Assembly: GCA_020073485.1 (NCBI GenBank)
Contig: JAIQFB010000027.1
Span: forward strand, 1 to 64,000
Length of the DNA stretch: 64,000 nt
DNA from: Terriglobia bacterium
GTDB lineage: Bacteria; Acidobacteriota; Terriglobia; Acidiferrales; UBA7541
Direction of reading: 5' to 3'
Shown here: piece by piece, positions 1 through 64,000 of the stretch
Layout of the letters: each line of letters starts with the position of its first letter
Position numbering within the stretch: position 1 is the first letter of the stretch
The notes under the pieces: model-generated
Seen by the model: only the letters and a program-made list of their open reading frames with translations
Told to the model about the DNA's origin: nothing
The model's database searches: none
Position numbers and translations under genes: made by a program

Positions 1-967
1 GCAGATGGCGGAAATCTCGCCGCCCCGCTCGGTACGCGTCCCCCACCGGATGCGCCGCGGCGCCTGCCTCGGTCAAAACCTCCGCGGAAAATTCGTGCGG
101 AAGATGATGTTTGCGGATCAGAATCTCAACGTCGACGCCGAAGTCGCCCGGACGCCCCAGAATTTCAATCACGCGCCCGGCTGCGGCCACGCCGCCGCGC
201 GGAAATCGAGTCAGCTCCACGTTGACCACGGCGCCGTCCAGCTCCGGCAACCGGACGCCTCTCCTCGGCGGATGCTGGCCCAGCTTGCCTTGCATTTCCG
301 GAGTGAGTTCCTCGCCCGGCGGAATGATAATTTCCTGCAGCAGACGCGATTCGTACGGTGCAACCGTATTACCGCGCGCGCCGTAACGGAACAGCCCGAC
401 GACGGTGTCATGCGCGCGGTTGATCACGCGCAGAATACGCCCCTCGGCGCGGCCGGCCCCATCGGCGAAGCGGCTGCGGCGCTCTATGCTCGCCAGAACG
501 TGATCGCCGTGCATGGCGTCGCCCATCGAGTCGCGCCCGATGAAGAGGTCTCCCTCCAAATCCTTGCGCGGCGTGTCCGGCACCACGAAGCCGTACCCAT
601 CGCGATGCGCCACCAGGCGTCCGGTCAATTGATTCGCTTCCGGGCGCGGCGCTGGGCGGGATTCCTGGCGCGGCTGCGATCCATGCCGCTCCTGCGCGCC
701 CTTTTGCCGAGGCGGTTGCGCGAATTCCGCTCCTTGTTTCTCCTTGGGCAGCCCGACGCGCCCGTTGGGATATTCGTGAATCTCGCCGCGCTTTTTCATC
801 TTCCGGGCGAGCTTAACCAGCGCGCGGCGTCCGGAATGGCGCAGGTCCAGCGCGGCGGCGATTTCGCGGAGGCTTTGCGGCCGACGGGATCGTGATAAAT
901 GGGCCAGAACGTCGGCCTCAGTGACGGGCGTGCGCGGGTCTTGCGGGTGAGACATGTGAACCGCCAT
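1..967 (-). CDS. rnr: Ribonuclease R, N-terminal part (gene runs off the left edge)
   Basis: Reading the minus strand from an ATG at 967 gives an open frame without a stop to the window edge (about 322 codons), so only the 5' part is present. An N-terminal winged-helix segment (about residues 12-75, containing LREIAAALDLRHSGRRALVK) is followed by a basic linker and an OB/cold-shock domain with YGFVVPDTPRKDLEGDLFIG (from residue 125). A second OB segment contains GRVIEILGRPGDFGVDVEIL. The visible part ends at GRRDFRHL, just where the RNB catalytic domain of RNase R begins. RNase R is a 3'-5' hydrolytic exoribonuclease that degrades structured RNA. An in-frame ATG at 955 is an alternative start; neither has a strong ribosome site. 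Identification rests on the N-terminal domains, since the catalytic residues lie outside the window. Confidence 0.88.
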   Translation of the reverse strand, partial: MAVHMSHPQDPRTPVTEADVLAHLSRSRRPQSLREIAAALDLRHSGRRALVKLARKMKKRGEIHEYPNGRVGLPKEKQGAEFAQPPRQKGAQERHGSQPRQESRPAPRPEANQLTGRLVAHRDGYGFVVPDTPRKDLEGDLFIGRDSMGDAMHGDHVLASIERRSRFADGAGRAEGRILRVINRAHDTVVGLFRYGARGNTVAPYESRLLQEIIIPPGEELTPEMQGKLGQHPPRRGVRLPELDGAVVNVELTRFPRGGVAAAGRVIEILGRPGDFGVDVEILIRKHHLPHEFSAEVLTEAGAAAHPVGDAYRAGRRDFRHL

Positions 968-1143
968 TGTATGCGCTCTGCCTGAAAAAGGCGAAGAAAA
1001 GTCGGAAATCCGGGGATTCTGGGGTGCTTTCCCGGGTGGGCCATCTGCCTGCGTTTAATAAGGGGGTACCTATTCAAATAATTTTCTCAAACTTGCAACT
1101 TTTTTTTGAAACCTGGGTTTGATTTCACACATCAAGACAACAA

Positions 1144-1209
1144 AGCCCAGCTTACCTCCGACAGGCTGGGCTAAATGGGAGGGGCGAATCCAATTGGACC
1201 GCCCCTCTC
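1144..1209. repeat. Two tandem hairpins with 13-nt loops (possible terminator or structured leader)
   Basis: Hairpin 1 pairs AGCCCAGC (1144-1151) with GCTGGGCT (1165-1172). Hairpin 2 pairs GGGAGGGGCG (1177-1186) with CGCCCCTCTC (1200-1209, one G-U pair). Both loops are exactly 13 nt. On the minus strand hairpin 1 is followed by a T-rich stretch (TTGTTGTCTTG), so the pair could terminate transcription of the upstream Gly-rich protein gene, or act as a leader structure of the RNase R gene. The rest of the 968-1413 gap shows no supportable gene; it also holds a 12-bp palindrome AGGGGCGCCCCT near 1339-1350. Confidence 0.4.
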
Positions 1210-1413
1210 ATACACGCCTCAAACGCGATAAAGCCCCTAAATTATGTCAGGTTGGTCCAGGGTCTAAAGGTGGCTGCCGGTTTTTTGCTGTGTGCTTCCA
1301 TGATTCAAGCGGGCGCACCAAGAGCCTATCCCGCGCACGAGGGGCGCCCCTTTGAGCGCCTGGCGAAATTGCGACCGAGGGCCGGGAGGAATCGGGCTGA
1401 ATGATCGGTGCAT

Positions 1414-2805
1414 TTAACTCGAACGACTCGAATTGCCCGCGCCTGCATGGCCCAGCGGAGAGGTGACATCGTCGGGCGCAGCCACGACGCCATTGGCGTC
1501 CGATTTCACTACAAATTTCACGCCGCTCTTGGCATTTTCATCGATGGTGCGCTGCAGGTCGAGTTGGTCCACATCAAACGCGCCTTCGCGGCCGTTGGTG
1601 AGCACATAATGAACCTGACCGCCCGAGTACCAGTAATCACGTGCCGAAAACACGGAGCCGTCCTTCAGATAGAGCAGAACGGGCACGGCGCCATCGGCTG
1701 CGCTGTAGGTCTGCGGTGAGCTTTGCTCCGCCGGCCCTGACGAAGAAGTGGATTCCGGAGGGACATAGTTGTCCGCCGGCGCCACGTAGGAAGAATTGTT
1801 ATTGGAATTGTTGTAATCGTATCCGTAAGGATAGCCCGCCGGATAACCATAGTAACCATAGCCGGGCCAGCCCCACGTCAAGCTATCCCAATAAAAGGGA
1901 TCCCAATACGAATATCCAAACCAAGGCCAGCTGAACCCCCATCCGGGCCACCACCCGAAGCCGAAGCCCCATCCGAATCCACAGTTCCAGCAGCCCCAGC
2001 GATTGCCGCCACGGAATCTAAAGCGAGAGTCGCCGAACGCAAGGCGGTTGCCGAACACCGCGGCCCGGTTTGCGCCAAGCCCGCCGGTGAAGACGCGGTT
2101 ACCAAATGCGGAACTGCCAACAAATCGCGAATTCGGCGATAACACTGCCCCCGAACGCGATCCGAAGACGCCGGCGCGGGAATTGCCAAACGAGGCGCGA
2201 ATGTTGGATAACGCCCGAGAAGAAGAAACGGCATTCCGGGGGATCGACGCGTTTTCCCAAACCTGGTTCCCTTGTCCGGAGAAACTCCTGATTGATCCGG
2301 TTCCCTCCACGGAACGGTTCCCGGAGAAAACACGGAAGCCGTTCCCGGCGACTCCAGAAGCTTGCACTTGCGGAGCGGCGCCAGTACCGGCTCTGCTCCC
2401 CTCGGCATTGCCAAAGGAATGCCACCTGCCATCCGCGACCGCAGCCGGAGCGGAAAAGGAATTGCCCATGCGCGAGTTCACATTCCCTGGATTCGCAGAA
2501 GAGCGAATGGCATTTCCGCCACCGGGCCTTGCAAAGGATCCGCTCCCGGAACGCATGGGCGCGCTCTGCGCCGGCCGGGAAAAGCCGGCCCCCATTCGTG
2601 GCGCGGAAGATGAGCCGCCTCGGAAACCACCGCCCCGAAAGGCTCCCCCGTTGAAACCTCCGCCGGACCGGAAGCCTCCTCCTCCGTGAAAGCCGCCACC
2701 GCCGCCGTGGAAACCGCCGCCGCGTTGCGCAAACGCAGGGACCGCCGAAAGCGCAAATAGAATTGCAATGATGGAACTGAGATTTGCGAACTTTGGATGC
2801 TTCAT
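1414..2805 (-). CDS. Secreted Gly-rich, aromatic-rich protein of unknown function
   Basis: A 463-residue protein starting at the ATG at 2805, preceded by a good ribosome site (GGAGG, 7 nt spacing). An upstream in-frame start at 2832 is less likely. A signal peptide (about residues 1-27, ending PAFAQ) is followed by low-complexity Gly-rich GGGF/GGFRGG repeats (about 28-75), a long Ser/Arg/Gly/Phe-rich region, and a Trp/Tyr/Gly-rich core with WGCWNCGFGWGFGFGWWPGW. A Tyr/Asn/Ser linker leads to a C-terminal module with LYLKDGSVFSARDYWYSGG and VDQLDLQRTID. From memory, similar C-terminal modules (LKDG...DYW...DLxRT) occur in other acidobacterial exported proteins, but I know of no assigned function. 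It probably acts in the periplasm or at the surface. Confidence 0.75.
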   Translation of the reverse strand: MKHPKFANLSSIIAILFALSAVPAFAQRGGGFHGGGGGFHGGGGFRSGGGFNGGAFRGGGFRGGSSSAPRMGAGFSRPAQSAPMRSGSGSFARPGGGNAIRSSANPGNVNSRMGNSFSAPAAVADGRWHSFGNAEGSRAGTGAAPQVQASGVAGNGFRVFSGNRSVEGTGSIRSFSGQGNQVWENASIPRNAVSSSRALSNIRASFGNSRAGVFGSRSGAVLSPNSRFVGSSAFGNRVFTGGLGANRAAVFGNRLAFGDSRFRFRGGNRWGCWNCGFGWGFGFGWWPGWGFSWPWFGYSYWDPFYWDSLTWGWPGYGYYGYPAGYPYGYDYNNSNNNSSYVAPADNYVPPESTSSSGPAEQSSPQTYSAADGAVPVLLYLKDGSVFSARDYWYSGGQVHYVLTNGREGAFDVDQLDLQRTIDENAKSGVKFVVKSDANGVVAAPDDVTSPLGHAGAGNSSRSS

Positions 2806-2961
2806 TTCAGGGCCTCCGCAACTACTGCGCAAGACCGCCGGACGAATTCTCGGGGAGGGAACCCGTTCATGCCTTACACTAATTGGATTCTACACCCGGA
2901 CCTTTGGTTGCGCAGGCCGAATTCCTTCGGAGGCTAGAAAATCGGATTCCATATCCGCGCT

Positions 2962-3471
2962 CTAACGAATTCGGATCATTCCATTCTCGTCATAACCGAT
3001 GACCACCTGCCCGCCGGCGACAATAACCGGGCGCCGGATCAATTCCGGATTCATGGCCATCATACCCACTGCTTCGCGACGGGAAGGAGGATTTTCCTTC
3101 ATGTTCTTCTTGCGGTAGATTGCGCTGCGCGGGTTCAGGAATTCCTGGTGGTCGTGATTTCCAATCAACTTCTGTAGTTCCGCGGAAGTCAGGCGGTTCT
3201 TGGTCAGGTCGCGTACATTCAGGCGGTAGCCGCGCTTTTCGAGGAAACGGCGGGCTTTGCGGCACGTGGCGCAAGTTGGTTTCTGGAGAAATTGCAGCGT
3301 CTTTCGTGGTTTTCTTGCGCGCGTCGCAGCCTTGCGCACCGGATTTTTCCTTGCCTGCTTCGCTCTCAAAATCAACCCCCAAACCATGGTACGTGGCCGG
3401 CCGGACGCCGAAACTCGACCGAAATTCGGGCCGGGCACACACATTTCGCAATTAACGGCAAGGTACGCCAC
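2962..3471 (-). CDS. ArsC/Spx-like thioredoxin-fold protein
   Basis: 169 residues from a GTG start. The conserved part begins near residue 58 with LQFLQKPTCATCRKARRFL, a thioredoxin-fold first strand followed by a CxxC in the position of the ArsC/Spx/YffB active-site cysteine. It continues with LEKRGYRLNVRDLTKNRLTS and a C-terminal segment ending RRPVIVAGGQVVIGY, typical of the 'RPIv..g..v.iGf' strand of this family. Family members are about 115 residues long, so the first ~57 basic residues may be non-coding; an internal ATG at 3387 is an alternative, and no ribosome site decides the start. Whether it reduces arsenate, acts like Spx, or does something else cannot be told from sequence. Confidence 0.72.
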   Translation of the reverse strand: MAYLAVNCEMCVPGPNFGRVSASGRPRTMVWGLILRAKQARKNPVRKAATRARKPRKTLQFLQKPTCATCRKARRFLEKRGYRLNVRDLTKNRLTSAELQKLIGNHDHQEFLNPRSAIYRKKNMKENPPSRREAVGMMAMNPELIRRPVIVAGGQVVIGYDENGMIRIR

Positions 3472-3729
3472 GATTGTTACGCTACGATTACGATCGGCCG
3501 GAAAGGGACCATGGAAGGTGCGATTTAAGCTAAGTCTTTTGTAATAAGTGCACTCGGAAGATTAGAGATCCTCGTAGGACTGGAAATCACCAAGGGGCGT
3601 GACCGCCATCACGTGTTCATGAAATCGGGAGGAGTAAAATTTCTCTCGAAGGACAATTGTTTGCAAGATTCTTATAAGCACCGTCTGCATTTGTGCTGAG
3701 ATTTGGGAATTCATCTTCGGGGGGCCGCC

Positions 3730-3960
3730 ATGATCGAAGATTTGGAAGAGCATGTGACTGGAGTCGTGTGTCTGCGCTGCGGGATACTTACTCCGCTGCA
3801 TGTTTTGAGTCACTGGGGGCCGTCGCAGGGAGCCCGAAAAGAATTCCACTCCCCTATCACCATCGTTCGGTGCCAGGGATGCGGCAAGGAGGCATTATAT
3901 CTTGCCGGAGAGGTGGTCGCGTTCAAGACCATGACAAACACCTTGCACGCGCCGGCGTGA
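3730..3960 (+). CDS. Small zinc-ribbon-like protein
   Basis: 76 residues from an ATG preceded by a purine-rich GGGGGG tract. Two cysteine pairs, CLRCG near the N-terminus and CQGCG near the middle, fit a zinc ribbon; no membrane segment or other domain is seen. The start at 3730 is preferred over an in-frame start at 3703 because of the G-rich ribosome site. An overlapping minus-strand frame (3562-3849) shows no such pattern and was rejected. It stands alone between the thioredoxin-fold gene and rlmH, both on the other strand. Function unknown. Confidence 0.55.
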   Translation: MIEDLEEHVTGVVCLRCGILTPLHVLSHWGPSQGARKEFHSPITIVRCQGCGKEALYLAGEVVAFKTMTNTLHAPA

Positions 3961-4029
3961 GCGTCGCTTGTGACCGGAACTGCGGGGTTCTCTGGACTGG
4001 GGCAATGCAACCCACGTTCAGCCCGCGCC

Positions 4030-4461
4030 TTATTTCGGGTAGGGATGCCCGGCCAGAATTGCGAAGGCGCGGTAGAGTTGCTCGGCGAGCATCACGCGGG
4101 CCAGTTCGTGAGAAAACGTTAGAGAAGAAAGCGAAAGCGTTTGCGTGGCACGCCGGCGCAGCGATTCCGGAAAGCCTTCCGCGCCGCCGCAAAGAAACAC
4201 GATTTCACGCGCGCCGCGGTCGCGCGTTTCCCCCAGCCATTTCGCGAATTGCGCCGAAGTGCGGTTTTTCCCGGCGTCATCCAGCAACACGACGGTTGCG
4301 GCGGAATCAAGCGTGAACTTGCGCAGCGATGCCGCCGAATCCTCCCGCAATTCGGTGAGTTGCACTTCCGCGAACCTGCCGATGCGCGCCTCGTAATCGT
4401 CCAGCAGAGCCCGGATTTCCGGGCGGCGCGTTTTTCCAAGCATGACAAGGTGGATTTTCAT
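4030..4461 (-). CDS. rlmH: 23S rRNA (pseudouridine-1915-N3)-methyltransferase RlmH
   Basis: 143 residues of the SPOUT methyltransferase family that methylates pseudouridine 1915 in helix 69 of 23S rRNA. The start MKIHLVMLGKTRRPE matches the family start; the in-frame ATG at 4506 only adds a non-conserved tail. Visible motifs are VVLLDDAGKNRTSAQFAKWL, FLCGGAEGFPESLRRRA (the family's IGGxxG loop, here CGGAEG), and TFSHELARVMLAEQLYRAF near the C-terminus. The usual terminal PYHK/PYHR is PYPK here. It lies last in the obgE-nadD-rsfS direction, 83 bp after the sigma-54 activator gene, a common neighbourhood for rlmH next to rsfS. Confidence 0.93.
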   Translation of the reverse strand: MKIHLVMLGKTRRPEIRALLDDYEARIGRFAEVQLTELREDSAASLRKFTLDSAATVVLLDDAGKNRTSAQFAKWLGETRDRGAREIVFLCGGAEGFPESLRRRATQTLSLSSLTFSHELARVMLAEQLYRAFAILAGHPYPK

Positions 4462-4544
4462 GTGAGGATGTGGTTTGACCCGGCGCCCATTTTGAGAAAC
4501 AGGCAACCCTTCGCCAAGGCTCGGGGTGAAGAGAGCCTGTTCTG

Positions 4545-5477
4545 CTAGTTCAATCCGTACTTCTTTCGTTTATCGAGCAGGGCCTTGCGGCTGATGCCCA
4601 GGATCGCGGCGCTCTTTCCGATTTTGTAATGGGTGGCCTCGAGCGTGGCGCGGATGGCGTCGCGCTCCATTTCTTCAAGCGACCTCAGCGCAACTCCCAG
4701 GCCGGTATCCGCGAATTGCACGGATTCCGGAAAATCCCGCGGCACAAGCAACGGGCCGCTGGAAAATACCAGGGCGCGCTCGATGGAATTTTTCAGCTCG
4801 CGCACGTTGCCGGGCCATGCGTACGCGGCCAGCATGTGCCGCGCGGGTTCCGAAAAGGCCGTGCCGGTGCGTCCGTGTACACGCGCCGCTCGTTCCAGCA
4901 GCGCGTCGGCCAGCGGGAGAACGTCCGCAGGGCGCGCGCGCAAGGCGGGCACGGCAATCGTCAGCACACTCAAGCGAAAAAATAAATCCTCTCGGAATTG
5001 CCCTTCGGATACCAGGCGCTGCAAATCGGAATTGGTGAGCGCGATCAAACGCGCCTGGATGGTGATCGTTTCCGTGCCGCCCAGGCGCTCAAATTGGCGC
5101 TCCTCGAGCACGCGCAGAAGTTTCGATTGGGTTGCGGGGGAAAGCGCCGCCACTTCATCCAGCACGATCGTGCCGCCCTGCGCCATTTCCAGGCGGCCGA
5201 GCTTGCGTTCGACGGCCCCGGTAAACGCGCCGCGCTCGTGGCCGAACAGTTCGGATTCGACCAGTTCCTGCGGGAGGCTGGCGCAATCGATTTTCAGGAA
5301 GGGCGCGTCACGCCGGGGACCCAGTTCATGAATCAGCCGCGCCAGATGGTCTTTGCCCGTGCCGCTTTCGCCGGTAATGAGCAGCGTCGTGGACGTGTCC
5401 GCGACCTTGCGCGCCAGTTCCACCACGGCCTTGGACGCGGGATCTTCCGCGATCCAGGCCATTCGCGGCTCGCTCAT
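4545..5477 (-). CDS. Sigma-54-dependent transcriptional activator without sensor domain
   Basis: 310 residues consisting almost entirely of the AAA+ activator module and a Fis-type DNA-binding helix-turn-helix. Walker A is GESGTGKD (about residues 37-44), the sigma-54 contact loop GAFTGA is intact, Walker B is IVLDEV, and an arginine-finger/sensor region FREDLFFRLSVL and WPGNVRELKN follow. The C-terminus AAILGISRKALLDKRKKYGLN is a Fis recognition helix. There is no N-terminal receiver, PAS or GAF domain (only about 20 residues precede the AAA+ fold), so activity is presumably controlled by expression or a separate partner. The start codon overlaps the rsfS stop by 4 bp, so it is translated with the housekeeping operon, which is an odd place for such a regulator. 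Confidence 0.9.
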   Translation of the reverse strand: MSEPRMAWIAEDPASKAVVELARKVADTSTTLLITGESGTGKDHLARLIHELGPRRDAPFLKIDCASLPQELVESELFGHERGAFTGAVERKLGRLEMAQGGTIVLDEVAALSPATQSKLLRVLEERQFERLGGTETITIQARLIALTNSDLQRLVSEGQFREDLFFRLSVLTIAVPALRARPADVLPLADALLERAARVHGRTGTAFSEPARHMLAAYAWPGNVRELKNSIERALVFSSGPLLVPRDFPESVQFADTGLGVALRSLEEMERDAIRATLEATHYKIGKSAAILGISRKALLDKRKKYGLN

Positions 5478-5878
5478 CCTTCGGCCTCGGCCGCGTCCGG
5501 ATAGCGGCTGCTTTCGGCGGAATCGTCAAATTCGATGCGCCGCGCTGCGCGCCATAGCCGCTCCAGATCGTAAAAACGCCGCGCGTGTTCGGTAAACACG
5601 TGCACGATCAGGCCGCCAAAGTCCAGCAGCATCCAATCGCCGCCCGATTTGCCTTCGCGATGCAGCAGGCGCGTTCCGAGTTCTTCGAGTTTCCGTTCGA
5701 TTTCATCGCAGATGGCCTCAACCTGCCGGGGGCTGAAACCCGTGCACAAAAGGAAGTAATTGGTGAACGCGGGAAGTCCCCGCAGATCGAGCAGCGTCAC
5801 TTCCGCCGCCTGCTTTTCTTGCGCGGCCTCGATGGCGGCGCGGAGCTCGATTGGTAGCGAATCTTTTTTTGACGTCAC
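5474..5878 (-). CDS. rsfS: Ribosome silencing factor RsfS
   Basis: 134 residues of the Iojap/DUF143 family, which binds ribosomal protein uL14 and blocks subunit joining under starvation. Visible conserved blocks are VTLLDLRGLPAFTNYFLLCTG, FSPRQVEAICDEIERKL and WMLLDFGGLIVHVFTEHARRF. The last ~20 residues are a variable acidic tail. It overlaps nadD upstream and the sigma-54 activator downstream by 4 bp each, indicating translational coupling in one operon. Confidence 0.95.
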   Translation of the reverse strand: MTSKKDSLPIELRAAIEAAQEKQAAEVTLLDLRGLPAFTNYFLLCTGFSPRQVEAICDEIERKLEELGTRLLHREGKSGGDWMLLDFGGLIVHVFTEHARRFYDLERLWRAARRIEFDDSAESSRYPDAAEAEG

Positions 5879-6594
5879 CGGTAAAGAGCCTGCTTGTTAA
5901 TGTATTCCTCGACGCGCGGGGGCACAAGCCCATGAATTGACTCATTGGAATCAAGGCGGTGGCGCACTTCGGTCGCCGAAACATGGCTGGAAACCGTGTC
6001 GAGCACATAGATTGCCGTCCGGCGCAGCGCGATCGCGCGCGGGTCGAGCGGCGCGTGCGCCGCGCCGCGCCGCGCGAATAAATCCGGCGGAATCACGAGG
6101 CGCAGCGTATCGGATTTAAATCCGGGGCGGCTGGCCACGATAAAATCGCACAGGCCCAGCAGCGTTTCGTAATCCTTCCACGTCGGAATATCCAGAAACG
6201 AATCCGCGCCCAGCAGAAAATACAGATGCACGCCCGCGCCCTGAAATTTCTGCTTGAAGTGTCGCACCGTGTCCACCGAATAAAACGTTTCCCGGCCGGA
6301 GTGCCCGGCGCCGGATTCCGCCAGCGAGGCGATGAAGCGCGGGTGATCCGCGCAGGCCAGCGCCACCATGGCGTAGCGGTCCGCGTACGAAGCCATGCCG
6401 CCGCGATGCTTGTGCGGGGGGCGGCCCGTGGGAATAAAATAAATTTCGTCGAGGTGGAAGCGTCGTTCGGCAGCGCGCGCCACGGCCAGATGCCCGATGT
6501 GAATAGGATCGAAGGTGCCGCCGAAGAGCGCGATGCGGCGTTCGCGCGGTGGTTCACTCGGGGTGCCGTGCTTCTGCGGCGGAGCGATGCTCAA
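5875..6594 (-). CDS. nadD: Nicotinate-nucleotide adenylyltransferase
   Basis: 239 residues. The nucleotidyltransferase signature [12 protein letters not shown] (about residues 25-36) and the C-terminal [14 protein letters not shown] (STxxR-type motif) identify NadD, which adenylates nicotinate mononucleotide to deamido-NAD in NAD synthesis. [10 protein letters not shown] is also typical. The first ~18 residues are a non-conserved, Pro-rich tail, so translation could begin a little later, but the 4-bp overlap with the obgE stop supports this start. It sits between obgE and rsfS in the classic order. Confidence 0.95.
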
Positions 6595-7739
6595 CGCTCC
6601 TCCGTTCGCGGGACGGCCGCCGGATGCGCGGAAGCTTTGGGCTCGTGCTCGGAAGATTGCGGTTCGCTCGCCACGTCTTCGGAATTATCCGCCTGCGGTT
6701 CTTCCGCGGGTGCCAGGCGATCGAGCGCGTCGGCCATGCCGCGCACCAGTTGCGGAATGCCTTCGCCGGAGGCGGACGATATAGCGTAAAACTCCAGCCC
6801 GCGCGCGGCGCAGAATTCGCGCAATTTTTCCAGGCGCGTGCGGTCCGTGGTGGCGTCAAGCTTCGTGGCCACGACAATCATCGGTTTCTCGGACAGCTTT
6901 TCACTGAACGCCGCCAGCTCACCGGTAATGACCTCGAAATCATGCACGGGATCGCGATCGGAAGCGTCACTGGTGTCAATTAAATGCGCGATCAGGCGCG
7001 TGCGTTCGACGTGCTTTAGAAATCGGATGCCCAGACCCACTCCGGTATGCGCGCCCTCGATCAGGCCGGGCAAATCCGTGACCACAAACGTGCGGCCGCC
7101 CGTCCTCTCCGAAGGTTTGCCGAGATTGCTGTCGGCGGAAACCACGCCGAGGCTCGGCTCCAGCGTTGTAAACGGATAATTGGCAATCTTCGGATGCGCG
7201 GCGGAAATTCTTGAGATTAGAGTGGACTTGCCGGCGTTGGGGAATCCGACCAGGCCGACATCCGCAAGCAATTTCAGCTCAAATCGAAGATTGCGTTCCT
7301 GTCCGGGTTGCCCTTCTTCGGATTCGCGCGGCGCCTGATGCCAGGGCTTGGCGAAATGCTGATTGCCGCGCCCGCCGCGCCCGCCCTGCGCGAGCAGCAC
7401 GCGCTGCCCCGGCTTGGTCAAGTCGGCGATTTGTTCGCCCGAATCCTGATCGGTGACCACGGTGCCCACCGGCACGAGCAGAACCATATCCGCGCCGGCG
7501 TGTCCAGTGCAGTTTGAGCCTTCGCCGTGCCGCCCGCGATCCGCTTTGAATTCGCGGTTGTAGCGGTAACGAAGCAGCGTATTGTCATGCGGATTCGCTT
7601 CCAGGTAAATGCTGCCGCCATGGCCGCCGTCGCCGCCCGAGGGCCCGCCGCGCGGCACGAATTTTTCGCGGCGGAACGCGACGCAGCCGTTCCCGCCGTC
7701 GCCCGCCTTCACATAGATTTTTGCTTCGTCAACAAACAC
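6591..7739 (-). CDS. obgE: GTPase Obg (CgtA)
   Basis: 382 residues. The N-terminal Obg glycine-rich fold is evident ([46 protein letters not shown]). The GTPase domain has [10 protein letters not shown] (G1, about residue 165), TTLEPSLG (G2), [10 protein letters not shown] (G3) and ATKLD in the position of the NKxD G4 motif (ATKLD rather than NKID). Obg acts in late 50S subunit assembly and stringent response control. The last ~40 residues are a low-complexity Glu/Pro/Ser tail rather than an OCT domain. A strong terminator lies upstream, between rpmA and this gene, so obgE may be expressed partly by read-through or from its own promoter. Confidence 0.96.
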
Positions 7740-7828
7740 GTGAGTTCCATTTCTGCAAATGCGTCACTACTTAAGAATACGACAGCGCCAGAGCGATTTG
7801 CACGGCTGGCGCAGAGAATGAGCTTTTC

Positions 7829-7884
7829 GCCCTGAGTCATGGGATGCAGGGTGGCCCTGCCATCCCTGTTCCAAGACTCAGGGC
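7829..7884. repeat. Palindromic intergenic element, CCCTGAGT family (copy 1)
   Basis: GCCCTGAGTC (7829-7838) and GACTCAGGGC (7875-7884) form perfect 10-bp arms. Between them GGGATG-CAGGG ... CCCTG-C-CATCCC makes a nested hairpin. The outer arms are flanked by T/A tracts. The same core, CCCTGAGT, occurs in the larger element at 63177-63275, and one half-copy (GACTCAGGGC) lies at 9932-9941 just after tRNA-Ala. Confidence 0.7.
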
Positions 7885-7922
7885 AAAAATAAAAAGGCGC
7901 CCCGACCCGGTCGGGACGCCTT
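7885..7922 (-). terminator. Rho-independent terminator after rpmA
   Basis: On the minus strand a stem AAGGCGTCCCGAC / GTCGGGGCGCCTT with a 3-nt loop (one mismatch; hairpin 7894-7922) is followed by TTTATTTTT (7885-7893). It lies 65 bp after the rpmA stop and before obgE, so it ends the rplU-rpmA transcript. Confidence 0.9.
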
Positions 7923-7987
7923 CGAATTCCGGCGGGTTGCAAAGCGAACCCGGACTTTCATTGCGCGGGGTCCAAAACAGAGCTTGG

Positions 7988-8284
7988 TTAATCCGCTGGC
8001 GCAGCGGCGGGCTCGGATTTAGCCGCCGGTTCGGCCGGCACAACGCTGATATAGCGCCCGTCCTGACCTTTGTCCTGAAATACGACCACGCCGTTAATGA
8101 GCGCAAAGAGCGTATCGTCCTTGGCCCGGGCCACGTTCAGGCCGGGCTTGTGACGCGTACCGCGCTGGCGAATCAAAATCGTTCCTGCGTGGACTACTTC
8201 GCCGCCAAATCGCTTGACGCCGAGCCGTTGTCCCGGAGAGTTGCGGCCGTTTACGGACGAGCCGCCGCCTTTTTTATGTGCCAT
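7988..8284 (-). CDS. rpmA: 50S ribosomal protein L27
   Basis: 98 residues beginning [20 protein letters not shown], the standard start of bacterial bL27, followed by [20 protein letters not shown] and [20 protein letters not shown]. There is no N-terminal leader needing cleavage. The C-terminus carries an Ala/Pro-rich extension (about 14 residues) beyond the usual end. The N-terminal tail of L27 reaches the peptidyl transferase centre. It lies 20 bp after rplU in the same operon. Confidence 0.97.
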
Positions 8285-8304
8285 GGGAATTCCCTCTCAA
8301 GCTC

Positions 8305-8616
8305 TTAGAGCTCAATGCCGCTGACTTCCACGGCAGTATAGTTTTGCCGGTGGCCGCGGCAGATCTTGTATTGGTTCGTGGTCTTGAATTTGAGGACCGT
8401 GATCTTCGGATGACGCCCCTGCGCCACGATCTTGCCCACGACTTTCGCCTTCGCGGCGTCCGCCCCGGTCAAAAGCTTCTTTTCGTCGGTGCCCACGGCA
8501 AGCACGTCTTCAAACGTGACCTTCCCGCCCACCTTGCCCGGTAAGGTTTCGACCTTAACCGTGTCCCCGGGCGTTACCCGGTACTGCTTTGCTCCGCTTC
8601 GAATGACGGCGTACAT
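8305..8616 (-). CDS. rplU: 50S ribosomal protein L21
   Basis: 103 residues beginning MYAVIRSGAKQYRVTPGDTV, the standard bL21 start, and ending with the KFKTTNQYKICRGHRQNYT segment (family: K(R/F)R..Y....GHRQ..T). The open frame extends further upstream, but the ATG at 8616 has a strong ribosome site (GGAGG, 6 nt before ATG) and lies about 24 nt downstream of the predicted transcription start. L21 binds 23S rRNA in the large subunit. Confidence 0.97.
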   Translation of the reverse strand: MYAVIRSGAKQYRVTPGDTVKVETLPGKVGGKVTFEDVLAVGTDEKKLLTGADAAKAKVVGKIVAQGRHPKITVLKFKTTNQYKICRGHRQNYTAVEVSGIEL

Positions 8617-8646
8617 CGCCCCTCCAGGTGCAAATCGGAAACGTTG

Positions 8647-8675
8647 ATTATACGTGGGGTTAGGGCGGGAGTCAA
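8647..8675 (-). promoter_or_regulatory. Sigma-70 promoter of rplU-rpmA
   Basis: On the minus strand TTGACT (8675-8670), a 17-nt spacer and a perfect TATAAT (8652-8647) lie just upstream of rplU. Expected transcription start is near 8640, giving a leader of about 24 nt. Confidence 0.85.
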
Positions 8676-8729
8676 TGCGGAGTTGGGCTTTCCCTGAATA
8701 GAGGGTCCGACTCCAGTGGTCACTTTTAC

Positions 8730-9629
8730 CTATCGGCGTTTGAGGGCTTCGAGCTCTTCGAGCGTCCGCGGCCAATCGGATCCCAATAGCCGGGACAATC
8801 CGCGATCGGCAAGAACTTTCCCGCCCGTCTGGCACCGGGCACAGTAGTTGGTTTCGTTGTCCGCATAGCGAATGCGCTGAATCTTTTCTCCGCACCTTAG
8901 GCAGGACTGTCCATACCGGCCATGGACGGCCATGTCTTTGCGAAACGCGGTCACCTTTTCGGGAAATTTGGCCGCCGCCTCCGCCCCCAGGCGGTCGATC
9001 CAGAGACTGAGGGTATCGCGCGTCGCTTTGAAAAGCCGTTCCCACTCCTCCGGCTCCAGCTTTCGCGTAAGCGTAATCGGCGAGAGTCGCGCGGCGTGCA
9101 GGATCTCATCCGAATACGCGTTGCCGATACCACTCACGAGGCGCGGATCGGTAAGAGCCCTCTTGAGTGTGCGGTTTTCGGCCGTAAGCGCGGCGCGAAA
9201 CGTCGCCAAATCGCTAGCAAAAATCTCAATCCCTCCGGGGTCGACTGAGGGCAAACCCTCCTCCCCCGCGAGGACATGCAACGACGCGCGGCGCTTGGAG
9301 CCGGCTTCGGTGAGCACGAGAGAACCTCCGGGAAAATCGAACGCCGCCAGATTCTGCCGGCCCGAAAGTTTTGCCCCTGGTGGCCGCCAGTGCAACCGCC
9401 CGGCAATCATCAAGTGCAGCACCAGCCACAGACCGCCATCCACGCCGATGGCGATTCGCTTCCCGATTCGCCGCAGTTCGCGCACGGTGCGGTGCTCTAC
9501 GTCCGCAAGCGGCGGCTGTACGGTGCGAAGCAAAAACGGGCTCGCGAGCCGAACACGTTCGAGCGGCTGGCCCACGATGCGCGGTTCGAGGGCGCTGATG
9601 TAGGCGGCGATATCGGGCAGTTCCGGCAT
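8730..9629 (-). CDS. Fpg/Nei-family DNA glycosylase
   Basis: 299 residues beginning MPELPDIAAYISALEPRIVG, so the catalytic Pro2/Glu3 are present after Met removal. The helix-two-turn-helix is VSGIGNAYSDEILHAARLSP and a zinc finger CLRCG-x14-CARC lies near residue 250. These bifunctional glycosylase/AP lyases excise oxidised purines (Fpg) or pyrimidines (Nei); sequence alone does not decide. Unusually, about 33 residues (ending EELEALKRR) follow the zinc finger, where most Fpg proteins stop. It is a single gene between rplU and tRNA-Ala. Confidence 0.88.
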   Translation of the reverse strand: MPELPDIAAYISALEPRIVGQPLERVRLASPFLLRTVQPPLADVEHRTVRELRRIGKRIAIGVDGGLWLVLHLMIAGRLHWRPPGAKLSGRQNLAAFDFPGGSLVLTEAGSKRRASLHVLAGEEGLPSVDPGGIEIFASDLATFRAALTAENRTLKRALTDPRLVSGIGNAYSDEILHAARLSPITLTRKLEPEEWERLFKATRDTLSLWIDRLGAEAAAKFPEKVTAFRKDMAVHGRYGQSCLRCGEKIQRIRYADNETNYCARCQTGGKVLADRGLSRLLGSDWPRTLEELEALKRR

Positions 9630-9811
9630 GGCTATAAGCTTGCACGGTGCGCCAGCGCTTTTGCAATATCGCCTTTTTGATCGGGAGAAATTTAAAAAGC
9701 CCGCGCAGCAAAACCTTCTTTCTTAGACTGTTCACTCCGCAAGGCCAAACCGCAAAGGAATAGATTCCGGCGCGCGCGGAAATGCTTTAGAATTGGACCA
9801 GCCTCAAATGT

Positions 9812-9887
9812 GGGCGTGTAGCTCAGCTGGGAGAGCACCTGCTTTGCAAGCAGGGGGTCGCAGGTTCGAACCCTGTCACGTCCACCA
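9812..9887 (+). tRNA. tRNA-Ala (anticodon UGC)
   Basis: A 76-nt cloverleaf with encoded CCA. The acceptor stem GGGCGTG/CACGTCC includes the G3-U70 pair diagnostic for alanine tRNA; the D arm is GCTCAGCTGGGAGAGC, the anticodon arm CCTGC-TTTGCAA-GCAGG (anticodon TGC) and the T arm has GGTTCGAACC. It sits exactly at the border between the housekeeping region and the exported-protein locus. Confidence 0.98.
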
Positions 9888-10415
9888 AAAACATCAATAA
9901 GAATAAGCTTTTTGACGGTTGGTTGGAACCAGACTCAGGGCCGGAAAGGTACGGTAGCTACTTTTGTTGGTACTGCTAGGTACCGGTCGATGCGCGGAAC
10001 CCAGAGTTCCGAAGCGACTCTCCGGGAATTACGATCGCCTGACGCCTAAGGCGGTTTTTATATTTCCATATTCCTGGTGCATACCTGGTCGAAAGGAGCA
10101 TGCATCCATGTCACAAATCCCCGTAAAAATGAGTAATTAAGGAACCGGCGCGAAATCTTGGATTTTGCAGGCAGGCAAGAAAATGGAGCACCGGAAGGAC
10201 TTGCTCGCTATCCGGCGTGCGGCGAATGGATCCTCCGCCGGTGCGCGGGCAGGTTTCCGTATTGAATTATTGTTCATTCGGCGAGATGATCCGTGGGCAC
10301 AGCGATTCGCAACGTAACTTTAATATCGGCGGCAGGATCGCGCGCCGCGTGCAATTTTGCCGATTTGTTGCTGCAAAAAAATCATACCGCCGGATGGTGA
10401 TCCGGGAGGGTGGCA
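9888..10415. other. 528-bp gap after tRNA-Ala: possible small RNA or leader, no clear gene
   Basis: No standard gene is visible. A half-copy of the CCCTGAGT element (GACTCAGGGC, 9932-9941) is followed by a stretch with GGTAC...GTACC complementarity. A short stem CGCCT/AGGCG followed by GTTTTTA (10036-10059) resembles a weak terminator on the plus strand. Further on, AAAGGAG (10093-10099) stands 9 nt before ATG at 10109, opening a 10-codon frame (MSQIPVKMSN, 10109-10141). Confidence 0.35.
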
Positions 10416-11759
10416 ATGAAGATTGCAACGATCGGATTTTTCGGGGCTGCTGTGATGACGCTGGCGAGTTTCCCGTCGGCCTCGGCCCAGAGTGTAAAGC
10501 CCAGGCCGCTGCCAGCGGGCGCCTATGCGAAGAATGTGGAGTTCGTCAGCTTCACCGATGTCGGTGGACACATCCCGTTTAAGATGTCGATCCAGCAGGT
10601 CAACGGCCACTGGTACATGTACGCGGGCGCGCAGAACGATCGCGGATGGGTTGTCCTGGATATCACCAATCCCTCCGATCCATCCGTGCTCAACTGGATT
10701 CCGGGACCCAAGAATACTCGCACCGTGCAGGTGGACATCGCCGATGGAAAGATGATCACGGGGCTGGAGCGGTCCCAGGGAGGCGGCGACACCGATCCCA
10801 CAAAACCGTGGGACGACGGCGTGCTGATCTGGAGCCTGGCCGATCCCGTGCACCCATCATTGTTGGGCCAATACCATACCGGCGGGCTCGGCACGCATCG
10901 CAACGGCTACTACGGTGGGAAGTATATGTACCTGGCCGCGGGCGCGAACGGCTACTCCGGAAATATTTTTGAGATCGTGGACATTTCTGATCCCGCACAT
11001 CCATTTGAAGTCTCGCGCTGGGCGCTCCCGGAACTGAAGCTCGCGGATCCGAACGCGCTCAATACCGCTTGGCCTCACGGACACGGCCTGCACGGACCTC
11101 CCGTGATCGTGGACAATCTCGCCTATCTTGGATTTGACAATAAGATGGTCCTCCTTGACATCAGCGACGTGCGCAATCCCAAGGAGGTCAGCGAACTTTC
11201 GTTTGATCCTCCCTACCATCTTCTATTCGCCGTGCACACGGTGCTGCCTTTCCCGAGCAGGAAAATCGTGGAGACCAACTCCGAAGGGGGCTGCGAGGAT
11301 GGACCAAGCCAGGCTTCCTTGATCGATGTCGCGGATCCGGCCAAGCCCAAGATCCTTTCGTTCTTTCCCGTTCCCGTGCCGCCTCCCGGCGCGCCGTACC
11401 GGGATTTTTGCGAGCGCAGCGGCGGTTTCGGCGCGCACAACGTGAACATGCTGTTCCACAATCCCAATATCGATCACTCGGACAACATCATTTACATGAC
11501 CTACACCAATGCGGGTTTGCGCGTGTTCGATATCTCGGATGCCCGGTTGCCGAAGGAGATCGGTTATTTCGTTCCGCCCAATACAACCAAGAAGGAACTC
11601 ATGGGCCCGCACGGGGAAGTGCCCGTTTCCAACGGGGCCGAGGTGGTGGTGGATACGCGCGGCTACATCTACATGTCCGACCGCAGCCAGGGAATTTGGA
11701 TCCTCAAATACACGGGCCCGAAGCCGGGTCCCGCGATCCCGGTCCACCCGGCCAAGTAA
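10416..11759 (+). CDS. Secreted LVIVD-repeat beta-propeller protein (copy 1)
   Basis: 447 residues from the ATG at 10416 (ribosome site GGGAGGG, 5 nt spacing). A signal peptide ends at about residue 25 (ASAQS). The body contains repeated strands of the LVIVD type, such as WVVLDITNPSDPSVLNWIPG, IFEIVDISDPAHPFEVSRW, MVLLDISDVRNPKEVSEL and GLRVFDISDARLPKEIGYF, each ending in D(I/V)(S/T)(D/N)P. These repeats form a propeller thought to act in binding, usually extracellular or periplasmic; no catalytic residues are known. A paralogue of identical length (447) lies at 19802-21145, and the two share stretches of near-identical DNA. It precedes the first TonB receptor. Confidence 0.85.
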   Translation: MKIATIGFFGAAVMTLASFPSASAQSVKPRPLPAGAYAKNVEFVSFTDVGGHIPFKMSIQQVNGHWYMYAGAQNDRGWVVLDITNPSDPSVLNWIPGPKNTRTVQVDIADGKMITGLERSQGGGDTDPTKPWDDGVLIWSLADPVHPSLLGQYHTGGLGTHRNGYYGGKYMYLAAGANGYSGNIFEIVDISDPAHPFEVSRWALPELKLADPNALNTAWPHGHGLHGPPVIVDNLAYLGFDNKMVLLDISDVRNPKEVSELSFDPPYHLLFAVHTVLPFPSRKIVETNSEGGCEDGPSQASLIDVADPAKPKILSFFPVPVPPPGAPYRDFCERSGGFGAHNVNMLFHNPNIDHSDNIIYMTYTNAGLRVFDISDARLPKEIGYFVPPNTTKKELMGPHGEVPVSNGAEVVVDTRGYIYMSDRSQGIWILKYTGPKPGPAIPVHPAK

Positions 11760-12393
11760 GCTTTTTTCACGGATGAGGGGAGGCCGTCTCAGGCCTCCCG
11801 CTCCTCAAGAATCGCAGCCGCAACGGTCGAACACGCGGATTTCGACGCGCCAAAAGTTTCCTTCCCGCGGTTGCGAGATCCAGACAGCTGAAACTCGGAA
11901 TTTCGCTTCGCTCCGCCCTCCAAAACATTCCGAAATAATTTCAGCCCTCCAAACCCCAGCAGAATCGCCGGGCAGTAAGCCAAATGGGATTCGTGTTCGG
12001 GGAATTCCCGTATCAGATAAACCCTGAAAGAGTACTATATGGTAATACACAATTAGTGTACCGTGTCGCCAAGTTATTGGGTCAAGTTACCAATCGAGTG
12101 TGACGTGGATCACTGCAGTCACCATGGTGAAGATGAGAAAAGACCCGCATTATTTCCAGGGCCTTGCCGGCCCACGAACCATCGCGGGGATCGTCGTAGT
12201 GGTCAGGTTTAGAGGCACGGATGCCGGGGCGGTGTTTGTTTTTCTCGTTGACGTGACTTTTAAAGTGACAAGTGAGACAGGAGCCTGAAATCAATCAAGA
12301 GAAGTGCATCCGCGCTTAACAGCTGGATGGGCGGACGGTGTCGAGGTGGGAAAGATTCCGGTGGAGACGAAACGGACGGAATAGGGGGCTGTG
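11760..12393. other. 634-bp gap before the TonB receptor gene; hairpin and small palindrome only
   Basis: Just after the LVIVD gene GGGAGGCC (11778-11785) pairs perfectly with GGCCTCCC (11792-11799), a terminator-like hairpin without a T run. A short palindrome TACAC-AATTA-GTGTA lies at 12046-12060 and could be a protein-binding site. Short frames on both strands (for example minus 12082-12294, with a chance CLTCH) have no other protein character. Confidence 0.4.
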
Positions 12394-15300
12394 ATGGGGA
12401 CCAGGGATTTCATGCATGGGTTGTCAATATCAGTCTTGATTTTTCTGATGACTTGGATGGCACTTCCAGCTTCGGCCCAGGAAGCGGGCACAATTCTGGG
12501 AATTGTCAGAGACTCTTCCGGCGGCGTGGTGCCCAACGCAAAGGTCTTGGTCACGAATGCGGATACGAATGTGGCTCGGAACGTGACCACCGGCGACGAC
12601 GGGGCATACCGCGTGCCGGCATTGCGTCCCGGCAACTACACGATCAAGGTGGAAGCCGGAGGGTTTCAGACCCAGACGACAACTGGTCTGGTCCTGAGCG
12701 TGGCTCAAGACCTGGTGACCAACATTACATTGCAAGTGGGCACTGCCACGCAGGAAGTAACCGTGACCGGAGAAGCCCCCATTGTCAACACCACGACAAG
12801 CACTTTGGGCGCCCTGGTCGACGAGCGGCGCGTGGCCGACCTGCCCCTGAATGGCAGAAACTACCTTGACCTCACGCTGATTCAGCCGGGCATCCTGGTC
12901 AACTCCTCTCCCACAACCGGCGGGTCCGGTTCTTCCGGCACCTGGTTCAGCAGCAACGGCATGCCCCCGCGCTCGAACAACTACACCATCGACGGCGCCT
13001 TGATGGGCAACCAATACGCCACGGGTCCGGGCTCGATTGCGGGCAGCACCCTGGGTGTGGACGGAATCAAGGAATACACGATCGTGACGAACATGTTCGG
13101 CCCGGAATACGGCATGACCATGGGCAGCCAGATGGTCATTGTCAGCAAGGGCGGATCGAACGGCTGGCACGGCGATGTGTTCGAATACCTCCGAAACAAT
13201 CATCTGGACGCGAGGAATTTCTTTGATCCGCAGGCTTCGAAGGCCAATAACATCTTGATTGATGCCAGCGGCAACCCAGAGCGCCTGCCTCCTTTCAAGC
13301 GCAACAATTTCGGGGCCTCCGGCGGCGGGCCGATCAGAAAAGACAAGACTTTCTTCTACCTGGTCTACGAAGGATTGCGGCTGGCCCAGCAGGACACCAT
13401 TCAAGACACAACTCTTCCCGCGAATTGTCATTTTGTAAATATTTCAGGGTCGGGTCCAGGGACGGGTCCCGTGATCTTGGGAGGCGGGCCCATTCCATCA
13501 GGGGTCACGCTTCCGCCAGGTTTCGCAGCATCCAACCAAATGAATGGCATACAAACTCAATTAACCGGCGCCACGCTGGCCACCGGCTGCGGCGTGCCGG
13601 GGACGGCGACCTTTGTTCCTGCTACTACACAGGTAAACCCCATGGTCACCCCCTGGATCGGTCAATTTCCCTTCCCGAATGAAACTATTTCCGGATCGAC
13701 GCTCAACTACACGTTTCCCGGCCTGACCCATGTTCGGGAAGATTACACGCAGCTTCGCGTGGACCACAATATTTCGAACTCGGACACGCTCTTCGCGCGC
13801 TACACGTTCGACGACACGCACCTGATCGATCCCTACGCGGCGATCACGGCCACCGACACGGGGACCGGCTACCCGCAGTGGAGTTCCGTAGGACTCAGCC
13901 GGAACCAATATATTACGGTGGGCGAAAATCACATTTTCTCCGCGAGCCTGCTCAATTCCCTTCGGCTGTCCTTCAGCCGCACGAATTTCAAGGGGCTGAC
14001 GCGGCAGAATCTGGTTCCCGGCCTCAATCCTAATTTCGGCCTGAAGGACGCCCCCGGATCGTCGTGCTTCACCCCCTACACCACGGATTCTTCCGGAAAT
14101 GTTTTGACCTATCCCAACTGCGTCTGGTCGTACATTCCGGGGAACATCAACGGGGGACTCGCGCCCGGTGCGGGTGTCACGACGCTTTCCGCAAACACGA
14201 CCTACCCCACGTTCCATCCGCAGGGCATCGTGACGGTGGCGGACGACATCTTCGTGAGCCGCGGCAAGCACGCGTTCAAGTTTGGGGCCCTGATCAATTT
14301 TTATGGAGAAGGGTTGCAACAGTATAAGGGCGCCACGGGAAGCACGGCTTCTGGCAACTCCCTTGCGAACTGGCTCTCGGGCAAAACGACGAGTTATCTG
14401 GCAGTCACGCCCGTGCCTGGATTCGCCACGAACGGAGTGCTGAATGCGCCGTACCAGGGCTTCTACCTGGACCGGCATTTCTCATGGAAAACATTCGGGT
14501 TCTACGTCGGTGACGACTACCGCGTGACTTCGCGCCTGACTCTCAACCTGGGCCTGCGTTATGAGCTCCAGACCATGCCGCATGAGCTGTACGGCCGCAA
14601 TTCGATTATCTCCGACCTGGAAAACGGTTCCAACACCTACAAAATAAGTCCGATCTTCCCGCGCAACTGGTCGCTGAGGGATTGGAGCCCGCGCATCGGG
14701 TTTGCTTGGGATATCTTCGGGAACGGCAGGACCGCCTTGCGGGGCGGCTTCGGCGAGTACTGGGATATTTCCAATATCGGATCCATGATCGGGCAGTCGC
14801 CGCAAGGAGTTCCGCCGTTCGGAAATCAAACCCAGATTTCCCAGCCGGCCGCGCAATACGCGATTCCGTTTGTGGATATCAACGGCAATCCGGTCACAAA
14901 CCCGAATCCAGGGTTCGGACCGGCGGGGACGATCGTAACCGATTTCACGTCGGCGCAATTCGGAAAGGCCCTGCAGATGACGGACCCGAACCTCAAGAAT
15001 CCGCATTCGCTGCAGTGGAACCTTACGCTGGAGCAGCGGCTGCCGTGGGACATCAAACTCTCTGTATCCTACGTGGGAAATCGCGGCATCAACCTGTTTT
15101 CCCTGGTGGAGGGCAACCCTGTGGTGCCCACCAATCTCGTCAACGGTGTTTTGCCCCCCAACACAATGCCAACCTATAGCGTAGCCGGCGGCACGGCCGC
15201 AAGTTTTGCCTGTTTTAACAACGCGCTGACATTCTCGAACGGCACGACGCAGCCCCTGGTCCTGCCCATCGGCACTAATCCTCCGGTCAAGACCACGATC

Positions 15301-16236
15301 GTGCCGGGGATGGCGCAGTATCCCTGCAGGCAGAATCCTTACTTTACGAGCGCGGAATTCGTATCGTCACCGTCGAACTCCTGGTACAACGGCCTTCAGG
15401 TCGCCGTCACCAAGAGGCTCGCCCATGGATTGGATGTGCAAGGCGCATTCACTCACAGCCGATCGACCGACACGACTTCGGGCCAGATGTACAACACCGA
15501 TTGTTTCTACGCGATCGGAGTTTCCATCGGTTTCGTCCCGCAGAATCTGTCGCTGTCGAGAGGGCCGTCGTGTTCGGACGTTCCGAACGCCGCGCATTTC
15601 AGCATCCTGTACCACTTCCCGGTGATGAAAGAGAATGGGTTCCTTTCCAAGGTCACCAACGGCTGGTGGATGGGGAACATCGTGAGCATTCAACAGGGTT
15701 TCCCCTTCACCCCGGTCGTGGCTCAGGACCGCGCTCTCGGCGGCGTGATTACCCAAAGCAATGCCACGCCTCCGACTCTCAATACGACCTCGACCACGCC
15801 CACCATCGGCGGGACGACTTACAATTTCATTCCCTACAACGCCAGCACCGTAATCACGGGCAATCCCAACCAGTGGTTCAATCCCCTGATGTTCGGCGAA
15901 GCTCAACTCGGGACCATTGGCAACGCGCCGCGCGATTTCCTGCGGGGGCCTGGCCAGGGGGATTGGGATTTCTCCGTGGTGAAGGACACGAAAATCGGAT
16001 ACCTCGGGGAAGCGGGAAATCTGGAATTTCGCGCCGAGATGTTTAACATTCTAAACCGCCCAAACTTTGGGCCTCCAAACAATACGGTGTTTGGCGGCAC
16101 TTTAGCCGCTTGCGGTGCTGCGCCGGTAAACGGCGCGGGCTGCAACAACCAGAGCCCGTTCGCGACCGCGGGACAAATCACAACCACTTCAACCAAGTCG
16201 CGGCAGATTCAGTTGGCGTTGAAGCTGATTTTCTAA
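12394..16236 (+). CDS. TonB-dependent receptor, Oar-like, with N-terminal carboxypeptidase-regulatory domain (copy 1)
   Basis: 1280 residues from the ATG at 12394 (AGGGGG, 5 nt upstream; a GTG at 12391 is too close). A signal peptide ends near LPASAQE. A carboxypeptidase-regulatory/Ig-like domain follows (about 30-115: ILGIVRDSSGGVVPNAKVLV, YRVPALRPGNYTIKVEAGGF). The plug contains EAPIVNTTTSTLGALVDERR and LPLNGRNYLDLTLIQPGI, then a long outer-membrane barrel ending in a terminal Phe (QIQLALKLIF). Such receptors are abundant in Acidobacteria; substrates are mostly unknown. Barrel hallmarks include GYPQWSSVGLSRNQYITVGE and RLTLNLGLRYE. A paralogue with the same architecture is encoded at 32557-36282 on the other strand. 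Confidence 0.93.
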   Translation: MGTRDFMHGLSISVLIFLMTWMALPASAQEAGTILGIVRDSSGGVVPNAKVLVTNADTNVARNVTTGDDGAYRVPALRPGNYTIKVEAGGFQTQTTTGLVLSVAQDLVTNITLQVGTATQEVTVTGEAPIVNTTTSTLGALVDERRVADLPLNGRNYLDLTLIQPGILVNSSPTTGGSGSSGTWFSSNGMPPRSNNYTIDGALMGNQYATGPGSIAGSTLGVDGIKEYTIVTNMFGPEYGMTMGSQMVIVSKGGSNGWHGDVFEYLRNNHLDARNFFDPQASKANNILIDASGNPERLPPFKRNNFGASGGGPIRKDKTFFYLVYEGLRLAQQDTIQDTTLPANCHFVNISGSGPGTGPVILGGGPIPSGVTLPPGFAASNQMNGIQTQLTGATLATGCGVPGTATFVPATTQVNPMVTPWIGQFPFPNETISGSTLNYTFPGLTHVREDYTQLRVDHNISNSDTLFARYTFDDTHLIDPYAAITATDTGTGYPQWSSVGLSRNQYITVGENHIFSASLLNSLRLSFSRTNFKGLTRQNLVPGLNPNFGLKDAPGSSCFTPYTTDSSGNVLTYPNCVWSYIPGNINGGLAPGAGVTTLSANTTYPTFHPQGIVTVADDIFVSRGKHAFKFGALINFYGEGLQQYKGATGSTASGNSLANWLSGKTTSYLAVTPVPGFATNGVLNAPYQGFYLDRHFSWKTFGFYVGDDYRVTSRLTLNLGLRYELQTMPHELYGRNSIISDLENGSNTYKISPIFPRNWSLRDWSPRIGFAWDIFGNGRTALRGGFGEYWDISNIGSMIGQSPQGVPPFGNQTQISQPAAQYAIPFVDINGNPVTNPNPGFGPAGTIVTDFTSAQFGKALQMTDPNLKNPHSLQWNLTLEQRLPWDIKLSVSYVGNRGINLFSLVEGNPVVPTNLVNGVLPPNTMPTYSVAGGTAASFACFNNALTFSNGTTQPLVLPIGTNPPVKTTIVPGMAQYPCRQNPYFTSAEFVSSPSNSWYNGLQVAVTKRLAHGLDVQGAFTHSRSTDTTSGQMYNTDCFYAIGVSIGFVPQNLSLSRGPSCSDVPNAAHFSILYHFPVMKENGFLSKVTNGWWMGNIVSIQQGFPFTPVVAQDRALGGVITQSNATPPTLNTTSTTPTIGGTTYNFIPYNASTVITGNPNQWFNPLMFGEAQLGTIGNAPRDFLRGPGQGDWDFSVVKDTKIGYLGEAGNLEFRAEMFNILNRPNFGPPNNTVFGGTLAACGAAPVNGAGCNNQSPFATAGQITTTSTKSRQIQLALKLIF

Positions 16237-16430
16237 AGCATGGGCGCGCCCTCGCGGGTTTCCGCACCTCGGGGGCGCTCTCGGGCGGGGCGCGCAACCT
16301 GCTCCGCCGAAGTCGAGGAAATACAACGTTGTGGCTACCAAAGAAGAGGCGTATTCTTTGCGTATCGGTGGGTGTCACGAAACTCAAGTCAGGATAAGCA
16401 GGTCGAGTTACAAAACGGAGGAGGAACTCA

Positions 16431-17822
16431 ATGAAAGTGGTCAGTCGAAATATCATTCTCGGTGCGATGGCCTGCGCCGCGATCGGTGCCCTGATGTGGG
16501 TACAGTTCTCAAGCACCGGGAAGGTCAGCGCGGCACAGAAACAAACGGGTGGATGGGTCGATCCAGCGAACCCGAGCGACGAACTGGTGGACGGTCCCTA
16601 TCGAGTCGACCCGAACTGGCCCAAACCCCTGGCCACGTTATTTCCAGAGGAGAAAGGCTGGACGTGGGGCGCGGTGCAGGGCATCTTCGCGCAAAACCCG
16701 GATCGTATCTTCGTCGCGATGCGGGGAGAATTGCCCGAAGTGGCCAAGATCAAGCCCCAATATGCCGAACTTCAGAATGATCTGGGCATGACGGTGCACT
16801 TGCAGGTCCCCGGGACCGGGATGTACGCGCGCAACGCCTCCGTGGGTCCCTATGCCAGCCCGGGCGAAGCCTCTGACGATTACCTGGGGATCGATGGAAA
16901 GGATTTCCGCTGGAAACACATCATAACGGTATTCGATGGGCAGGGAAATGTGAAAGAGGCGTGGACACAGTGGGATTCGCTGTTCAAGCCCGACGACCCG
17001 AACAAGCTCTCCCAGGGTCGCGTTCACAAGATTCTGATCAACCCTTATGATCCCGAAAAGCGCGTGTGGGCCATCGATGACGGCCACGAGGTCATCCGAA
17101 TCTTCAGCAACGACGGCAAGAAGCTCCTTCAGTCGATCGGCACGTTGAACACGACAACTGAGCGGAACGCGAAGATGACCGGAAATACCGGCCGCCCGTC
17201 GTATATCCAGAAGACCGGTCCTGCCAGCGAGACCTTCGGCCGTCAGACCGATATCGCGTGGCTGCCGGACGGCACCTTCTTCGTCACCGACGGTTATGAG
17301 GAAACGCGCGTGGTGAAATTCGACAAGAACGGCAAGTTTCTGATGGCCTGGGGCGAGCGGGGCGAGCAGGGCGGCCATGAGATGCGGCCGAACTACTTCA
17401 ATACCGTCCATGGCATCGCCATCGACGCCCAGCGCCGGATCTACGTCAACGACCGCAGCAACCGCCGCATTCAGATCTTCGACGAGAACGGCAAGTTCCT
17501 CAACCAGTGGTACCTCGGCGACGGACCCGCCGCGACGTATCACATCCTCATGGCCGCCGACCAGCACCTCTGGGCGTCGGACGGTCACGGCAACTTCAAG
17601 TTCTACAAGTTCGACCTGGAAGGAAGGCTACTGTACTCCTGGGGCACGATGACCCCGGCGCCGGGCGGACTATGGGGAACGCACCAGTTCAGCGTGGACC
17701 AGAACAACAACCTCTTTACCGCGGAGGTTTGGGGCGGACGTCCGCAGAAGTTTGTCCCCCGCAAGGGCGCCGACCCGGCGTTGCTTGTGGGCCAACCGAT
17801 TCGCGCGGCCTGGAAAGAGTAA
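16431..17822 (+). CDS. Exported NHL-repeat beta-propeller protein
   Basis: 463 residues, starting 6 nt after a GGAGGA ribosome site. An N-terminal hydrophobic segment (ILGAMACAAIGALMWVQF) is a signal peptide or anchor. NHL-type blades follow: TDIAWLPDGTFFVTDGYEET, VHGIAIDAQRRIYVNDRSNR (classic RI.VfD in RIQIFDENGKFLNQW) and HILMAADQHLWASDGHGNFK. NHL propellers are usually ligand- or protein-binding; some family members are peptidylglycine lyases or lactonases, but no such site can be shown here. A strong terminator follows the gene, so TonB receptor plus NHL may form the end of one transcript. Confidence 0.85.
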   Translation: MKVVSRNIILGAMACAAIGALMWVQFSSTGKVSAAQKQTGGWVDPANPSDELVDGPYRVDPNWPKPLATLFPEEKGWTWGAVQGIFAQNPDRIFVAMRGELPEVAKIKPQYAELQNDLGMTVHLQVPGTGMYARNASVGPYASPGEASDDYLGIDGKDFRWKHIITVFDGQGNVKEAWTQWDSLFKPDDPNKLSQGRVHKILINPYDPEKRVWAIDDGHEVIRIFSNDGKKLLQSIGTLNTTTERNAKMTGNTGRPSYIQKTGPASETFGRQTDIAWLPDGTFFVTDGYEETRVVKFDKNGKFLMAWGERGEQGGHEMRPNYFNTVHGIAIDAQRRIYVNDRSNRRIQIFDENGKFLNQWYLGDGPAATYHILMAADQHLWASDGHGNFKFYKFDLEGRLLYSWGTMTPAPGGLWGTHQFSVDQNNNLFTAEVWGGRPQKFVPRKGADPALLVGQPIRAAWKE

Positions 17823-17841
17823 CGCGCCGCGGAACACACCG

Positions 17842-17876
17842 AGGCCGGGAGAAAAATTTCTCCCGGCCTTTTTTTT
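17842..17876 (+). terminator. Rho-independent terminator after the NHL gene
   Basis: A 13-bp perfect stem AGGCCGGGAGAAA / TTTCTCCCGGCCT with a 2-nt apex (AA; in solution a slightly larger loop) is followed by a run of T. It begins 20 bp after the stop codon. Confidence 0.95.
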
Positions 17877-18012
17877 CTGGATGCAGGCGTTCCTGGTCCC
17901 GTAGTTCCGCTCAGCAATGAAAATGGGAGTTCGCGGTGCGCCGCGTGTTATCATCCCGCCAAGAATGTCGACCGGATGCCAGTAAATGATTGGTTGCGAG
18001 GGAGGATTGGGG

Positions 18013-19740
18013 ATGCCATGGACAAAATGGCGGGTGCGGAATTTTTTTCATTTCCGGAGTAGCGCATATTGCCTGATCCTGCTGGTGAGTATTTTCGTGG
18101 GTGTTCGCGCGGCGGCGCAGGATTCGATGGCCGCGCGGATTGAGCATTCGGGAAATGAGCCGCAGAATTGGCTCACCTACTACGGGAATTACGGCGCGTG
18201 GAGTTACAGCCCCCTACAGCAGATCAGCCGCGACAATGTGAAGCAGCTTGTCCCGGTGTGGGCGTTTCCCGCGGGCTATCCCACCAATCCGTCGCTGCGA
18301 GTGGGGCTGGAGGCGGCGCCGCTGGTCGTGGACGGCGTGCTCTATCTGGTGGGCATGCAAAACAATGTGTACGCGATCGATGCGGTTACGGGGAAGTCGG
18401 TCTGGACCTATGTTCATCCCTGGACGGAAAACGCCGTGTATCCCAGCAACAAGGGCGCGCGCGGGCTCGCGATCGGAGACGGCCTGGTGTACTTGGCCTC
18501 GCAGGACGATCACATCGTCGCCCTGGACGCCAAGACCGGCAAGGTAGCGTGGAACGTAACGACGGACGACGTGTTCAAATGCCGCTGCTCGCTCACCTCG
18601 GCTCCGCTCTACGTGAAGGGCAAAGTCATCAGCGGCGTGGCCGGCGGAGACGGGCCGTTTCGCGGGTACATCAAGGCATTGGACGCGAAGACGGGCAAGC
18701 TCCTCTGGCAATTCAACACCATTCCCGAGCCCGGCGAGCCTGGATCGGAAACCTGGGTTGGAGATTCGTGGAAAACCGGCGGCGTGGCCACGTGGCTGCA
18801 AGGCTCCTATGATCCGGAATCAAACGTACTTTACTGGGGAACCGGAAACGCCTTTCCGGATCTGGTCGGAGAAGGCCGGCAGGGCAGCAATCTCTACGGC
18901 GCATCGCTGGTTGCGCTGGATGCCGACACCGGAAAATTGAAATGGTATTACCAGGAAACGCCACACGATGTGTATGACTTCGACTCCAACCCGGAGCCGG
19001 TTTTGCTTGACGCGACACTGGGCGGACGCGCGCGAAAGCTGGTTCTGCATTCCACCAAGGGCGGGTACGCGTACCTGCTGGATCGCGAGACCGGCAAGTT
19101 CATTATGGCGTTTCCATTCGCGGACACCGTGAATTGGTCGGGCGGCCTCGACAAAGAAGGCAAACCCATCGAGGCGCTGATTCCGTCGGATAAGAACAAC
19201 GACCGCCTGACTTGCCCGGGCACTGCCGGCGCGCGCAATTTTAATCATTCGGCCTACAGCCCGCGCACCGGCTGGTGGTACACCTCGTCCACGGAGCTGT
19301 GCAATCACATGACGCCTCCGAAAAATCCCCTGGGCGACCAGAATTTGCGGGTAGGGCGCGTAATCAATCCGGATTCACCGCCGCACATCAGCGCGTTCGA
19401 TCCGCTGACGGGCAAAAAGCAGTGGGAATTTGCCACGAAATATTTTAATCAGTCTTCGCTCCTGGCGACTGCCGGGGATTTGATTTTTGGCGGCGACCTG
19501 GAGGGCGACGCCTTCGCGTTGGACGCGAAGACGGGAAAGAAACTTTGGTCGTTCAATACAGGTGCGCGCATCGTCGCGCCGCCCGTCAGTTTCTCGGTGA
19601 ATGGACGGCAATTCGTGGCCATCGCCACCGGCGGAGGCGCCGTGATCGACGGTCAAGTCTCGACCTACTATCCTGAAACCAAGGATCGCCAGCCGCAGCC
19701 CGCGGCGACGCTCTTTGTTTTCGCGCTGCCCGAGAAGTAA
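18013..19740 (+). CDS. Exported PQQ-type eight-bladed propeller, quinoprotein alcohol dehydrogenase-like
   Basis: 575 residues from the ATG at 18013 (GGGAGG, 7 nt upstream; the in-frame ATG at 17986 lacks a site). A signal peptide ends near RAAAQ. Repeated W-docking blades include YAIDAVTGKSVWTY, VALDAKTGKVAWNV, KALDAKTGKLLWQF and FALDAKTGKKLWSF. Active-site comparison with methanol/ethanol dehydrogenases: the metal-ligand Asn is in GTGN (N279), the catalytic Asp in TPHDVYDFD is D322, and D324 sits at the +2 position associated with lanthanide-type enzymes. The usual Glu ligand is Asp (GGD213) and the vicinal Cys-Cys pair is absent, replaced by a region without Cys; a CRC at 190-192 is nearby. 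There is no haem domain. Dehydrogenase activity is plausible but unproven. Confidence 0.85.
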   Translation: MPWTKWRVRNFFHFRSSAYCLILLVSIFVGVRAAAQDSMAARIEHSGNEPQNWLTYYGNYGAWSYSPLQQISRDNVKQLVPVWAFPAGYPTNPSLRVGLEAAPLVVDGVLYLVGMQNNVYAIDAVTGKSVWTYVHPWTENAVYPSNKGARGLAIGDGLVYLASQDDHIVALDAKTGKVAWNVTTDDVFKCRCSLTSAPLYVKGKVISGVAGGDGPFRGYIKALDAKTGKLLWQFNTIPEPGEPGSETWVGDSWKTGGVATWLQGSYDPESNVLYWGTGNAFPDLVGEGRQGSNLYGASLVALDADTGKLKWYYQETPHDVYDFDSNPEPVLLDATLGGRARKLVLHSTKGGYAYLLDRETGKFIMAFPFADTVNWSGGLDKEGKPIEALIPSDKNNDRLTCPGTAGARNFNHSAYSPRTGWWYTSSTELCNHMTPPKNPLGDQNLRVGRVINPDSPPHISAFDPLTGKKQWEFATKYFNQSSLLATAGDLIFGGDLEGDAFALDAKTGKKLWSFNTGARIVAPPVSFSVNGRQFVAIATGGGAVIDGQVSTYYPETKDRQPQPAATLFVFALPEK

Positions 19741-19801
19741 TGACAAGGTGATTGACCTCCATGCGCGCATTTTTCCGCAGGCCAACACAGGAGTACTGAT
19801 C

Positions 19802-21145
19802 ATGGGGATTGCAAAGACAGGATTCTGGGGAGCCATCGCCCTGACCTTCGCGATGTTTCTGCCTGCTTCGGCTCAACGCGCCAAACCGATCCCGCTTCCC
19901 AAAGGCTCGTTCGGGAAAAACGTGGAACTCATCGGCTACACCGACGTAAACGGCCACATTCCGTTCAAGATGTCGATCCAGCAGGTCAATGGGCGCTGGT
20001 ATCTGTATTCGGCCAGCCTGTATGATCGCGGCTGGAGTGTGATTGACGTTACGAATCCCGCTGACCCAACCGTTTTGAACTGGATTCCCGGTCCCAAGAA
20101 TACCTTTACAGTTCAAGTGGATATCGCCGACGGCAAGATGATTACCGCGCTCGAACGGTCGCAGTTTGGAGGAGACACGGATCACAGCAAGCCCTGGGAC
20201 GATGGCGTCCTGATCTGGAGCCTGGCGGATCCCGTGCACCCGACGCTTCTGGGCCAGTACAAGACGGGCGGTTTGGGCACTCATCGCGACGGCTACTATG
20301 GCGGCCGCTACGTGCATCTGGCCGCGGCCATGAACGGATATGCCGGAAACATCTACGTGATCATCGACATCAACGATCCCGCGCATCCCGTGGAAGTGTC
20401 GCGATGGGCGTTGCCCGATCAGAAGCTGGCCGATCCAAATGCACTCAATACAGCGTTTCCCCACGGCGCGGGACTGCACGGGCCTCCGGTGGTCATCGAT
20501 AATCTGGCTTATCTCCCGTACGGGAAAAAGTTCGTCATTCTGGACATCAGCGACATCAAGAATCCCAAGGAAGTCAGCGAAATCACGTTCGATCCCCCCT
20601 ACGATCTGGGCCTTGCGGTGCACACGGTGCTGCCGTTTCCAAAAAGAAAAATTGTGGAAACCAACTCCGAACCTTTTGGCGGATGCGATACCCAGAGTCC
20701 CAGCCAGGTTTCGCTGATCGATGTCGCCAATCCAGCCAAGCCGCACATCCTTTCTTTTTTGCCCGAGCCAACGGCTCCGCCGGATGCGCCGTACAAGGAT
20801 TTCTGCGCGAAGGGAGGCAGCTTCGGATCACACAACGTGAACATGCTGTTTCACAACCCGTTCGTCGATGATTCGGACAATATCCTGTACCTGACCTATT
20901 TCAGCGCGGGCTTGCGGATCTACGACATTTCCGACGCTCACGAGCCGCGCGAGATTGGTTTTTATATTCCGCCCGATCCCTTGAAGAAAGGAAATGGAAT
21001 TCCCGGGGACCGCAAGCCCGTTTCGACCGCCGCCGACGTGCTGGTCGACAAACGGGGATACATTTATCTTTCGGATTCGACGCAGGGCATTTCCGTATTA
21101 CGCTACACCGGGCCGAAGCCGGGGCCTTCGCTGCCGCTGCATTAA
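19802..21145 (+). CDS. Secreted LVIVD-repeat beta-propeller protein (copy 2)
   Basis: 447 residues from the ATG at 19802 (GGAG, 8 nt upstream). A signal peptide ends near LPASAQ. The repeats WSVIDVTNPADPTVLNWIPG, IYVIIDINDPAHPVEVSRW, FVILDISDIKNPKEVSEI and GLRIYDISDAHEPREIGFY parallel those of the first copy (10416-11759) blade for blade, and the lengths are identical. The gene follows the PQQ-type propeller by 61 bp and is followed by the MBL-fold gene, so these three likely form a transcript. Binding partner unknown. Confidence 0.85.
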   Translation: MGIAKTGFWGAIALTFAMFLPASAQRAKPIPLPKGSFGKNVELIGYTDVNGHIPFKMSIQQVNGRWYLYSASLYDRGWSVIDVTNPADPTVLNWIPGPKNTFTVQVDIADGKMITALERSQFGGDTDHSKPWDDGVLIWSLADPVHPTLLGQYKTGGLGTHRDGYYGGRYVHLAAAMNGYAGNIYVIIDINDPAHPVEVSRWALPDQKLADPNALNTAFPHGAGLHGPPVVIDNLAYLPYGKKFVILDISDIKNPKEVSEITFDPPYDLGLAVHTVLPFPKRKIVETNSEPFGGCDTQSPSQVSLIDVANPAKPHILSFLPEPTAPPDAPYKDFCAKGGSFGSHNVNMLFHNPFVDDSDNILYLTYFSAGLRIYDISDAHEPREIGFYIPPDPLKKGNGIPGDRKPVSTAADVLVDKRGYIYLSDSTQGISVLRYTGPKPGPSLPLH

Positions 21146-21223
21146 AAGCACACGATGAATCAGACACCGGTCCGAACCGGAAATTTCAGTCTCGCTTGGG
21201 TAGCATCCATTTCAGGAGGGTTC

Positions 21224-22165
21224 ATGAAAATGAAATCGCTGGCAGGTCTTCTGTGTGTCCTCTGTGCTTCGCTACTAGCTCCACCGCTGCCGGCTCAGGA
21301 CCTCGGCCCGCACTTCACGAAGATCAAGGATGGGATTTACGTTCAGACCGCCAAATCCACTCCGCAGGCGAACTCCAACGGCAGCATCGTGGTGACCTCG
21401 GAAGGGGTCGTGTTGATCGACACAGGCCAGACGGCCATCGACAGCCGGGAGATTGCCGAAGCGGTGAAGAAACTCACGCCGCAGCCGGTGCGGTTCATCA
21501 TCGATACGGAAACGCATCCCGATCATTCCTACGGGCATTTTCTTTTTTCTCCTCCGGCCGTGATCATTAATGCCGAAGGCGCCGGGGCGGAGATGAAACA
21601 GTCCTTTGATGCGAAGCGCATGAGTGACCAGGAAAATCAATCGCCGGAAATGAAGGCGGCGCTGCAGGGTTTCCGGCTGATTCCGCCGCAAATCGAATAC
21701 GGCAACAAAATGACGTTGCGGGTGGGCGAGCGCACGTTCGAGCTGTTCAACCTGGGGACGACGCACAGCCTGGCCAATACGGCTGTCTGGCTTCCCAATG
21801 AACGTGTCTTGTTTGCCGCATCGGTGGCCGTGGAAGACCAGATCAACACCATCCGCCCTCATACCAATATCCCCGATATGCTCGCGATGATGAAGATGAT
21901 GAAGGCGCTCAACGCCGAGGTCGTGATTCCGGGGCACGGCGCTCCCACAACCAATAAAATTTTCGATTTTTACACGGGCTTTCTGGAAACACTGTTGCAG
22001 CGCGTCGGGAAATTAATGAACGAGGGCAAAACGCTCGATCAGATCAAGGCGGAACTGCGCATGCCCGAATATGAAAACCTCGCCGGGGCCAAGGAGCGCA
22101 TCCCCAATACCGCCGAGGCAGCGTATCGCGCGATCAAAGGCGGATATTCGGTCGAGACGAAGTAA
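21224..22165 (+). CDS. Exported metallo-beta-lactamase-fold protein with altered metal site (copy 1)
   Basis: 313 residues from the ATG at 21224, directly after AGGAGGG; a longer in-frame start at 21155 lacks a site. A signal peptide ends near PLPAQD. The MBL fold is seen in GSIVVTSEGVVLIDTGQT, IDTETHPDHSYGH, FNLGTTHSLANTAVWLPN and VVIPGHGAPT. The canonical HxHxDH is ExHxDH here (E96, H98, D100, H101) and the usual Asp after the 'vLF.gD' strand is missing (VLFAASVAVED). A di-zinc hydrolase site is thus incomplete, so it may bind one metal or have a different chemistry. A second MBL protein with an intact motif is encoded at 36738-38189. Confidence 0.85.
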   Translation: MKMKSLAGLLCVLCASLLAPPLPAQDLGPHFTKIKDGIYVQTAKSTPQANSNGSIVVTSEGVVLIDTGQTAIDSREIAEAVKKLTPQPVRFIIDTETHPDHSYGHFLFSPPAVIINAEGAGAEMKQSFDAKRMSDQENQSPEMKAALQGFRLIPPQIEYGNKMTLRVGERTFELFNLGTTHSLANTAVWLPNERVLFAASVAVEDQINTIRPHTNIPDMLAMMKMMKALNAEVVIPGHGAPTTNKIFDFYTGFLETLLQRVGKLMNEGKTLDQIKAELRMPEYENLAGAKERIPNTAEAAYRAIKGGYSVETK

Positions 22166-22244
22166 GCAACGCCGGCCGCAGCAGAGCAAACGGTTTTGCT
22201 CGCGACTCGTCCTGTGTAACGGCCGATCGCGGGTTTCAATCTGT

Positions 22245-22272
22245 TTGCTGTTTCCCGCATTTTGCGTATACT
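22245..22272 (+). promoter_or_regulatory. Possible sigma-70 promoter of the cytochrome/Vgb fusion gene (copy 1)
   Basis: TTGCTG (22245-22250), a 16-nt spacer and TATACT (22267-22272) lie about 160 bp upstream of the GTG start at 22435. The -10 box is one mismatch from consensus, the -35 box two. Confidence 0.45.
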
Positions 22273-22434
22273 AGCCGGGCCGTTTCACCGGCTTTACCAG
22301 CGCTTATTCATGCGTTTTAGGCCGCTCGGGCGAGCACTTGGAAGCGGGAGATTTCTCTGACACAATCATTTTCGCTTGGCTGCAGTCTACTGGTCTGCTC
22401 ACGCCTTGCATGCAAATTCCTAGGAGGTTCGATC

Positions 22435-24078
22435 GTGCGTTCAGTGATCAAATTCACGGGCTTGCTGGCGGCAGTTCTTTGTGCCAGCGCTGTTTGGGCA
22501 AGTAATCCAGGGGTGATTCAGGGAGTGGTGAAGAGCGCTTCTGGTCAGCCGGTCGCCGGCGCTTATGTAAAAGTGGCGGACGCCGATAAGGGTCTGACGA
22601 TCATGGTCGTTTCCCAGGAGCAGGGACGCTACACGGCCAAGAATCTGCCGGCGGGGAAATACACGGCGCAGGCGATCGGCGGAGAGTTTCAAAGCGACAA
22701 AATTCCGGTGGATGTCACCGGGTCCAAGCCGGCCATGGCCGATCTCTCACTAAGCAACCAGCGCGCTCCCGCACTCGCACCAGGATGGCCGGGCACACCG
22801 GGAGTCGTGGGCGGAGGCGAGGAGTGGAGCAAGAATCCGGTACCTGATCTGCCGGAAGGACCTGGCGCGGACATCGCCCTGGCCAAGTGCGGACAGTGCC
22901 ACGCGCCCAGCTGGTTTTTGAGCTTTCGCGGAGAGCGCGATAACTGGGCCGCGCTGATCGACTCCATGCGCTCGAATATTGCCGCCAATCGCGCGGCTAA
23001 GGATTTTACCGAAGCCGAACTCAAGACCCTGACCGACTATTTCGCCGCACATTTCTCCAGGCAGCGGCCCGATGAAAACAGCCGGCTGCCGAGGACCCTG
23101 GCAAAAGGAATCGAAACCAAATACGTGGTGGTGGATTACAAAATCCCCAGAATCGAAGCCGAATCGCACGAGATGACGGTCGATGCACGCGGCAACGGCG
23201 TGGTCGGCGAGAGAAACAGCGGTTTGGTGGGCTTGCTCAACCCGGATACCTACGAGTTCAAGGAATTCACTCCTCCGGCGGCTGCCTCGCCCAGAGTTCG
23301 GATCGGCGCCATCAGCAAAGGCCGCGGCGACACCGTCTGGATGCTCGACGGCGGTCCCAACCGGCGCTGGATGGAATTGAACACCGTGACCGGAGAGTTT
23401 CGTTCATTCCCGGTGCCTGCCGACATTAAGGGATCGGGAAACGGCAACACCATCCGCCAACACCCCAATGGAACCGTGTGGGTTGCCAGCGGCGGCGGAA
23501 ACGGCATGGTTGGCCTGGATCCCGCGACCGGCAAGTTCACCCTTTACCCGGCGCCGGAAGGCATTAAATCCGGCAAGAGCGTCGGGCCGTATGGCTTCGC
23601 GGTCGACGGCGGCGGCAGCATCTGGTTCGCTGAGTACGCCAATAACGGCGTGGGTCGCCTCGATCCGGAAACCGGCAAAATAGATGAATACAAGTCGCCG
23701 ATTGCAGGCTCGGTCCCACGAAAAGTCGGGTTCGACAATCGTGGAGATATCTGGATCGCGCTGCACGAAACCGGGCAACTCTGGAAGATCAACTACAAGA
23801 ATCCTTCAGACATGAAAACGTTTATGCCCCCGGGAGATCACCTGGGCACATATTCCCCGTGCGGTGACTTGAAAAACGGCTACATCTGGGTCAGTCTGCA
23901 AAGCGTCGATAAAGTTGCACGCTTCGATCCCAAGACGGAAAACTGGGCGGAGTTCCCGGTTCCCTATCCGGAAACCGATCTGCGCCGCATTGAGATCGAC
24001 CAGTCGCACCCGAATCGCGTGTGGTGGACCGGGACGCTCTCGGGCCACTTCGGTTACGTAGAGGTGATGGATAAGTAG
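22435..24078 (+). CDS. Carboxypeptidase-regulatory / c-type haem / Vgb-like propeller fusion (copy 1)
   Basis: 547 residues from a GTG, which is chosen because AGGAGG lies 7 nt upstream. A signal peptide (ASAVWAS) is followed by an Ig-like carboxypeptidase-regulatory domain (IQGVVKSASGQPVAGAYVKV, GRYTAKNLPAGKYTAQAIGG). Then comes a short cytochrome c-like domain with a single haem motif CGQCH (C152, C155, H156) and, to the C-terminus, a six- to seven-bladed propeller like virginiamycin B lyase (MTVDARGNGVVGERNSGLVG, GFAVDGGGSIWFAEYANNGV, GRLDPETGKIDEY). Export and haem attachment place it in the periplasm. Antibiotic lyase activity should not be inferred from the family name. Copies 2 and 3 lie at 38304-39983 and 42691-44403. 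Confidence 0.88.
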   Translation: MRSVIKFTGLLAAVLCASAVWASNPGVIQGVVKSASGQPVAGAYVKVADADKGLTIMVVSQEQGRYTAKNLPAGKYTAQAIGGEFQSDKIPVDVTGSKPAMADLSLSNQRAPALAPGWPGTPGVVGGGEEWSKNPVPDLPEGPGADIALAKCGQCHAPSWFLSFRGERDNWAALIDSMRSNIAANRAAKDFTEAELKTLTDYFAAHFSRQRPDENSRLPRTLAKGIETKYVVVDYKIPRIEAESHEMTVDARGNGVVGERNSGLVGLLNPDTYEFKEFTPPAAASPRVRIGAISKGRGDTVWMLDGGPNRRWMELNTVTGEFRSFPVPADIKGSGNGNTIRQHPNGTVWVASGGGNGMVGLDPATGKFTLYPAPEGIKSGKSVGPYGFAVDGGGSIWFAEYANNGVGRLDPETGKIDEYKSPIAGSVPRKVGFDNRGDIWIALHETGQLWKINYKNPSDMKTFMPPGDHLGTYSPCGDLKNGYIWVSLQSVDKVARFDPKTENWAEFPVPYPETDLRRIEIDQSHPNRVWWTGTLSGHFGYVEVMDK

Positions 24079-24402
24079 AACGTGATCGAGAATCGGAGTT
24101 GGTATTTCTGCGGAAGCGCGCTGAGGGTTGGCGCGCTTCACGCATTTTAGGCCTGTGAAGTAGCGCCCGCGGATTGCATTTCAGATACGTCCATCGGCTC
24201 GAACGATATTGTTTGAATACTTTACATGAATTCTGCCGCGCAAAGCGCGTGCCAGCCATCGGGAGATAATTCGCGCCATCGCATCATCATCTTCTTGTCT
24301 CGCGCAATGCATTGCGCTACGCTAAGGACGATTCGGCGGCCCAAAGATGGGCCGCCGCACTTTCCAATTCGGATCAGATACAATTTGAGGAAGAGAGGCA
24401 AT
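24079..24402. promoter_or_regulatory. 324-bp leader of Kelch gene A with a 16-bp palindrome and a hairpin
   Basis: A perfect 16-bp palindrome GCGCAATGCATTGCGC lies at 24302-24317. A perfect 9-bp stem CGGCGGCCC/GGGCCGCCG with loop AAAGAT lies at 24334-24357, about 45 nt before the Kelch start. The hairpin has no T run, so it is not an obvious terminator; the palindrome could be an operator. No gene is seen in this gap. Confidence 0.4.
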
Positions 24403-25506
24403 ATGTCTCCGGGCTTGCGATGGATGCGCGTCGTGACTGTCAGTTTATTTTTTGTCGGTGTGTTTGGCTCGGCGGTACACCTGTATGGACAGTTCCCCGG
24501 CGTTCCGCAAGCGCGATGGTCGAAGGCGGCGTTATTTCCCGAGCCGGAAGAAGAACTCTACGGAGTTTCCGCGAACGGGAAAATGTATGTGATGGGCGGA
24601 TATGGCGAGAACGGCGATCCCATTGGGATGCTGTGGGAATACGATCCCGCGACCGACAAGTGGACCAAGAAAAAATCCATGCCGGTCCGCGCGCATCATG
24701 CCGCGCTCGCTGAATATCACGGCAGGATTTATGTGTTTGGCGGGTACAAGCTCCTCCCCGTTCCCGGCCAGCCCGGAGGCGGAGGGTGGGAGCCGATCGA
24801 CAATGCCTGGGAATACGATCCGGCAAATGATTCCTGGAAAGCTCTCGCGCCGTTGCCCGGCAAGCGGGGCTCGCCCGTAGCTGTTCAAGTGAACGGCCAG
24901 ATTTATGTGATCGGCGGCGCCATTCCCGAACCCGGAACGAAAGAAGTCGCCGTGTTCCCCAGCCGCGCTGCTCGCTCCGTGGGGACCAACCAGGCATACA
25001 ATCCGGAAACGAATAAGTGGGTTGAGCGCAGCCCGATGCCAACCGCGCGAAACCACGCGTTTGCCGGCGCGGTGAACGGCAAAATCTATGTCATTGGCGG
25101 GCGCTTGACCAGCCCGTTCATCACCGTGGCCAGCAATCTGGACGTGGTCGAGGAGTACGACCCTGCGACCGATACCTGGGGCGGTTCGGGAGCGCGCACG
25201 CCCATGCCCACAGCCCGGAGCGGCGGCGGATGGGCCACCTATAACGGCAAGATTTACGTCGCCGGCGGCGAAATCCAGACGCGGCAAATGCTGGCGGCAT
25301 TTCGAGCTTTGGAGGCTTACGATCCCGCTACCAATACCTGGGCCATCCTTCAATCCATTCCGCTTCCGCGCCACGGCGTCGCGACGGCAGTTCTCGGCAA
25401 TAAAATTCATTTCGTCAGCGGGAAGATCACTTCAGGCGGGTATGGCGACCCGGGTGTCGAGCTGAAAACCGGATCGCACGATGTATTGGAGATTCCCGAC
25501 AATTAG
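24403..25506 (+). CDS. Secreted six-bladed Kelch propeller, type A (copy A1)
   Basis: 367 residues from the ATG at 24403 (AGAGG, 5 nt upstream); the frame is open further upstream but without a site. A signal peptide (VSLFFVGVFGSAVHLYGQ) is followed by six Kelch blades, each with the GKxYVxGG strand: KMYVMGG, RIYVFGG, QIYVIGG, KIYVIGG, KIYVAGG and a degenerate last HFVSG. Conserved blade starts are YDPATDKWTKKKSMP and PTARNHAFAGAVNGKIYVIG. No galactose-oxidase Tyr-Cys/copper site can be recognised. It is first in a run of four Kelch genes, and closest to 27769-28869, with which it shares a 49-bp identical stretch. Confidence 0.88.
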   Translation: MSPGLRWMRVVTVSLFFVGVFGSAVHLYGQFPGVPQARWSKAALFPEPEEELYGVSANGKMYVMGGYGENGDPIGMLWEYDPATDKWTKKKSMPVRAHHAALAEYHGRIYVFGGYKLLPVPGQPGGGGWEPIDNAWEYDPANDSWKALAPLPGKRGSPVAVQVNGQIYVIGGAIPEPGTKEVAVFPSRAARSVGTNQAYNPETNKWVERSPMPTARNHAFAGAVNGKIYVIGGRLTSPFITVASNLDVVEEYDPATDTWGGSGARTPMPTARSGGGWATYNGKIYVAGGEIQTRQMLAAFRALEAYDPATNTWAILQSIPLPRHGVATAVLGNKIHFVSGKITSGGYGDPGVELKTGSHDVLEIPDN

Positions 25507-25556
25507 AACCCCGGCACCCGCGTGCCAAGCCCATCGTCCTTGCAGAGAGGAAAGAA

Positions 25557-26618
25557 ATGATGTCGCCAAGAAATTATTGGATTCGTGGAATCGTCCCTGC
25601 TGCGCTGTTGTTTTTGATTTTTGCGGGAAATGCGCGGGCGCAGGGACACTGGGTAAACCTCGCGAAATTTCCCGAGCCTGCTCAGGAAATTGTGGGCACC
25701 GCGGGAGACGGGAAAGTTTATGTGTTCGGCGGCCTGGCCGTCGGCAATAACACCGCGCCCAAAGGGCTGGTGTGGGTATACGACACGGCCACCGACAAGT
25801 GGACCAAGCGGAAGCCCATGCCGCTGCCCGCGCACCACCTTGCGGTGACCGAGTATCGCGGCAAGGCCTACGTGTTCGGCGGCGGAGCGCAATTGGAACC
25901 AAACGGCCCGAACTGGGTGCCGATCAACAACGCCTGGGAATACGACCCCGCAAAGGACTCCTGGAGGGCCCTGGCCCCAATGCCCACCGCTCGCGGCGGA
26001 GCAGTTGCCGCCGAAGTCGGCGGCAAGATTTATGTGATGGGGGGAGCTTCGGTCCATCCCGGCGCGAAGATCGTGGGGCTGACGGCCAACACGCCGCACC
26101 GTTCGCTGGGAACCAATGAAGTCTACGATCCGGAAACCAACACCTGGCAAACTCGCAGTCCCATGCCCACCTCGCGCAATCATGCCGCGGTTGGCGTGGT
26201 GAACGGAAAGATCTACGTGCTCGGCGGGCGGCTCGGCGCGGTTTTCGTCAACGCCAGCCCCACCGACGTCGTCGAAGAATACGACCCGGCAACCGACAGC
26301 TGGAGCTTTGCCAAGGCGCGCATGCCCAACCCGCGAAGCGGCACCGCCTACGGATCCTACGGCGGCAAGATTTATGTGGCCGGCGGCGAGTACCTGGATA
26401 ACCAGATTGTGGGCGTCTACCGCGACCTGCAGGCCTACGATCCCGCAAAAGATGAGTGGACCATGCTTCCTCCTATGACCACGCCAAGACACGGCCTGGT
26501 CGGCGGAATTTCCGGCAACCGCTTCTACGTGGTCAGCGGCCATTTGCAGTCCGGAAACATTTATGGCGATCCGATGGACTCCGATGAAACCAACGCATTC
26601 GATTTCGGCGGCAAGTAG
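25557..26618 (+). CDS. Secreted six-bladed Kelch propeller, type C (copy C1)
   Basis: 353 residues; ATG-ATG start after GAGAGGAAAG. A signal peptide ends NARAQG. Six blades are marked by KVYVFGG, KAYVFGG, KIYVMGG, KIYVLGG, KIYVAGG and RFYVVSG. It shares long blocks (GGASVHPGAK, TDVVEEYDP, FRDLQAYDPA-like segments) with the minus-strand gene 31367-32416, of which it is the closest relative in this window. It follows the type A gene by 50 bp. Function unknown; probably a periplasmic or surface binding protein. Confidence 0.88.
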   Translation: MMSPRNYWIRGIVPAALLFLIFAGNARAQGHWVNLAKFPEPAQEIVGTAGDGKVYVFGGLAVGNNTAPKGLVWVYDTATDKWTKRKPMPLPAHHLAVTEYRGKAYVFGGGAQLEPNGPNWVPINNAWEYDPAKDSWRALAPMPTARGGAVAAEVGGKIYVMGGASVHPGAKIVGLTANTPHRSLGTNEVYDPETNTWQTRSPMPTSRNHAAVGVVNGKIYVLGGRLGAVFVNASPTDVVEEYDPATDSWSFAKARMPNPRSGTAYGSYGGKIYVAGGEYLDNQIVGVYRDLQAYDPAKDEWTMLPPMTTPRHGLVGGISGNRFYVVSGHLQSGNIYGDPMDSDETNAFDFGGK

Positions 26619-26643
26619 AAGGACGAGTAGAAGGAGAGGGCAC

Positions 26644-27735
26644 ATGGCCCCGGCCATACAGCGTGTGTTTGCGGCGGTTGCAACGGCAGCATTACTCCTT
26701 GTCGGTGGCCCGAGCGGGTGGGCGCAAGCGCAAAACCAGCAAGGGCCCCCGCCTTCGCCCGGCCGGTGGGGCAGACTTGCTCCGCTTCCGGAAAAGTCCG
26801 AGGAATTTTCCTTTGGTGACGTGAACGGCAAGATCTACCTGTTCGGCGGGCTCCCGGTCGCCGGCAAGGGTCCGCTGGGCCTGGTGCAGGAGTACGATCC
26901 CGCGACCGATAAATGGACCAAGAAAAAAAACATGCCGTTGGCTGCGCACCACGCGGCGGTCGCTTCTTATCAAGGCAAACTCTATTTGTTCGGCGGGCAG
27001 ATCCAGCCGCAGCCCGGCGGTCCGACTCAGGTGCCGATCAACAACTCCTGGGAATACGACCCGGTTGCCGATTCCTGGAAGGCGCTCGCGCCGATGCCGA
27101 CGATTCGTACTTCGCCGGTGGCTGTCGAAGTCGGAGGCAAGATTTACGTCATCGGAGGCGCATCGGTTCATCCGGGCCAGAAAGTGGTTTCCCTCAGCCC
27201 CACGGTTCCGCACCGCGCTCTGGACACAAACGAAGTCTACGATCCCGCCACCAATAAATGGGAAACGCGAACCACCATGCCAACCGCGCGAAGCCACATG
27301 GCTGCCGGTGTTGTGAATGGCAAGATTTACTTGATCGGCGGCAGAGTCGGCTCGGCCAATGTGACCGCGGGGAGCAATACCAACGTCGTGGAAGTTTACG
27401 ATCCATCGAATGACAGCTGGGGCGCGGCGGGCATGCGCATGCCGACGGCGCGCAGCGGACACGGCTGGGCAACCTACAAGGGGAAGATTTACGTGGCCGG
27501 CGGCGAAATCTACGACTCGCACGTGTTCGCCACCATCCGCGCTGTCGAAGGATATGATCCGGCCACGAACACTTGGACCATCCTTCCCACGATGCCAACC
27601 GCGCGGCACGGCGTGAACGTTGCCGCGATCGGCAACCGCCTGTACGTGATCGGCGGACATATCGCTAGTGACGGCGCCGCGGGCGAAGCGGCCAATAGCG
27701 ACGCGAACGAAGTGTACGAGTTTCCTGACAAGTAG
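26644..27735 (+). CDS. Secreted six-bladed Kelch propeller, type B (copy B1)
   Basis: 363 residues from the ATG at 26644 (GGAGAGG ribosome site), 25 bp after the preceding gene; the open frame that begins at 26563 overlaps that gene and is not needed. A signal peptide (LLVGGPSGWAQAQ) precedes a Pro-rich linker and six blades (KIYLFGG, KLYLFGG, KIYVIGG, KIYLIGG, KIYVAGG, RLYVIGG). The ending SDANEVYEFPDK and SLSPTVPHRALDTNEVYDPA match the minus-strand gene 30268-31347, its closest relative here. Confidence 0.88.
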   Translation: MAPAIQRVFAAVATAALLLVGGPSGWAQAQNQQGPPPSPGRWGRLAPLPEKSEEFSFGDVNGKIYLFGGLPVAGKGPLGLVQEYDPATDKWTKKKNMPLAAHHAAVASYQGKLYLFGGQIQPQPGGPTQVPINNSWEYDPVADSWKALAPMPTIRTSPVAVEVGGKIYVIGGASVHPGQKVVSLSPTVPHRALDTNEVYDPATNKWETRTTMPTARSHMAAGVVNGKIYLIGGRVGSANVTAGSNTNVVEVYDPSNDSWGAAGMRMPTARSGHGWATYKGKIYVAGGEIYDSHVFATIRAVEGYDPATNTWTILPTMPTARHGVNVAAIGNRLYVIGGHIASDGAAGEAANSDANEVYEFPDK

Positions 27736-27768
27736 GTCGAACCGAGAATGTTTTCGAGGAGGAATTCC

Positions 27769-28869
27769 ATGAGGCCGGGGACAATTTTTTCGGCAATTCG
27801 ATCGGCGCGCGGAGTCGCGATCGCCATTTTGATCGCGCTTGCTCTTGGCGCGACCGCGCAGGTATATGCGCAATTTCCAGGTGTGCCGCAGGGCCACTGG
27901 ACCAAGGCCGCTCCATTCCCGCAACCGGAAGAGGAACTTTATGGCATCGCGGCCAATAACAAGATGTACGTGTTCGGAGGCTTCGGCGCAGGAAAACCGG
28001 TCGGCATGCTGTGGGAATACGACGCCACCACGGATAAGTGGACCAAGAAGGCCACCGTGCCGCGCCCGGTGCACCATTCGGCCCTGGCCCAATATCACGG
28101 CAAGATCTTTATGTTCGGCGGGTATGTCTACAATCAGGACCCCAACATCCCCGGCGGCGGTTGGGAGCCGGTTGACAATTGCTGGGAGTACGATCCCGGC
28201 ACCGATACATGGAAGGCAATTGCGCCTCTGCCGGGGAAGCGCGGCTCTGCTATCGCCGAGGAAATAGGCGGCCAGATTTACGTCATCGGCGGCGCCATCC
28301 CGGAGCCCGGCACGAAGGAGGTCGCCATACGTCCCTCCCGCGCGGCGCGTTCGGTGGGCACCAACGAAGCGTACGACCCGGAGACCAATAAGTGGATGGT
28401 CCGCAGCCCCATGCCAACCGCGCGCAATCACGCCTTCGCGGGCACGGTAAACGGCAAGATCTATGTGATTGGCGGCCGTCTGACCAGCCCGTTCATCACC
28501 GTGGCCAGCAATCTGGACGTGGTCGAGGAATACGATCCGGTCACGAACACGTGGGACGGTTCGGGAGCGCGTACGCCGATGCCAACGCCTCGCAGCGGCG
28601 GCGGGTGGGCAACCTACAACGGAAAGATCTACGTCGCCGGCGGCGAAATCCAGACTCGCCAATTGTTGGGAGCATTTCGAGCGTTGGAGGCTTACGATCC
28701 GGCCACCAACTCCTGGTCCATTCTGCAGTCCATGCCAATTCCGCGGCACGGCGTCGCGACGGCAGTGGTGAACGGCAAGATTCACTTCGTAAGCGGACAT
28801 GTCACGTCGGGCGGAGCGCCGGACGCCAACGTGTCCACCGGATCACACGACGTGTACGATCCCAATTAG
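27769..28869 (+). CDS. Secreted six-bladed Kelch propeller, type A (copy A2)
   Basis: 366 residues from the ATG at 27769, because GAGGAGG lies 6 nt before it; the ATG at 27748 lies upstream of that site. A signal peptide is followed by QFPGVPQGHWTKAAPFPQPE, the type A start, and six blades. Most of the sequence matches 24403-25506, including GGRLTSPFITVASNLDVVEE and 49 identical consecutive bases (28481-28529 = 25106-25154). It ends 18 bp from the stop of the convergent amidohydrolase gene, the centre of the two-armed locus. Confidence 0.88.
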   Translation: MRPGTIFSAIRSARGVAIAILIALALGATAQVYAQFPGVPQGHWTKAAPFPQPEEELYGIAANNKMYVFGGFGAGKPVGMLWEYDATTDKWTKKATVPRPVHHSALAQYHGKIFMFGGYVYNQDPNIPGGGWEPVDNCWEYDPGTDTWKAIAPLPGKRGSAIAEEIGGQIYVIGGAIPEPGTKEVAIRPSRAARSVGTNEAYDPETNKWMVRSPMPTARNHAFAGTVNGKIYVIGGRLTSPFITVASNLDVVEEYDPVTNTWDGSGARTPMPTPRSGGGWATYNGKIYVAGGEIQTRQLLGAFRALEAYDPATNSWSILQSMPIPRHGVATAVVNGKIHFVSGHVTSGGAPDANVSTGSHDVYDPN

Positions 28870-28887
28870 AGAATAGGCGCGGCGAAT

Positions 28888-30036
28888 CTAGGTTGAGGTT
28901 TTCAATCGCGGAAAGAGTTCGAGAGAGTTGTCGCGCTCGATTGCGCGCATATCTCCCGCGCTGAGCCCGAAATCGGTCAATCCTTTCGCATCGGTCTCGG
29001 CCGTTGCGAACGGGTAATCCGTGCCGAACAAAATATGCGACATCGGCACGAGCCTGGTTAATGCGGCCAGTGTGTACGGGCTCACCGCCTGCGCGGTGTC
29101 GTAATAAAACTTCTGGATTTCGTACATCACTCCGCGCGGCAGTTTCTGCGCCATGTCGGGTCGGTTTCCTCCGCTGAATCGGCCGGTGATATAGGGCATC
29201 GTGCCGCCGCCGTGCGACCAGATGAAACGAATATCCGGGCAGCGCGCTGCCGTGCCGCTGAACAGCACGCTCGCGATCGTGTACGTCGTGTCGTTCACCA
29301 GCGTGATTCCCAGCCCCGCTCCATCGGGAAGCAGGTTGATGCAGCACTCGGCCCGGAACGGGTGAGTGTAAACCACAGCTTTGCGCCGGTTCAGCTCGTC
29401 CATCACCGGCGCGAACGCCGGATCGCCGAGATATTTTCCCGCATAACTGGTCATGAAGCAGACGCCGTCGGCCTTCAGCGTATCGAGGCTGTACTCGATC
29501 TCGCGTAGCGTCGCATCGATATCGGGCATCGGCAGCGAAGCGAACAGCCCGAAGCGGCCCGGATAGTCGGCCATCAGCCGCGCTCCATATTCGTTAGTTT
29601 CCCGCGCAAGTTTGCGCGCCTCATCGCCGTCGCCGAACCACACGCCCGGTTCGCTGATGGAGCCCATGGACGTGGCCACTCCGCCCTTGTCCATCGCTTC
29701 GATCGCCTTCGCCGGAGTCCACTCCATCAGCGGGCGTTGGCCCGTTTTTCTGGCGGTGATGGCGGAAATAAATCCGGGCGAGGAAAAATGATAGTGTACG
29801 TCAATGCGGCGCGGTTTTGCCGCCGTTTGCGTTTGCGCAAATGCCGCGGCCCCAGGGATCAGCGAAGTGGCGCCGAGCGCCGCAAGCTTGGCAAGAAATT
29901 CGCGCCGCGGCACGGATAGCGAATGCGTCAAGCCAACGCCGCCTCCGTCACCGTAAATGTTCTCGACGCCGGAGCGCGCAGACTTGTGACTCCCGAAAAT
30001 CATGCCGCTGTCCCTCATCGTGGATTTGCCGGACAT
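28888..30036 (-). CDS. Tat-exported amidohydrolase of the ACMSD/amidohydrolase-2 family
   Basis: 382 residues from the ATG at 30036, which has a good site (AGGAG, 7 nt). An unusually long N-terminal region (about 45 residues) precedes a twin-arginine-type signal, SVPRREFLAKLAALGATSLI, ending AAAFAQ. The enzyme begins with IDVHYHF (metal-binding HxH), followed by YTHPF, IWSHGGGTMPYI and ILFGTDYPF, the conserved His and Asp positions of this TIM-barrel family. Members are decarboxylases or hydrolases of aromatic or related carboxylates (ACMSD, gamma-resorcylate decarboxylase). Export of such an enzyme is uncommon. It is the last gene of the minus arm, downstream of two Kelch genes. Confidence 0.88.
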   Translation of the reverse strand: MSGKSTMRDSGMIFGSHKSARSGVENIYGDGGGVGLTHSLSVPRREFLAKLAALGATSLIPGAAAFAQTQTAAKPRRIDVHYHFSSPGFISAITARKTGQRPLMEWTPAKAIEAMDKGGVATSMGSISEPGVWFGDGDEARKLARETNEYGARLMADYPGRFGLFASLPMPDIDATLREIEYSLDTLKADGVCFMTSYAGKYLGDPAFAPVMDELNRRKAVVYTHPFRAECCINLLPDGAGLGITLVNDTTYTIASVLFSGTAARCPDIRFIWSHGGGTMPYITGRFSGGNRPDMAQKLPRGVMYEIQKFYYDTAQAVSPYTLAALTRLVPMSHILFGTDYPFATAETDAKGLTDFGLSAGDMRAIERDNSLELFPRLKTST

Positions 30037-30135
30037 GGTGTCACTCCTTTTTTGCTGGACGATCTCCGTGCCACTCCGAATATAGGGCGCATGCGGAGTC
30101 CTCTTGCTGCTCAAGATGCGAAAAAACTCTCTTTC

Positions 30136-30193
30136 CCGTCATTCCGAGCGAAGCGAGGAATCCCTCGGCGAGAAGCAAGCCTCGGAATAACGG
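30136..30193. repeat. Palindromic intergenic element, GTCATTCCGAG family (copy 1)
   Basis: CCGTCATTCCGAG (30136-30148) and CTCGGAATAACGG (30181-30193) are 13-bp arms with one mismatch, enclosing GCGAAGCGAGGAATCCCTCG, which itself can fold. A related element lies at 61785-61894. From memory, repeats with the core GTCATTCCGAGCGAAGCGAGGAATC are dispersed in genomes of several phyla. It sits between the amidohydrolase start and the Kelch gene stop. Confidence 0.75.
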
Positions 30194-30267
30194 TGCTTTG
30201 AGTTTTTCCGCAATCTGCATCGCGCGCTGCTTTGATTATACCGAAGCGGACGCGCCTGTGCCCCGCT

Positions 30268-31347
30268 TCACCGGCCCGCAAACTCATAAACCTCGTTGGC
30301 ATCGCTATTGGCGCCCTCGCCTCCGATAAATCCGCCCTGCAGGTGTCCGCCGATTACATAAAGCCGGTTATTCACCACCGCGACGTTCACGCCATGCCGA
30401 GCCGTAGGCATCGTGGGCAACACTGTCCATTGATTGCTGGCGGGATCATACGCCTCCACGGCGCGTATCGCGGCAACGATGTGCGCATCATATTCCTGGC
30501 CGCCGGCAATGTAGATGCGATCCTGAAACGTGGCCCAGCCCATGCCGCTGCGCGCGATGGGCATGCGCAGGCCGGCCGTGCCCCAGCTATCGGCCGCCGG
30601 ATCGTATTGTTCAACCACATCGGTGTCTGTGCCGGACGCAAGATAGGCCGCGGCGAGCCTTCCGCCGATGACGAAAATTTTGCCGTTCACCACACCGATG
30701 GCCGCGTGGTTGCGCGCAGTGGGCATGGAACTGCGTGTTTCCCATTTGTTTGTCGCGGGGTCGTACGCTTCGTTCGTATCGAGCGCGCGATGCGGCACGG
30801 ACGGGGAAAGTGAGACAAGTTTGTGTCCCGGATGCACCGAGGCTCCGCCGATCACATAGATTTTCCCGCCAACTTCCGCAGCCGACGCCGCCATGCGGCT
30901 GGATGGCATCGGCGCCAGCGCTTTCCACGAATCCGCCGCCGGGTCGTATTCCCATGCATTGCTGGTTGGGAATTGGTTGGGGCCGCCGCCAGTTGGCTGC
31001 ACAGCGCCGCCCATGACGTAAATCTTTCCCTGATATTCGGCGATCGCGGCGTGATGCGTGGCGACCGGCATGGGCTTCTTCAGGGTCCATGTGTCCGTGG
31101 CGGGATCGTATTCCTGCACCAGGCCTCGAGGCGATCCGGTGTCACCGATGGGATTTCCGCCGATCAGAAAGATTTTGCCGTTCGCGGCGATGCAGGAAAA
31201 TTCTTCGGAGGTTTTGGGAAGCGGCGCAGCCTTCGCCCATCGCCCTTGCGCACGCGCGGCAGGCGCGAACGGCAGCAAACTAGACGCCGCAATCAGGATC
31301 ACGGCAAGAGCACGATGCTTTCCGGGTAGTGTGGATTGTTTTGCCAT
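30268..31347 (-). CDS. Secreted six-bladed Kelch propeller, type B (copy B2)
   Basis: 359 residues from the ATG at 31347, chosen because it gives a normal signal peptide (VILIAASSLLPFAPAARAQ); the ribosome site is weak (AGGA). A longer start at 31392 would overlap the upstream Kelch gene. Six blades (KIFLIGG, KIYVMGG, KIYVIGG, KIFVIGG, RIYIAGG, RLYVIGG) and the ending ANSDANEVYEFAGR mark it as the partner of 26644-27735. It follows the type C Kelch gene by about 20 bp, the same C-then-B order as on the plus strand. Confidence 0.88.
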   Translation of the reverse strand: MAKQSTLPGKHRALAVILIAASSLLPFAPAARAQGRWAKAAPLPKTSEEFSCIAANGKIFLIGGNPIGDTGSPRGLVQEYDPATDTWTLKKPMPVATHHAAIAEYQGKIYVMGGAVQPTGGGPNQFPTSNAWEYDPAADSWKALAPMPSSRMAASAAEVGGKIYVIGGASVHPGHKLVSLSPSVPHRALDTNEAYDPATNKWETRSSMPTARNHAAIGVVNGKIFVIGGRLAAAYLASGTDTDVVEQYDPAADSWGTAGLRMPIARSGMGWATFQDRIYIAGGQEYDAHIVAAIRAVEAYDPASNQWTVLPTMPTARHGVNVAVVNNRLYVIGGHLQGGFIGGEGANSDANEVYEFAGR

Positions 31348-31366
31348 CGTCCTGGGTCCCCGTAAA

Positions 31367-32416
31367 CTATTTTCCCGCGAATTCAAGCGCATCGGTGGCG
31401 CTTGAGGCGAGTGCCGTCCCGCCGACCGAGGCGGATTGCATCTGCCCGCTGATCAGATAAAGCCGGTTTCCGAGCACCGCCACGGCCGGAGCGTTCCGTG
31501 GCAGCGGCAGCGGAGCAAGCATCGTCCAGGCGTTGGCGGCGGGATCGTAGGCCTGCAGGTCCCGGAACGCTCCCACCACCTGGCTGTTCAAATATTCGCC
31601 GCCAGCCACGTAGATCTTGCCGCCATAGGTGCCGTAGGCGACCCCGCTGCGCGCGGTGGGCATCCGCGCCTTCGCCACGCCCCAGCTATCGATCAAGGGA
31701 TCGTACTCTTCGACGATATCGGTGGCGCTGGCGTTCACAAACACCGATCCGACGCGCCCGCCGATCACGTAGATCTTGCCATTGACCGCGCCGACGGAGG
31801 CATGATTGCGCGCCGTGGGCATGGGGCTGCGGGTTTCCCATTTGTCGGTCGCGGGATCGTACATTTCATTTGTGGCCAGCGAGCGGTGCGGTCCCGTGGG
31901 CGTCAGCGATATGATCTTCGCGCCCGGATGCACGGAAGCGCCACCCATCACATATATTTTTCCGCCGACGACCGCCGCGACAGCGGAGCCCCGCGCGGTG
32001 GGCATCGGCGCAAGCGCTTTCCACGTGTCCTTCGCCGGGTCATATTCCCAGGAATTATCGAGCGGAACCCAGTTCCCTCCCGCGGGATCGGGCTGCGCTC
32101 CCCCGCCGAACAGATATATTTTTCCGTTGTAATCGACGGCCGCGACGTGATGCGCGGGGATCGGCATCTGTTTTTTCTTGGTCCATTTGTCCGCCGCGGG
32201 ATCGTATTCGTAGACCAGGCCCTTCACCGACGTGCCCAGAAGCCCGCCGAAGACGTAGACCTTGCCGCCGGCCGCCGCGCCAATGAGTTCCGGGCAGGGA
32301 TCGGGAAACGGGGTGAGCTTCAGCCAATGTTCCTGCGCCCGCGCGCTCGCGCTCCAGGACAGAATGCCGGCTGCAACCAGGAAAGCCGCAAGCATCCGTC
32401 GTCTGTGCAACTGCAT
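31367..32416 (-). CDS. Secreted six-bladed Kelch propeller, type C (copy C2)
   Basis: 349 residues from the ATG at 32416, which has a strong site (GGGGGAG, 8 nt); the longer frame to 32521 lacks one. A basic n-region (MQLHRRR) and signal peptide ending SARAQE precede six blades (KVYVFGG, KIYLFGG, KIYVMGG, KIYVIGG, KIYVAGG, RLYLISG). Shared blocks such as AKARMPTARSG, YGGKIYVAGGEYL and RDLQAYDPA show it is the counterpart of 25557-26618. It lies 140 bp after the TonB receptor start-to-stop direction, that is, directly downstream of the second receptor gene. Confidence 0.88.
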   Translation of the reverse strand: MQLHRRRMLAAFLVAAGILSWSASARAQEHWLKLTPFPDPCPELIGAAAGGKVYVFGGLLGTSVKGLVYEYDPAADKWTKKKQMPIPAHHVAAVDYNGKIYLFGGGAQPDPAGGNWVPLDNSWEYDPAKDTWKALAPMPTARGSAVAAVVGGKIYVMGGASVHPGAKIISLTPTGPHRSLATNEMYDPATDKWETRSPMPTARNHASVGAVNGKIYVIGGRVGSVFVNASATDIVEEYDPLIDSWGVAKARMPTARSGVAYGTYGGKIYVAGGEYLNSQVVGAFRDLQAYDPAANAWTMLAPLPLPRNAPAVAVLGNRLYLISGQMQSASVGGTALASSATDALEFAGK

Positions 32417-32556
32417 GACGCCGCTCCCCCTGCGAATAAGATGCGCTTTCGTTCCGTGGAAAACAATTCCCGCCGTACAGAACAACGGGGCGGCTTTCGC
32501 CGCCCCGTCGGGTTTCCTCATTTTCAGACAATCGATCAGGTAAAGACGACTTTTAC

Positions 32557-35500
32557 CTAGAAGGATACCCGCAACGCCAGTTGAATCTGGCGCGCGGTGG
32601 TTGCGGTTTGTGTGATCTGCCCATAGTTACCGGTGTGAGTAACCACGCCGGGGTCCGCGCAGAACGTAGCCCCCACCTCAGGGCAATGTATAGCTATATT
32701 GGACAAGTTGAGGTTATTGGTCCCGTTGAAGGCGACCATTCCCGTGTTGACGAAGCCAAAATTCGCCCGGTTCAGCAGATTGAAGAACTCCGCCCGGAAC
32801 TGGACATTGCCTTCCTCGCCCAATAGTCCAAGCTTCGTGTCTTTGACCAGGGAGAAATCCCACTCCCCCAGTCCGGGGTTCCGCAAAAGCCCGCGCGGAG
32901 CGTTGCCGAGATGTCCGAGTTCAGGCACACCGAACATACTGATGTCGAACCAATGGTTCGGATCGCCGGTGATGACCTTGCTCGGGTCGAATGGATTGAC
33001 ACCGTTTAGAGGCGAGCTGGACGTATTGATACTCGCCACCGAGGAAGCATTTTGGGACACAATGCCGCTGAACGAGCGGTCGTTGTTCACGATCGGGACA
33101 AACGGGTTGCCCCCCTGGATGGACACAATGTTGCCGATCCACCAGCCGTTCGTCACCTTTGACAGGAATCCCTCGGAATGCAAGCCCGGCAGATGGTAAA
33201 TCACGTTCATGTGCGCCGATTTTGCGATGTCGAAGCAGGACGGCGCATAGTCGAGCGCCAGGTTAAAGGGATTGTGGCCGAAATTGGCCTGGGCAGGTCC
33301 GCCGCAGTCATCGTTAAACCGCGTCCCTTCCGTTGTGTCGGTGGACCGGCTCCAAGTGAATGCCCCCTGGAAGATCAAGCCGCGACTCAGGTGTTTGGTC
33401 ACATTCACCTGTAAGGAGTTGTACCAGGAACTCGCCGCGTTGGTAAAAAACAGCGCGCTGGTAAAGAACGGGTTCACCCGGCAGGGAGCTGTCCCTGTGA
33501 ACGACTGCGGAACCCCGGTAACGGGGTCAATGGGAATGACACTGTTGCCGCACCCGGCCAGACCCGAGGGTACGTCGTAGGTAGCCACCGTATTGGGCGG
33601 CAGAACCCCATTCACGAGATTGTTCGGTTTCACCGGGTTGCCTTCCATTCCCGTGTAGAGATTCAGGCCGCGCCGGCCGACATACGAGACCGCAAGCCCT
33701 ATCCCCAGGGGAAGCTGCTGCTCGACGGTGAGGTTGTATTGCAGCGAGTGCGGCGACTTATCCTGATAGTCGCCCAGTTGCAACGACCTCCCCGCAGGTA
33801 TGCCCTTCTGCTGAAGTAGTGGCAGGAGAGGAAGGGTGATATGCGTGTTCCCAACGGCGGTGGTATTTGCCACGAACGGCAGAACACCAGTTGAGTTTTG
33901 CGTCAGCAGCGCGCCGATGTTGCCCACGTCGTAGTAGATTCCGAGACCGCTGCGAACCGACGTTTTCCCATTGCCGAACACATCCCAGGCCAGGCCGATT
34001 CTGGGGCTCCAGTTTTTGTACGTCGAATTCTGCCAGATCGCGTTCGGAACCAGGGTGGGATTGAGCGATGTCCTGATGTCCACGATGGTGGACTGCCTGT
34101 TGAACATCTCGGTGATCGGGGTCATGAACTCGTACCGCAAGCCGAGGTTGAGGGTCAACCGGGAGGTCATGCGGTAGTCATCCTGTCCATAAAAGCCGAA
34201 GGTGTACCAGGTGTGGTCGCGGTCCAGGAAGCCCGAGTTGCCAAACTGCGAACTGAGCTGGTTGCAGGGTAACGTGGGACTACATGACGGATCGGAAGCG
34301 CCTGTACCGGGCGTCACTACGTTGAAATTTGACGCCGTGTCGCTCATGAAAGTCCCGATGCCGGCGTAAGTGATCGCCCCGAAGATGGACTTGGACTGCA
34401 GGTGGGGTTGGTTCATGCGCGTGCCCAGGAAGCCGAACTGGAAGGAATGCTTCCCGTGGGTGTAGTACACGTCCTCGTCCAGCGTCCACACGTTGTTGAA
34501 ATGGTAGTTGGGGAACGTGCCCGGGGGCGTCAGAGCGGTGATGCCCGAGCCGGGACTGAAGCCCATGGTGAACAGGCCCGGCACACCCGACCAGATGCAA
34601 ACTGCACCCGGCGAATAGTTACAGGTGCTCGTGTTGTCATGCAGGAAGAAGTTGGGGTTCATCGGTGTATTCGCTTCGCTAAAGCTGTTGAGATAGATCA
34701 TGCGGCTGAACGACAAGCGAAACGAGTTGAGCACGGTGGGCGAAAAAACGTGGTTCTCCCCCAGGGTAATGTACTGGTTGCGGCTCCGGCCGATATTCGT
34801 ATATTGCGGATATCCGGGGCCGGTGTCCTGCAAGGACAAGTTGCCGCCCAGATAGGGGGTGTGGATGACGCCGTCGTCGAGGGTGTAGCGGCTGAAGAAG
34901 CTGTCGCTATCCGAAAACGTGTGGTCCATGCGGAGCTGCCCGTAATCATCCCGGGCGCGGCTGAAACCATTAAAGGTATTGTTCGATGCGCCTGTTTCGT
35001 TGGGGAACGGAAACTGCCCGATCCAGGGCTGGACAACCGGGTCGACATTGACAACCTGGCCGGCGGCAAAACCCGAGTTACATGCGTGGGCATTAATCAA
35101 TTGCCAAGGTCCACCCGCCAGCGGCCCCTGTAGAATCTGCTGGTTCGCGGCCGAAACACCTGCAGCGGTGGCTGCCGTTGTCGCGATGGTAGTGAGCGGT
35201 CCGCCTCCGATAATGACGTTTTGAGCGCCATTGGTGACGAAATGGCAGTCCGCATTCATCGTTGTATTCTGAATCGTGTCTCCCTGCGCCACGCGGACGC
35301 CTTCGTAGACCAGGAAGAAGAACGTTTTGTCCTTCTGGATGGGGCCGCCGAGCGAGGCTCCGAAGTTGTTGCGCTTGAATTGGGGCAACCGCTGCAGGTT
35401 GCCGCTGGCATCGGTCAAAATGTGATTCGCTAGGTTGGGCTGCGGATCGAAGAAGTTCCGCGCATCCAGATGATTGTTCCGCAGGTAGTCGAATGCCGAT

Positions 35501-36282
35501 CCGTGCCACGTGTTGCTGCCGCTCTTACTGACGATGACCATCTGACTGCCCATCAGCAAACCGTACTCGGCGCTGAACATACTGGTGACGACCTTGTATT
35601 CCTTGATGCCGTCCACGCCCAGCGTTGCGCCGGTAATCGAGGAAGGCCCCGTGCCGTTCTTGGTCACGGTCACGGCGCCGTCCAGCATGTAGTTATTTGA
35701 TCGCGGGGGCGCGCCGTTGCTGCTGTACCACAGCCCGGCGTCTCCCAAGCCCGAGTGAGTGGTCTGAACAATGCCTGGCGAAAGCAGCGTCAGGTCCGTA
35801 TAGTTTCGGCCGTTCATGGGAAGTTCGGAAATCGTCTGGTCATTGATCAAGTTGCCCAGCGAGCTGGTGGTCGTATTGATGATCGGGGCTTCACCAGTCA
35901 CGGTTACTTCCTGAGTTGACGAGCCCACTTCCATGGTGGGGTTCACGACGATTTCAGAGGCCACGTTCAGGACCAGCGACATTTGCGTCACGGTCTTAAA
36001 TCCTTCTTTTTCGGCTTTTAACGAGTAGTTTCCGGGTTTCAGGCCGGGCACCCGATAGGCGCCGTCATCACCGGTATTGGCTGTACGCGTTTCGTTCGTA
36101 TCGGAGTTCGTCACGGTAATCTTCGCAGCCGGCACAGTGCCGCCCGAGGCGTCTCTGACTGTACCGAGAATCGAGCCTGATTCTTGCGCGGATGCTGGAA
36201 CGGCCATCCATCCCAAAATCAGCGCGAACAGCATCACCCCTGCCCATATACGACATTTTCCACTTGAAGTATGTTCGAACAT
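32557..36282 (-). CDS. TonB-dependent receptor, Oar-like, with N-terminal carboxypeptidase-regulatory domain (copy 2)
   Basis: 1241 residues from the ATG at 36282 (GAGGAG, 5 nt upstream); the longer frame to 36351 lacks a site. A signal peptide ends AVPASAQE. The regulatory domain has ILGTVRDASGGTVPAAKITV and YRVPGLKPGNYSLKAEKEGF; the plug contains EAPIINTTTSSLGNLINDQT and LPMNGRNYTDLTLLSPGIV; the barrel includes GYPQYTNIGRSRNQYITLGE and ends IQLALRVSF. It is clearly a paralogue of 12394-16236, but with an internal region that differs in the extracellular loops, suggesting related but not identical ligands. It leads directly into two Kelch genes and the amidohydrolase. Confidence 0.93.
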   Translation of the reverse strand: MFEHTSSGKCRIWAGVMLFALILGWMAVPASAQESGSILGTVRDASGGTVPAAKITVTNSDTNETRTANTGDDGAYRVPGLKPGNYSLKAEKEGFKTVTQMSLVLNVASEIVVNPTMEVGSSTQEVTVTGEAPIINTTTSSLGNLINDQTISELPMNGRNYTDLTLLSPGIVQTTHSGLGDAGLWYSSNGAPPRSNNYMLDGAVTVTKNGTGPSSITGATLGVDGIKEYKVVTSMFSAEYGLLMGSQMVIVSKSGSNTWHGSAFDYLRNNHLDARNFFDPQPNLANHILTDASGNLQRLPQFKRNNFGASLGGPIQKDKTFFFLVYEGVRVAQGDTIQNTTMNADCHFVTNGAQNVIIGGGPLTTIATTAATAAGVSAANQQILQGPLAGGPWQLINAHACNSGFAAGQVVNVDPVVQPWIGQFPFPNETGASNNTFNGFSRARDDYGQLRMDHTFSDSDSFFSRYTLDDGVIHTPYLGGNLSLQDTGPGYPQYTNIGRSRNQYITLGENHVFSPTVLNSFRLSFSRMIYLNSFSEANTPMNPNFFLHDNTSTCNYSPGAVCIWSGVPGLFTMGFSPGSGITALTPPGTFPNYHFNNVWTLDEDVYYTHGKHSFQFGFLGTRMNQPHLQSKSIFGAITYAGIGTFMSDTASNFNVVTPGTGASDPSCSPTLPCNQLSSQFGNSGFLDRDHTWYTFGFYGQDDYRMTSRLTLNLGLRYEFMTPITEMFNRQSTIVDIRTSLNPTLVPNAIWQNSTYKNWSPRIGLAWDVFGNGKTSVRSGLGIYYDVGNIGALLTQNSTGVLPFVANTTAVGNTHITLPLLPLLQQKGIPAGRSLQLGDYQDKSPHSLQYNLTVEQQLPLGIGLAVSYVGRRGLNLYTGMEGNPVKPNNLVNGVLPPNTVATYDVPSGLAGCGNSVIPIDPVTGVPQSFTGTAPCRVNPFFTSALFFTNAASSWYNSLQVNVTKHLSRGLIFQGAFTWSRSTDTTEGTRFNDDCGGPAQANFGHNPFNLALDYAPSCFDIAKSAHMNVIYHLPGLHSEGFLSKVTNGWWIGNIVSIQGGNPFVPIVNNDRSFSGIVSQNASSVASINTSSSPLNGVNPFDPSKVITGDPNHWFDISMFGVPELGHLGNAPRGLLRNPGLGEWDFSLVKDTKLGLLGEEGNVQFRAEFFNLLNRANFGFVNTGMVAFNGTNNLNLSNIAIHCPEVGATFCADPGVVTHTGNYGQITQTATTARQIQLALRVSF

Positions 36283-36737
36283 GCTAGCTCCTCTCGTTGC
36301 CCGGATACCCAACGATAACTCATCTGAAATTTTCACTACTCCACTACCCATGACCCAATAACCCCCACCGATGGAAATTTCATGCTTCCCTCGTTGAAAT
36401 ACACTCTGCTGGATGAATTATTTGCCGCGGCGAGAATTTTCTCTCTCAAGGAACACACGCGTACCCTGGATACGACTGGGCCGAAACCGAATAGCGGGCG
36501 AACTATAGCGAAGTCCACAAAATCCAAGCGCATACACCCTCGCTTGAACGACCTCAAGGATTCAAATATGTTCGATAAATATAAGAGGCCGTCAACACAC
36601 CCACCCGAGTCAAAGGTATGTATCAGCTTGTAGCAATAAATGACGACACCTGTCAACCAGATTCAGTCAAAAATCGAACCAAGTAACTTATTAAAAATGT
36701 TACGTACGAGCTTTCTACTAATGCTCCGCGCACGACA
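36283..36737. other. 455-bp AT-richer gap upstream of the second TonB receptor; no gene
   Basis: This stretch separates the MBL gene stop (36738) from the receptor start. It is visibly richer in A+T than its surroundings and must hold the receptor's promoter and leader if the receptor is transcribed separately, but no convincing -35/-10 pair was found. Open frames here (for example minus 36336-36656) have no domain character. Confidence 0.4.
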
Positions 36738-38189
36738 TCAATTGCCGCCGGGAGGGGTCACATCCGGGGCCTTCACCACGCCCTCGAGCGCTTTCTTCAG
36801 CAAGTCCGCGGACACAACGCCTTTGCCATGCGATGGGGCAATCTGCTCCACATCGAGGTTCAACCTCTTCAGATTGTCGCCGAGCGCCGCGTAGTAGGGG
36901 GTCACGACGCCCGGGGGCGGATCGTTGGGACGCGGCTCGCCAAACTGGTTGAAGATATCGGTGATGAACAGGACTTTTTCCTTCGGCAGGTACGACATCA
37001 GCAGGTTGGCGGTATGTCCCGCGCCCGGAACCGTGTAGACTTCCAGGCGGCGATCTCCGTCCGTCAGGACATATTTATCCTTGACCCATATAAATTTAGC
37101 CGGTTTCGGGTTCTGAGAAAGCCGGTCCGGCTCCAGGGTGTGAGGATTCTTCAAAACCATCTTTTCGTAGAAGGGCTTGTTCATTTCGTTCGTGAGGATG
37201 ATCGAGCCTTCGGCAACATACGCGCGCAGGCCCGCCGCATGATCGGAATGATGGTGGGTGTTAATGTGGTAGCGGATGGGCTTGCCCGGAACCAGGCGTT
37301 TCACTTCCTCCATGTTGGCGAGGGCGCGAGCCTCGGTCACCGAGGACTCGATGATCACCACGTAATCCTTGAATTCCACGGCCATGCTGTTCGGATCGGG
37401 AGTGCCGGCCAGATACCACACGCCGTCCGCGATCTTTTGCGATTCCACGTGCGTTGTCATTTGCCCGGCGCGCGGCATTTCGATATTCGCCGGGGCGTTC
37501 GGCTGGACATCGCTGACCGTCAGATCGAGCACCGGGAAAACGCCGTCCTTCTGAAAAATCTTTATGGGAAATTTCACGCCGCCGAAATCCTTGTAGTCCG
37601 AATAATCCGTCTCGATCAGCGTGTCGCCGAGAATCGGATTGGGCATCCAGGTTTCGACTTTTTCCAGTAAATTATCGCTGTCGACGTACCCGTTCACTTT
37701 GTATTTGTCCTTCACGGTGAACGAAATGACCGTTAGCTGCTTGCCTTTGACTTTCATGGACTTCATGGTGGGGTTCGAGGCCATGGCCGCCTTCACCCAT
37801 CCATGGGGCGTCAGCGCCACCGCTCCCCCGCCCCAGGCCGAATTCTCGGTTGAGAGAGTCACGCCGCGCGCGGGCCTATAGAGCGGCTGTCCTCCTCCGC
37901 CGCGCGGCGGGTTCTCAAATTGCGTCCGGACCATCTCTTCCCGGGAGATATTCTTCCCGAAGTCCACCACGCGCGTGTACTTCGCATAAAACCTCGGGTA
38001 CGGGCCATTCGGAAGGTAGCTTTGTCCGAACTGCGAGTAGATTCCGCTGCCGGAGTACTGGATCGTATTCAGACCGGCTGCTCCGATGGTCCGGGAAACA
38101 TCGTCCAGCACGCTTTTTGCGTCTTTTGGCGCACCGGTCACGGCGCACAACGTCAACAACGCAAGAACGGGAACCCATTTTTTCCACAT
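36738..38189 (-). CDS. Exported MBL-fold protein with N-terminal extension (copy 2)
   Basis: 483 residues with a signal peptide (MWKKWVPVLALLTLCAVTGA). About 240 residues of an outer-membrane-lipoprotein-sorting-like or beta-rich domain precede the MBL domain (for example YKVNGYVDSDNLLEKVETWM, IETDYSDYKDFGGVKFPIKI). The MBL domain has an intact HxHxDH (H312, H314, D316, H317 in INTHHHSDHAAG), a second His in VPGAGHTANLLM and a metal-ligand Asp in VLFITDIFNQ, so zinc hydrolase activity is plausible. It lies between the cytochrome/Vgb fusion (115 bp upstream) and the second receptor, mirroring the MBL/Vgb adjacency of the plus arm. Substrate unknown. Confidence 0.88.
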   Translation of the reverse strand: MWKKWVPVLALLTLCAVTGAPKDAKSVLDDVSRTIGAAGLNTIQYSGSGIYSQFGQSYLPNGPYPRFYAKYTRVVDFGKNISREEMVRTQFENPPRGGGGQPLYRPARGVTLSTENSAWGGGAVALTPHGWVKAAMASNPTMKSMKVKGKQLTVISFTVKDKYKVNGYVDSDNLLEKVETWMPNPILGDTLIETDYSDYKDFGGVKFPIKIFQKDGVFPVLDLTVSDVQPNAPANIEMPRAGQMTTHVESQKIADGVWYLAGTPDPNSMAVEFKDYVVIIESSVTEARALANMEEVKRLVPGKPIRYHINTHHHSDHAAGLRAYVAEGSIILTNEMNKPFYEKMVLKNPHTLEPDRLSQNPKPAKFIWVKDKYVLTDGDRRLEVYTVPGAGHTANLLMSYLPKEKVLFITDIFNQFGEPRPNDPPPGVVTPYYAALGDNLKRLNLDVEQIAPSHGKGVVSADLLKKALEGVVKAPDVTPPGGN

Positions 38190-38303
38190 AGCTGCTTTCC
38201 CCCTGATGCCTGGAGTTGAAGAACGGACGGAATACCTTTGGGGCAGCAGAATTAGGAAGCCTGCTGAGCGCCATCAGGTAATGATTCGCCCGCTTGTCTT
38301 GAA

Positions 38304-39983
38304 TTATTCCGCGGAACCCTTGCCGCCCAGCACCTCGACGTACCCGATGTGGTTCGATGTGTCGCCGCCCCACCACACGCGGTTCGGATTGCTGGGATCG
38401 AGTTCGATCCGGCGCATGTCGGATTCGGCATTGGGCACGGAGAATTCGACGAACGTTCCGGTCTTGGGGTCGAAGCGCGTGATCTTATCCGCAGCCTGTT
38501 CGCTGAACCATACGCGGCCGTGCGGATCGCCCACGGCGTCATACGGCGCGGAGTTCTCTGTGGGCGGATCGAAGAGCGTCATTTTGCCGGTCTCGTAATC
38601 GATCTTCATGAGTTTGCCGGATTCATGCAGGCCCACCCAGATATTTCCCTGGACATCCGAGCCCATTCTGCGGGGGATCGAATTAGGCAGGGGCGGCTCC
38701 CACTCATCGATTTTTCCCGTCTCCGGATCGAGACGTCCGATGCGGCTGGGGTCGCGCTCGGCAAACCACACTCGCCCGTCTCCGGAAATGGCCATGCCGT
38801 ATCCCTGCGCGCTCTTCTTTGTTTTTACCCAGTAGGGAATAGGATAGGAGACGAACTTCCCGGTGGCCGGATCCAATCCGATGACCAGAGAGTTGCCCGC
38901 CGCCCAAATTCTTCCACTCTTATCGGCGATGATCGTATTAGAGCCGACCCCGCCCTGGATCGAATCGGGAACTGGATAGACGCTGAATTTACCGGTTTTG
39001 GTATCGTAGCTCACCCAACGGCGATTGTGGCCTACGTCCTGAACCCAGATTCTGTCGCCGTCCTGTCCGATGGCGCTGGAAATGCGCGATTTTGCTTTTC
39101 CGGGGGGCAATTCAATTTCTGTAAACGTGAACGTTTTGGGATCGAATTTGGCGATGCAGCAGCCGTTGCGCTCGGCGACCCAGGCGTTGCCGCGCGGATC
39201 CACGGTGACGTCGTGCGGGTCGCGCTCCGGGTCTCTCGGAAGTTCGTAATCCACGGCGACGTAATTGGCGGCCGTGCCCTGAATCAACGTCCTGGGGAGG
39301 CGGCTGTTGGCGTCCGGTCTGGCGTTGGCCATTCCCGGCGCCCCGGAATAATTCTTCGTCAGATAGCTGACCACGGCGGCTTCTTCCTGATCGGAAACTT
39401 CCTGCATGCCCATGTCGGCAATATATTCGCGCATGCGGTCGACCGTCGATTCCCACTTGGCACGATCGAAGCGCAGCAGCACGATGCGCTCGGTTTCGTG
39501 GCATTGCCTGCACTTCTCCAGAACGATCTGCTTGCCATCGCCTTCCGCCAGAGGCGTCTGGGGCTCATGAATCCACATCTCGACGCCGCCTACCTTGCCG
39601 GGCCTGCCCGGCCATCCATTGGCCAATTGAGCCGGTTGTGGAGAGGAAAGCGACAAGTCGGCCTTTGCCGGCTTGCCCCCCGCCACATCTACCGTCATCG
39701 GAGCGCTCTGGAAGCCATTGCCGATTCCTTGCACCGTGTATTTTCCGGGAGGAAGATTTTTGGCGGAGTAGCGGCCCTGCGCCTGGCTGATAACCATGAA
39801 GGTCAGGCGCATTTCGGCGTCGTGAAGTTTCACATAAGCGCCTGAAAGCGGCTGGCCGGCGGCGCCTTTGACCACTCCCTCGACAACTCCAGTTCCGTCC
39901 GCCCAGGTGCGCGGGGGAGCGCAGAGCAACACAAATGCGGCAACGATTGCTGCGAAAATCATGGAAAACGAGCGGTTCACCAT
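38304..39983 (-). CDS. Carboxypeptidase-regulatory / c-type haem / Vgb-like propeller fusion (copy 2)
   Basis: 559 residues from the ATG at 39983 (GAGG about 9 nt upstream); the longer frame to 40046 lacks a site. A signal peptide (PPRTWADG) is followed by the regulatory domain (VVEGVVKGAAGQPLSGAYVK, GRYSAKNLPPGKYTVQGIGN), a single haem motif CRQCH (C158, C161, H162), and a Vgb-like propeller (VTVDPRGNAWVAERNGCCIA, GMAISGDGRVWFAERDPSRI, GRLDPETGKIDEWEPPLPNS). The match to copy 1 (22435-24078) runs along the whole length, including the closing SNPNRVWWGG...HIGYVEV. It lies downstream of the molybdoenzyme gene. Confidence 0.88.
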   Translation of the reverse strand: MVNRSFSMIFAAIVAAFVLLCAPPRTWADGTGVVEGVVKGAAGQPLSGAYVKLHDAEMRLTFMVISQAQGRYSAKNLPPGKYTVQGIGNGFQSAPMTVDVAGGKPAKADLSLSSPQPAQLANGWPGRPGKVGGVEMWIHEPQTPLAEGDGKQIVLEKCRQCHETERIVLLRFDRAKWESTVDRMREYIADMGMQEVSDQEEAAVVSYLTKNYSGAPGMANARPDANSRLPRTLIQGTAANYVAVDYELPRDPERDPHDVTVDPRGNAWVAERNGCCIAKFDPKTFTFTEIELPPGKAKSRISSAIGQDGDRIWVQDVGHNRRWVSYDTKTGKFSVYPVPDSIQGGVGSNTIIADKSGRIWAAGNSLVIGLDPATGKFVSYPIPYWVKTKKSAQGYGMAISGDGRVWFAERDPSRIGRLDPETGKIDEWEPPLPNSIPRRMGSDVQGNIWVGLHESGKLMKIDYETGKMTLFDPPTENSAPYDAVGDPHGRVWFSEQAADKITRFDPKTGTFVEFSVPNAESDMRRIELDPSNPNRVWWGGDTSNHIGYVEVLGGKGSAE

Positions 39984-40136
39984 TGGTTGGATCCTCAGTA
40001 CCCCGTCCGGGGCGATGCGTCGATTGGGAACATAGCTCCCACCCAATCCGGAAAACTTTGGCGGAGTATATGATAGCCACGCGCCGGTGTCACGCGGGAT
40101 TCCGGATGACCCCGCTGCGCAAAATGGAAAGCGATA

Positions 40137-42425
40137 TTACGCCGCGCCGCCGCGCAGCGCACGCAGCACGCGCTCGGGCGTGAACGGCACCTCGCGCAGG
40201 CGCACTCCAACGGCATCGAAGATCGCGTTGGCAATCGCAGTGCCGGTGGCGATCGACGCCGCTTCGCCGGCTCCCATCGGCTGCATGGCCGGTTGGTTGA
40301 TGAGGACGATGTCCACGTCCGGGACTTCGTCGAACTTGATGATCGGATAGCTCTGCCAATTCAGGCTCTTCACGCCCGCGGAATCGAAATCGACTTCTTC
40401 CATCAGGGCGCGGCTGGTTCCCTGAATGACGTTGCCTTCGATCTGATTTCGGAGTCCGTCGGGATTCACAATGATGCCGCAGTCGTGCGCCACGGTGACT
40501 TTCTTCACCGTGACTTTGCCGGTGGACTTGTCCACTTCAATTTCAGCCACCTGTGCGACAACTGTGCCGGACAAACCCGATAGCGCCAGGCCGCGTCCGG
40601 GGGCGACGTTGCCGCCGCCGCTGCTGCGTTGCGGCGACGGACGAGCCTGCCACTGCGCCTTGCTGGTGACCGCGCGTAAGACATCGACGACACGTTTGCT
40701 TTCGCTCCCGCCGAGGTGGCGCAGGCGAAATTCCAGCGGATCGGCACCGGCCGCGGCCGCCATCTCATCCATTTGCGATTCGGTGGCAAAGCACCGCGCC
40801 TGGCTGTATGGCGCGCGGAGGTTGCATGTGCGCAGCGGATTCGCGCTCATGATCCACGGAATTCCGGAGACCACGGCCTTGCGGTCCTCGAAATTGTAGG
40901 CGGCGCCGTCGTTCCCGCCCAAAAACACGCCGTTTTCGTCTGGCTTGATGCCGGTCTGGCGCGAGGCGAGCATCGGGGAAAGCCGCGCGTCGGTCCACGG
41001 CAGCGTACGTTCCGAATAATCCCAGGCGATCACCTTTCCTTGTGCGTCCAGGCCGCTGCGGATCGAAATCAATTGCGGCGGGCCCTTCGGTTCCCAGCCG
41101 TGCTCGTCCTCGCGCATCCACTGCACGCGCACCGGCCTTCCCGTGGCGCGCGACATCAGCGCTGCGTCCTCGGGCGCGTCGTCCGGTTCCAGGCGCCCGT
41201 AGCAGCCCGAGCCTTCCGTATAGATGAAGTGCACATTCTGTTCGGGCAGCCCGAGAAGCCGCGCGACGCCGTTCCGCGTGATGAACGGCGCTTGCGAGCC
41301 CGACCAGATCGTGGCCTTGTCTCCGCGCACGTCGGCCACGGCGCACGACGGCCCGATCATGGCGTGCATCTGGAATGGCCAGAGATAAGTGTTCTCGAAT
41401 TTCTTCGAGGCCTGCTGCAGGGCGTCGGCCGCATTACCTTTCTCGGTGCCCGCACGGTCGGCAAAACTCTTTGTGTTCTTCAGGTAGTCGTACATTGCCG
41501 CGGGGCCTGTGGGGAATTGCTTTGACGGCGTGGACCAGGTGACCTTGAGCGCCTTCGCCGCCTGGATGGCCGCCCATTCGGTCTCCGCCACGACGCCGAC
41601 GAAGGATCCATCCCGCACAACCTTTACGATCCCCGGAATCTGCCGGATTGAGGACTCGTCCACGATGACGGGCGCGGAATTTACAACCGGAGGGCGCACC
41701 ACGCGGCCGTGCAGCATGCCGGGAATGCGTATGTCGGCTGAGTATGTAAATTCACCGGTAAACTTCGGAGGAAGATCAAAGCGCGGCACCGGTGTGCCGA
41801 CGATCTTGTAGTCCTTGGGATCTTTTGGTTTGACATCGGGCGCGACTTTCAAATCCCACTGCTCGCCGCTTGCGGCAATTTTCGTCTCAAAGCGCTTTCC
41901 GCCCACCAGCTCAGCATAGGAAACTTTTTCCGCGGTTCCGGCGGCGCTGACAACCCCGCTATTCACAACAAGCTGCTCCGCGGGTACGCCTAGTTTTGCC
42001 GAAGCGCGCTGGAGCAGTTCGCGCCGTGCGGCCGCAGCTGCCTGTCGCATCTGAGGTCCCGCGCGCTCCAGAGTCCGGCTGGCCGATGTGCGGCCCTGGT
42101 CAACGGATTTTTCGGTGTCACCAATCTCCATGTGAATTTTCGAGACCGGAACGTCGAGTTCTTCCGCGACGATTTGCCCCAGCGCCGTGCCTGTGCCGGT
42201 TCCGAGATCCACTTTGCTGGTAAACACGCTGACCGTGCCGTCCGGCGCGACGCCGATCCAAGAATCGAGCTCGTTGGCAGGGAGTCCGCCGGCATTTGAA
42301 ATCGGCGTGCCGCCCTGCACTCCTTGCGCCAGAAGGCTTGACGCCGGCCCGAGCAAATTGAAGCCTACGATGAGCGCGCCCGAACCCTTCAGAAGGTCCC
42401 TGCGGGAAATCGTCTTGATTGTCAT
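40137..42425 (-). CDS. Tat-exported molybdopterin oxidoreductase large subunit (xanthine dehydrogenase / isoquinoline 1-oxidoreductase beta type)
   Basis: 762 residues. The N-terminus MTIKTISRRDLLKGSGALIV is a twin-arginine signal. The family is recognised by KVDLGTGTGTALGQIVAEEL, the MCD-binding QGRTSASRTL region, GSQAPFITRNGVARLLG, SGCYGRLEPDDAPEDAALMS, NPLRTCNLRAPYSQARCFAT and the C-terminal GAGEAASIATGTAIANAIFD, which carries the conserved catalytic Glu of the molybdenum hydroxylases. Such enzymes hydroxylate N-heterocycles or oxidise aldehydes and normally pair with a 2Fe-2S subunit and often a cytochrome c. No 2Fe-2S subunit gene is present nearby; downstream lies the c-haem/Vgb fusion. 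Divergent from 42691. Confidence 0.9.
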   Translation of the reverse strand: MTIKTISRRDLLKGSGALIVGFNLLGPASSLLAQGVQGGTPISNAGGLPANELDSWIGVAPDGTVSVFTSKVDLGTGTGTALGQIVAEELDVPVSKIHMEIGDTEKSVDQGRTSASRTLERAGPQMRQAAAAARRELLQRASAKLGVPAEQLVVNSGVVSAAGTAEKVSYAELVGGKRFETKIAASGEQWDLKVAPDVKPKDPKDYKIVGTPVPRFDLPPKFTGEFTYSADIRIPGMLHGRVVRPPVVNSAPVIVDESSIRQIPGIVKVVRDGSFVGVVAETEWAAIQAAKALKVTWSTPSKQFPTGPAAMYDYLKNTKSFADRAGTEKGNAADALQQASKKFENTYLWPFQMHAMIGPSCAVADVRGDKATIWSGSQAPFITRNGVARLLGLPEQNVHFIYTEGSGCYGRLEPDDAPEDAALMSRATGRPVRVQWMREDEHGWEPKGPPQLISIRSGLDAQGKVIAWDYSERTLPWTDARLSPMLASRQTGIKPDENGVFLGGNDGAAYNFEDRKAVVSGIPWIMSANPLRTCNLRAPYSQARCFATESQMDEMAAAAGADPLEFRLRHLGGSESKRVVDVLRAVTSKAQWQARPSPQRSSGGGNVAPGRGLALSGLSGTVVAQVAEIEVDKSTGKVTVKKVTVAHDCGIIVNPDGLRNQIEGNVIQGTSRALMEEVDFDSAGVKSLNWQSYPIIKFDEVPDVDIVLINQPAMQPMGAGEAASIATGTAIANAIFDAVGVRLREVPFTPERVLRALRGGAA

Positions 42426-42573
42426 CGTGGACAGTCCTTTCTACAGCGTCTGCTCGCACGCAGCAACGCAAAGTTCACTCCACGCGGGTCGTTTCTGCCG
42501 GGCAGGGGCGCGTCGGCGGAACAGCCGACATCTGCCCGGGGACATCATAATCCCAAAACCGCTGAAATAGTCC

Positions 42574-42602
42574 TTGACCGCTAAAATATCGGCTCCTAAA
42601 AT
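42574..42602 (+). promoter_or_regulatory. Sigma-70 promoter of the third cytochrome/Vgb fusion gene
   Basis: TTGACC (42574-42579), a 17-nt spacer and TAAAAT (42597-42602), each one mismatch from consensus, about 88 bp upstream of the ATG at 42691. It lies in the 265-bp divergent region shared with the molybdoenzyme gene. Confidence 0.75.
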
Positions 42603-42690
42603 CAGACCATACGGAGTGTTTACAGGTATTCCCCTTTGAACTGATTGCCAGAATAGAATTTGGATCCAATCCAAGGACCGAGAGGCTCCG

Positions 42691-44403
42691 ATGCGAGCGC
42701 CAAAAGTACTGCTCACAGTAGTCGCGACCGCGGCTGTTTTCCTATTTCACCCGACCATTTCGCGGTCGGACTCTGCCAAGAGTGAAGCTTCGGAATCCCT
42801 CAGCGGACAAGTCACCTCGGCGGAAGAAGGCGCCATGGAAGGCGTGCTCGTTAGCGCCAAAAAGGCGGGCTCGACCATTTCGGTGACCGTGGTGAGCGAC
42901 GAGCGCGGGCATTACCGCTTCCCCGCAGGCAGGCTCGAGCCGGGACACTATGCCCTACGCATTCGCGCTGGTGGATTTGACCTGGATTCCCCGAGTTCTG
43001 TCGACATTCCGGCGGAAAAAGGCGCAACAGCTGATATCAAGCTTCGCAAAACCTCCAATCTTGCCTCTCAACTCACGAATGCCGATTGGCTCGAAAGCTT
43101 TCCCGGAACTCCCGAGCAAAAAGCTTCGATCCAAAACTGCACCCATTGCCACACCCTGGAGCGGATCGTCCGGTCGACTCACGATGCGGATGAATTCCTG
43201 GGAGTCCTCGAGCGGATGGCGCATCACACGCCCGAATCGTTTCCTCTGATGGTGCAGCCGGCCGCCCCCGGGCGTCTGGGCGGCGGTGAAATGGGCGCCG
43301 GCCAGGAGGCACAGCTTCAGGCCACCCGGCAAAAGCAGGCCGATTATCTTGCCTCCCTGGACCTGAGTTCCACGGACCAGTGGAAGTATCCGCTGAAGAT
43401 TGCGCCGCGGCCCAAGGGCAAGGCAACGCAGGTGATCATCACCGAATACGATCTTCCCAAGCGCACGCGGCAGCCGCACGACGTTGTTGTCGATTCCGAA
43501 GGAACGGTTTGGTATGCCAGCTTCGGCGAAGCGATTCTCGGAAAGCTCGATCCTAAGACGGGCAAGACCACGGAATACCCCATGCCCGTGCTGAAGCCTG
43601 GCCACATCATCGGAAATCTGGATCTGGAATTCGACGAGGACCAGAATCTCTGGATCGCGATGACCTTCCAGGGAGCGGTGGCCAGGTTCGACCGCAAGAC
43701 CGAGCAATTCAAGATTTACAAGCTTCCCCCGGAAATGGACGGCGATTACCGCGAGCTCACGTTCGCGAGCCCGAATCACAGCAAGGTGGACGGCAAGGTG
43801 TGGGTCAATGATTCCGGAACGTGGACGATCCTGCGGCTGGATATCGCCACCGGAAAATTTGAAACCTTCGAGCCGTTTGCCGTGCCGCGGCCCAACATTT
43901 ATCAGATCGCTTCCGACGCCCAGAACAATGTCTACTTCACGGTGATGGGGCGCGAGCACATTGGAAGGATCAATGCGAAAACGGGGAAAGTCGAGACGTT
44001 TCCAACGCCCACTCCCAAATCGGCGCCGCGCCGCGGATCGTTCGACGCCCAGGGCCGCTTCTGGTTCGGAGAGAACCGTGGAAACAAGATCGGCGTGTTT
44101 GACCCGAAGACAAACGACATCCAGGAGTGGGCCACGCCCCCGTTTTACTTGCCTTACGACGTAACCGCGGACAAGCACGGAGACGCTTGGGCCGTCACCG
44201 AATTCAGCGACACCGTATTGCGGCTGAATTCCAAGACCGGCCAGTTCACCGGCTACCTGATGCCCCGCGAAACGAACATGCGCCGCGCCTTCGTGGACGA
44301 TTCCGGAGACCACGTGAAGTTCTGGGTAGGCAATACGCACCTGGCTGGCATCCTTCGGATCGAACCCCTCGATGGGGCGGCAGTCGCGTCGGCAATCAAG
44401 TAG
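42691..44403 (+). CDS. Carboxypeptidase-regulatory / c-type haem / Vgb-like propeller fusion (copy 3)
   Basis: 570 residues with a GAGAGG site upstream and a signal peptide (MRAPKVLLTVVATAAVFLFH). The regulatory domain is more diverged (LSGQVTSAEEGAMEGVLVSA, GHYRFPAGRLEPGHYALRIR). The haem motif is CTHCH (C150, C153, H154) and a spacer with LGGGEMGAGQEAQLQATRQK follows before the propeller (HDVVVDSEGTVWYASFGEAI, GSFDAQGRFWFGENRGNKIG). The same three-part design as copies 1 and 2 is clear, but it is the most divergent. It is a single gene with its own promoter and terminator. Confidence 0.88.
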   Translation: MRAPKVLLTVVATAAVFLFHPTISRSDSAKSEASESLSGQVTSAEEGAMEGVLVSAKKAGSTISVTVVSDERGHYRFPAGRLEPGHYALRIRAGGFDLDSPSSVDIPAEKGATADIKLRKTSNLASQLTNADWLESFPGTPEQKASIQNCTHCHTLERIVRSTHDADEFLGVLERMAHHTPESFPLMVQPAAPGRLGGGEMGAGQEAQLQATRQKQADYLASLDLSSTDQWKYPLKIAPRPKGKATQVIITEYDLPKRTRQPHDVVVDSEGTVWYASFGEAILGKLDPKTGKTTEYPMPVLKPGHIIGNLDLEFDEDQNLWIAMTFQGAVARFDRKTEQFKIYKLPPEMDGDYRELTFASPNHSKVDGKVWVNDSGTWTILRLDIATGKFETFEPFAVPRPNIYQIASDAQNNVYFTVMGREHIGRINAKTGKVETFPTPTPKSAPRRGSFDAQGRFWFGENRGNKIGVFDPKTNDIQEWATPPFYLPYDVTADKHGDAWAVTEFSDTVLRLNSKTGQFTGYLMPRETNMRRAFVDDSGDHVKFWVGNTHLAGILRIEPLDGAAVASAIK

Positions 44404-44426
44404 CGAAACGCAGGATAAGAAATCTC

Positions 44427-44459
44427 AAACGCCCCGGTTCCACCGGGGCGTTTTGTTTT
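44427..44459 (+). terminator. Rho-independent terminator after the third cytochrome/Vgb gene
   Basis: Stem AAACGCCCCGGT / ACCGGGGCGTTT with a 3-nt loop (TCC), followed by TGTTTTA, 23 bp after the stop codon. The stem's A/T flanks could also serve the minus strand. The rest of the gap to 44867 shows no supportable gene. Confidence 0.88.
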
Positions 44460-44867
44460 AGCGGCAAGGCAGCAAGAAGTTCGTTTGAATTATTACCGGG
44501 AATCCAGCCAGCAAAGGCATCACGGAGCGCAATGCGCTGGCTGTGAGTCCGTGCTTGAGTGTGACCAAGCCCCGCAGAGTCCGCAGGACAAATCCGGAAT
44601 CTTCGCGGGTTGCGGTTTTAGCAGCTGCCATGGCTCCTTTGGGCCAGCCCGGTTGCCTTAAGACGGCCGCCGTATCGTCCATCGCGAAGCGGGAGGTTTT
44701 GCTTTGAAGGTGGATGCTCCGGCTCAGCTGCGGGCGCGTAGTGGAAGTGACGAGAACAATTGAATTTCACGATGGTAATTGACAGAGAGGGAAAGAGTTC
44801 GCGCAGCTTACAGATTTGCTCAAACGCGATTATTTTCTCCCATCATCAGGCGCCGGCTAGTCGGCCG

Positions 44868-46211
44868 TTACTCGACGGTCATGCTAAGCGGACTAGTGAC
44901 GGTAACGGGCGGTCGAAGGAAAGTGACAATCAGGTTGACAGCGAATAGCGTGACAGCCGTCAGCTCAATCAATGCAGAAACAGGCAGAACGTTCCATGCC
45001 CAAGCCACGTAATTCTGGTAGGCAAGAATTTCAGATGTGACGCGGAGCGTGCAGCCAATCATCAACAGCACCAGCATCACGAGCATCAGCTTTGTGCTCC
45101 ACAACACTCGCATTCCGCAGAAAGACGGCAGAATTCTCTGCCCGACGGAAAATACCATCGCCGCGATGAATCCCACGGTCAGCGCGTGCCGCGATGCCCC
45201 CCAGATCCCGGGCGCTGCCCCCGCGCGCGACGCCCAGATACCGAGTAACGCAGCGATCAACAGCCACCCGTAAGCTATCCGTATGAAAATGGGAAAGCTC
45301 GGGTGAACATGAATCGTTTTCGCCGGCCTAATTGCAGGCTCGAAAAAGCGGATCGCTCCCACAGCCATCAATGCTGCTCCAAACAGAAATACTCCGGCCG
45401 CCGTAAAGCGTTCCAGAAATCCGGCCACTACGCCAGCCGCGTTCAAACCAGCGGCAATCAGGAGCCAATACCCTCGCAGGGGTTTCAGCCCCATAAATAC
45501 AGTGAGCCAACGCGAGCTGAATCCCCACACCATGGGAACCAGAAAGCCCCAGGTTGATACGATCAAATAGCGCTGGTCGAATTCGTGCGGGAACGCCGGC
45601 GAACTGGCATGAAGCGCCAGTTGAATGGAGGCTCCAAGATTGAGCGCCAGGGAAGCCAGCAAACCCAGTGTTGCCGCAATCACCACGAAGATCCAGGATT
45701 CCCATGGCTTCGGCGCGCCATGGGAAGGCCGGTGACTTGCCACGGCCTGAAAAAAGATCAGGAATGCGAGTACTTCAAGCGCCGCCGACAAAGGCATCAA
45801 AATGCGCCACTGCCAGGGATAAATATTGGAAAACCAGCGCATGGTCACACCAACGACCCAGAGCGCCCAACAGACCCATCCTTCCCAAAGCGCAAACGGC
45901 TTCAGTTTGCGCAGCTTCGGAATTGAATAGAACCCGATTCCTAGAATAAATGTGGCCACCCAACCGAACAGTTGCGCGTGGCCATGCGCCTGAATCCAGG
46001 CGGGAGCGATTGAATCGGCCTCCTCCTGGTTGCTGATTTTGATCAGATTCCATACGCCGAGGAACGTTCCCGGCAGAAGCATGAAGACCAGCCCCGTGAA
46101 GATATAAGTCATCAGCAGTCGCGAAAGCGACTGCTCACGCAGGATTGCGCGGTCCATAACGGATTTTGTTTTGTCATCCAACCAAACAGGCTTTTGGCTG
46201 TCAGTTATCAT
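44868..46211 (-). CDS. NnrS-like haem-copper multi-span membrane protein
   Basis: 447 residues from the ATG at 46211 (GGAG, 5 nt upstream). About twelve hydrophobic segments are visible. AWIQAHGHAQLFGWVATFIL carries the His-x-His motif near the start of a membrane helix, and ASRHALTVGFIAAMVFSVGQ near the C-terminus resembles the 'HALTVGalg' segment of NnrS. NnrS proteins are linked to nitric oxide response in other bacteria and resemble the catalytic subunit of haem-copper oxidases, but their reaction is unsettled. It is last in an apparent operon with DUF488 and two cupin genes. Family assignment is from local motifs only. Confidence 0.7.
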   Translation of the reverse strand: MITDSQKPVWLDDKTKSVMDRAILREQSLSRLLMTYIFTGLVFMLLPGTFLGVWNLIKISNQEEADSIAPAWIQAHGHAQLFGWVATFILGIGFYSIPKLRKLKPFALWEGWVCWALWVVGVTMRWFSNIYPWQWRILMPLSAALEVLAFLIFFQAVASHRPSHGAPKPWESWIFVVIAATLGLLASLALNLGASIQLALHASSPAFPHEFDQRYLIVSTWGFLVPMVWGFSSRWLTVFMGLKPLRGYWLLIAAGLNAAGVVAGFLERFTAAGVFLFGAALMAVGAIRFFEPAIRPAKTIHVHPSFPIFIRIAYGWLLIAALLGIWASRAGAAPGIWGASRHALTVGFIAAMVFSVGQRILPSFCGMRVLWSTKLMLVMLVLLMIGCTLRVTSEILAYQNYVAWAWNVLPVSALIELTAVTLFAVNLIVTFLRPPVTVTSPLSMTVE

Positions 46212-46296
46212 GGTATCTCCGTCGCCAACGCCCCGGCTGGAACCCAAGGCCCCATCCTCCGACAACCTGGATCGTCAGTTCCGTGCCCCAGCAGCG

Positions 46297-46893
46297 CTAG
46301 TTTCGCTTCGCCGCGCGGCCTCTCCGCGGCGGCGAAGTCCGATTCGGGTACGTGATGCAGTGGCCGCGGACACGGGCAAAAGGAATGAGCGAATGAACCC
46401 GGGAACGATTCATGCTCATAATGTGGTCTACCTGGATTCCGCGCACAGTCAGCGCATCGGCGATGAGCGAACGGTGGCAACGCCAGGGAACCGCTTCCGC
46501 GCACATCATCGCGCTCCGCTTCTGCCCGGCCAATTTGATCAATCGGCGTAATCCTGTTTCGAATTCGGAGGTCTGCATGTAATCGGCAAAGCCACGGAAC
46601 GAGGCGTTGCGCCAACCCATGTTCGGGGAATCGCGCCGTGCATGGCGCAAGCCTCCTAACTTTCGCAAATGCACGTAGCCGATCCTAGCGGCTCGCAGTT
46701 TTGTCGACAGAGTCTCCCGGTTGAACTGGGGGTTGTGTCTCGACCGGGGGATGCTGCGTATGTCCATGACGCGCTTGACGCCGTGCGCCCGCAGCAGATC
46801 GAGGAAGTCTTTCCATGTGCGGGTGGAATGCCCAATGGTCAAGACAGCCGGCATTTCTGGCGCCTTCATAAAGATCCAATCCCACGGCCCCAT
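46297..46893 (-). CDS. DUF488 family protein
   Basis: 198 residues with the DUF488 hallmarks: LTIGHSTRTWKDFLDLLRAH near the start, MDIRSIPRSRHNPQFNRETL, and the C-terminal AMMCAEAVPWRCHRSLIADA containing the conserved Cys-Ala-Glu and Cys-His-Arg pairs. The last 20 residues are a basic, non-conserved tail. An internal ATG at 46869 is an equally good start; neither has a clear ribosome site. The biochemical function of the family is unknown. The start lies 3 bp after the cupin gene stop, so translation is probably coupled. Confidence 0.88.
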   Translation of the reverse strand: MGPWDWIFMKAPEMPAVLTIGHSTRTWKDFLDLLRAHGVKRVMDIRSIPRSRHNPQFNRETLSTKLRAARIGYVHLRKLGGLRHARRDSPNMGWRNASFRGFADYMQTSEFETGLRRLIKLAGQKRSAMMCAEAVPWRCHRSLIADALTVRGIQVDHIMSMNRSRVHSLIPFARVRGHCITYPNRTSPPRRGRAAKRN

Positions 46894-46896
46894 CGG

Positions 46897-47244
46897 TCAC
46901 GAACGGATCATCGTCAGCAACATCTTGAATTTACTGAGAGCTTTCAGAGAGTGAGGCTGATTTGCGGGCATGAGGACCGCTTGGCCTGCGGCCGTTCGCA
47001 GAAGCTTGCCGGATACCACGATTTCCGCCTCGCCCTCCAACAGATGCGCCACCGCATCAAAAGGAGAAGTATGCTCACTTAAGCCCTGGCCCTCATCGAA
47101 GGCGAACAAAGTGACGGTTGTCGTTGCGCGGTTTACCAGCACCCGGCTCACAACGGCACCGTCCTGATAATTCACAAGGTCGATCACGCAGACGACTTCC
47201 GCAACCGGAATTTCACGCTTACCCGGGGTCTGCTGCGAACTCAT
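46897..47244 (-). CDS. Small cupin-fold protein
   Basis: 115 residues from the ATG at 47244, chosen for the strong GGAGG site 8 nt upstream; the open frame extends to 47370 without one. The cupin signature is seen in LSEHTSPFDAVAHLLEGEAE (EH..PfD....LeG) and GQAVLMPANQPHSLKALSKF (second motif with PxxxPH). Such single-domain cupins often bind a metal and act as small-molecule sensors or enzymes; nothing more specific can be said. It lies between the other cupin gene and DUF488. Confidence 0.85.
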   Translation of the reverse strand: MSSQQTPGKREIPVAEVVCVIDLVNYQDGAVVSRVLVNRATTTVTLFAFDEGQGLSEHTSPFDAVAHLLEGEAEIVVSGKLLRTAAGQAVLMPANQPHSLKALSKFKMLLTMIRS

Positions 47245-47297
47245 TTCCGTCACCTCCACCGCTGCCACAATCTCGCCTTCCCGTACGCGCAACCCCG

Positions 47298-47768
47298 CTA
47301 TTTCCGTTTTTGGCGATTGGTCTTCTTCCCGCGCGCTTTCGACTCCACAATCTTTTTCTGCGGCGGCCACGAGAGCGTTAACAAAAAGGCGCTGTCCTCG
47401 GCTGCCTCCACGTCATGCGGCACGCACTGATCCAGCGCTAACAGGTGCCCGGCCGGGAGGTCCACCACCTGCGTGGGGAGATGCAGCCGGATATGGCCCT
47501 CAAGCGAGTGCACCGAGATCCTGCCTGCCGCCGTGTGCTCATGCATGCGCGTATCCGCCTTCATGGCGATCAGCACAATGCGGAGATCCGGGTGTTTTAC
47601 GAGCGTCTTCGAACTTCGTCCCGTTGTCTGTAGCCATGATTCGTCCCGGTGCAATTGCGCGAGTTCGCTGGCAAGGTCAAACTGGAGCAGGGGACCGCTG
47701 AGAGTACCACCGATAGACTCGTGTCCGACGCCGGAGCGTCGGGAAACCTCTTTTTGCGAAATAGGCAT
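47298..47768 (-). CDS. Cupin-fold protein
   Basis: 156 residues from an ATG with GGAGG 7 nt upstream. The first cupin motif is ADTRMHEHTAAGRISVHSLE (HxH...G) and the second LPAGHLLALDQCVPHDVEAA. The last ~20 residues are strongly basic (KKIVESKARGKKTNRQKRK). It is the first gene of the cupin-cupin-DUF488-NnrS operon. Metal binding is likely from the His positions; substrate unknown. Confidence 0.85.
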   Translation of the reverse strand: MPISQKEVSRRSGVGHESIGGTLSGPLLQFDLASELAQLHRDESWLQTTGRSSKTLVKHPDLRIVLIAMKADTRMHEHTAAGRISVHSLEGHIRLHLPTQVVDLPAGHLLALDQCVPHDVEAAEDSAFLLTLSWPPQKKIVESKARGKKTNRQKRK

Positions 47769-47850
47769 ATGCCATCCTCCACCGGCCAGTGATTAACCCA
47801 ATCATTGCATCGTAACACGATATGTGGCTTCCGTGTGTGCTCACCCAGAG

Positions 47851-47895
47851 ATTATAGGTTGTGGAGCCGAAAATGTTATCGGATTGTGAGATAAC
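47851..47895 (-). promoter_or_regulatory. Promoter of the cupin/DUF488/NnrS operon with an overlapping palindrome
   Basis: On the minus strand ATAACA (47879-47874), a 17-nt spacer and a perfect TATAAT (47856-47851) precede the first cupin gene by about 80 bp. A palindrome GTTATC-N9-GATAAC (47875-47895) overlaps the -35 box, where a bound repressor would block transcription. The regulator is not identifiable. The rest of the 47769-48138 gap holds no gene. Confidence 0.65.
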
Positions 47896-48138
47896 GAGGT
47901 CGCAAAACCTGCGAAAACCTGTGTGTGCTTTTCCAAAGCAGAGAAGGGCGCCGGCGTGGATCCTGCATTGCATTGTCAATTCCGACGAGTACCCTTGTTG
48001 TTGCGTGGAGCCATCCTGGTCCGGTAACCTTCGGACGCTACCTGGCATCGGTCCCCGTCTCGCTGGCAATTTGAAAGGGAGTAACCAGTATCGCGGGTAA
48101 AGTTCCTGCGCGGCCGGCCACAACTGAGGAGAAGTGAA

Positions 48139-49407
48139 ATGAAAAGGCCTCTCGTTATTCTTGCAACTCTGTTCGCGACCATCATCCCCAACGCGCGTGC
48201 TCAGTATTCGACGGGACAGCAGGTGCCCATGACGCACATGTCCGGCCTGCTCAATCTCGCGGAGACCATTCCGTTGCCCGGGGACGGCTACATGGACCAT
48301 TTGACTGTGGACGTGAAAGGCCAGCGCCTGTTCATTTCCGGAGAAGCCGCAAAATCCCTGATCGTCGTGGACCTGCGCGCGGGCAAGGTGATTCACGAGA
48401 CCAAAGGGCTCGCCGATATGCCCAAGAAGTCGTTCTATTTGCCCGGGAGCGATGAAGTTTGGTTGGAGTTGGCAAACAGCAGCGCGATCGCCATCAGCGG
48501 GAGCACGTACGAGGTTACCAAAACCGTTCCATTATCCGGATTTGGAGATCCTAACCGGGGCGCGGATAACGGGGCATATGACCCTGCCACCCATCTGATT
48601 TACGCCTGCGTCGAGGTGTTTGAAGATTTTGGCGGCAGCGGCGATCACGGTTCCAATAACGCTTCCGTTGATATCGTTGACACAAGAACTTCCACATTAG
48701 TGGGAAGTATCAAGTTGCCGGGCGGCGATCCCGCGGGCATCGCCCTCGATGCATCGGGGAAAAGATTGTACGTGGCTATGGGAGATATTGTGGATGGGCA
48801 AAGCCATGTTGCGGTGGTGGACCTCGAGAAGCGCGCCGTGGTTGCGCAATGGCCGATCACCGGAGGGCCCGTGCCTCATACAGCGGGATTGGACGCAGCC
48901 CATCATCGGCTGTTTGTAGGTAGCCGGACGATTGCGCACACGGGCAACATCGGAGGCGGGCATCAGCACGAACCCGGTAAGCTGGTGATCATGGACACGG
49001 AGACCGGGAAAGTCGTTCAAGTGCTGGACAGCGTGGGCGGCGCGGACGATCTCCAATTTGACGCGCCGACCGGACGCATTTACTTCATGGGAACAACCGG
49101 CACGGTTGCCGTGTTTAAAGAGGATGACCCAAACCATTTCGAGCTTCTCGGGAAAGTGCCCACCGGGGCGATCTCGAAGACGGGGCTGTGGGTGCCGGAA
49201 CTGAAACGCTTCTATTCAGCTGTCCCCAGGCACTACGTGATTACAGCGCGGCACGGGACTCGTGACCTGGAGGCCGACCTGCTGAAGGAATTGAATATTG
49301 CGCAAGGCGTGACCAAACGCGACAAAGCCGCCGGCTGGGAAACGTCGATGCTTTCCGACCTGGTCATCGAGGAAGCTCACCTCATGGTCTTCGATTTCGC
49401 ACCGTAA
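48139..49407 (+). CDS. Secreted YncE-like beta-propeller protein
   Basis: 422 residues with a GAGGAG ribosome site 7 nt upstream and a signal peptide ending PNARAQ. The propeller has YVTN/YncE-type blades: MDHLTVDVKGQRLFISGEAA, SLIVVDLRAGKVIHETKGLA, SVDIVDTRTSTLVGSIKLPG and GIALDASGKRLYVAMGDIVD. These propellers are thought to bind ligands or surface partners; no catalytic site is recognised. A GCGGCGTG/CACGCCGC hairpin begins at the stop codon. It stands alone between two minus-strand operons. Confidence 0.82.
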   Translation: MKRPLVILATLFATIIPNARAQYSTGQQVPMTHMSGLLNLAETIPLPGDGYMDHLTVDVKGQRLFISGEAAKSLIVVDLRAGKVIHETKGLADMPKKSFYLPGSDEVWLELANSSAIAISGSTYEVTKTVPLSGFGDPNRGADNGAYDPATHLIYACVEVFEDFGGSGDHGSNNASVDIVDTRTSTLVGSIKLPGGDPAGIALDASGKRLYVAMGDIVDGQSHVAVVDLEKRAVVAQWPITGGPVPHTAGLDAAHHRLFVGSRTIAHTGNIGGGHQHEPGKLVIMDTETGKVVQVLDSVGGADDLQFDAPTGRIYFMGTTGTVAVFKEDDPNHFELLGKVPTGAISKTGLWVPELKRFYSAVPRHYVITARHGTRDLEADLLKELNIAQGVTKRDKAAGWETSMLSDLVIEEAHLMVFDFAP

Positions 49408-49436
49408 GCGGCGTGATGAGCAACCTCACACGCCGC
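49408..49436 (+). terminator. Terminator-like hairpin directly after the YncE-like gene
   Basis: GCGGCGTG (49408-49415) pairs perfectly with CACGCCGC (49429-49436), loop 13 nt, starting at the base after the stop codon. No T run follows, so rho-independent termination is uncertain. It also lies downstream of the convergent cytochrome gene. Confidence 0.35.
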
Positions 49437-49540
49437 ACACGGTAAACCCCAAGCTCTCTTCAACGCTGAACTGCAGTCGTTTTCGCGTGCCGCCAATTGA
49501 GCCTCGGCAAGAGTTCGGTCACATCTCACACGATTCTCTT

Positions 49541-50557
49541 TTAATTCAGGTTTCCACCCCCGTGGACTTGCCGGCAGACTTTGCAATAGGTGGGCGGCAA
49601 TGCATTGTCCACGCGGTGCTTCACGGGCTTCAGGGTTTTTAGATACGCGTAAATCGCCTTCAAGTCCTCATCCGACATGTTGCGAAACGTTGACCAGGGC
49701 ATGATCTGGTTCAATTCGCGCGCGCCGGCGTAACCGGTCCGGATCGTCCGCACAAAACGCGCTTCATCGTAATACGGAATTCCGGAAGGATCCGGAGTCA
49801 GATTTGCACTCGCAACCCGGCCCCATGGGCCTGCCAGCACAAATCCCCCGGCAAAATCCATGTCGGCGAGGGGTTTGCCCTTGTCCTGCGGCGTATGGCA
49901 ATCGGCGCAAGCCGCTGCACTGACCAGGAATTCGCCGCGCTTCACAGGATCGGAAATGTCCGACCGAGGCACGGATTCCGTAATTGGTTCGGGAGCGCTC
50001 AGCATGAGGTGGTTTACAGGAAACGCAACCTCCGTTTTGGGCAGTGGATTGCGCACCGGCGGAAGTGAACGGAGATAGACAACGATGGAAGCCACGTCTT
50101 CGTCCGGCAATTCCCGAAAATGCTGGTACGGCATTAGCGGAAACAGGCCGCGTCCGTCGTGGCCGATGCCCTCGCGAATCGCCCGAGCAAGGGCGTCGTC
50201 GCTCCACGTTCCGGATCCAGTCTCCGGGTCTGGCGTAAGATTGGGAGCCACGATATGGCCGGGCAAACCCTCGAGCATTGAGAAATCCTGCCCCGCTCCT
50301 TTCATCCCCTCGACGATCGGCGCGTCGTGCTGCGTCCAGTCGTGCTGCGAGTGACAATCCAAGCAGGCATCGACCGATTCAACCAGGTATTTGCCGCGGG
50401 CAAGACGCTCCGGGGTACGCGAGAATGTGCGGCCTGTCAGTGCACGTGCCCTTGGGCCGAGGAACGGTTGCCATCCGGCCGTCAAACCAATCCCCACAAT
50501 CAGGATCAGGGCGATTGCGCCTGCGGTAACGATCAACTTCTTTCGCACGTTTTTCAT
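49541..50557 (-). CDS. Membrane-anchored dihaem cytochrome c
   Basis: 338 residues with an N-terminal membrane anchor (KLIVTAGAIALILIVGIGLT). Two haem c motifs, CLDCH (C65, C68, H69) and CADCH (C217, C220, H221), each lie in a domain with a similar ending (LPDEDVASIVVYLRSLPPV and MSDEDLKAIYAYLKTLKPV), so it arose by domain duplication. Candidate axial methionines are FPLMPYQHF and IMPWSTF. This architecture matches cytochrome subunits that accept electrons from periplasmic alcohol or aldehyde dehydrogenases. A C-terminal CKVC follows. It is the last gene after E1-alpha and E1-beta, an unexpected partner. Confidence 0.92.
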   Translation of the reverse strand: MKNVRKKLIVTAGAIALILIVGIGLTAGWQPFLGPRARALTGRTFSRTPERLARGKYLVESVDACLDCHSQHDWTQHDAPIVEGMKGAGQDFSMLEGLPGHIVAPNLTPDPETGSGTWSDDALARAIREGIGHDGRGLFPLMPYQHFRELPDEDVASIVVYLRSLPPVRNPLPKTEVAFPVNHLMLSAPEPITESVPRSDISDPVKRGEFLVSAAACADCHTPQDKGKPLADMDFAGGFVLAGPWGRVASANLTPDPSGIPYYDEARFVRTIRTGYAGARELNQIMPWSTFRNMSDEDLKAIYAYLKTLKPVKHRVDNALPPTYCKVCRQVHGGGNLN

Positions 50558-50611
50558 GATTCTTTTCCTTTCGTCTTCTAGGAAATTTAGAGTTCCTGAG
50601 CTGTCTGGCCG

Positions 50612-51625
50612 TCAGAGGGAAGTCGCCAAACTCACCCGTTGTTCCTGATCACCTGCTGATGTCTCACCGTAATTCACAAGTCGAACGGCGGCTTCGACGA
50701 TGGCGTCGGGCTGCGGCACGAATGCCTGTTCCAGCGGGAAGCTCGCCGGCGCCGGAGCATCGGGGCCGGTCAACCGGATCACCGGCGCCTTGAGCGCGGA
50801 AAACGCCTTCTCCGCGACGATGGACGCAACCTCGGCTCCCACGCCGCACATCCTGCTCGCTTCGTGGACGACGATGACTCGGCCCGTTTTACGTGCCGCG
50901 TTGAGGATCGTTTCCTCGTCCAGGGGTTTAAGTGTGCGCAGGTCGATCACATGCGCGGAAATGTTCTGCTCCGCAAGTCGGTCGGCAGCTTTTATGCATG
51001 CGTGCACCGTCTTCGCGTAGGAAATCAAGGTGACATCTGTGCCGTCGCGCCGCACGGCTGCTTTTCCGATCGGCACGATTTCGCCGCCGGCTGGAACCTC
51101 TCCGGATTCAAATGCCAGCGCGATGTCGCTGAAGAACACCACCGGGTTGTCATCGCGGATGGCGGCCTTCAGCAGGCCCCTGAAGTCGGCGGCCGTGGAC
51201 GGCATCACAACTTTGAGTCCGGGGGAATGCACAAACCACGCCTCATTGTTTTGGTTGTGTTGCGCGCCGACTCCCCAGCCGGCCCCGGTCAACGCCATCA
51301 CCACCATCGGAAAGGAAAACTGCCCGCCGGAGATGTATCGCAATTTTCCGGCGCTGTTGACGATCTCCTCCATCGCGAAGCAAAGGAACGGAGAGAACAG
51401 CAGGTCAACCACCGGGCGCAGCCCCGTGGCGGCGGCGCCGGCAGCTGTTCCCGCGATAATTCCCTCCGCGAGCGGAGTATTGCGCACGCGTTGGGCGCCA
51501 AATTCCTTAACCAGGTCGTACCGCTTGGTGGCGACTCCCTCGCCGAACATGAGGACTCGCGGATCGCGCCTCATCTCTTCGGTGAGAGCCTGACTGATTG
51601 CTTCCTGCACTGTGACGTTTGGCAT
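50612..51625 (-). CDS. Thiamine-diphosphate 2-oxoacid dehydrogenase E1, beta subunit
   Basis: 337 residues. Matches to the transketolase-like beta subunit include VQEAISQALTEEMRRDPRVL, FGEGVATKRYDLVKEFGAQR, NTPLAEGIIAGTAAGAAATG, FVHSPGLKVVMPSTAADFRG and VIDLRTLKPLDEETILNAAR. Together with the alpha subunit it would decarboxylate a 2-oxoacid or acetoin. The start follows the alpha stop by 10 bp. No E2 acyltransferase or E3 gene lies in the window, so the full complex must use genes elsewhere. Confidence 0.92.
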   Translation of the reverse strand: MPNVTVQEAISQALTEEMRRDPRVLMFGEGVATKRYDLVKEFGAQRVRNTPLAEGIIAGTAAGAAATGLRPVVDLLFSPFLCFAMEEIVNSAGKLRYISGGQFSFPMVVMALTGAGWGVGAQHNQNNEAWFVHSPGLKVVMPSTAADFRGLLKAAIRDDNPVVFFSDIALAFESGEVPAGGEIVPIGKAAVRRDGTDVTLISYAKTVHACIKAADRLAEQNISAHVIDLRTLKPLDEETILNAARKTGRVIVVHEASRMCGVGAEVASIVAEKAFSALKAPVIRLTGPDAPAPASFPLEQAFVPQPDAIVEAAVRLVNYGETSAGDQEQRVSLATSL

Positions 51626-51635
51626 CGTATTCTCC

Positions 51636-52619
51636 TTAAGCGTAAATTTCGGTCGTGAGCTCTGCGAGCTCCGGATAGGGTGACGAACCGGCGAAGGCCA
51701 CCGCCGATTCGATGGTCGAACGCACGCGCGTTTCCATCTGCGCGATGACTTCGGCGCTGAGCAAGCCCTCGCGAAGCAGCCGCTCTTTTTGCCGCTGGAT
51801 CGGATCTTTGGCCGCCCATGCGGCCAGCTCCTGGCGATCGACGTAGGACTGGTCGTCGGCCTCCATGTGGCCGTGCATGCGGAAGGTGTAGGTCTCGAGG
51901 AAGAACGGCTTGCGCGCGGTCCTTACTTTATCGACCGCTACGCGAGCGGCGGCGTGGACCGCGTGTACATCGTTGCCATCCACGGTCAGCGATTCGATGC
52001 CGTATTTTGCGGCCCACGTGCTGATGTGATCGGTCAGCATGGTTTCGCGCCGGTGGACGTAGGCCTGCCACTGGTTGTTTTCGCAGATGTACAGAATCGG
52101 CAGATTCCACTTCGCGGCAAGATTGAGCGACTCGTGGAAGACGCCTTCGGTGGCGGCACCGTCTCCAAAGAAGCAAACGACGATGCCGGGCCTTCCGAGT
52201 TGCTGCTGGGAGAGCGCGACGCCAGGGGCGAGCGACAGCTCGCCGCCCACGATGGTCGAGGTGAGCACGATGCCCAATTCCTTGATGGAAATGTGCAGCG
52301 TGCCGCTCTTGCCCTTGCAGTAGCCCGTGCTCTTGCCCATGACCTCGGCGAGCATTTTGCCCGGATCGGCGCCGCGAGCGATCAAGTGTCCGGCGCTGCG
52401 GTGATTGGTGAGGATGAGATCTTCGGCGCTCAACGCGTGCACGACGCCGGCGGCCGATGCCTCCTGTCCCACCGAAGTGCAGACCATCTTGATCCCGATT
52501 TCGGGTAGCTTCTCCTCATAGGCGCGGATCAGCATCATGCTTTCCAGCAGGGTGGCCGCAGGATCCGCGGCGGCGGATTGCGTTCCATTCGTTTCTGTTT
52601 TTTCTTTTTGTCGATCCAT
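51636..52619 (-). CDS. Thiamine-diphosphate 2-oxoacid dehydrogenase E1, alpha subunit
   Basis: 327 residues from the ATG at 52619 (GGAG, 6 nt upstream); longer frames add a non-conserved tail. The ThDP-binding motif is VCFFGDGAATEGVFHESLNL...CENN (GDG...N). Other family blocks are NHRSAGHLIARGADPGKMLA, GKSGTLHISIKELGIVLTST and FRMHGHMEADDQSYVDRQEL. It resembles the alpha subunits of pyruvate and acetoin dehydrogenases; the true substrate is not readable. It is first of the E1-alpha/E1-beta/cytochrome c set. Confidence 0.92.
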   Translation of the reverse strand: MDRQKEKTETNGTQSAAADPAATLLESMMLIRAYEEKLPEIGIKMVCTSVGQEASAAGVVHALSAEDLILTNHRSAGHLIARGADPGKMLAEVMGKSTGYCKGKSGTLHISIKELGIVLTSTIVGGELSLAPGVALSQQQLGRPGIVVCFFGDGAATEGVFHESLNLAAKWNLPILYICENNQWQAYVHRRETMLTDHISTWAAKYGIESLTVDGNDVHAVHAAARVAVDKVRTARKPFFLETYTFRMHGHMEADDQSYVDRQELAAWAAKDPIQRQKERLLREGLLSAEVIAQMETRVRSTIESAVAFAGSSPYPELAELTTEIYA

Positions 52620-52803
52620 TTCATTCTCCATGTGAACCTGTGCGGTTCGTGACTGACGGGCGCAGTAAACCACGAGCTCGAAATCTTGTGTGTGTCTTAC
52701 GAAACTCTTACGGAGAGGTTAAGAAAGTTTTACGAAGAGCGGAGTGCGGGTTTGCGGGGGAAAGGAGATGCCTCTATGGGCTAAAGCAATGCCGAACAGG
52801 CAG

Positions 52804-54156
52804 TTACCGCACGAGGCCGGTGCGAATCTGGATCAGCTCAAGCGGGCGAGTCACAATCAGGCTGAAACGGCCACGGGAGGTCTTTTCCATGCGGATATTG
52901 CCGTGGCGCTCGGCAAGCCTGCGCCGCAAGAGCACCAGCCGGGCTTCGAGATTGTCGCCGATATCGGGCAGGTGGATGCGCGGATCGAGGCGCAACTCGC
53001 GGTTGCTGAACGACGTGCGCTTTTTTTCGGAGTAATCGCACAACAAGATCCACAGGATATTACCGGCCACGCCTTTGATCAGATATTCGTCCCCGAGGAA
53101 GATCGTATCGTCTTCGGCGTAGTGGCGCACGAGCAGCGCGGCGCCGGCTACGGCCGGGGGCGCCGAATCGCGTGCAGCCGGCTCCTCCGATGTTTCAGAA
53201 ATTTGTTGCAAGGCGTGGATGGAAGGGCCGAGTTGCGCGGCCAGAGCCACCAACGCGTCTTCATCGTCATAACCGAAACGCACGTCCTGGGAACTTTCAA
53301 CAAACAATACGCCGAGCAAGCGGCCAAAGGCGAGTATCGGCACCGCGAGCTGGCTTCGCGATTCCGGCAAGCCCGGCAGCGGGATCTCATTCTCCAGGAT
53401 AACGCCCATGCCATCCCGCTCGATGTGCTGGCGGATGGCTCGGCCGTAGCCGTATTCGGAAGTCATGTGCCCGATGCGGATCGGGGAACGCTCGCGCGCG
53501 GATACGCCGATTACGCCGTCGCCAACCGCGATTTCAGACCCCACGCCGGATTCGTCGTACCCGCTGCTGGCGACGGCGTACAGGCGGCCCGCGGGACCAT
53601 CCAGCATCAACAGCATGGCATGGCGTATCCCGAAATAAGCGTCCAGCGAAGCGAGCGTCTCTTGAAACAGCCCCTCAAGATCGGTGCAAGACTTCATGCG
53701 GTCGGACGCGGCGCGCAGCCCCGCCAGGCAATTGCGCCTCGGCGGCAGCGCCATGCTGCGCCCCGGCACGCACTCGATTTCCAGCACCCGGTAAATGTCC
53801 GACCCAAGCAATCGAAAAATACCGGCCATGCCGGTGTGCGACGCAATGCCCGCGAGTTTTGCCTTCATGCGCTCAAACAGCGGGCCCTGGGTTTCGGTCC
53901 TTAGATACTGGATGAACAAGCGATACCGCGCGGCCGTGAACGGATGGATAACCAGCACCTGCGCGTAGGGATTTTCCAGGATGTTCTGCCGCGTCTTGTT
54001 GAAGAATTGATACGAGGTGGCGACGTGCTCGTCGTTAACGTACTCGACCTGCGACAGGTAGGTGACATTCGGCGTTCCATCCGGCGCGCAGGTTGCGATC
54101 GTGCCGGGAATCACACCGTCCAGACATTCGCGAATGGCATCGACTTTCAGCGTCAT
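52804..54156 (-). CDS. PNPOx-like / GAF / winged-helix fusion, likely a flavin- or haem-linked regulator
   Basis: 450 residues in three parts. Residues ~1-140 have a pyridoxamine-phosphate-oxidase-like split barrel (IPGTIATCAPDGTPNVTYLS, HVATSYQFFNKTRQNILENP). Residues ~150-315 form a GAF domain (FGIRHAMLLMLDGPAGRLYA, VAVGDGVIGV-like segment, LAVPILAFGRLLGVLFVESS). The C-terminal ~110 residues (YAEDDTIFLGDEYLIKGVAG, FSNRELRLDPRIHLPDIGDN, LEARLVLLRRRLAERHGNIR) look like a winged-helix DNA-binding domain. It overlaps the upstream PNPOx-like gene by 4 bp and precedes the E1 operon by 184 bp, so it may control it. Ligand unknown. Confidence 0.78.
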   Translation of the reverse strand: MTLKVDAIRECLDGVIPGTIATCAPDGTPNVTYLSQVEYVNDEHVATSYQFFNKTRQNILENPYAQVLVIHPFTAARYRLFIQYLRTETQGPLFERMKAKLAGIASHTGMAGIFRLLGSDIYRVLEIECVPGRSMALPPRRNCLAGLRAASDRMKSCTDLEGLFQETLASLDAYFGIRHAMLLMLDGPAGRLYAVASSGYDESGVGSEIAVGDGVIGVSARERSPIRIGHMTSEYGYGRAIRQHIERDGMGVILENEIPLPGLPESRSQLAVPILAFGRLLGVLFVESSQDVRFGYDDEDALVALAAQLGPSIHALQQISETSEEPAARDSAPPAVAGAALLVRHYAEDDTIFLGDEYLIKGVAGNILWILLCDYSEKKRTSFSNRELRLDPRIHLPDIGDNLEARLVLLRRRLAERHGNIRMEKTSRGRFSLIVTRPLELIQIRTGLVR

Positions 54157-54659
54157 CTTGTCGGACCTACGGCATGCCCGGCGTTCGGGCCCGGCGTCTG
54201 CGAGAATGCCGCCGAGGGGGTGAAAGTCACCGCGACGATATCCTCCGATTCAGGGGTGAGCAGCGCCCCAATCAAGCTGGGGGAGTAACCGAACTTCTTC
54301 AGGTGCTCTACAAACGCCTGGCGGTACGAAGTCACAAGCTTGGAGTCGGATTTCAAGGGCTTTTCCGCCTTTGCGTCCGATCCTTTTAACTGAAGTGCCT
54401 GGTGAGTGCTTGGCAGTGCAAAAACCGCGGCAATCATGCCGTTGTTTTTGATATGTTCCAGCAGGCCATGGGCATCCGCGGCGGAGAAGAAGAGCGTCAT
54501 TTTCCGGTTGTCTGTGGAAAGGCGGCTTCCCAGCGCTCGGGACATGAATGGAATGTTGTCTGCGCTGCGCGAGGCCGCCACGATCGAAAGATGCTCGATT
54601 CGGAGGAAGGCAGCGTCTTGAGCGCCAAGTGCGAAGTCGGGGCTGTTCGGTTTAGTCAT
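54153..54659 (-). CDS. Pyridoxamine 5'-phosphate oxidase-like protein
   Basis: 168 residues from the ATG at 54659 (GGAGG, 11 nt upstream). The start LRIEHLSIVAASRSADNIPF and MTLFFSAADAHGLLEHIKNN match flavin-binding split-barrel proteins of the PNPOx superfamily, which include stress sensors and F420/FMN reductases. The middle (STHQALQLKGSDAKAEKPLK) is typical of a 'qlkG.a' strand. Its stop overlaps the start of the PNPOx-GAF gene by 4 bp, so the two are probably made together. Activity unknown. Confidence 0.75.
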   Translation of the reverse strand: MTKPNSPDFALGAQDAAFLRIEHLSIVAASRSADNIPFMSRALGSRLSTDNRKMTLFFSAADAHGLLEHIKNNGMIAAVFALPSTHQALQLKGSDAKAEKPLKSDSKLVTSYRQAFVEHLKKFGYSPSLIGALLTPESEDIVAVTFTPSAAFSQTPGPNAGHAVGPTR

Positions 54660-54863
54660 CGCGCACGTCGCCTCCGATGCGAGTACGAAAATCTGGAATT
54701 CCAGACTTGGCGATACCAAAACATTTAGCATTGAACTTGTCGCCGGGCAATATCCAATCCCAATTTTTTCAGCAAGCGGTATGATGAAGACCCCAAAGTT
54801 CGTGGGCAGGCATGAGCGTGTTGAATTGTTTTTGAACGTGACTGTGGAGAAAAGGATTTAATC

Positions 54864-55940
54864 ATGAGCGAAACAGCAACGCCGGCGCCGGGCCCGGCAG
54901 GCGTCCAGGTCGCAGCAATCGTCGAGTTCATCACGCGGGCCCTCGTGTTTGTTGGCGTTCCCCCGGAGGATGCCGCGCAGGTGGCCGCCTTGATGGCCGA
55001 ATCCGACGTGCGAGGCGGGGACGCGCACGGCGTGTTCCGGCTGCCGCAATATGTGAAGCAGATTCAGGAAGGCGCGGTGAACGCCCGGCCCAACATTCGA
55101 GTCCTCTGCGAAAGATCCGGCACTGCGCTTCTCGACGGCGATAATGGCCTGGGCCACCTAGTCATGAAACGCGCCGCGGAATTGGCTGTAGAGAAGGCCC
55201 GCCGGTGCGGAGTCGCCTGGGTGGGCACTCGGCATGGCAATCATGCGGGCCCGGCGCAACTCTACCCGCGCATGGCCGCGGTGCAGGACATGATCGGAAT
55301 TTATTTCTGCGTGGGGAACGCCAATTTGGTTCCGCCGTGGGGCGGCACCGAAGCGCTGCTCAGCACCAATCCCATCGCCATCGCCGTGCCCGGATCGCGG
55401 CATCCGTCGATCGTGCTGGATATGGCCACGACGAACGCGGCGTTCGGAAAAATCCGCCTCAAAGCGCAACGCAATGAGCCGATGCCGGAAGGCTGGATGA
55501 TCGATCGCGAAGGGAAGCCCTTGACCGATCCGAAGCGCGCCAGCGAAGGATTCCTTTTGCCCATCGGCGGCGCGAAAGGATATGGCCTGGCGCTGATGTT
55601 CGGCTTGCTGGCGGGAACTTTGAATGGGGCGGCATTTGGCCGCGACGTTGTCGACTACACCGTGGACTCGAAAACTCCAAGCAACACGGGGCAAGCCATC
55701 ATGGCCGTGGATATCGCGGCGTTCGCCGATGTCGAGGCCTTCAAGCAGGACGTCGATGAAGTATGGGACGTCATGAAGTCGTCACCAACTTTGCCGGGCG
55801 TCGACGAAGTGCGGCTGCCGGGAGAGCGCTCGGAAAATTTGTACCGCGAACGGATGACCAACGGAGTTCCACTGGGCGCCGCGCTGCGCAAGGCGCTGGA
55901 CGAACTCGCCGACCGGCTGGGCGTCGCGCGATTGCAGTAA
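54864..55940 (+). CDS. Ldh_2-family malate/L-lactate-type dehydrogenase
   Basis: 358 residues with an AAGGA ribosome site. The family pattern is clear: MAESDVRGGDAHGVFRLPQY near the start, then VGTRHGNHAGPAQLYPRMAA, TNPIAIAVPGSRHPSIVLDM, and GAKGYGLALMFGLLAGTLNG. These NAD(P)-dependent enzymes reduce 2-oxoacids (malate, lactate, ureidoglycolate, 3-sulfolactate, 2,3-diketogulonate) and are not related to classical LDH. The particular substrate is not identifiable. It is divergent from the PNPOx-like gene. Confidence 0.9.
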   Translation: MSETATPAPGPAGVQVAAIVEFITRALVFVGVPPEDAAQVAALMAESDVRGGDAHGVFRLPQYVKQIQEGAVNARPNIRVLCERSGTALLDGDNGLGHLVMKRAAELAVEKARRCGVAWVGTRHGNHAGPAQLYPRMAAVQDMIGIYFCVGNANLVPPWGGTEALLSTNPIAIAVPGSRHPSIVLDMATTNAAFGKIRLKAQRNEPMPEGWMIDREGKPLTDPKRASEGFLLPIGGAKGYGLALMFGLLAGTLNGAAFGRDVVDYTVDSKTPSNTGQAIMAVDIAAFADVEAFKQDVDEVWDVMKSSPTLPGVDEVRLPGERSENLYRERMTNGVPLGAALRKALDELADRLGVARLQ

Positions 55941-56092
55941 TTTGCCCTCGTACCTGATACGTCCATGCTCGCTATGTCCGCGGGATCAGCGGAGACCATC
56001 AGAATCTAATATCTATTCTGCAAGTGGGTCCGCAAGAGTGCCCGCAAGGGAATTTGGTTCACGGGTCATAAGCATTCGGGAGATCGCTGATT

Positions 56093-57103
56093 ATGCCAAA
56101 CGCTGATGTTGCAGGGGTGCGTCCCGTCGATATTCACGCGCATTTCTTTCCGCAACCCTATTTGGACGTGCTCGCGGAAGACGGTCCGCGCTTCGGCGTG
56201 GAATATCGCGCGGCCGAAGAAGGTTTTTACATCAAGACGGACGTGCGCTTCCAGGGCCCTCTTCCGTACCGCTCCGTGGACTTGAAAATGCGCATTGCGG
56301 ACATGGACGCGAACGGCACCGCTGTCCAGGCGATGTCGCTTACCGGCCCGATGGCGCACTGGGGAGACGAGGAAGTTTCGCACAAATTGTCGCGCGCCTG
56401 GAACGACGCGGCCAGCGCCGCACACCTGGAGTATCCGACCCGGTTGTATGGTTTGCTCACGCTGCCAATGCTCTTCCCGGATCGCGCCGTCGACGAACTC
56501 AATCGCGCGAGCAAATTGCCCGGACTGCGCGGCGTCTACATGGGCACGAACATCAATCACCGCGACCTAGACGACCCGCTATTCGAGCCTATCTTCACGC
56601 GCATCGAGCAACTGGACCTTCCCATCTTTCTGCATCCGCTGACCGTGGCCGGAGGCCCGCGCACAGCGCCCTTCAGCCTCGCAAACTTGATTGGCTTTCC
56701 TTTCGACACAGGCATCGCAGCCTGCCACCTGATTTTCGGCGGCGTGCTCGACAGGCATCCGAAACTTCAGTTCACGCTGCCGCACGGCGGCGGCGTGCTG
56801 CTCATGCTGATGGGGCGCATCGACCACGGCGCGACCGTGCGCCCGGAAATCGAGAAACTGAAGTTGCCCCAGCCTCCCAGCAAGTACCTGCGGCGGTTCA
56901 CTTATGACACCGTGGTGCATTCCAAATCCGTGATGGAATTCGTGATCGGCGAAGTGGGCGCCGACCGCATCATGATCGGCAGCGACTACTGCCTCGATAT
57001 GGGCTACGAAGAACCGGTGCATTTCCTGGATCAGGTCAACATGACCAGCGAGCAACGCAGGATGATCCTGGGCGAGAACGCCGCCAGACTTCTGAAGTTG
57101 TGA
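56093..57103 (+). CDS. Cytoplasmic amidohydrolase of the ACMSD family
   Basis: 336 residues without a signal peptide. The metal-binding pattern is VDIHAHFFPQPYLDVLAEDG (HxH), IFLHPLTVAGGP, FTLPHGGGVLLMLMGRIDHG and IMIGSDYCLDMGYEEP, as in aminocarboxymuconate-semialdehyde decarboxylase and related aromatic-acid decarboxylases or hydrolases. A second, Tat-exported member lies at 28888-30036; the two share the fold but are not close copies. It follows the Ldh_2 gene by about 150 bp, and might act with it in breakdown of an aromatic-type acid (inference). Confidence 0.9.
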   Translation: MPNADVAGVRPVDIHAHFFPQPYLDVLAEDGPRFGVEYRAAEEGFYIKTDVRFQGPLPYRSVDLKMRIADMDANGTAVQAMSLTGPMAHWGDEEVSHKLSRAWNDAASAAHLEYPTRLYGLLTLPMLFPDRAVDELNRASKLPGLRGVYMGTNINHRDLDDPLFEPIFTRIEQLDLPIFLHPLTVAGGPRTAPFSLANLIGFPFDTGIAACHLIFGGVLDRHPKLQFTLPHGGGVLLMLMGRIDHGATVRPEIEKLKLPQPPSKYLRRFTYDTVVHSKSVMEFVIGEVGADRIMIGSDYCLDMGYEEPVHFLDQVNMTSEQRRMILGENAARLLKL

Positions 57104-57125
57104 CCAGATCGGAGCCGGCCCGCGC

Positions 57126-57680
57126 ATGCCTTCGTCCTGGGTTATAGCGAAAAATAAATTGACGGAATTGCGAGTGCAGCTGTGGATCATCGCCACGGCG
57201 TATGCCGGCGTCTTCGTTGTTGCGGCGGGCTTGCTCTATCAGCGCCACGTTTGGGAACGCGATCATTACGCCGAGGTGGTGGCTTCCAGCGGGATGTATG
57301 CCGCAGGCGATACACTGCTTTGGATTTTCATCGCATGCCTGATCGCGGTCCCCACGGCTTTTCTGGTTTGGGTTATCGCAAAGTTTGAATCTCTTTACAC
57401 TGGCTATTCGAAAGTTCTGCTGGGTCTCAGCCTGACTGCGCCGTTTTGTCTGATCGGAATTTTCCTTGGCGAAAAGCACGTGTGGCAGAACCTGATTGTT
57501 CTCTGTTTCTACAGGTTCCTGTTTTCGCCGCTGATTCTTGCGGGAATCGGATTCAGCCGTTTGGTAGCCCGGTTTGGCCGCGCAAAGAGGCTATCGTCTT
57601 ATGCGCTCCTCATCGAGGGGCTGACTTTGAGTGTCGCCGTTGCGCTGATCATCCATGCGGCGAGAAGCAATCAGCACTGA
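57126..57680 (+). CDS. Small polytopic membrane protein of unknown function
   Basis: 184 residues with four hydrophobic segments: LWIIATAYAGVFVVAAGLLY, TLLWIFIACLIAVPTAFLVW, LLGLSLTAPFCLIGIFLGEK and a pair near FLFSPLILAGIGFSRL / ALLIEGLTLSVAVALII. No conserved motif is recognised. It follows the amidohydrolase by 22 bp and may be co-transcribed. The ATG at 57126 has no clear ribosome site. Confidence 0.6.
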   Translation: MPSSWVIAKNKLTELRVQLWIIATAYAGVFVVAAGLLYQRHVWERDHYAEVVASSGMYAAGDTLLWIFIACLIAVPTAFLVWVIAKFESLYTGYSKVLLGLSLTAPFCLIGIFLGEKHVWQNLIVLCFYRFLFSPLILAGIGFSRLVARFGRAKRLSSYALLIEGLTLSVAVALIIHAARSNQH

Positions 57681-57701
57681 GGGAGAGGGGCCGCCCGCGT
57701 C

Positions 57702-58250
57702 TCAGCGTTGCGACGCTTTGCCGGTGGATACTTTCGCGTTGAATTGCGCGGATTTGCCGCGCGGGATGGTCAGCGCGGTCCACTTCGATCCGGCTAGATG
57801 CTTGGTCAGAAACACAATCTGCCCGACATGGTAGGCCGTGTGCGTGATGTTGCGGTTGATGGCCTGCATCACGGAGTGCGCTTCCCCGCGAATCGTAATT
57901 GTTTTTGTCAGATCCGCATCGTTGAGCCCCGCGAGCGAATCGAACAAAGTCTTCCAGCTCGATTCCCATAACTCCATCAATTCCGCCCGTGTTTTAGGAG
58001 GCGCTTCAAATTCGGAATCGCGGTCGCGGTCCGGCTTCTCGCCGTCGCTGGTGAGGAAGTCGGTCCAGCGCGAGCGCAGGTTGCCCGCCACGTGCTTCAC
58101 GATGATGGCGATGGAATTGGATTCCGCATCGAGCGCGGCGAACAGCGCCTTGTCCGGAGCCTGCTCCATGGCGCGGTCGCCGAGCCGCTTGTACACGCGG
58201 AACACGTCGGTTGCGTCTTTCACATAAGAAGAAGTGAATTCGAGTGCCAT
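57702..58250 (-). CDS. DinB-like / DUF1572 family protein
   Basis: 182 residues from the ATG at 58250 (five residues shorter than the longest frame, where conservation begins). YVKDATDVFRVYKRLGDRAM, AIIVKHVAGNLRSRWTDFLT and NRNITHTAYHVGQIVFLTKH carry the conserved His residues of the DinB-like four-helix metal-binding fold. Such proteins are often thiol-dependent transferases, but many have no known function. It lies between two plus-strand genes. Confidence 0.82.
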   Translation of the reverse strand: MALEFTSSYVKDATDVFRVYKRLGDRAMEQAPDKALFAALDAESNSIAIIVKHVAGNLRSRWTDFLTSDGEKPDRDRDSEFEAPPKTRAELMELWESSWKTLFDSLAGLNDADLTKTITIRGEAHSVMQAINRNITHTAYHVGQIVFLTKHLAGSKWTALTIPRGKSAQFNAKVSTGKASQR

Positions 58251-58424
58251 GGCCGGATTTTGCAACCGCGCTCCGGGGAAATCAAGCGTGGAAACACAAT
58301 GAGTATGATTCCGGCGGCCCTCACGGGATACGTCACGATCTGATCGACCAAAACAGCGTTACCCATACACATCGCGATACCATCCGGTCCCATAGAGATA
58401 AATTGCGCATGCTATTCTGCCAAA

Positions 58425-60278
58425 ATGAATTCGGTCAGCGTGCAAAGCAGTGCCACACCCGAACACCCGCAGGATGCGGCTAAGGAACCCTCCTTTTTAG
58501 TTTCCGGCCGGGCTCTGCCAACGAAGCTGATGGTTGGACTCCTCCTCCTGTTTACTGCTCTGCCGTACCTGCCGGCGCTTCGATACGGGTTCGTCTATGA
58601 CGACACGACGCTGGCGCTTGGCCCCGTCTCGGCTTTGGCACGGCTGACTCCGGTCGAATTTTTCTTCACCTCGGTCTGGGACTTGCGGCATTCCGCCATC
58701 GAAAACAACTCCAGGTATTATCGACCTTTGTTCCAAACGTGGTTTCGGGTCAACGCCGTGTTTTTCGGGGACCATGCGGCCGGTTGGCACCTGGCCACCT
58801 TGTTGGTCCATCTCGCGGTAACCGCGCTGTTATTTTTCTTTCTCCGCCACCATCTCCGGCAAGCCTGGGCGGCATTCGCCGGCGCCTTGATTTTCGGCAT
58901 GCATCCCGTGCACGTCGAGTCGGTCGCGTGGATCTCAGGCGTACCCGATCCGCTGGTGACGCTGGGTGTCCTGGGGAGTTTCTTGCTGTGGCAGAGAAGC
59001 CGTGAAAGGGCACGCGCCGGGCTGTTGCTGGGGTCGCTTTCTTGCTACGCCGCGGCGCAGTTTACGAAAGAAATTGCCATCGTGTTGCCTGCGTTGATCT
59101 TCCTCCATGTATTAACCGGCGCCGGCGAAAATGTCGAGACCCTTGGACCTGGAAAGGACCGCTTCCGTTCGGCCTTCCGGCAAACGCTTCCGTTTTTGGG
59201 GATTTCGATGCTCTACCTTGGAATTCGCGCTTTGGCGATCCCTCGCGTTCGCACCGGATCGTTGCCATGGGTTCCGGCCAGGCAAGCGATCCTCACTTTT
59301 CCTTCGGTTCTCCTATTCTACCTTCGTCATCTTGTCTGGCCCGTGGGGTTGGGGCTTTTTTACAATATTCGGCTGATTTCCAGCTTTAAGGATACCGGCT
59401 TCTGGGTTCCATTGATCGCGCTGGGAGTCGCGGTTGCGTGCACACTGGCGTGGCTGAGAATCCACCCCGACAGTGCACTTTTGACGGCTCTATCCTGGTT
59501 GGCCCTGCCGCTTCTGCCTGCGCTGGACCTCGCACTTTTCTTCAAGGACGATTCTGTCCACGATCGCTACCTCTATTTGCCTAGCGTCGGCTTCGCATTC
59601 CTCTGCGGAATTGCAGTGAAGAAATTACTCGGTGAAAAGCCGGGAACCTTGCAACGCTATCTCTTCCTCGCGTGCGCCGCGGCCGTTATTGTCGCTTGCG
59701 CCAGTTTGACCGCGGTCCAATCCGCACCATGGCAAGACAACCTCTCGCTCTATACGCGGGCCGCTCGGATTTCAACCAATCCCAACGCGCGCCTCTTCCT
59801 TGCCAGTGAGTACATCAATGGAGGCCGCCTGCCGGAAGCCAGGGGGATATTGGAAGGATTGACGCGCGAGCAACCTGAATCCTGGAGCCCGCACTATTAC
59901 CTGGGATTTGTGGATTATCAATTGAAGGATTTTCCCTCCGCCGAGATATATCTGCATCGCGCGATTGAGCTCGATCCTGCCGACCCGGATGAATACTTTT
60001 ACCTCGGTCTCGCATTGTTCGAAGAAAACCGCTTGGCCGATGCCTCGGCGCAAATTCACAACGCGATCGCGACAGACCCGAATAGGGAGGGCTATCACTA
60101 TATAGCCGGCCTGATCCTCGTGCGGCAGGGAGAGCCCGATGCCGCAAAGACCGAATTTCGGGAGGAACTGAAACACAATTCCACGAATCCATTGATGCGC
60201 ATGCAGATCGAGAAGCTCTCGGGAATCACTCCCGCGGAAGACGGTTCATCCCCTGCTTTGCCGTCTTCGCAGAATTAA
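58425..60278 (+). CDS. TMTC-like GT-C glycosyltransferase-type membrane protein with C-terminal TPRs
   Basis: 617 residues. After about 30 cytoplasmic residues, about 10-11 membrane segments run to residue ~440. The first loop holds FVYDDTTLALGP, the D-D/D-E type loop of GT-C transferases, and YYRPLFQTWFRVNAVFFGDH and FGMHPVHVESVAWISGVPDP are typical of TMTC-like proteins (HPVHvEsVaWi). The C-terminal part has TPR units (YYLGFVDYQLKDFPSAEIYL, DPDEYFYLGLALFEENRLAD, YHYIAGLILVRQGEPDAAKT). Eukaryotic TMTCs are O-mannosyltransferases; the bacterial members are uncharacterised, and a lipid-linked sugar donor is assumed. Confidence 0.82.
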   Translation: MNSVSVQSSATPEHPQDAAKEPSFLVSGRALPTKLMVGLLLLFTALPYLPALRYGFVYDDTTLALGPVSALARLTPVEFFFTSVWDLRHSAIENNSRYYRPLFQTWFRVNAVFFGDHAAGWHLATLLVHLAVTALLFFFLRHHLRQAWAAFAGALIFGMHPVHVESVAWISGVPDPLVTLGVLGSFLLWQRSRERARAGLLLGSLSCYAAAQFTKEIAIVLPALIFLHVLTGAGENVETLGPGKDRFRSAFRQTLPFLGISMLYLGIRALAIPRVRTGSLPWVPARQAILTFPSVLLFYLRHLVWPVGLGLFYNIRLISSFKDTGFWVPLIALGVAVACTLAWLRIHPDSALLTALSWLALPLLPALDLALFFKDDSVHDRYLYLPSVGFAFLCGIAVKKLLGEKPGTLQRYLFLACAAAVIVACASLTAVQSAPWQDNLSLYTRAARISTNPNARLFLASEYINGGRLPEARGILEGLTREQPESWSPHYYLGFVDYQLKDFPSAEIYLHRAIELDPADPDEYFYLGLALFEENRLADASAQIHNAIATDPNREGYHYIAGLILVRQGEPDAAKTEFREELKHNSTNPLMRMQIEKLSGITPAEDGSSPALPSSQN

Positions 60279-60395
60279 CGAACCTCTGAACTTCCTGCTT
60301 CAAATGTCCGGGAAGTCTTGAAATGCCGAACTCCCCCGGGCTAGAGTGGGTGCGCGATTGCGCAGCGCCGCAAATTATCCGGCATAATCATAAAG

Positions 60396-61403
60396 ATGTC
60401 CGCCTCTCCTATGGAACTAACTTCAGAATGGTTTTGGCCGCGTCTGGTCTGCCCGATTCACCGGACGAAACTGCATTCTTTTCAGGACGTTTTAAAATGC
60501 GATGCGGGGCACGTGTTTCCTGTAGTCGACGGAATCCCGGTCCTGATGGTCCCGGACGGCGAGCCGATGTATCCCCCGTTCGCGGAGGTACCTGCCAATC
60601 CGGCGTTACAAGCCGCCGACCCAGCCGCGATCGACCCCTTCGTGCAGCAAAACCTGGTGAGGACTAACGGCAAGCTGTACCGTTCGCTGCGCGGCAAGCT
60701 GAAGCGCTATCCCATTCCGGAGTTGCCGCTTCCCGCCGGTGAAGGGCGCACGTTTCTGGACGTCGGCTCGAACTGGGGCCGGTGGACCATTGCCGCCGCG
60801 CGCAAGGGGTACAGGGCCGTCGGCATGGACGTGTCGCTTGCTGGGGTACGCGCCGCCCGGCGAGTGGCTCGTCAGCTGGGCGTCGCGCCCGGCTTCATCG
60901 TCGCCGATTCGCGGCGAATGCCATTCCTCGACAACACGTTTGAAGTCTGCTTTTCCTACTCGGTGCTGCAACAGTTTGAAAAGAAAATGGCCCGCCAGTC
61001 GGTGGAAGAAATCGCCCGGGTGGCCGTCCCCGGCGGGCGCATATTGGTCCAGATGGCAAACCGCTTTGGGCTCCTGCAAATGGTGAATCGGGCCATTCGG
61101 CCATTGCGGCGCAACCTCAGCTTCTTCCATGTCCGCTACTGGACGCCTCGGGAATTGCGGGCCATGTTCAACGAAGTGGTGGGTCCCTCGCGAGTTTACC
61201 CCGAAGGATTTTTTTCGCTCGACGCCCAGGGAGCGGATTTGGATATTCTCCCGTGGCCAGAAGCCGCCGTCGTCCGCCTGTCGGAAAAATTGTGCCGCGC
61301 GTCGCGGCATTTTCCTCCTCTGGCCGCGATGGCGGATAGCGTGTACGTCGATAGTTTGAAGCGGGACGTCCTGCCCGCCCGCGATGCCTCGCCGGCAGAA
61401 TGA
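60396..61403 (+). CDS. Trm112-like zinc-binding / SAM methyltransferase fusion
   Basis: 335 residues. An N-terminal Trm112p-like segment has CPIHRTKLHSFQDVLKCDAG and HVFPVVDGIPVLMVPDGEP, though one Cys pair is incomplete (C..H / C..H). The class I methyltransferase domain starts at FLDVGSNWGRWTIAAARKGY (SAM motif I) and continues with VGMDVSLAGVRAARRVARQL and CFSYSVLQQFEKK, an unusual but recognisable post-motif region. Similar fusions occur near cell-envelope sugar genes, which fits the GT-C neighbour upstream. Substrate unknown. Confidence 0.85.
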   Translation: MSASPMELTSEWFWPRLVCPIHRTKLHSFQDVLKCDAGHVFPVVDGIPVLMVPDGEPMYPPFAEVPANPALQAADPAAIDPFVQQNLVRTNGKLYRSLRGKLKRYPIPELPLPAGEGRTFLDVGSNWGRWTIAAARKGYRAVGMDVSLAGVRAARRVARQLGVAPGFIVADSRRMPFLDNTFEVCFSYSVLQQFEKKMARQSVEEIARVAVPGGRILVQMANRFGLLQMVNRAIRPLRRNLSFFHVRYWTPRELRAMFNEVVGPSRVYPEGFFSLDAQGADLDILPWPEAAVVRLSEKLCRASRHFPPLAAMADSVYVDSLKRDVLPARDASPAE

Positions 61404-61452
61404 GTTTTCACGCGCGGGTGCCACTGCCCTCGTTTTGGCGTAGAATACGCGC

Positions 61453-61758
61453 ATGGCCAAGAAATCCGCGCCCCCGATCGAAGTGACGTGTCCCTGCTGC
61501 CAAGCAAAGCTCACGGTGGATACCGAACTTGCCGTGGTGCTTTCTCATGTGTCGCCGCCCAAGGCCGCGCCAGACGTGGATATCAGCGACGCCGCGCGCA
61601 TCCTAGCCGAGCAGGCCCGCAAGCGCGAGGATAAATTCCGCGATTCCTGGGAAGCTGAAAGCAAGAAGGAAGACGTCCTGAACCGAAAATTCGAGGAAGC
61701 CCTCAAAAAGGCCAAGGACCAGCCCACCGAAAAACCGCTGCGCGATTTCGATCTCTAG
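61453..61758 (+). CDS. Small zinc-ribbon protein with charged coiled tail
   Basis: 101 residues. IEVTCPCCQAKLTVDTELAV carries one CPCC cluster typical of a zinc-ribbon knuckle; no second Cys pair exists, so metal binding may need a partner or dimer. The remainder is highly charged and helical (EQARKREDKFRDSWEAESKK). From memory, proteins of this pattern recur in Acidobacteria without known function. It follows the methyltransferase by 49 bp. Confidence 0.72.
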   Translation: MAKKSAPPIEVTCPCCQAKLTVDTELAVVLSHVSPPKAAPDVDISDAARILAEQARKREDKFRDSWEAESKKEDVLNRKFEEALKKAKDQPTEKPLRDFDL

Positions 61759-61784
61759 CACGCCGTAAACCAACACAAAAAGTC

Positions 61785-61894
61785 GTCATGCCGAGGCACG
61801 CTTTTCGCCGGGGACTCTCTCATTCTACTGACTTCAAAATCCGGAGAGATTCCTCGCGGAGTCTATCCCGGTCCCTTCCGGGACTCGGAATGAC
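61785..61894. repeat. Palindromic intergenic element, GTCATTCCGAG family (copy 2)
   Basis: GTCATGCCGAG (61785-61795) and CTCGGAATGAC (61884-61894) are 11-bp arms with one mismatch. The interior contains GAGATTCCTCGC, as in the 30136 copy. The two copies share the arms but differ in the spacer length (58 versus 110 bp overall). Confidence 0.7.
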
Positions 61895-61966
61895 ACGGAA
61901 GCAGAGCTGTTCCGCAAACTGCAGTCGTGCCAATCAATACCCCATCGGTGGCGCATCTGTCATACT

Positions 61967-63166
61967 ATGCGCGTGTTCCGAGTCTCACGATCCGCCAATC
62001 TCTCCTTTCTTGCAGTATTGATTTTTCTGAACGTAACTTCGTTGTCTTCGAGTGCCGCGCTGCCGCAAACGGCGCCTCCGGCGAAATCCCAAAAACTTCC
62101 GCGCCCGCAAACTCTGGGCCATGGCCCTGCGCTGGAACGCGACCCGGCTTCCGGCGAACTCCACGTGCCGGACAAGAATTCTTCTTCACCCGGCGCGGAG
62201 ACCATCCGCTCCAGCGTCACGCTGGTGCAGGTGGCCTGCACGGTCACGGCGCCGGACGGAACGCAGGTCCGCGGCCTGACCCAAAATGATTTTCGTCTGT
62301 TCGAGGACGGCGCGGCGCAGGAAATCTCGTCGTTCGACGGCTCGGCCACGCCGGCCAGCATTGCCCTGGTGATTGACGCGAGCCCCAGCATTTATCACGA
62401 ACTCGCGGAGATGCGCGGCGCGGCGCACGCGCTGGCCGAAAATCTTTCGCCCGCCGACCAGATCGCGGTCGTCTCTTTTTCCGATCAGGCGCACCTGCTG
62501 CTGCCGTTTTCCACGAATCGGAAATTGCTGGACCGTGCCATCGAATCGAATTACCTGGCGCGCGTGGAAAATTCCTCCGAGTCTCGGATTTACGAATCGG
62601 TTTTCCATACCGCGCGCGAATTGTTTTTCGGGCGCACCGGGCGCAAGGCCATTGTCCTGCTCACCGACGGCCAGGATAGCGGGCTGGGCCTTACGTGGGA
62701 CCCGCGCAGCGCCGAACCCGGTTCGGGCGCGGCGGGATCGCGCCTGGCGTTTGACGATGTTGCGCGCGAGTTGGGTGCGGACGGCATTGCCTTGTTCATA
62801 GTGTCGACCGAAAACCGTCCTCGCGACATGACCCCGCAGTGGCTCGAAGCGCATCGGGACGCGATGCTGGTCACCTTTCAGGCGCGCGATGCGCACATGC
62901 CGCACTACACGCTTTACCTTGCGGAGCTTGCGCGACGCGTGGGAGGCCAGCTCGATTTCCTGCGCGAGACGCGAAACTTGACCGAGATTTACCGCCGCAT
63001 CGCGCTGGCCATCAGCGCGGAATACACGCTGGGGTACTATCCTTCGGCGGGAACCGCGCGCCCCGGCTGGCGCTCGCTGCGCGTGGAACTCGCCGCCGGC
63101 GCAAGTGTACCGCCCGGTGCGAAGCTGACGCACCGCGGTTCGTATTACGTTTCCGCGTTTAAGTGA
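61967..63166 (+). CDS. Exported VWFA-domain protein, acidobacterial type
   Basis: 399 residues with a signal peptide (SFLAVLIFLNVTSLSSSAAL). After a disordered segment, VQVACTVTAPDGTQVRGLTQ and DFRLFEDGAAQEISSFDG form the pre-domain typical of the acidobacterial VWFA family (TIGR03436-like). The VWA domain begins IALVIDASPSIYHELAEM with an intact MIDAS DxSxS (D137, S139, S141), and KAIVLLTDGQDSG provides the later acidic ligand. YTLGYYPSAG and RPGWRSLRVEL close the protein. The family probably binds extracellular partners in a metal-dependent way; role unknown. Confidence 0.92.
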   Translation: MRVFRVSRSANLSFLAVLIFLNVTSLSSSAALPQTAPPAKSQKLPRPQTLGHGPALERDPASGELHVPDKNSSSPGAETIRSSVTLVQVACTVTAPDGTQVRGLTQNDFRLFEDGAAQEISSFDGSATPASIALVIDASPSIYHELAEMRGAAHALAENLSPADQIAVVSFSDQAHLLLPFSTNRKLLDRAIESNYLARVENSSESRIYESVFHTARELFFGRTGRKAIVLLTDGQDSGLGLTWDPRSAEPGSGAAGSRLAFDDVARELGADGIALFIVSTENRPRDMTPQWLEAHRDAMLVTFQARDAHMPHYTLYLAELARRVGGQLDFLRETRNLTEIYRRIALAISAEYTLGYYPSAGTARPGWRSLRVELAAGASVPPGAKLTHRGSYYVSAFK

Positions 63167-63176
63167 GTAGCGCAGA

Positions 63177-63275
63177 CTTTTTACCCTGAGTGCAGTGAAG
63201 GGCAGCCTGTCTTTGCGATGAATAGTGGAAGACCGAAACCCGGCAGGAGCCCTTCGCTTCACTCAGGGTAAAAAG
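63177..63275. repeat. Large palindromic element, CCCTGAGT family (copy 2)
   Basis: Arms of 27 bp (63177-63203 and 63249-63275) match at 25 positions: CTTTTTACCCTGAGTG followed by NAGNGAAGGGC. Folded on either strand it would form a long hairpin with a 45-nt loop and flanking T/A tracts, so it may act as a bidirectional terminator. The core matches the element at 7829-7884. Confidence 0.8.
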
Positions 63276-63304
63276 CCTGTCCTGCGGAGATCGAGGGAGC
63301 AATT

Positions 63305-63586
63305 ATGGCCGCAAGAATTGAAATCGAAAAATTCGACGCATCACATTTCCGCGTCCGCGTGATCGACGAGAAAAGCGAATCCTTCCACCAGGTCACCCTG
63401 AGTCCGAAGGATCGCGCGAGGCTCGCGGGCGAGGACATTGAGCCTGAGGAACTCATCCGCCGGTCATTTGAATTTCTGCTGGAACACGAACCAAAGGAAT
63501 CGATCCTCGCACGTTTCGATCTGTCCGTGATTGGCCGTTATTTTCCGGAATACGAGCAGGAGATCAAGCGCAGGCTCACGAAATAA
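63305..63586 (+). CDS. Small conserved acidic protein of unknown function
   Basis: 93 residues from an ATG preceded by GGGAG. The pattern ASHFRVRVIDEKSESFHQVT, LAGEDIEPEELIRRSFEFLL and IGRYFPEYEQEIKRRLTK looks like a folded alpha/beta protein without signal peptide or membrane segment. I do not recognise a family by name. It lies downstream of the palindromic element and before the convergent gene at the right edge. Confidence 0.75.
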   Translation: MAARIEIEKFDASHFRVRVIDEKSESFHQVTLSPKDRARLAGEDIEPEELIRRSFEFLLEHEPKESILARFDLSVIGRYFPEYEQEIKRRLTK

Positions 63587-63604
63587 TCGCGAAGCCCGGA
63601 ACGT

Positions 63605-64000
63605 TCAGGGTTTCACCGACACGTCATAGTACGCGACGGTGCCGTTGTCGCCGCGGATCGGGTCGATGCGCAGGATTTCGAAGCGGCCCTGACGCAGGTC
63701 CTCGACGTTTTTCTGCACGGTTTCGTGCAGATCGTGCTCGAGTTCCGGCGTGCGGATCGGCGACGCCAGCAGGCGCGCGTCCACGCGATAGGTCGAGATT
63801 CGCCCCGGAGCCACGGCGCGCAGTTCGATCACGGCCTGCGAGGCCGGAGGCCCGACCATGGGCTGATCGCCGAAGTGAACGAAGTGCGGCGAGAAGAGGA
63901 CGAACAGGACAATCGCGGCGACGGCAATATCGTATTGCCAGGTCCCGCGCTCATAGGACCAGAACACGACCCTCACAACGGCTCGCCACAGCGTTCGCAT
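63605..64000 (-). CDS. Single-span membrane protein, unknown function (start at the window edge)
   Basis: 131 residues from an ATG formed by the last three bases of the window; the true start could lie beyond. A cytoplasmic, basic N-terminus is followed by one membrane segment (YDIAVAAIVLFVLFSPHFVH) and a periplasmic domain with VIELRAVAPGRISTYRVDAR and FEILRIDPIRGDNGTVAYYD. No catalytic motif is recognised. It is convergent with the preceding small gene. Confidence 0.68.
   Translation of the reverse strand: MRTLWRAVVRVVFWSYERGTWQYDIAVAAIVLFVLFSPHFVHFGDQPMVGPPASQAVIELRAVAPGRISTYRVDARLLASPIRTPELEHDLHETVQKNVEDLRQGRFEILRIDPIRGDNGTVAYYDVSVKP

Follow-up and report, generated by a model that had tools for sequence, protein, structure and literature searches.

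The DNA analysed here, referred to as the window, is a stretch of 64,000 nucleotides from a soil bacterium of the Terriglobia (contig JAIQFB010000027.1, positions 1 to 64,000). On its forward strand, at 18013..19740, profile, sequence and fold matches place a gene for a PQQ-dehydrogenase-like eight-bladed propeller of 575 amino acids, here called P0001. Read by eye, a ribosome-binding-site-like GGGAGG (18000..18005, +) stands 7 bases 5' of the ATG at 18013, and a terminator-like GC-rich hairpin, ggccgggag/ctcccggcc followed by a T run (17843..17876, +), lies between P0001 and the upstream gene, which encodes an NHL-type propeller protein (16431..17822, +). Residues 1-35 of P0001 (18013..18117, +) form a putative Sec signal peptide by hydropathy, with a hydrophobic core at about residues 16-29, followed by RAAAQ and a presumed cleavage site. 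Downstream come, in order, an LVIVD-repeat protein (19715..21145, +), whose true start is probably internal, a metallo-beta-lactamase-fold protein (21155..22165, +) and a CxxCH-Vgb protein. The NHL, LVIVD and metallo-beta-lactamase-fold genes are syntenic at the locus of the P0001 orthologue L021, and the last of the three weakly resembles quinoprotein relay zinc metallohydrolases, at 114.7 bits where the cut-off is 280. The CxxCH-Vgb gene (22435-24078) is a fusion of CarboxypepD_reg, a single cytochrome-like CxxCH stretch and a Vgb-lyase propeller, and its product is a possible electron partner.

These genes belong to a series of secreted propeller-type genes (LVIVD, NHL, PQQ, Vgb and kelch) that spans 10410-32521 of the window, the kelch genes beyond 25506 being called by eye only. 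A CarboxypepD/outer-membrane-barrel gene lies within the run (12391-16236), and a second gene of similar size is found at 32557-36351. Further CxxCH proteins are encoded at 38304-42425, 42691-44403 and 49541-50557, and one of these neighbours a large gene whose start is twin-arginine-like (SRRDLLKG) and which, judged by eye, is similar to a molybdopterin aldehyde oxidase. P0001 has 13 matches in the source genome (G000), of which at least two are fragments of a single gene. Between P0001 and its 91% identical orthologue L021, dN/dS is 0.08, which indicates purifying selection and led us to reject a pseudogene or decaying gene.

Family and fold of P0001

The profile for PQQ-dependent dehydrogenases of the methanol/ethanol family, TIGR03075, scores 486.9 bits on P0001, a narrow pass of its cut-off of 480.05; four of five other clade members tested also exceed the cut-off, and the paralogue L002 falls below it (448). 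TIGR04528 (acido-empty-quinoprotein group A), the second-best NCBIfam match, reaches 446.2 bits against a cut-off of 650, and we reject membership of that group. The best PDB sequence match in a phmmer search is PedH (E = 1e-91), with XoxF and quinohaemoprotein alcohol dehydrogenases also among the best solved relatives. An AlphaFold2 model built from 17 sequences (mean pLDDT 80, pTM 0.85) likewise lies nearest in the PDB to PedH (TM 0.83, 34% identity), and its top 30 fold matches are all quinoprotein dehydrogenases. The matches that follow, BamB-like folds and others, have query-normalised TM values of at most 0.50; together with a TIGR03300 score of 82 bits against 285.2, this led us to reject BamB-like membership. 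By sequence and fold, P0001 is a genuine eight-bladed quinoprotein dehydrogenase-like protein in a distinct clade of a family that is itself known. It is predicted to be a secreted, alcohol-dehydrogenase-like protein that probably uses PQQ and a rare-earth metal.

Metal site

The initial annotation had pointed out D213, N279, D322 and D324 in the open reading frame, and the sequence bears it out. In phmmer alignments these four fall on E199, N281, D323 and D325 of PedH (6zcv; residues counted along the rows) and on E197, N285, D327 and D329 of XoxF 6DAM. Glu199, Asn281, Asp323 and Asp325 are given as the ligands of Pr-PedH in PMC11845868, where the ligand set of XoxF 6DAM is also tabulated. 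Asn279 (18847..18849, +) is thus kept, as had been claimed, and Asp213 (18649..18651, +), in the GGD motif, does stand at a Glu ligand position. In Asp322-Phe-Asp324 (18976..18984, +), the predicted catalytic Asp is followed at +2 by the lanthanide-type extra Asp, which both alignments keep on the extra metal ligand rather than away from the metal. The view of P0001 as a divergent quinoprotein with lanthanide-type metal-site residues agrees with these alignments.

The extra Asp is a weaker sign than the initial annotation claimed. It does not set P0001 apart, since 68 of the 76 aligned family members outside the clade also have DxD (alignment of 100 rows), which makes the motif the family norm; we reject it as a distinguishing mark of P0001, and DxD by itself tells little about what distinguishes a quinoprotein of the Acidobacteriota. 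Asp for Glu at column 213 is a feature of the clade: among the 24 clade rows the column has Asp in 16, Glu in five and Tyr or Phe in three, the last three having Asp at 279. All 24 rows, including the three without an acid at 213, have three carboxylates among the four ligand positions, a constant count that is consistent with a kept metal site. The three rows share one branch of the tree, so the combined swap at 213 and 279 is one event rather than three. They are L002 (1471-3177 of contig C10), a paralogue in the source genome, L022 and L052; in each, Tyr or Phe stands at the Glu/Asp ligand position and Asp at that of the Asn ligand, as if the acid had changed places while the carboxylate count stayed at three.

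We consider it unlikely that P0001, with its DxD, works with PQQ and Ca2+ or some other divalent ion. Membrane glucose dehydrogenases that are said to complex Ca, Mg, Zn or Sr do have DxD as well (PMC11996626), but the site of P0001 has three conserved carboxylates, as in XoxF and PedH, and L118, whose best PDB match is the ExaA-type 1flg, and its tree neighbour L123 have Ser at +2.

An acidobacterial clade with an invariant cysteine pair

Textbooks describe the vicinal disulphide as characteristic of quinoprotein alcohol dehydrogenases, and what it does is still under debate. The initial annotation had noted its absence from P0001, and indeed Cys131-Cys132 of PedH aligns with Pro144-Ser145 (18442..18447, +). 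The annotation had missed a second pair, Cys190-Arg191-Cys192 (18580..18588, +), so that its overall reading, right about a divergent quinoprotein with lanthanide-type site residues, gave weight to a DxD that is not special and passed over the invariant C190-x-C192. In the 100-row alignment, all 24 clade rows have two cysteines at columns 190/192 and no vicinal pair. Two cysteines occur there in none of the 76 other rows, of which 51 keep the vicinal pair and 25 have neither. The new pair is mostly Cys-x-Cys, with Cys-Cys, one residue shorter, in L049-L051 and L142; the occurrence of both forms at one place suggests that the pair rather than its exact spacing is conserved.

Because the cysteine trait itself had helped to draw attention to the first rows of the clade, we rely for the clade on a tree built without both Cys loops, on a gap in profile scores and on members found later. 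The tree (70 rows, quick method) puts the 24 clade rows on one side of a branch with an SH-aLRT of 100, and L093, which branches next (support 90), has the vicinal pair. Its references L115, L116, L118, L121 and L123 come from plasmids and carry enzyme-type labels that we assigned, L115 being labelled PedH/ExaA-like by its motif and L116 XoxF5. A 13-member profile gives clade members at least 784 bits and the rest at most 603, among the matches listed for 396 genomes of the phylum (best three candidates per genome); profile A2 contains the Cys columns and is not fully independent of the trait. Left out of the counts were L048 (a copy of L021), L010 (part of L004), the fragment L040, and L011-L013 and L043-L047, which are under the 150-bit limit.

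With the top three candidates per genome scored, clade-level scores were reached in 59 of the 399 genomes sampled from the source's class and in 24 of 136 genera. They fall at 68 places, with scores from 997 down to 707, of which 12 had been listed earlier. The later set consists of the 55 readable places among the 56 newly fetched, L239 not being readable as one frame, together with L141 and L142 (G066). All 57 readable members, fitted to the old alignment columns with their insertions dropped, have the new cysteine pair, lack the vicinal one and keep both Asn at 279 and DxD. Pairs of members within the clade go down to 39% identity. For other phyla, the search covered exact short peptides only, together with a plasmid collection, in which none of 612 records reaches 60% identity and the 60 listed reach 38%. 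On these sequences, the P0001 clade is a well-supported group of Acidobacteriota.

Position of the new pair

In such propellers, a blade closes at each W-motif, and from there a loop runs into the opening strand of the following blade. W-motifs can be read in the P0001 sequence at W131, W180, W232 and W311. The place of the old pair lies 13-14 residues after W131 and 5-6 before R150, and the new pair lies 10-12 residues after W180 and 3-5 before T195. These spacings, with T195 matching the PQQ-binding Thr159 of MxaF in its distance from the metal ligand, place the new pair in the corresponding loop of the next blade, on the side of the cofactor; we infer that C190 and C192 lie near PQQ. The structural model is weak around the site of the old pair (residues 141-150, mean pLDDT 57, against 77 for 181-190 and 80 for 191-200).

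Mature P0001 has only four cysteines. Cys401 and Cys430 (within 19213..19302, +), present in 24/24 clade rows, align with cysteines in XoxF 6DAM, and since these are the only other cysteines, a C190-C192 bond is the simplest reading for P0001. One or two extra mature cysteines are found in 13 of the 24 clade rows (columns 298, 329, 473 or 482), so there the pairing is not forced, other partners being possible.

The disulphide that lies above PQQ in known enzymes is held to help pass electrons to the cytochrome (PMC8546591); by the title of an ExaA study cited there, enzyme altered at its vicinal pair still oxidises substrate with dye but no longer transfers to cytochrome. We tentatively propose, with a confidence that falls a little short of even, that across the clade evolution has moved the redox-active disulphide over PQQ from one propeller loop to its counterpart in the following blade, where it takes the form Cys-x-Cys or Cys-Cys. 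A replacement is not a necessary reading, because 25 of the 76 non-clade rows without a new pair have no vicinal pair either. Indeed, P0001 could be a working PQQ dehydrogenase in which C190 and C192 are only a structural clip, or are unrelated to PQQ, and in which the absence of the vicinal pair is an unrelated event, as in other groups. The same 25 rows speak for this, as the fold seems to manage without either pair, but the pair is invariant in a clade that reaches down to 39% identity, the strand that follows its loop bears the PQQ-contact Thr, and the shorter CC form kept in L049-L051 and L142 points to conservation of the pair, not of a spacing. We regard a clip as somewhat unlikely and a moved disulphide as the better, if tentative, account. 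A further quinoprotein branch without either pair is represented by L114 and L124, from Methylobacterium and Roseomonas plasmids.

We found no description of such a pair in literature searched by title and visible abstract; an earlier account in Keltjens 2014 or Good 2020 is possible. A clade that lacks the vicinal disulphide and has an invariant cysteine pair elsewhere on the same face offers direct material for testing the role of the disulphide.

Linkage to cytochrome genes

Among 16 clade loci of the first set that lie outside the P0001 sub-branch, a gene of one cytochrome c family is adjacent in ten, within a few genes in three and lacking in three; of these last, L025, a CGCN-type member, offers only a related stretch inside a large ORF about 3 kb away, and at L085 the contig ends. 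L024 and L026 are examples of clade genes with the cytochrome encoded beside them. In the later set of 57 loci, the gene is adjacent in 41, near in five and lacking in 11, among these L141 and L142, and it is beside or near 46 of the 55 newly fetched clade loci. All seven cytochromes scanned have Pfam cytochrome c domains. The clade-linked cytochromes (for example, L023 11741-12682 and L128 7649-8635) are two-domain c-type proteins; in 46 of the 47 examined, a single CXXCH haem motif is accompanied by a single one of the unusual form CX4CH.

Linkage is equally common outside the clade. With the same 1500-base flanks, 47 non-clade control loci have the gene adjacent in 34, near in two and lacking in 11, against 41, four and ten for 55 clade loci. 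We therefore reject a neighbouring cytochrome as a mark of the clade or of its cysteine pair: linkage is general and says nothing on the pair. In the P0001 sub-branch, which makes up 8 of the 24 rows, that cytochrome family has no gene alongside, and the best match in its six genomes is 72 bits; two genes upstream of one member, L136, lies an unclassified CxxCH ORF.

PQQ pocket and PQQ supply

Several predicted pocket residues are retained in P0001. Arg150 (18460..18462, +), in an NRG-type motif, aligns with the conserved Arg that follows the Cys pair and is present in 24/24 clade rows. Thr195 (18595..18597, +), found in 19/24 clade rows, lies 18 residues before the metal ligand, as Thr159 lies before Glu177 in MxaF, where Thr159 binds PQQ (PMC8028316, Table 6). 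Trp261 (18793..18795, +) is likely the PQQ floor tryptophan and is present in all 24 clade and all 76 other rows; we take it to be the counterpart of Trp243 in MxaF. Lys349 (19057..19059, +) is Lys in 24/24 clade rows, and this column in the other 76 rows has 52 Arg, 18 Lys and 6 Glu. By the conserved K/R-x-G motif, Lys349 presumably stands at the position of Arg331 in MxaF, a residue given in PMC8028316. A Trp at column 480, present in 44 of the 76 non-clade rows, is absent from the clade, which counts against the enzyme reading given below.

In the source genome, which is 97% complete, no match to PqqE, PqqC or PqqB exceeds the cut-off (best 95.4, 30.9 and 37.5 bits, respectively); PqqE-like matches below the cut-off occur in 14/14 control genomes. 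Among 18 clade-carrying genomes, four (G065, G066, G067 and G077) have PqqB over the cut-off with an adjoining PqqC, two of these PqqC being split matches below the cut-off, and 14, some of them incomplete, do not. A search of 14 genomes with the E. coli PQQ receptor PqqU found only weak TonB-receptor matches in the source genome (31 bits) and a strong partial match at a contig end in G323 (216 bits). According to PMC12124388, PqqU within Acidobacteria is found only in Vicinamibacteria, and PQQ is small enough to diffuse and can be scavenged. Since synthesis genes over the cut-off are lacking, PQQ would have to come from outside, and we think that the source organism probably takes it up.

These observations bear on the suggestion in the initial annotation that P0001 might be PQQ-free. 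P0001 could be a propeller that no longer binds PQQ and serves for binding or other chemistry in a genome without PQQ synthesis. Such a reading gains from the lack of PqqB, PqqC and PqqE over the cut-off and of a convincing PqqU, from the sub-branch genes having no linked-family cytochrome alongside and from the setting of the P0001 gene among other secreted propeller proteins. Against it stand the TIGR04528 score below cut-off, the invariance of R150, W261, K349, D322 and D324 in 24/24 clade rows, the possibility of scavenging (PMC12124388), and the nearest sub-branch relatives, those in G065-G067, whose genomes have PqqB over the cut-off. We judge an empty propeller to be quite improbable. 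The retained R150, T195, W261, D322 and D324, with a dN/dS of 0.08, argue for a working metal-quinone enzyme, and neither the residues of the site (R150, W261, K349 and T195) nor purifying selection favours a PQQ-free state.

Proposed mechanism

We give about an even chance to the reading of P0001 as an alcohol (or related) dehydrogenase of PQQ type that is secreted and belongs to an acidobacterial clade with a re-built cofactor pocket. In such an enzyme, three carboxylates and an Asn would hold a lanthanide(III) ion, with the shorter Asp213 in place of Glu. An alcohol-type substrate in the periplasm would be oxidised by metal-activated PQQ, probably obtained from outside the cell, with D322 acting as the base. 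C190 and C192 would form a disulphide near the PQQ rim and so stand in, by position or in electron transfer, for the vicinal disulphide that is absent, and electrons would pass to a c-type cytochrome. If the disulphide has indeed moved, the clade would be a natural experiment on the purpose of that disulphide, with a structurally different bond in the same electron-transfer or cofactor-seating role. It would also include lanthanide-site enzymes that run, in some hosts, on scavenged PQQ.

Comparison with known systems

The name of TIGR04528, compared with P0001 by profile score only (446 against 650), suggests, as we take it, a genome without PQQ synthesis, which G000 fits. XoxF methanol dehydrogenase (6dam and others) shares with P0001 the DxD site, cysteines at the positions of Cys401 and Cys430, and the overall fold; P0001 differs in having no vicinal pair and Asp for Glu, and it lies on a different branch. 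PedH, the lanthanide-dependent alcohol dehydrogenase of Pseudomonas putida (6zcv/6zcw), shares the fold and the aligned Asn, Asp and extra Asp ligands, but has Cys131-Cys132 and Glu199 where P0001 instead has P144-S145 and Asp213, together with C190-x-C192. Of the Glu and Asn ligand pair of lanthanide enzymes, Asn279 is kept and Asp213 stands for Glu. Grouping with XoxF or with PedH was not found in the tree, in which the 24-row branch is separate from the PedH/ExaA-like references. The vicinal Cys-Cys that P0001 lacks is typical of the family, not universal. Other quinoprotein dehydrogenases of Acidobacteriota (for example, L054-L076 and L089-L106) mostly have DxD and often an adjacent cytochrome (34 of 47 control loci), and they lie outside the clade, either keeping the vicinal pair or having neither it nor the new pair that P0001 and its relatives share.
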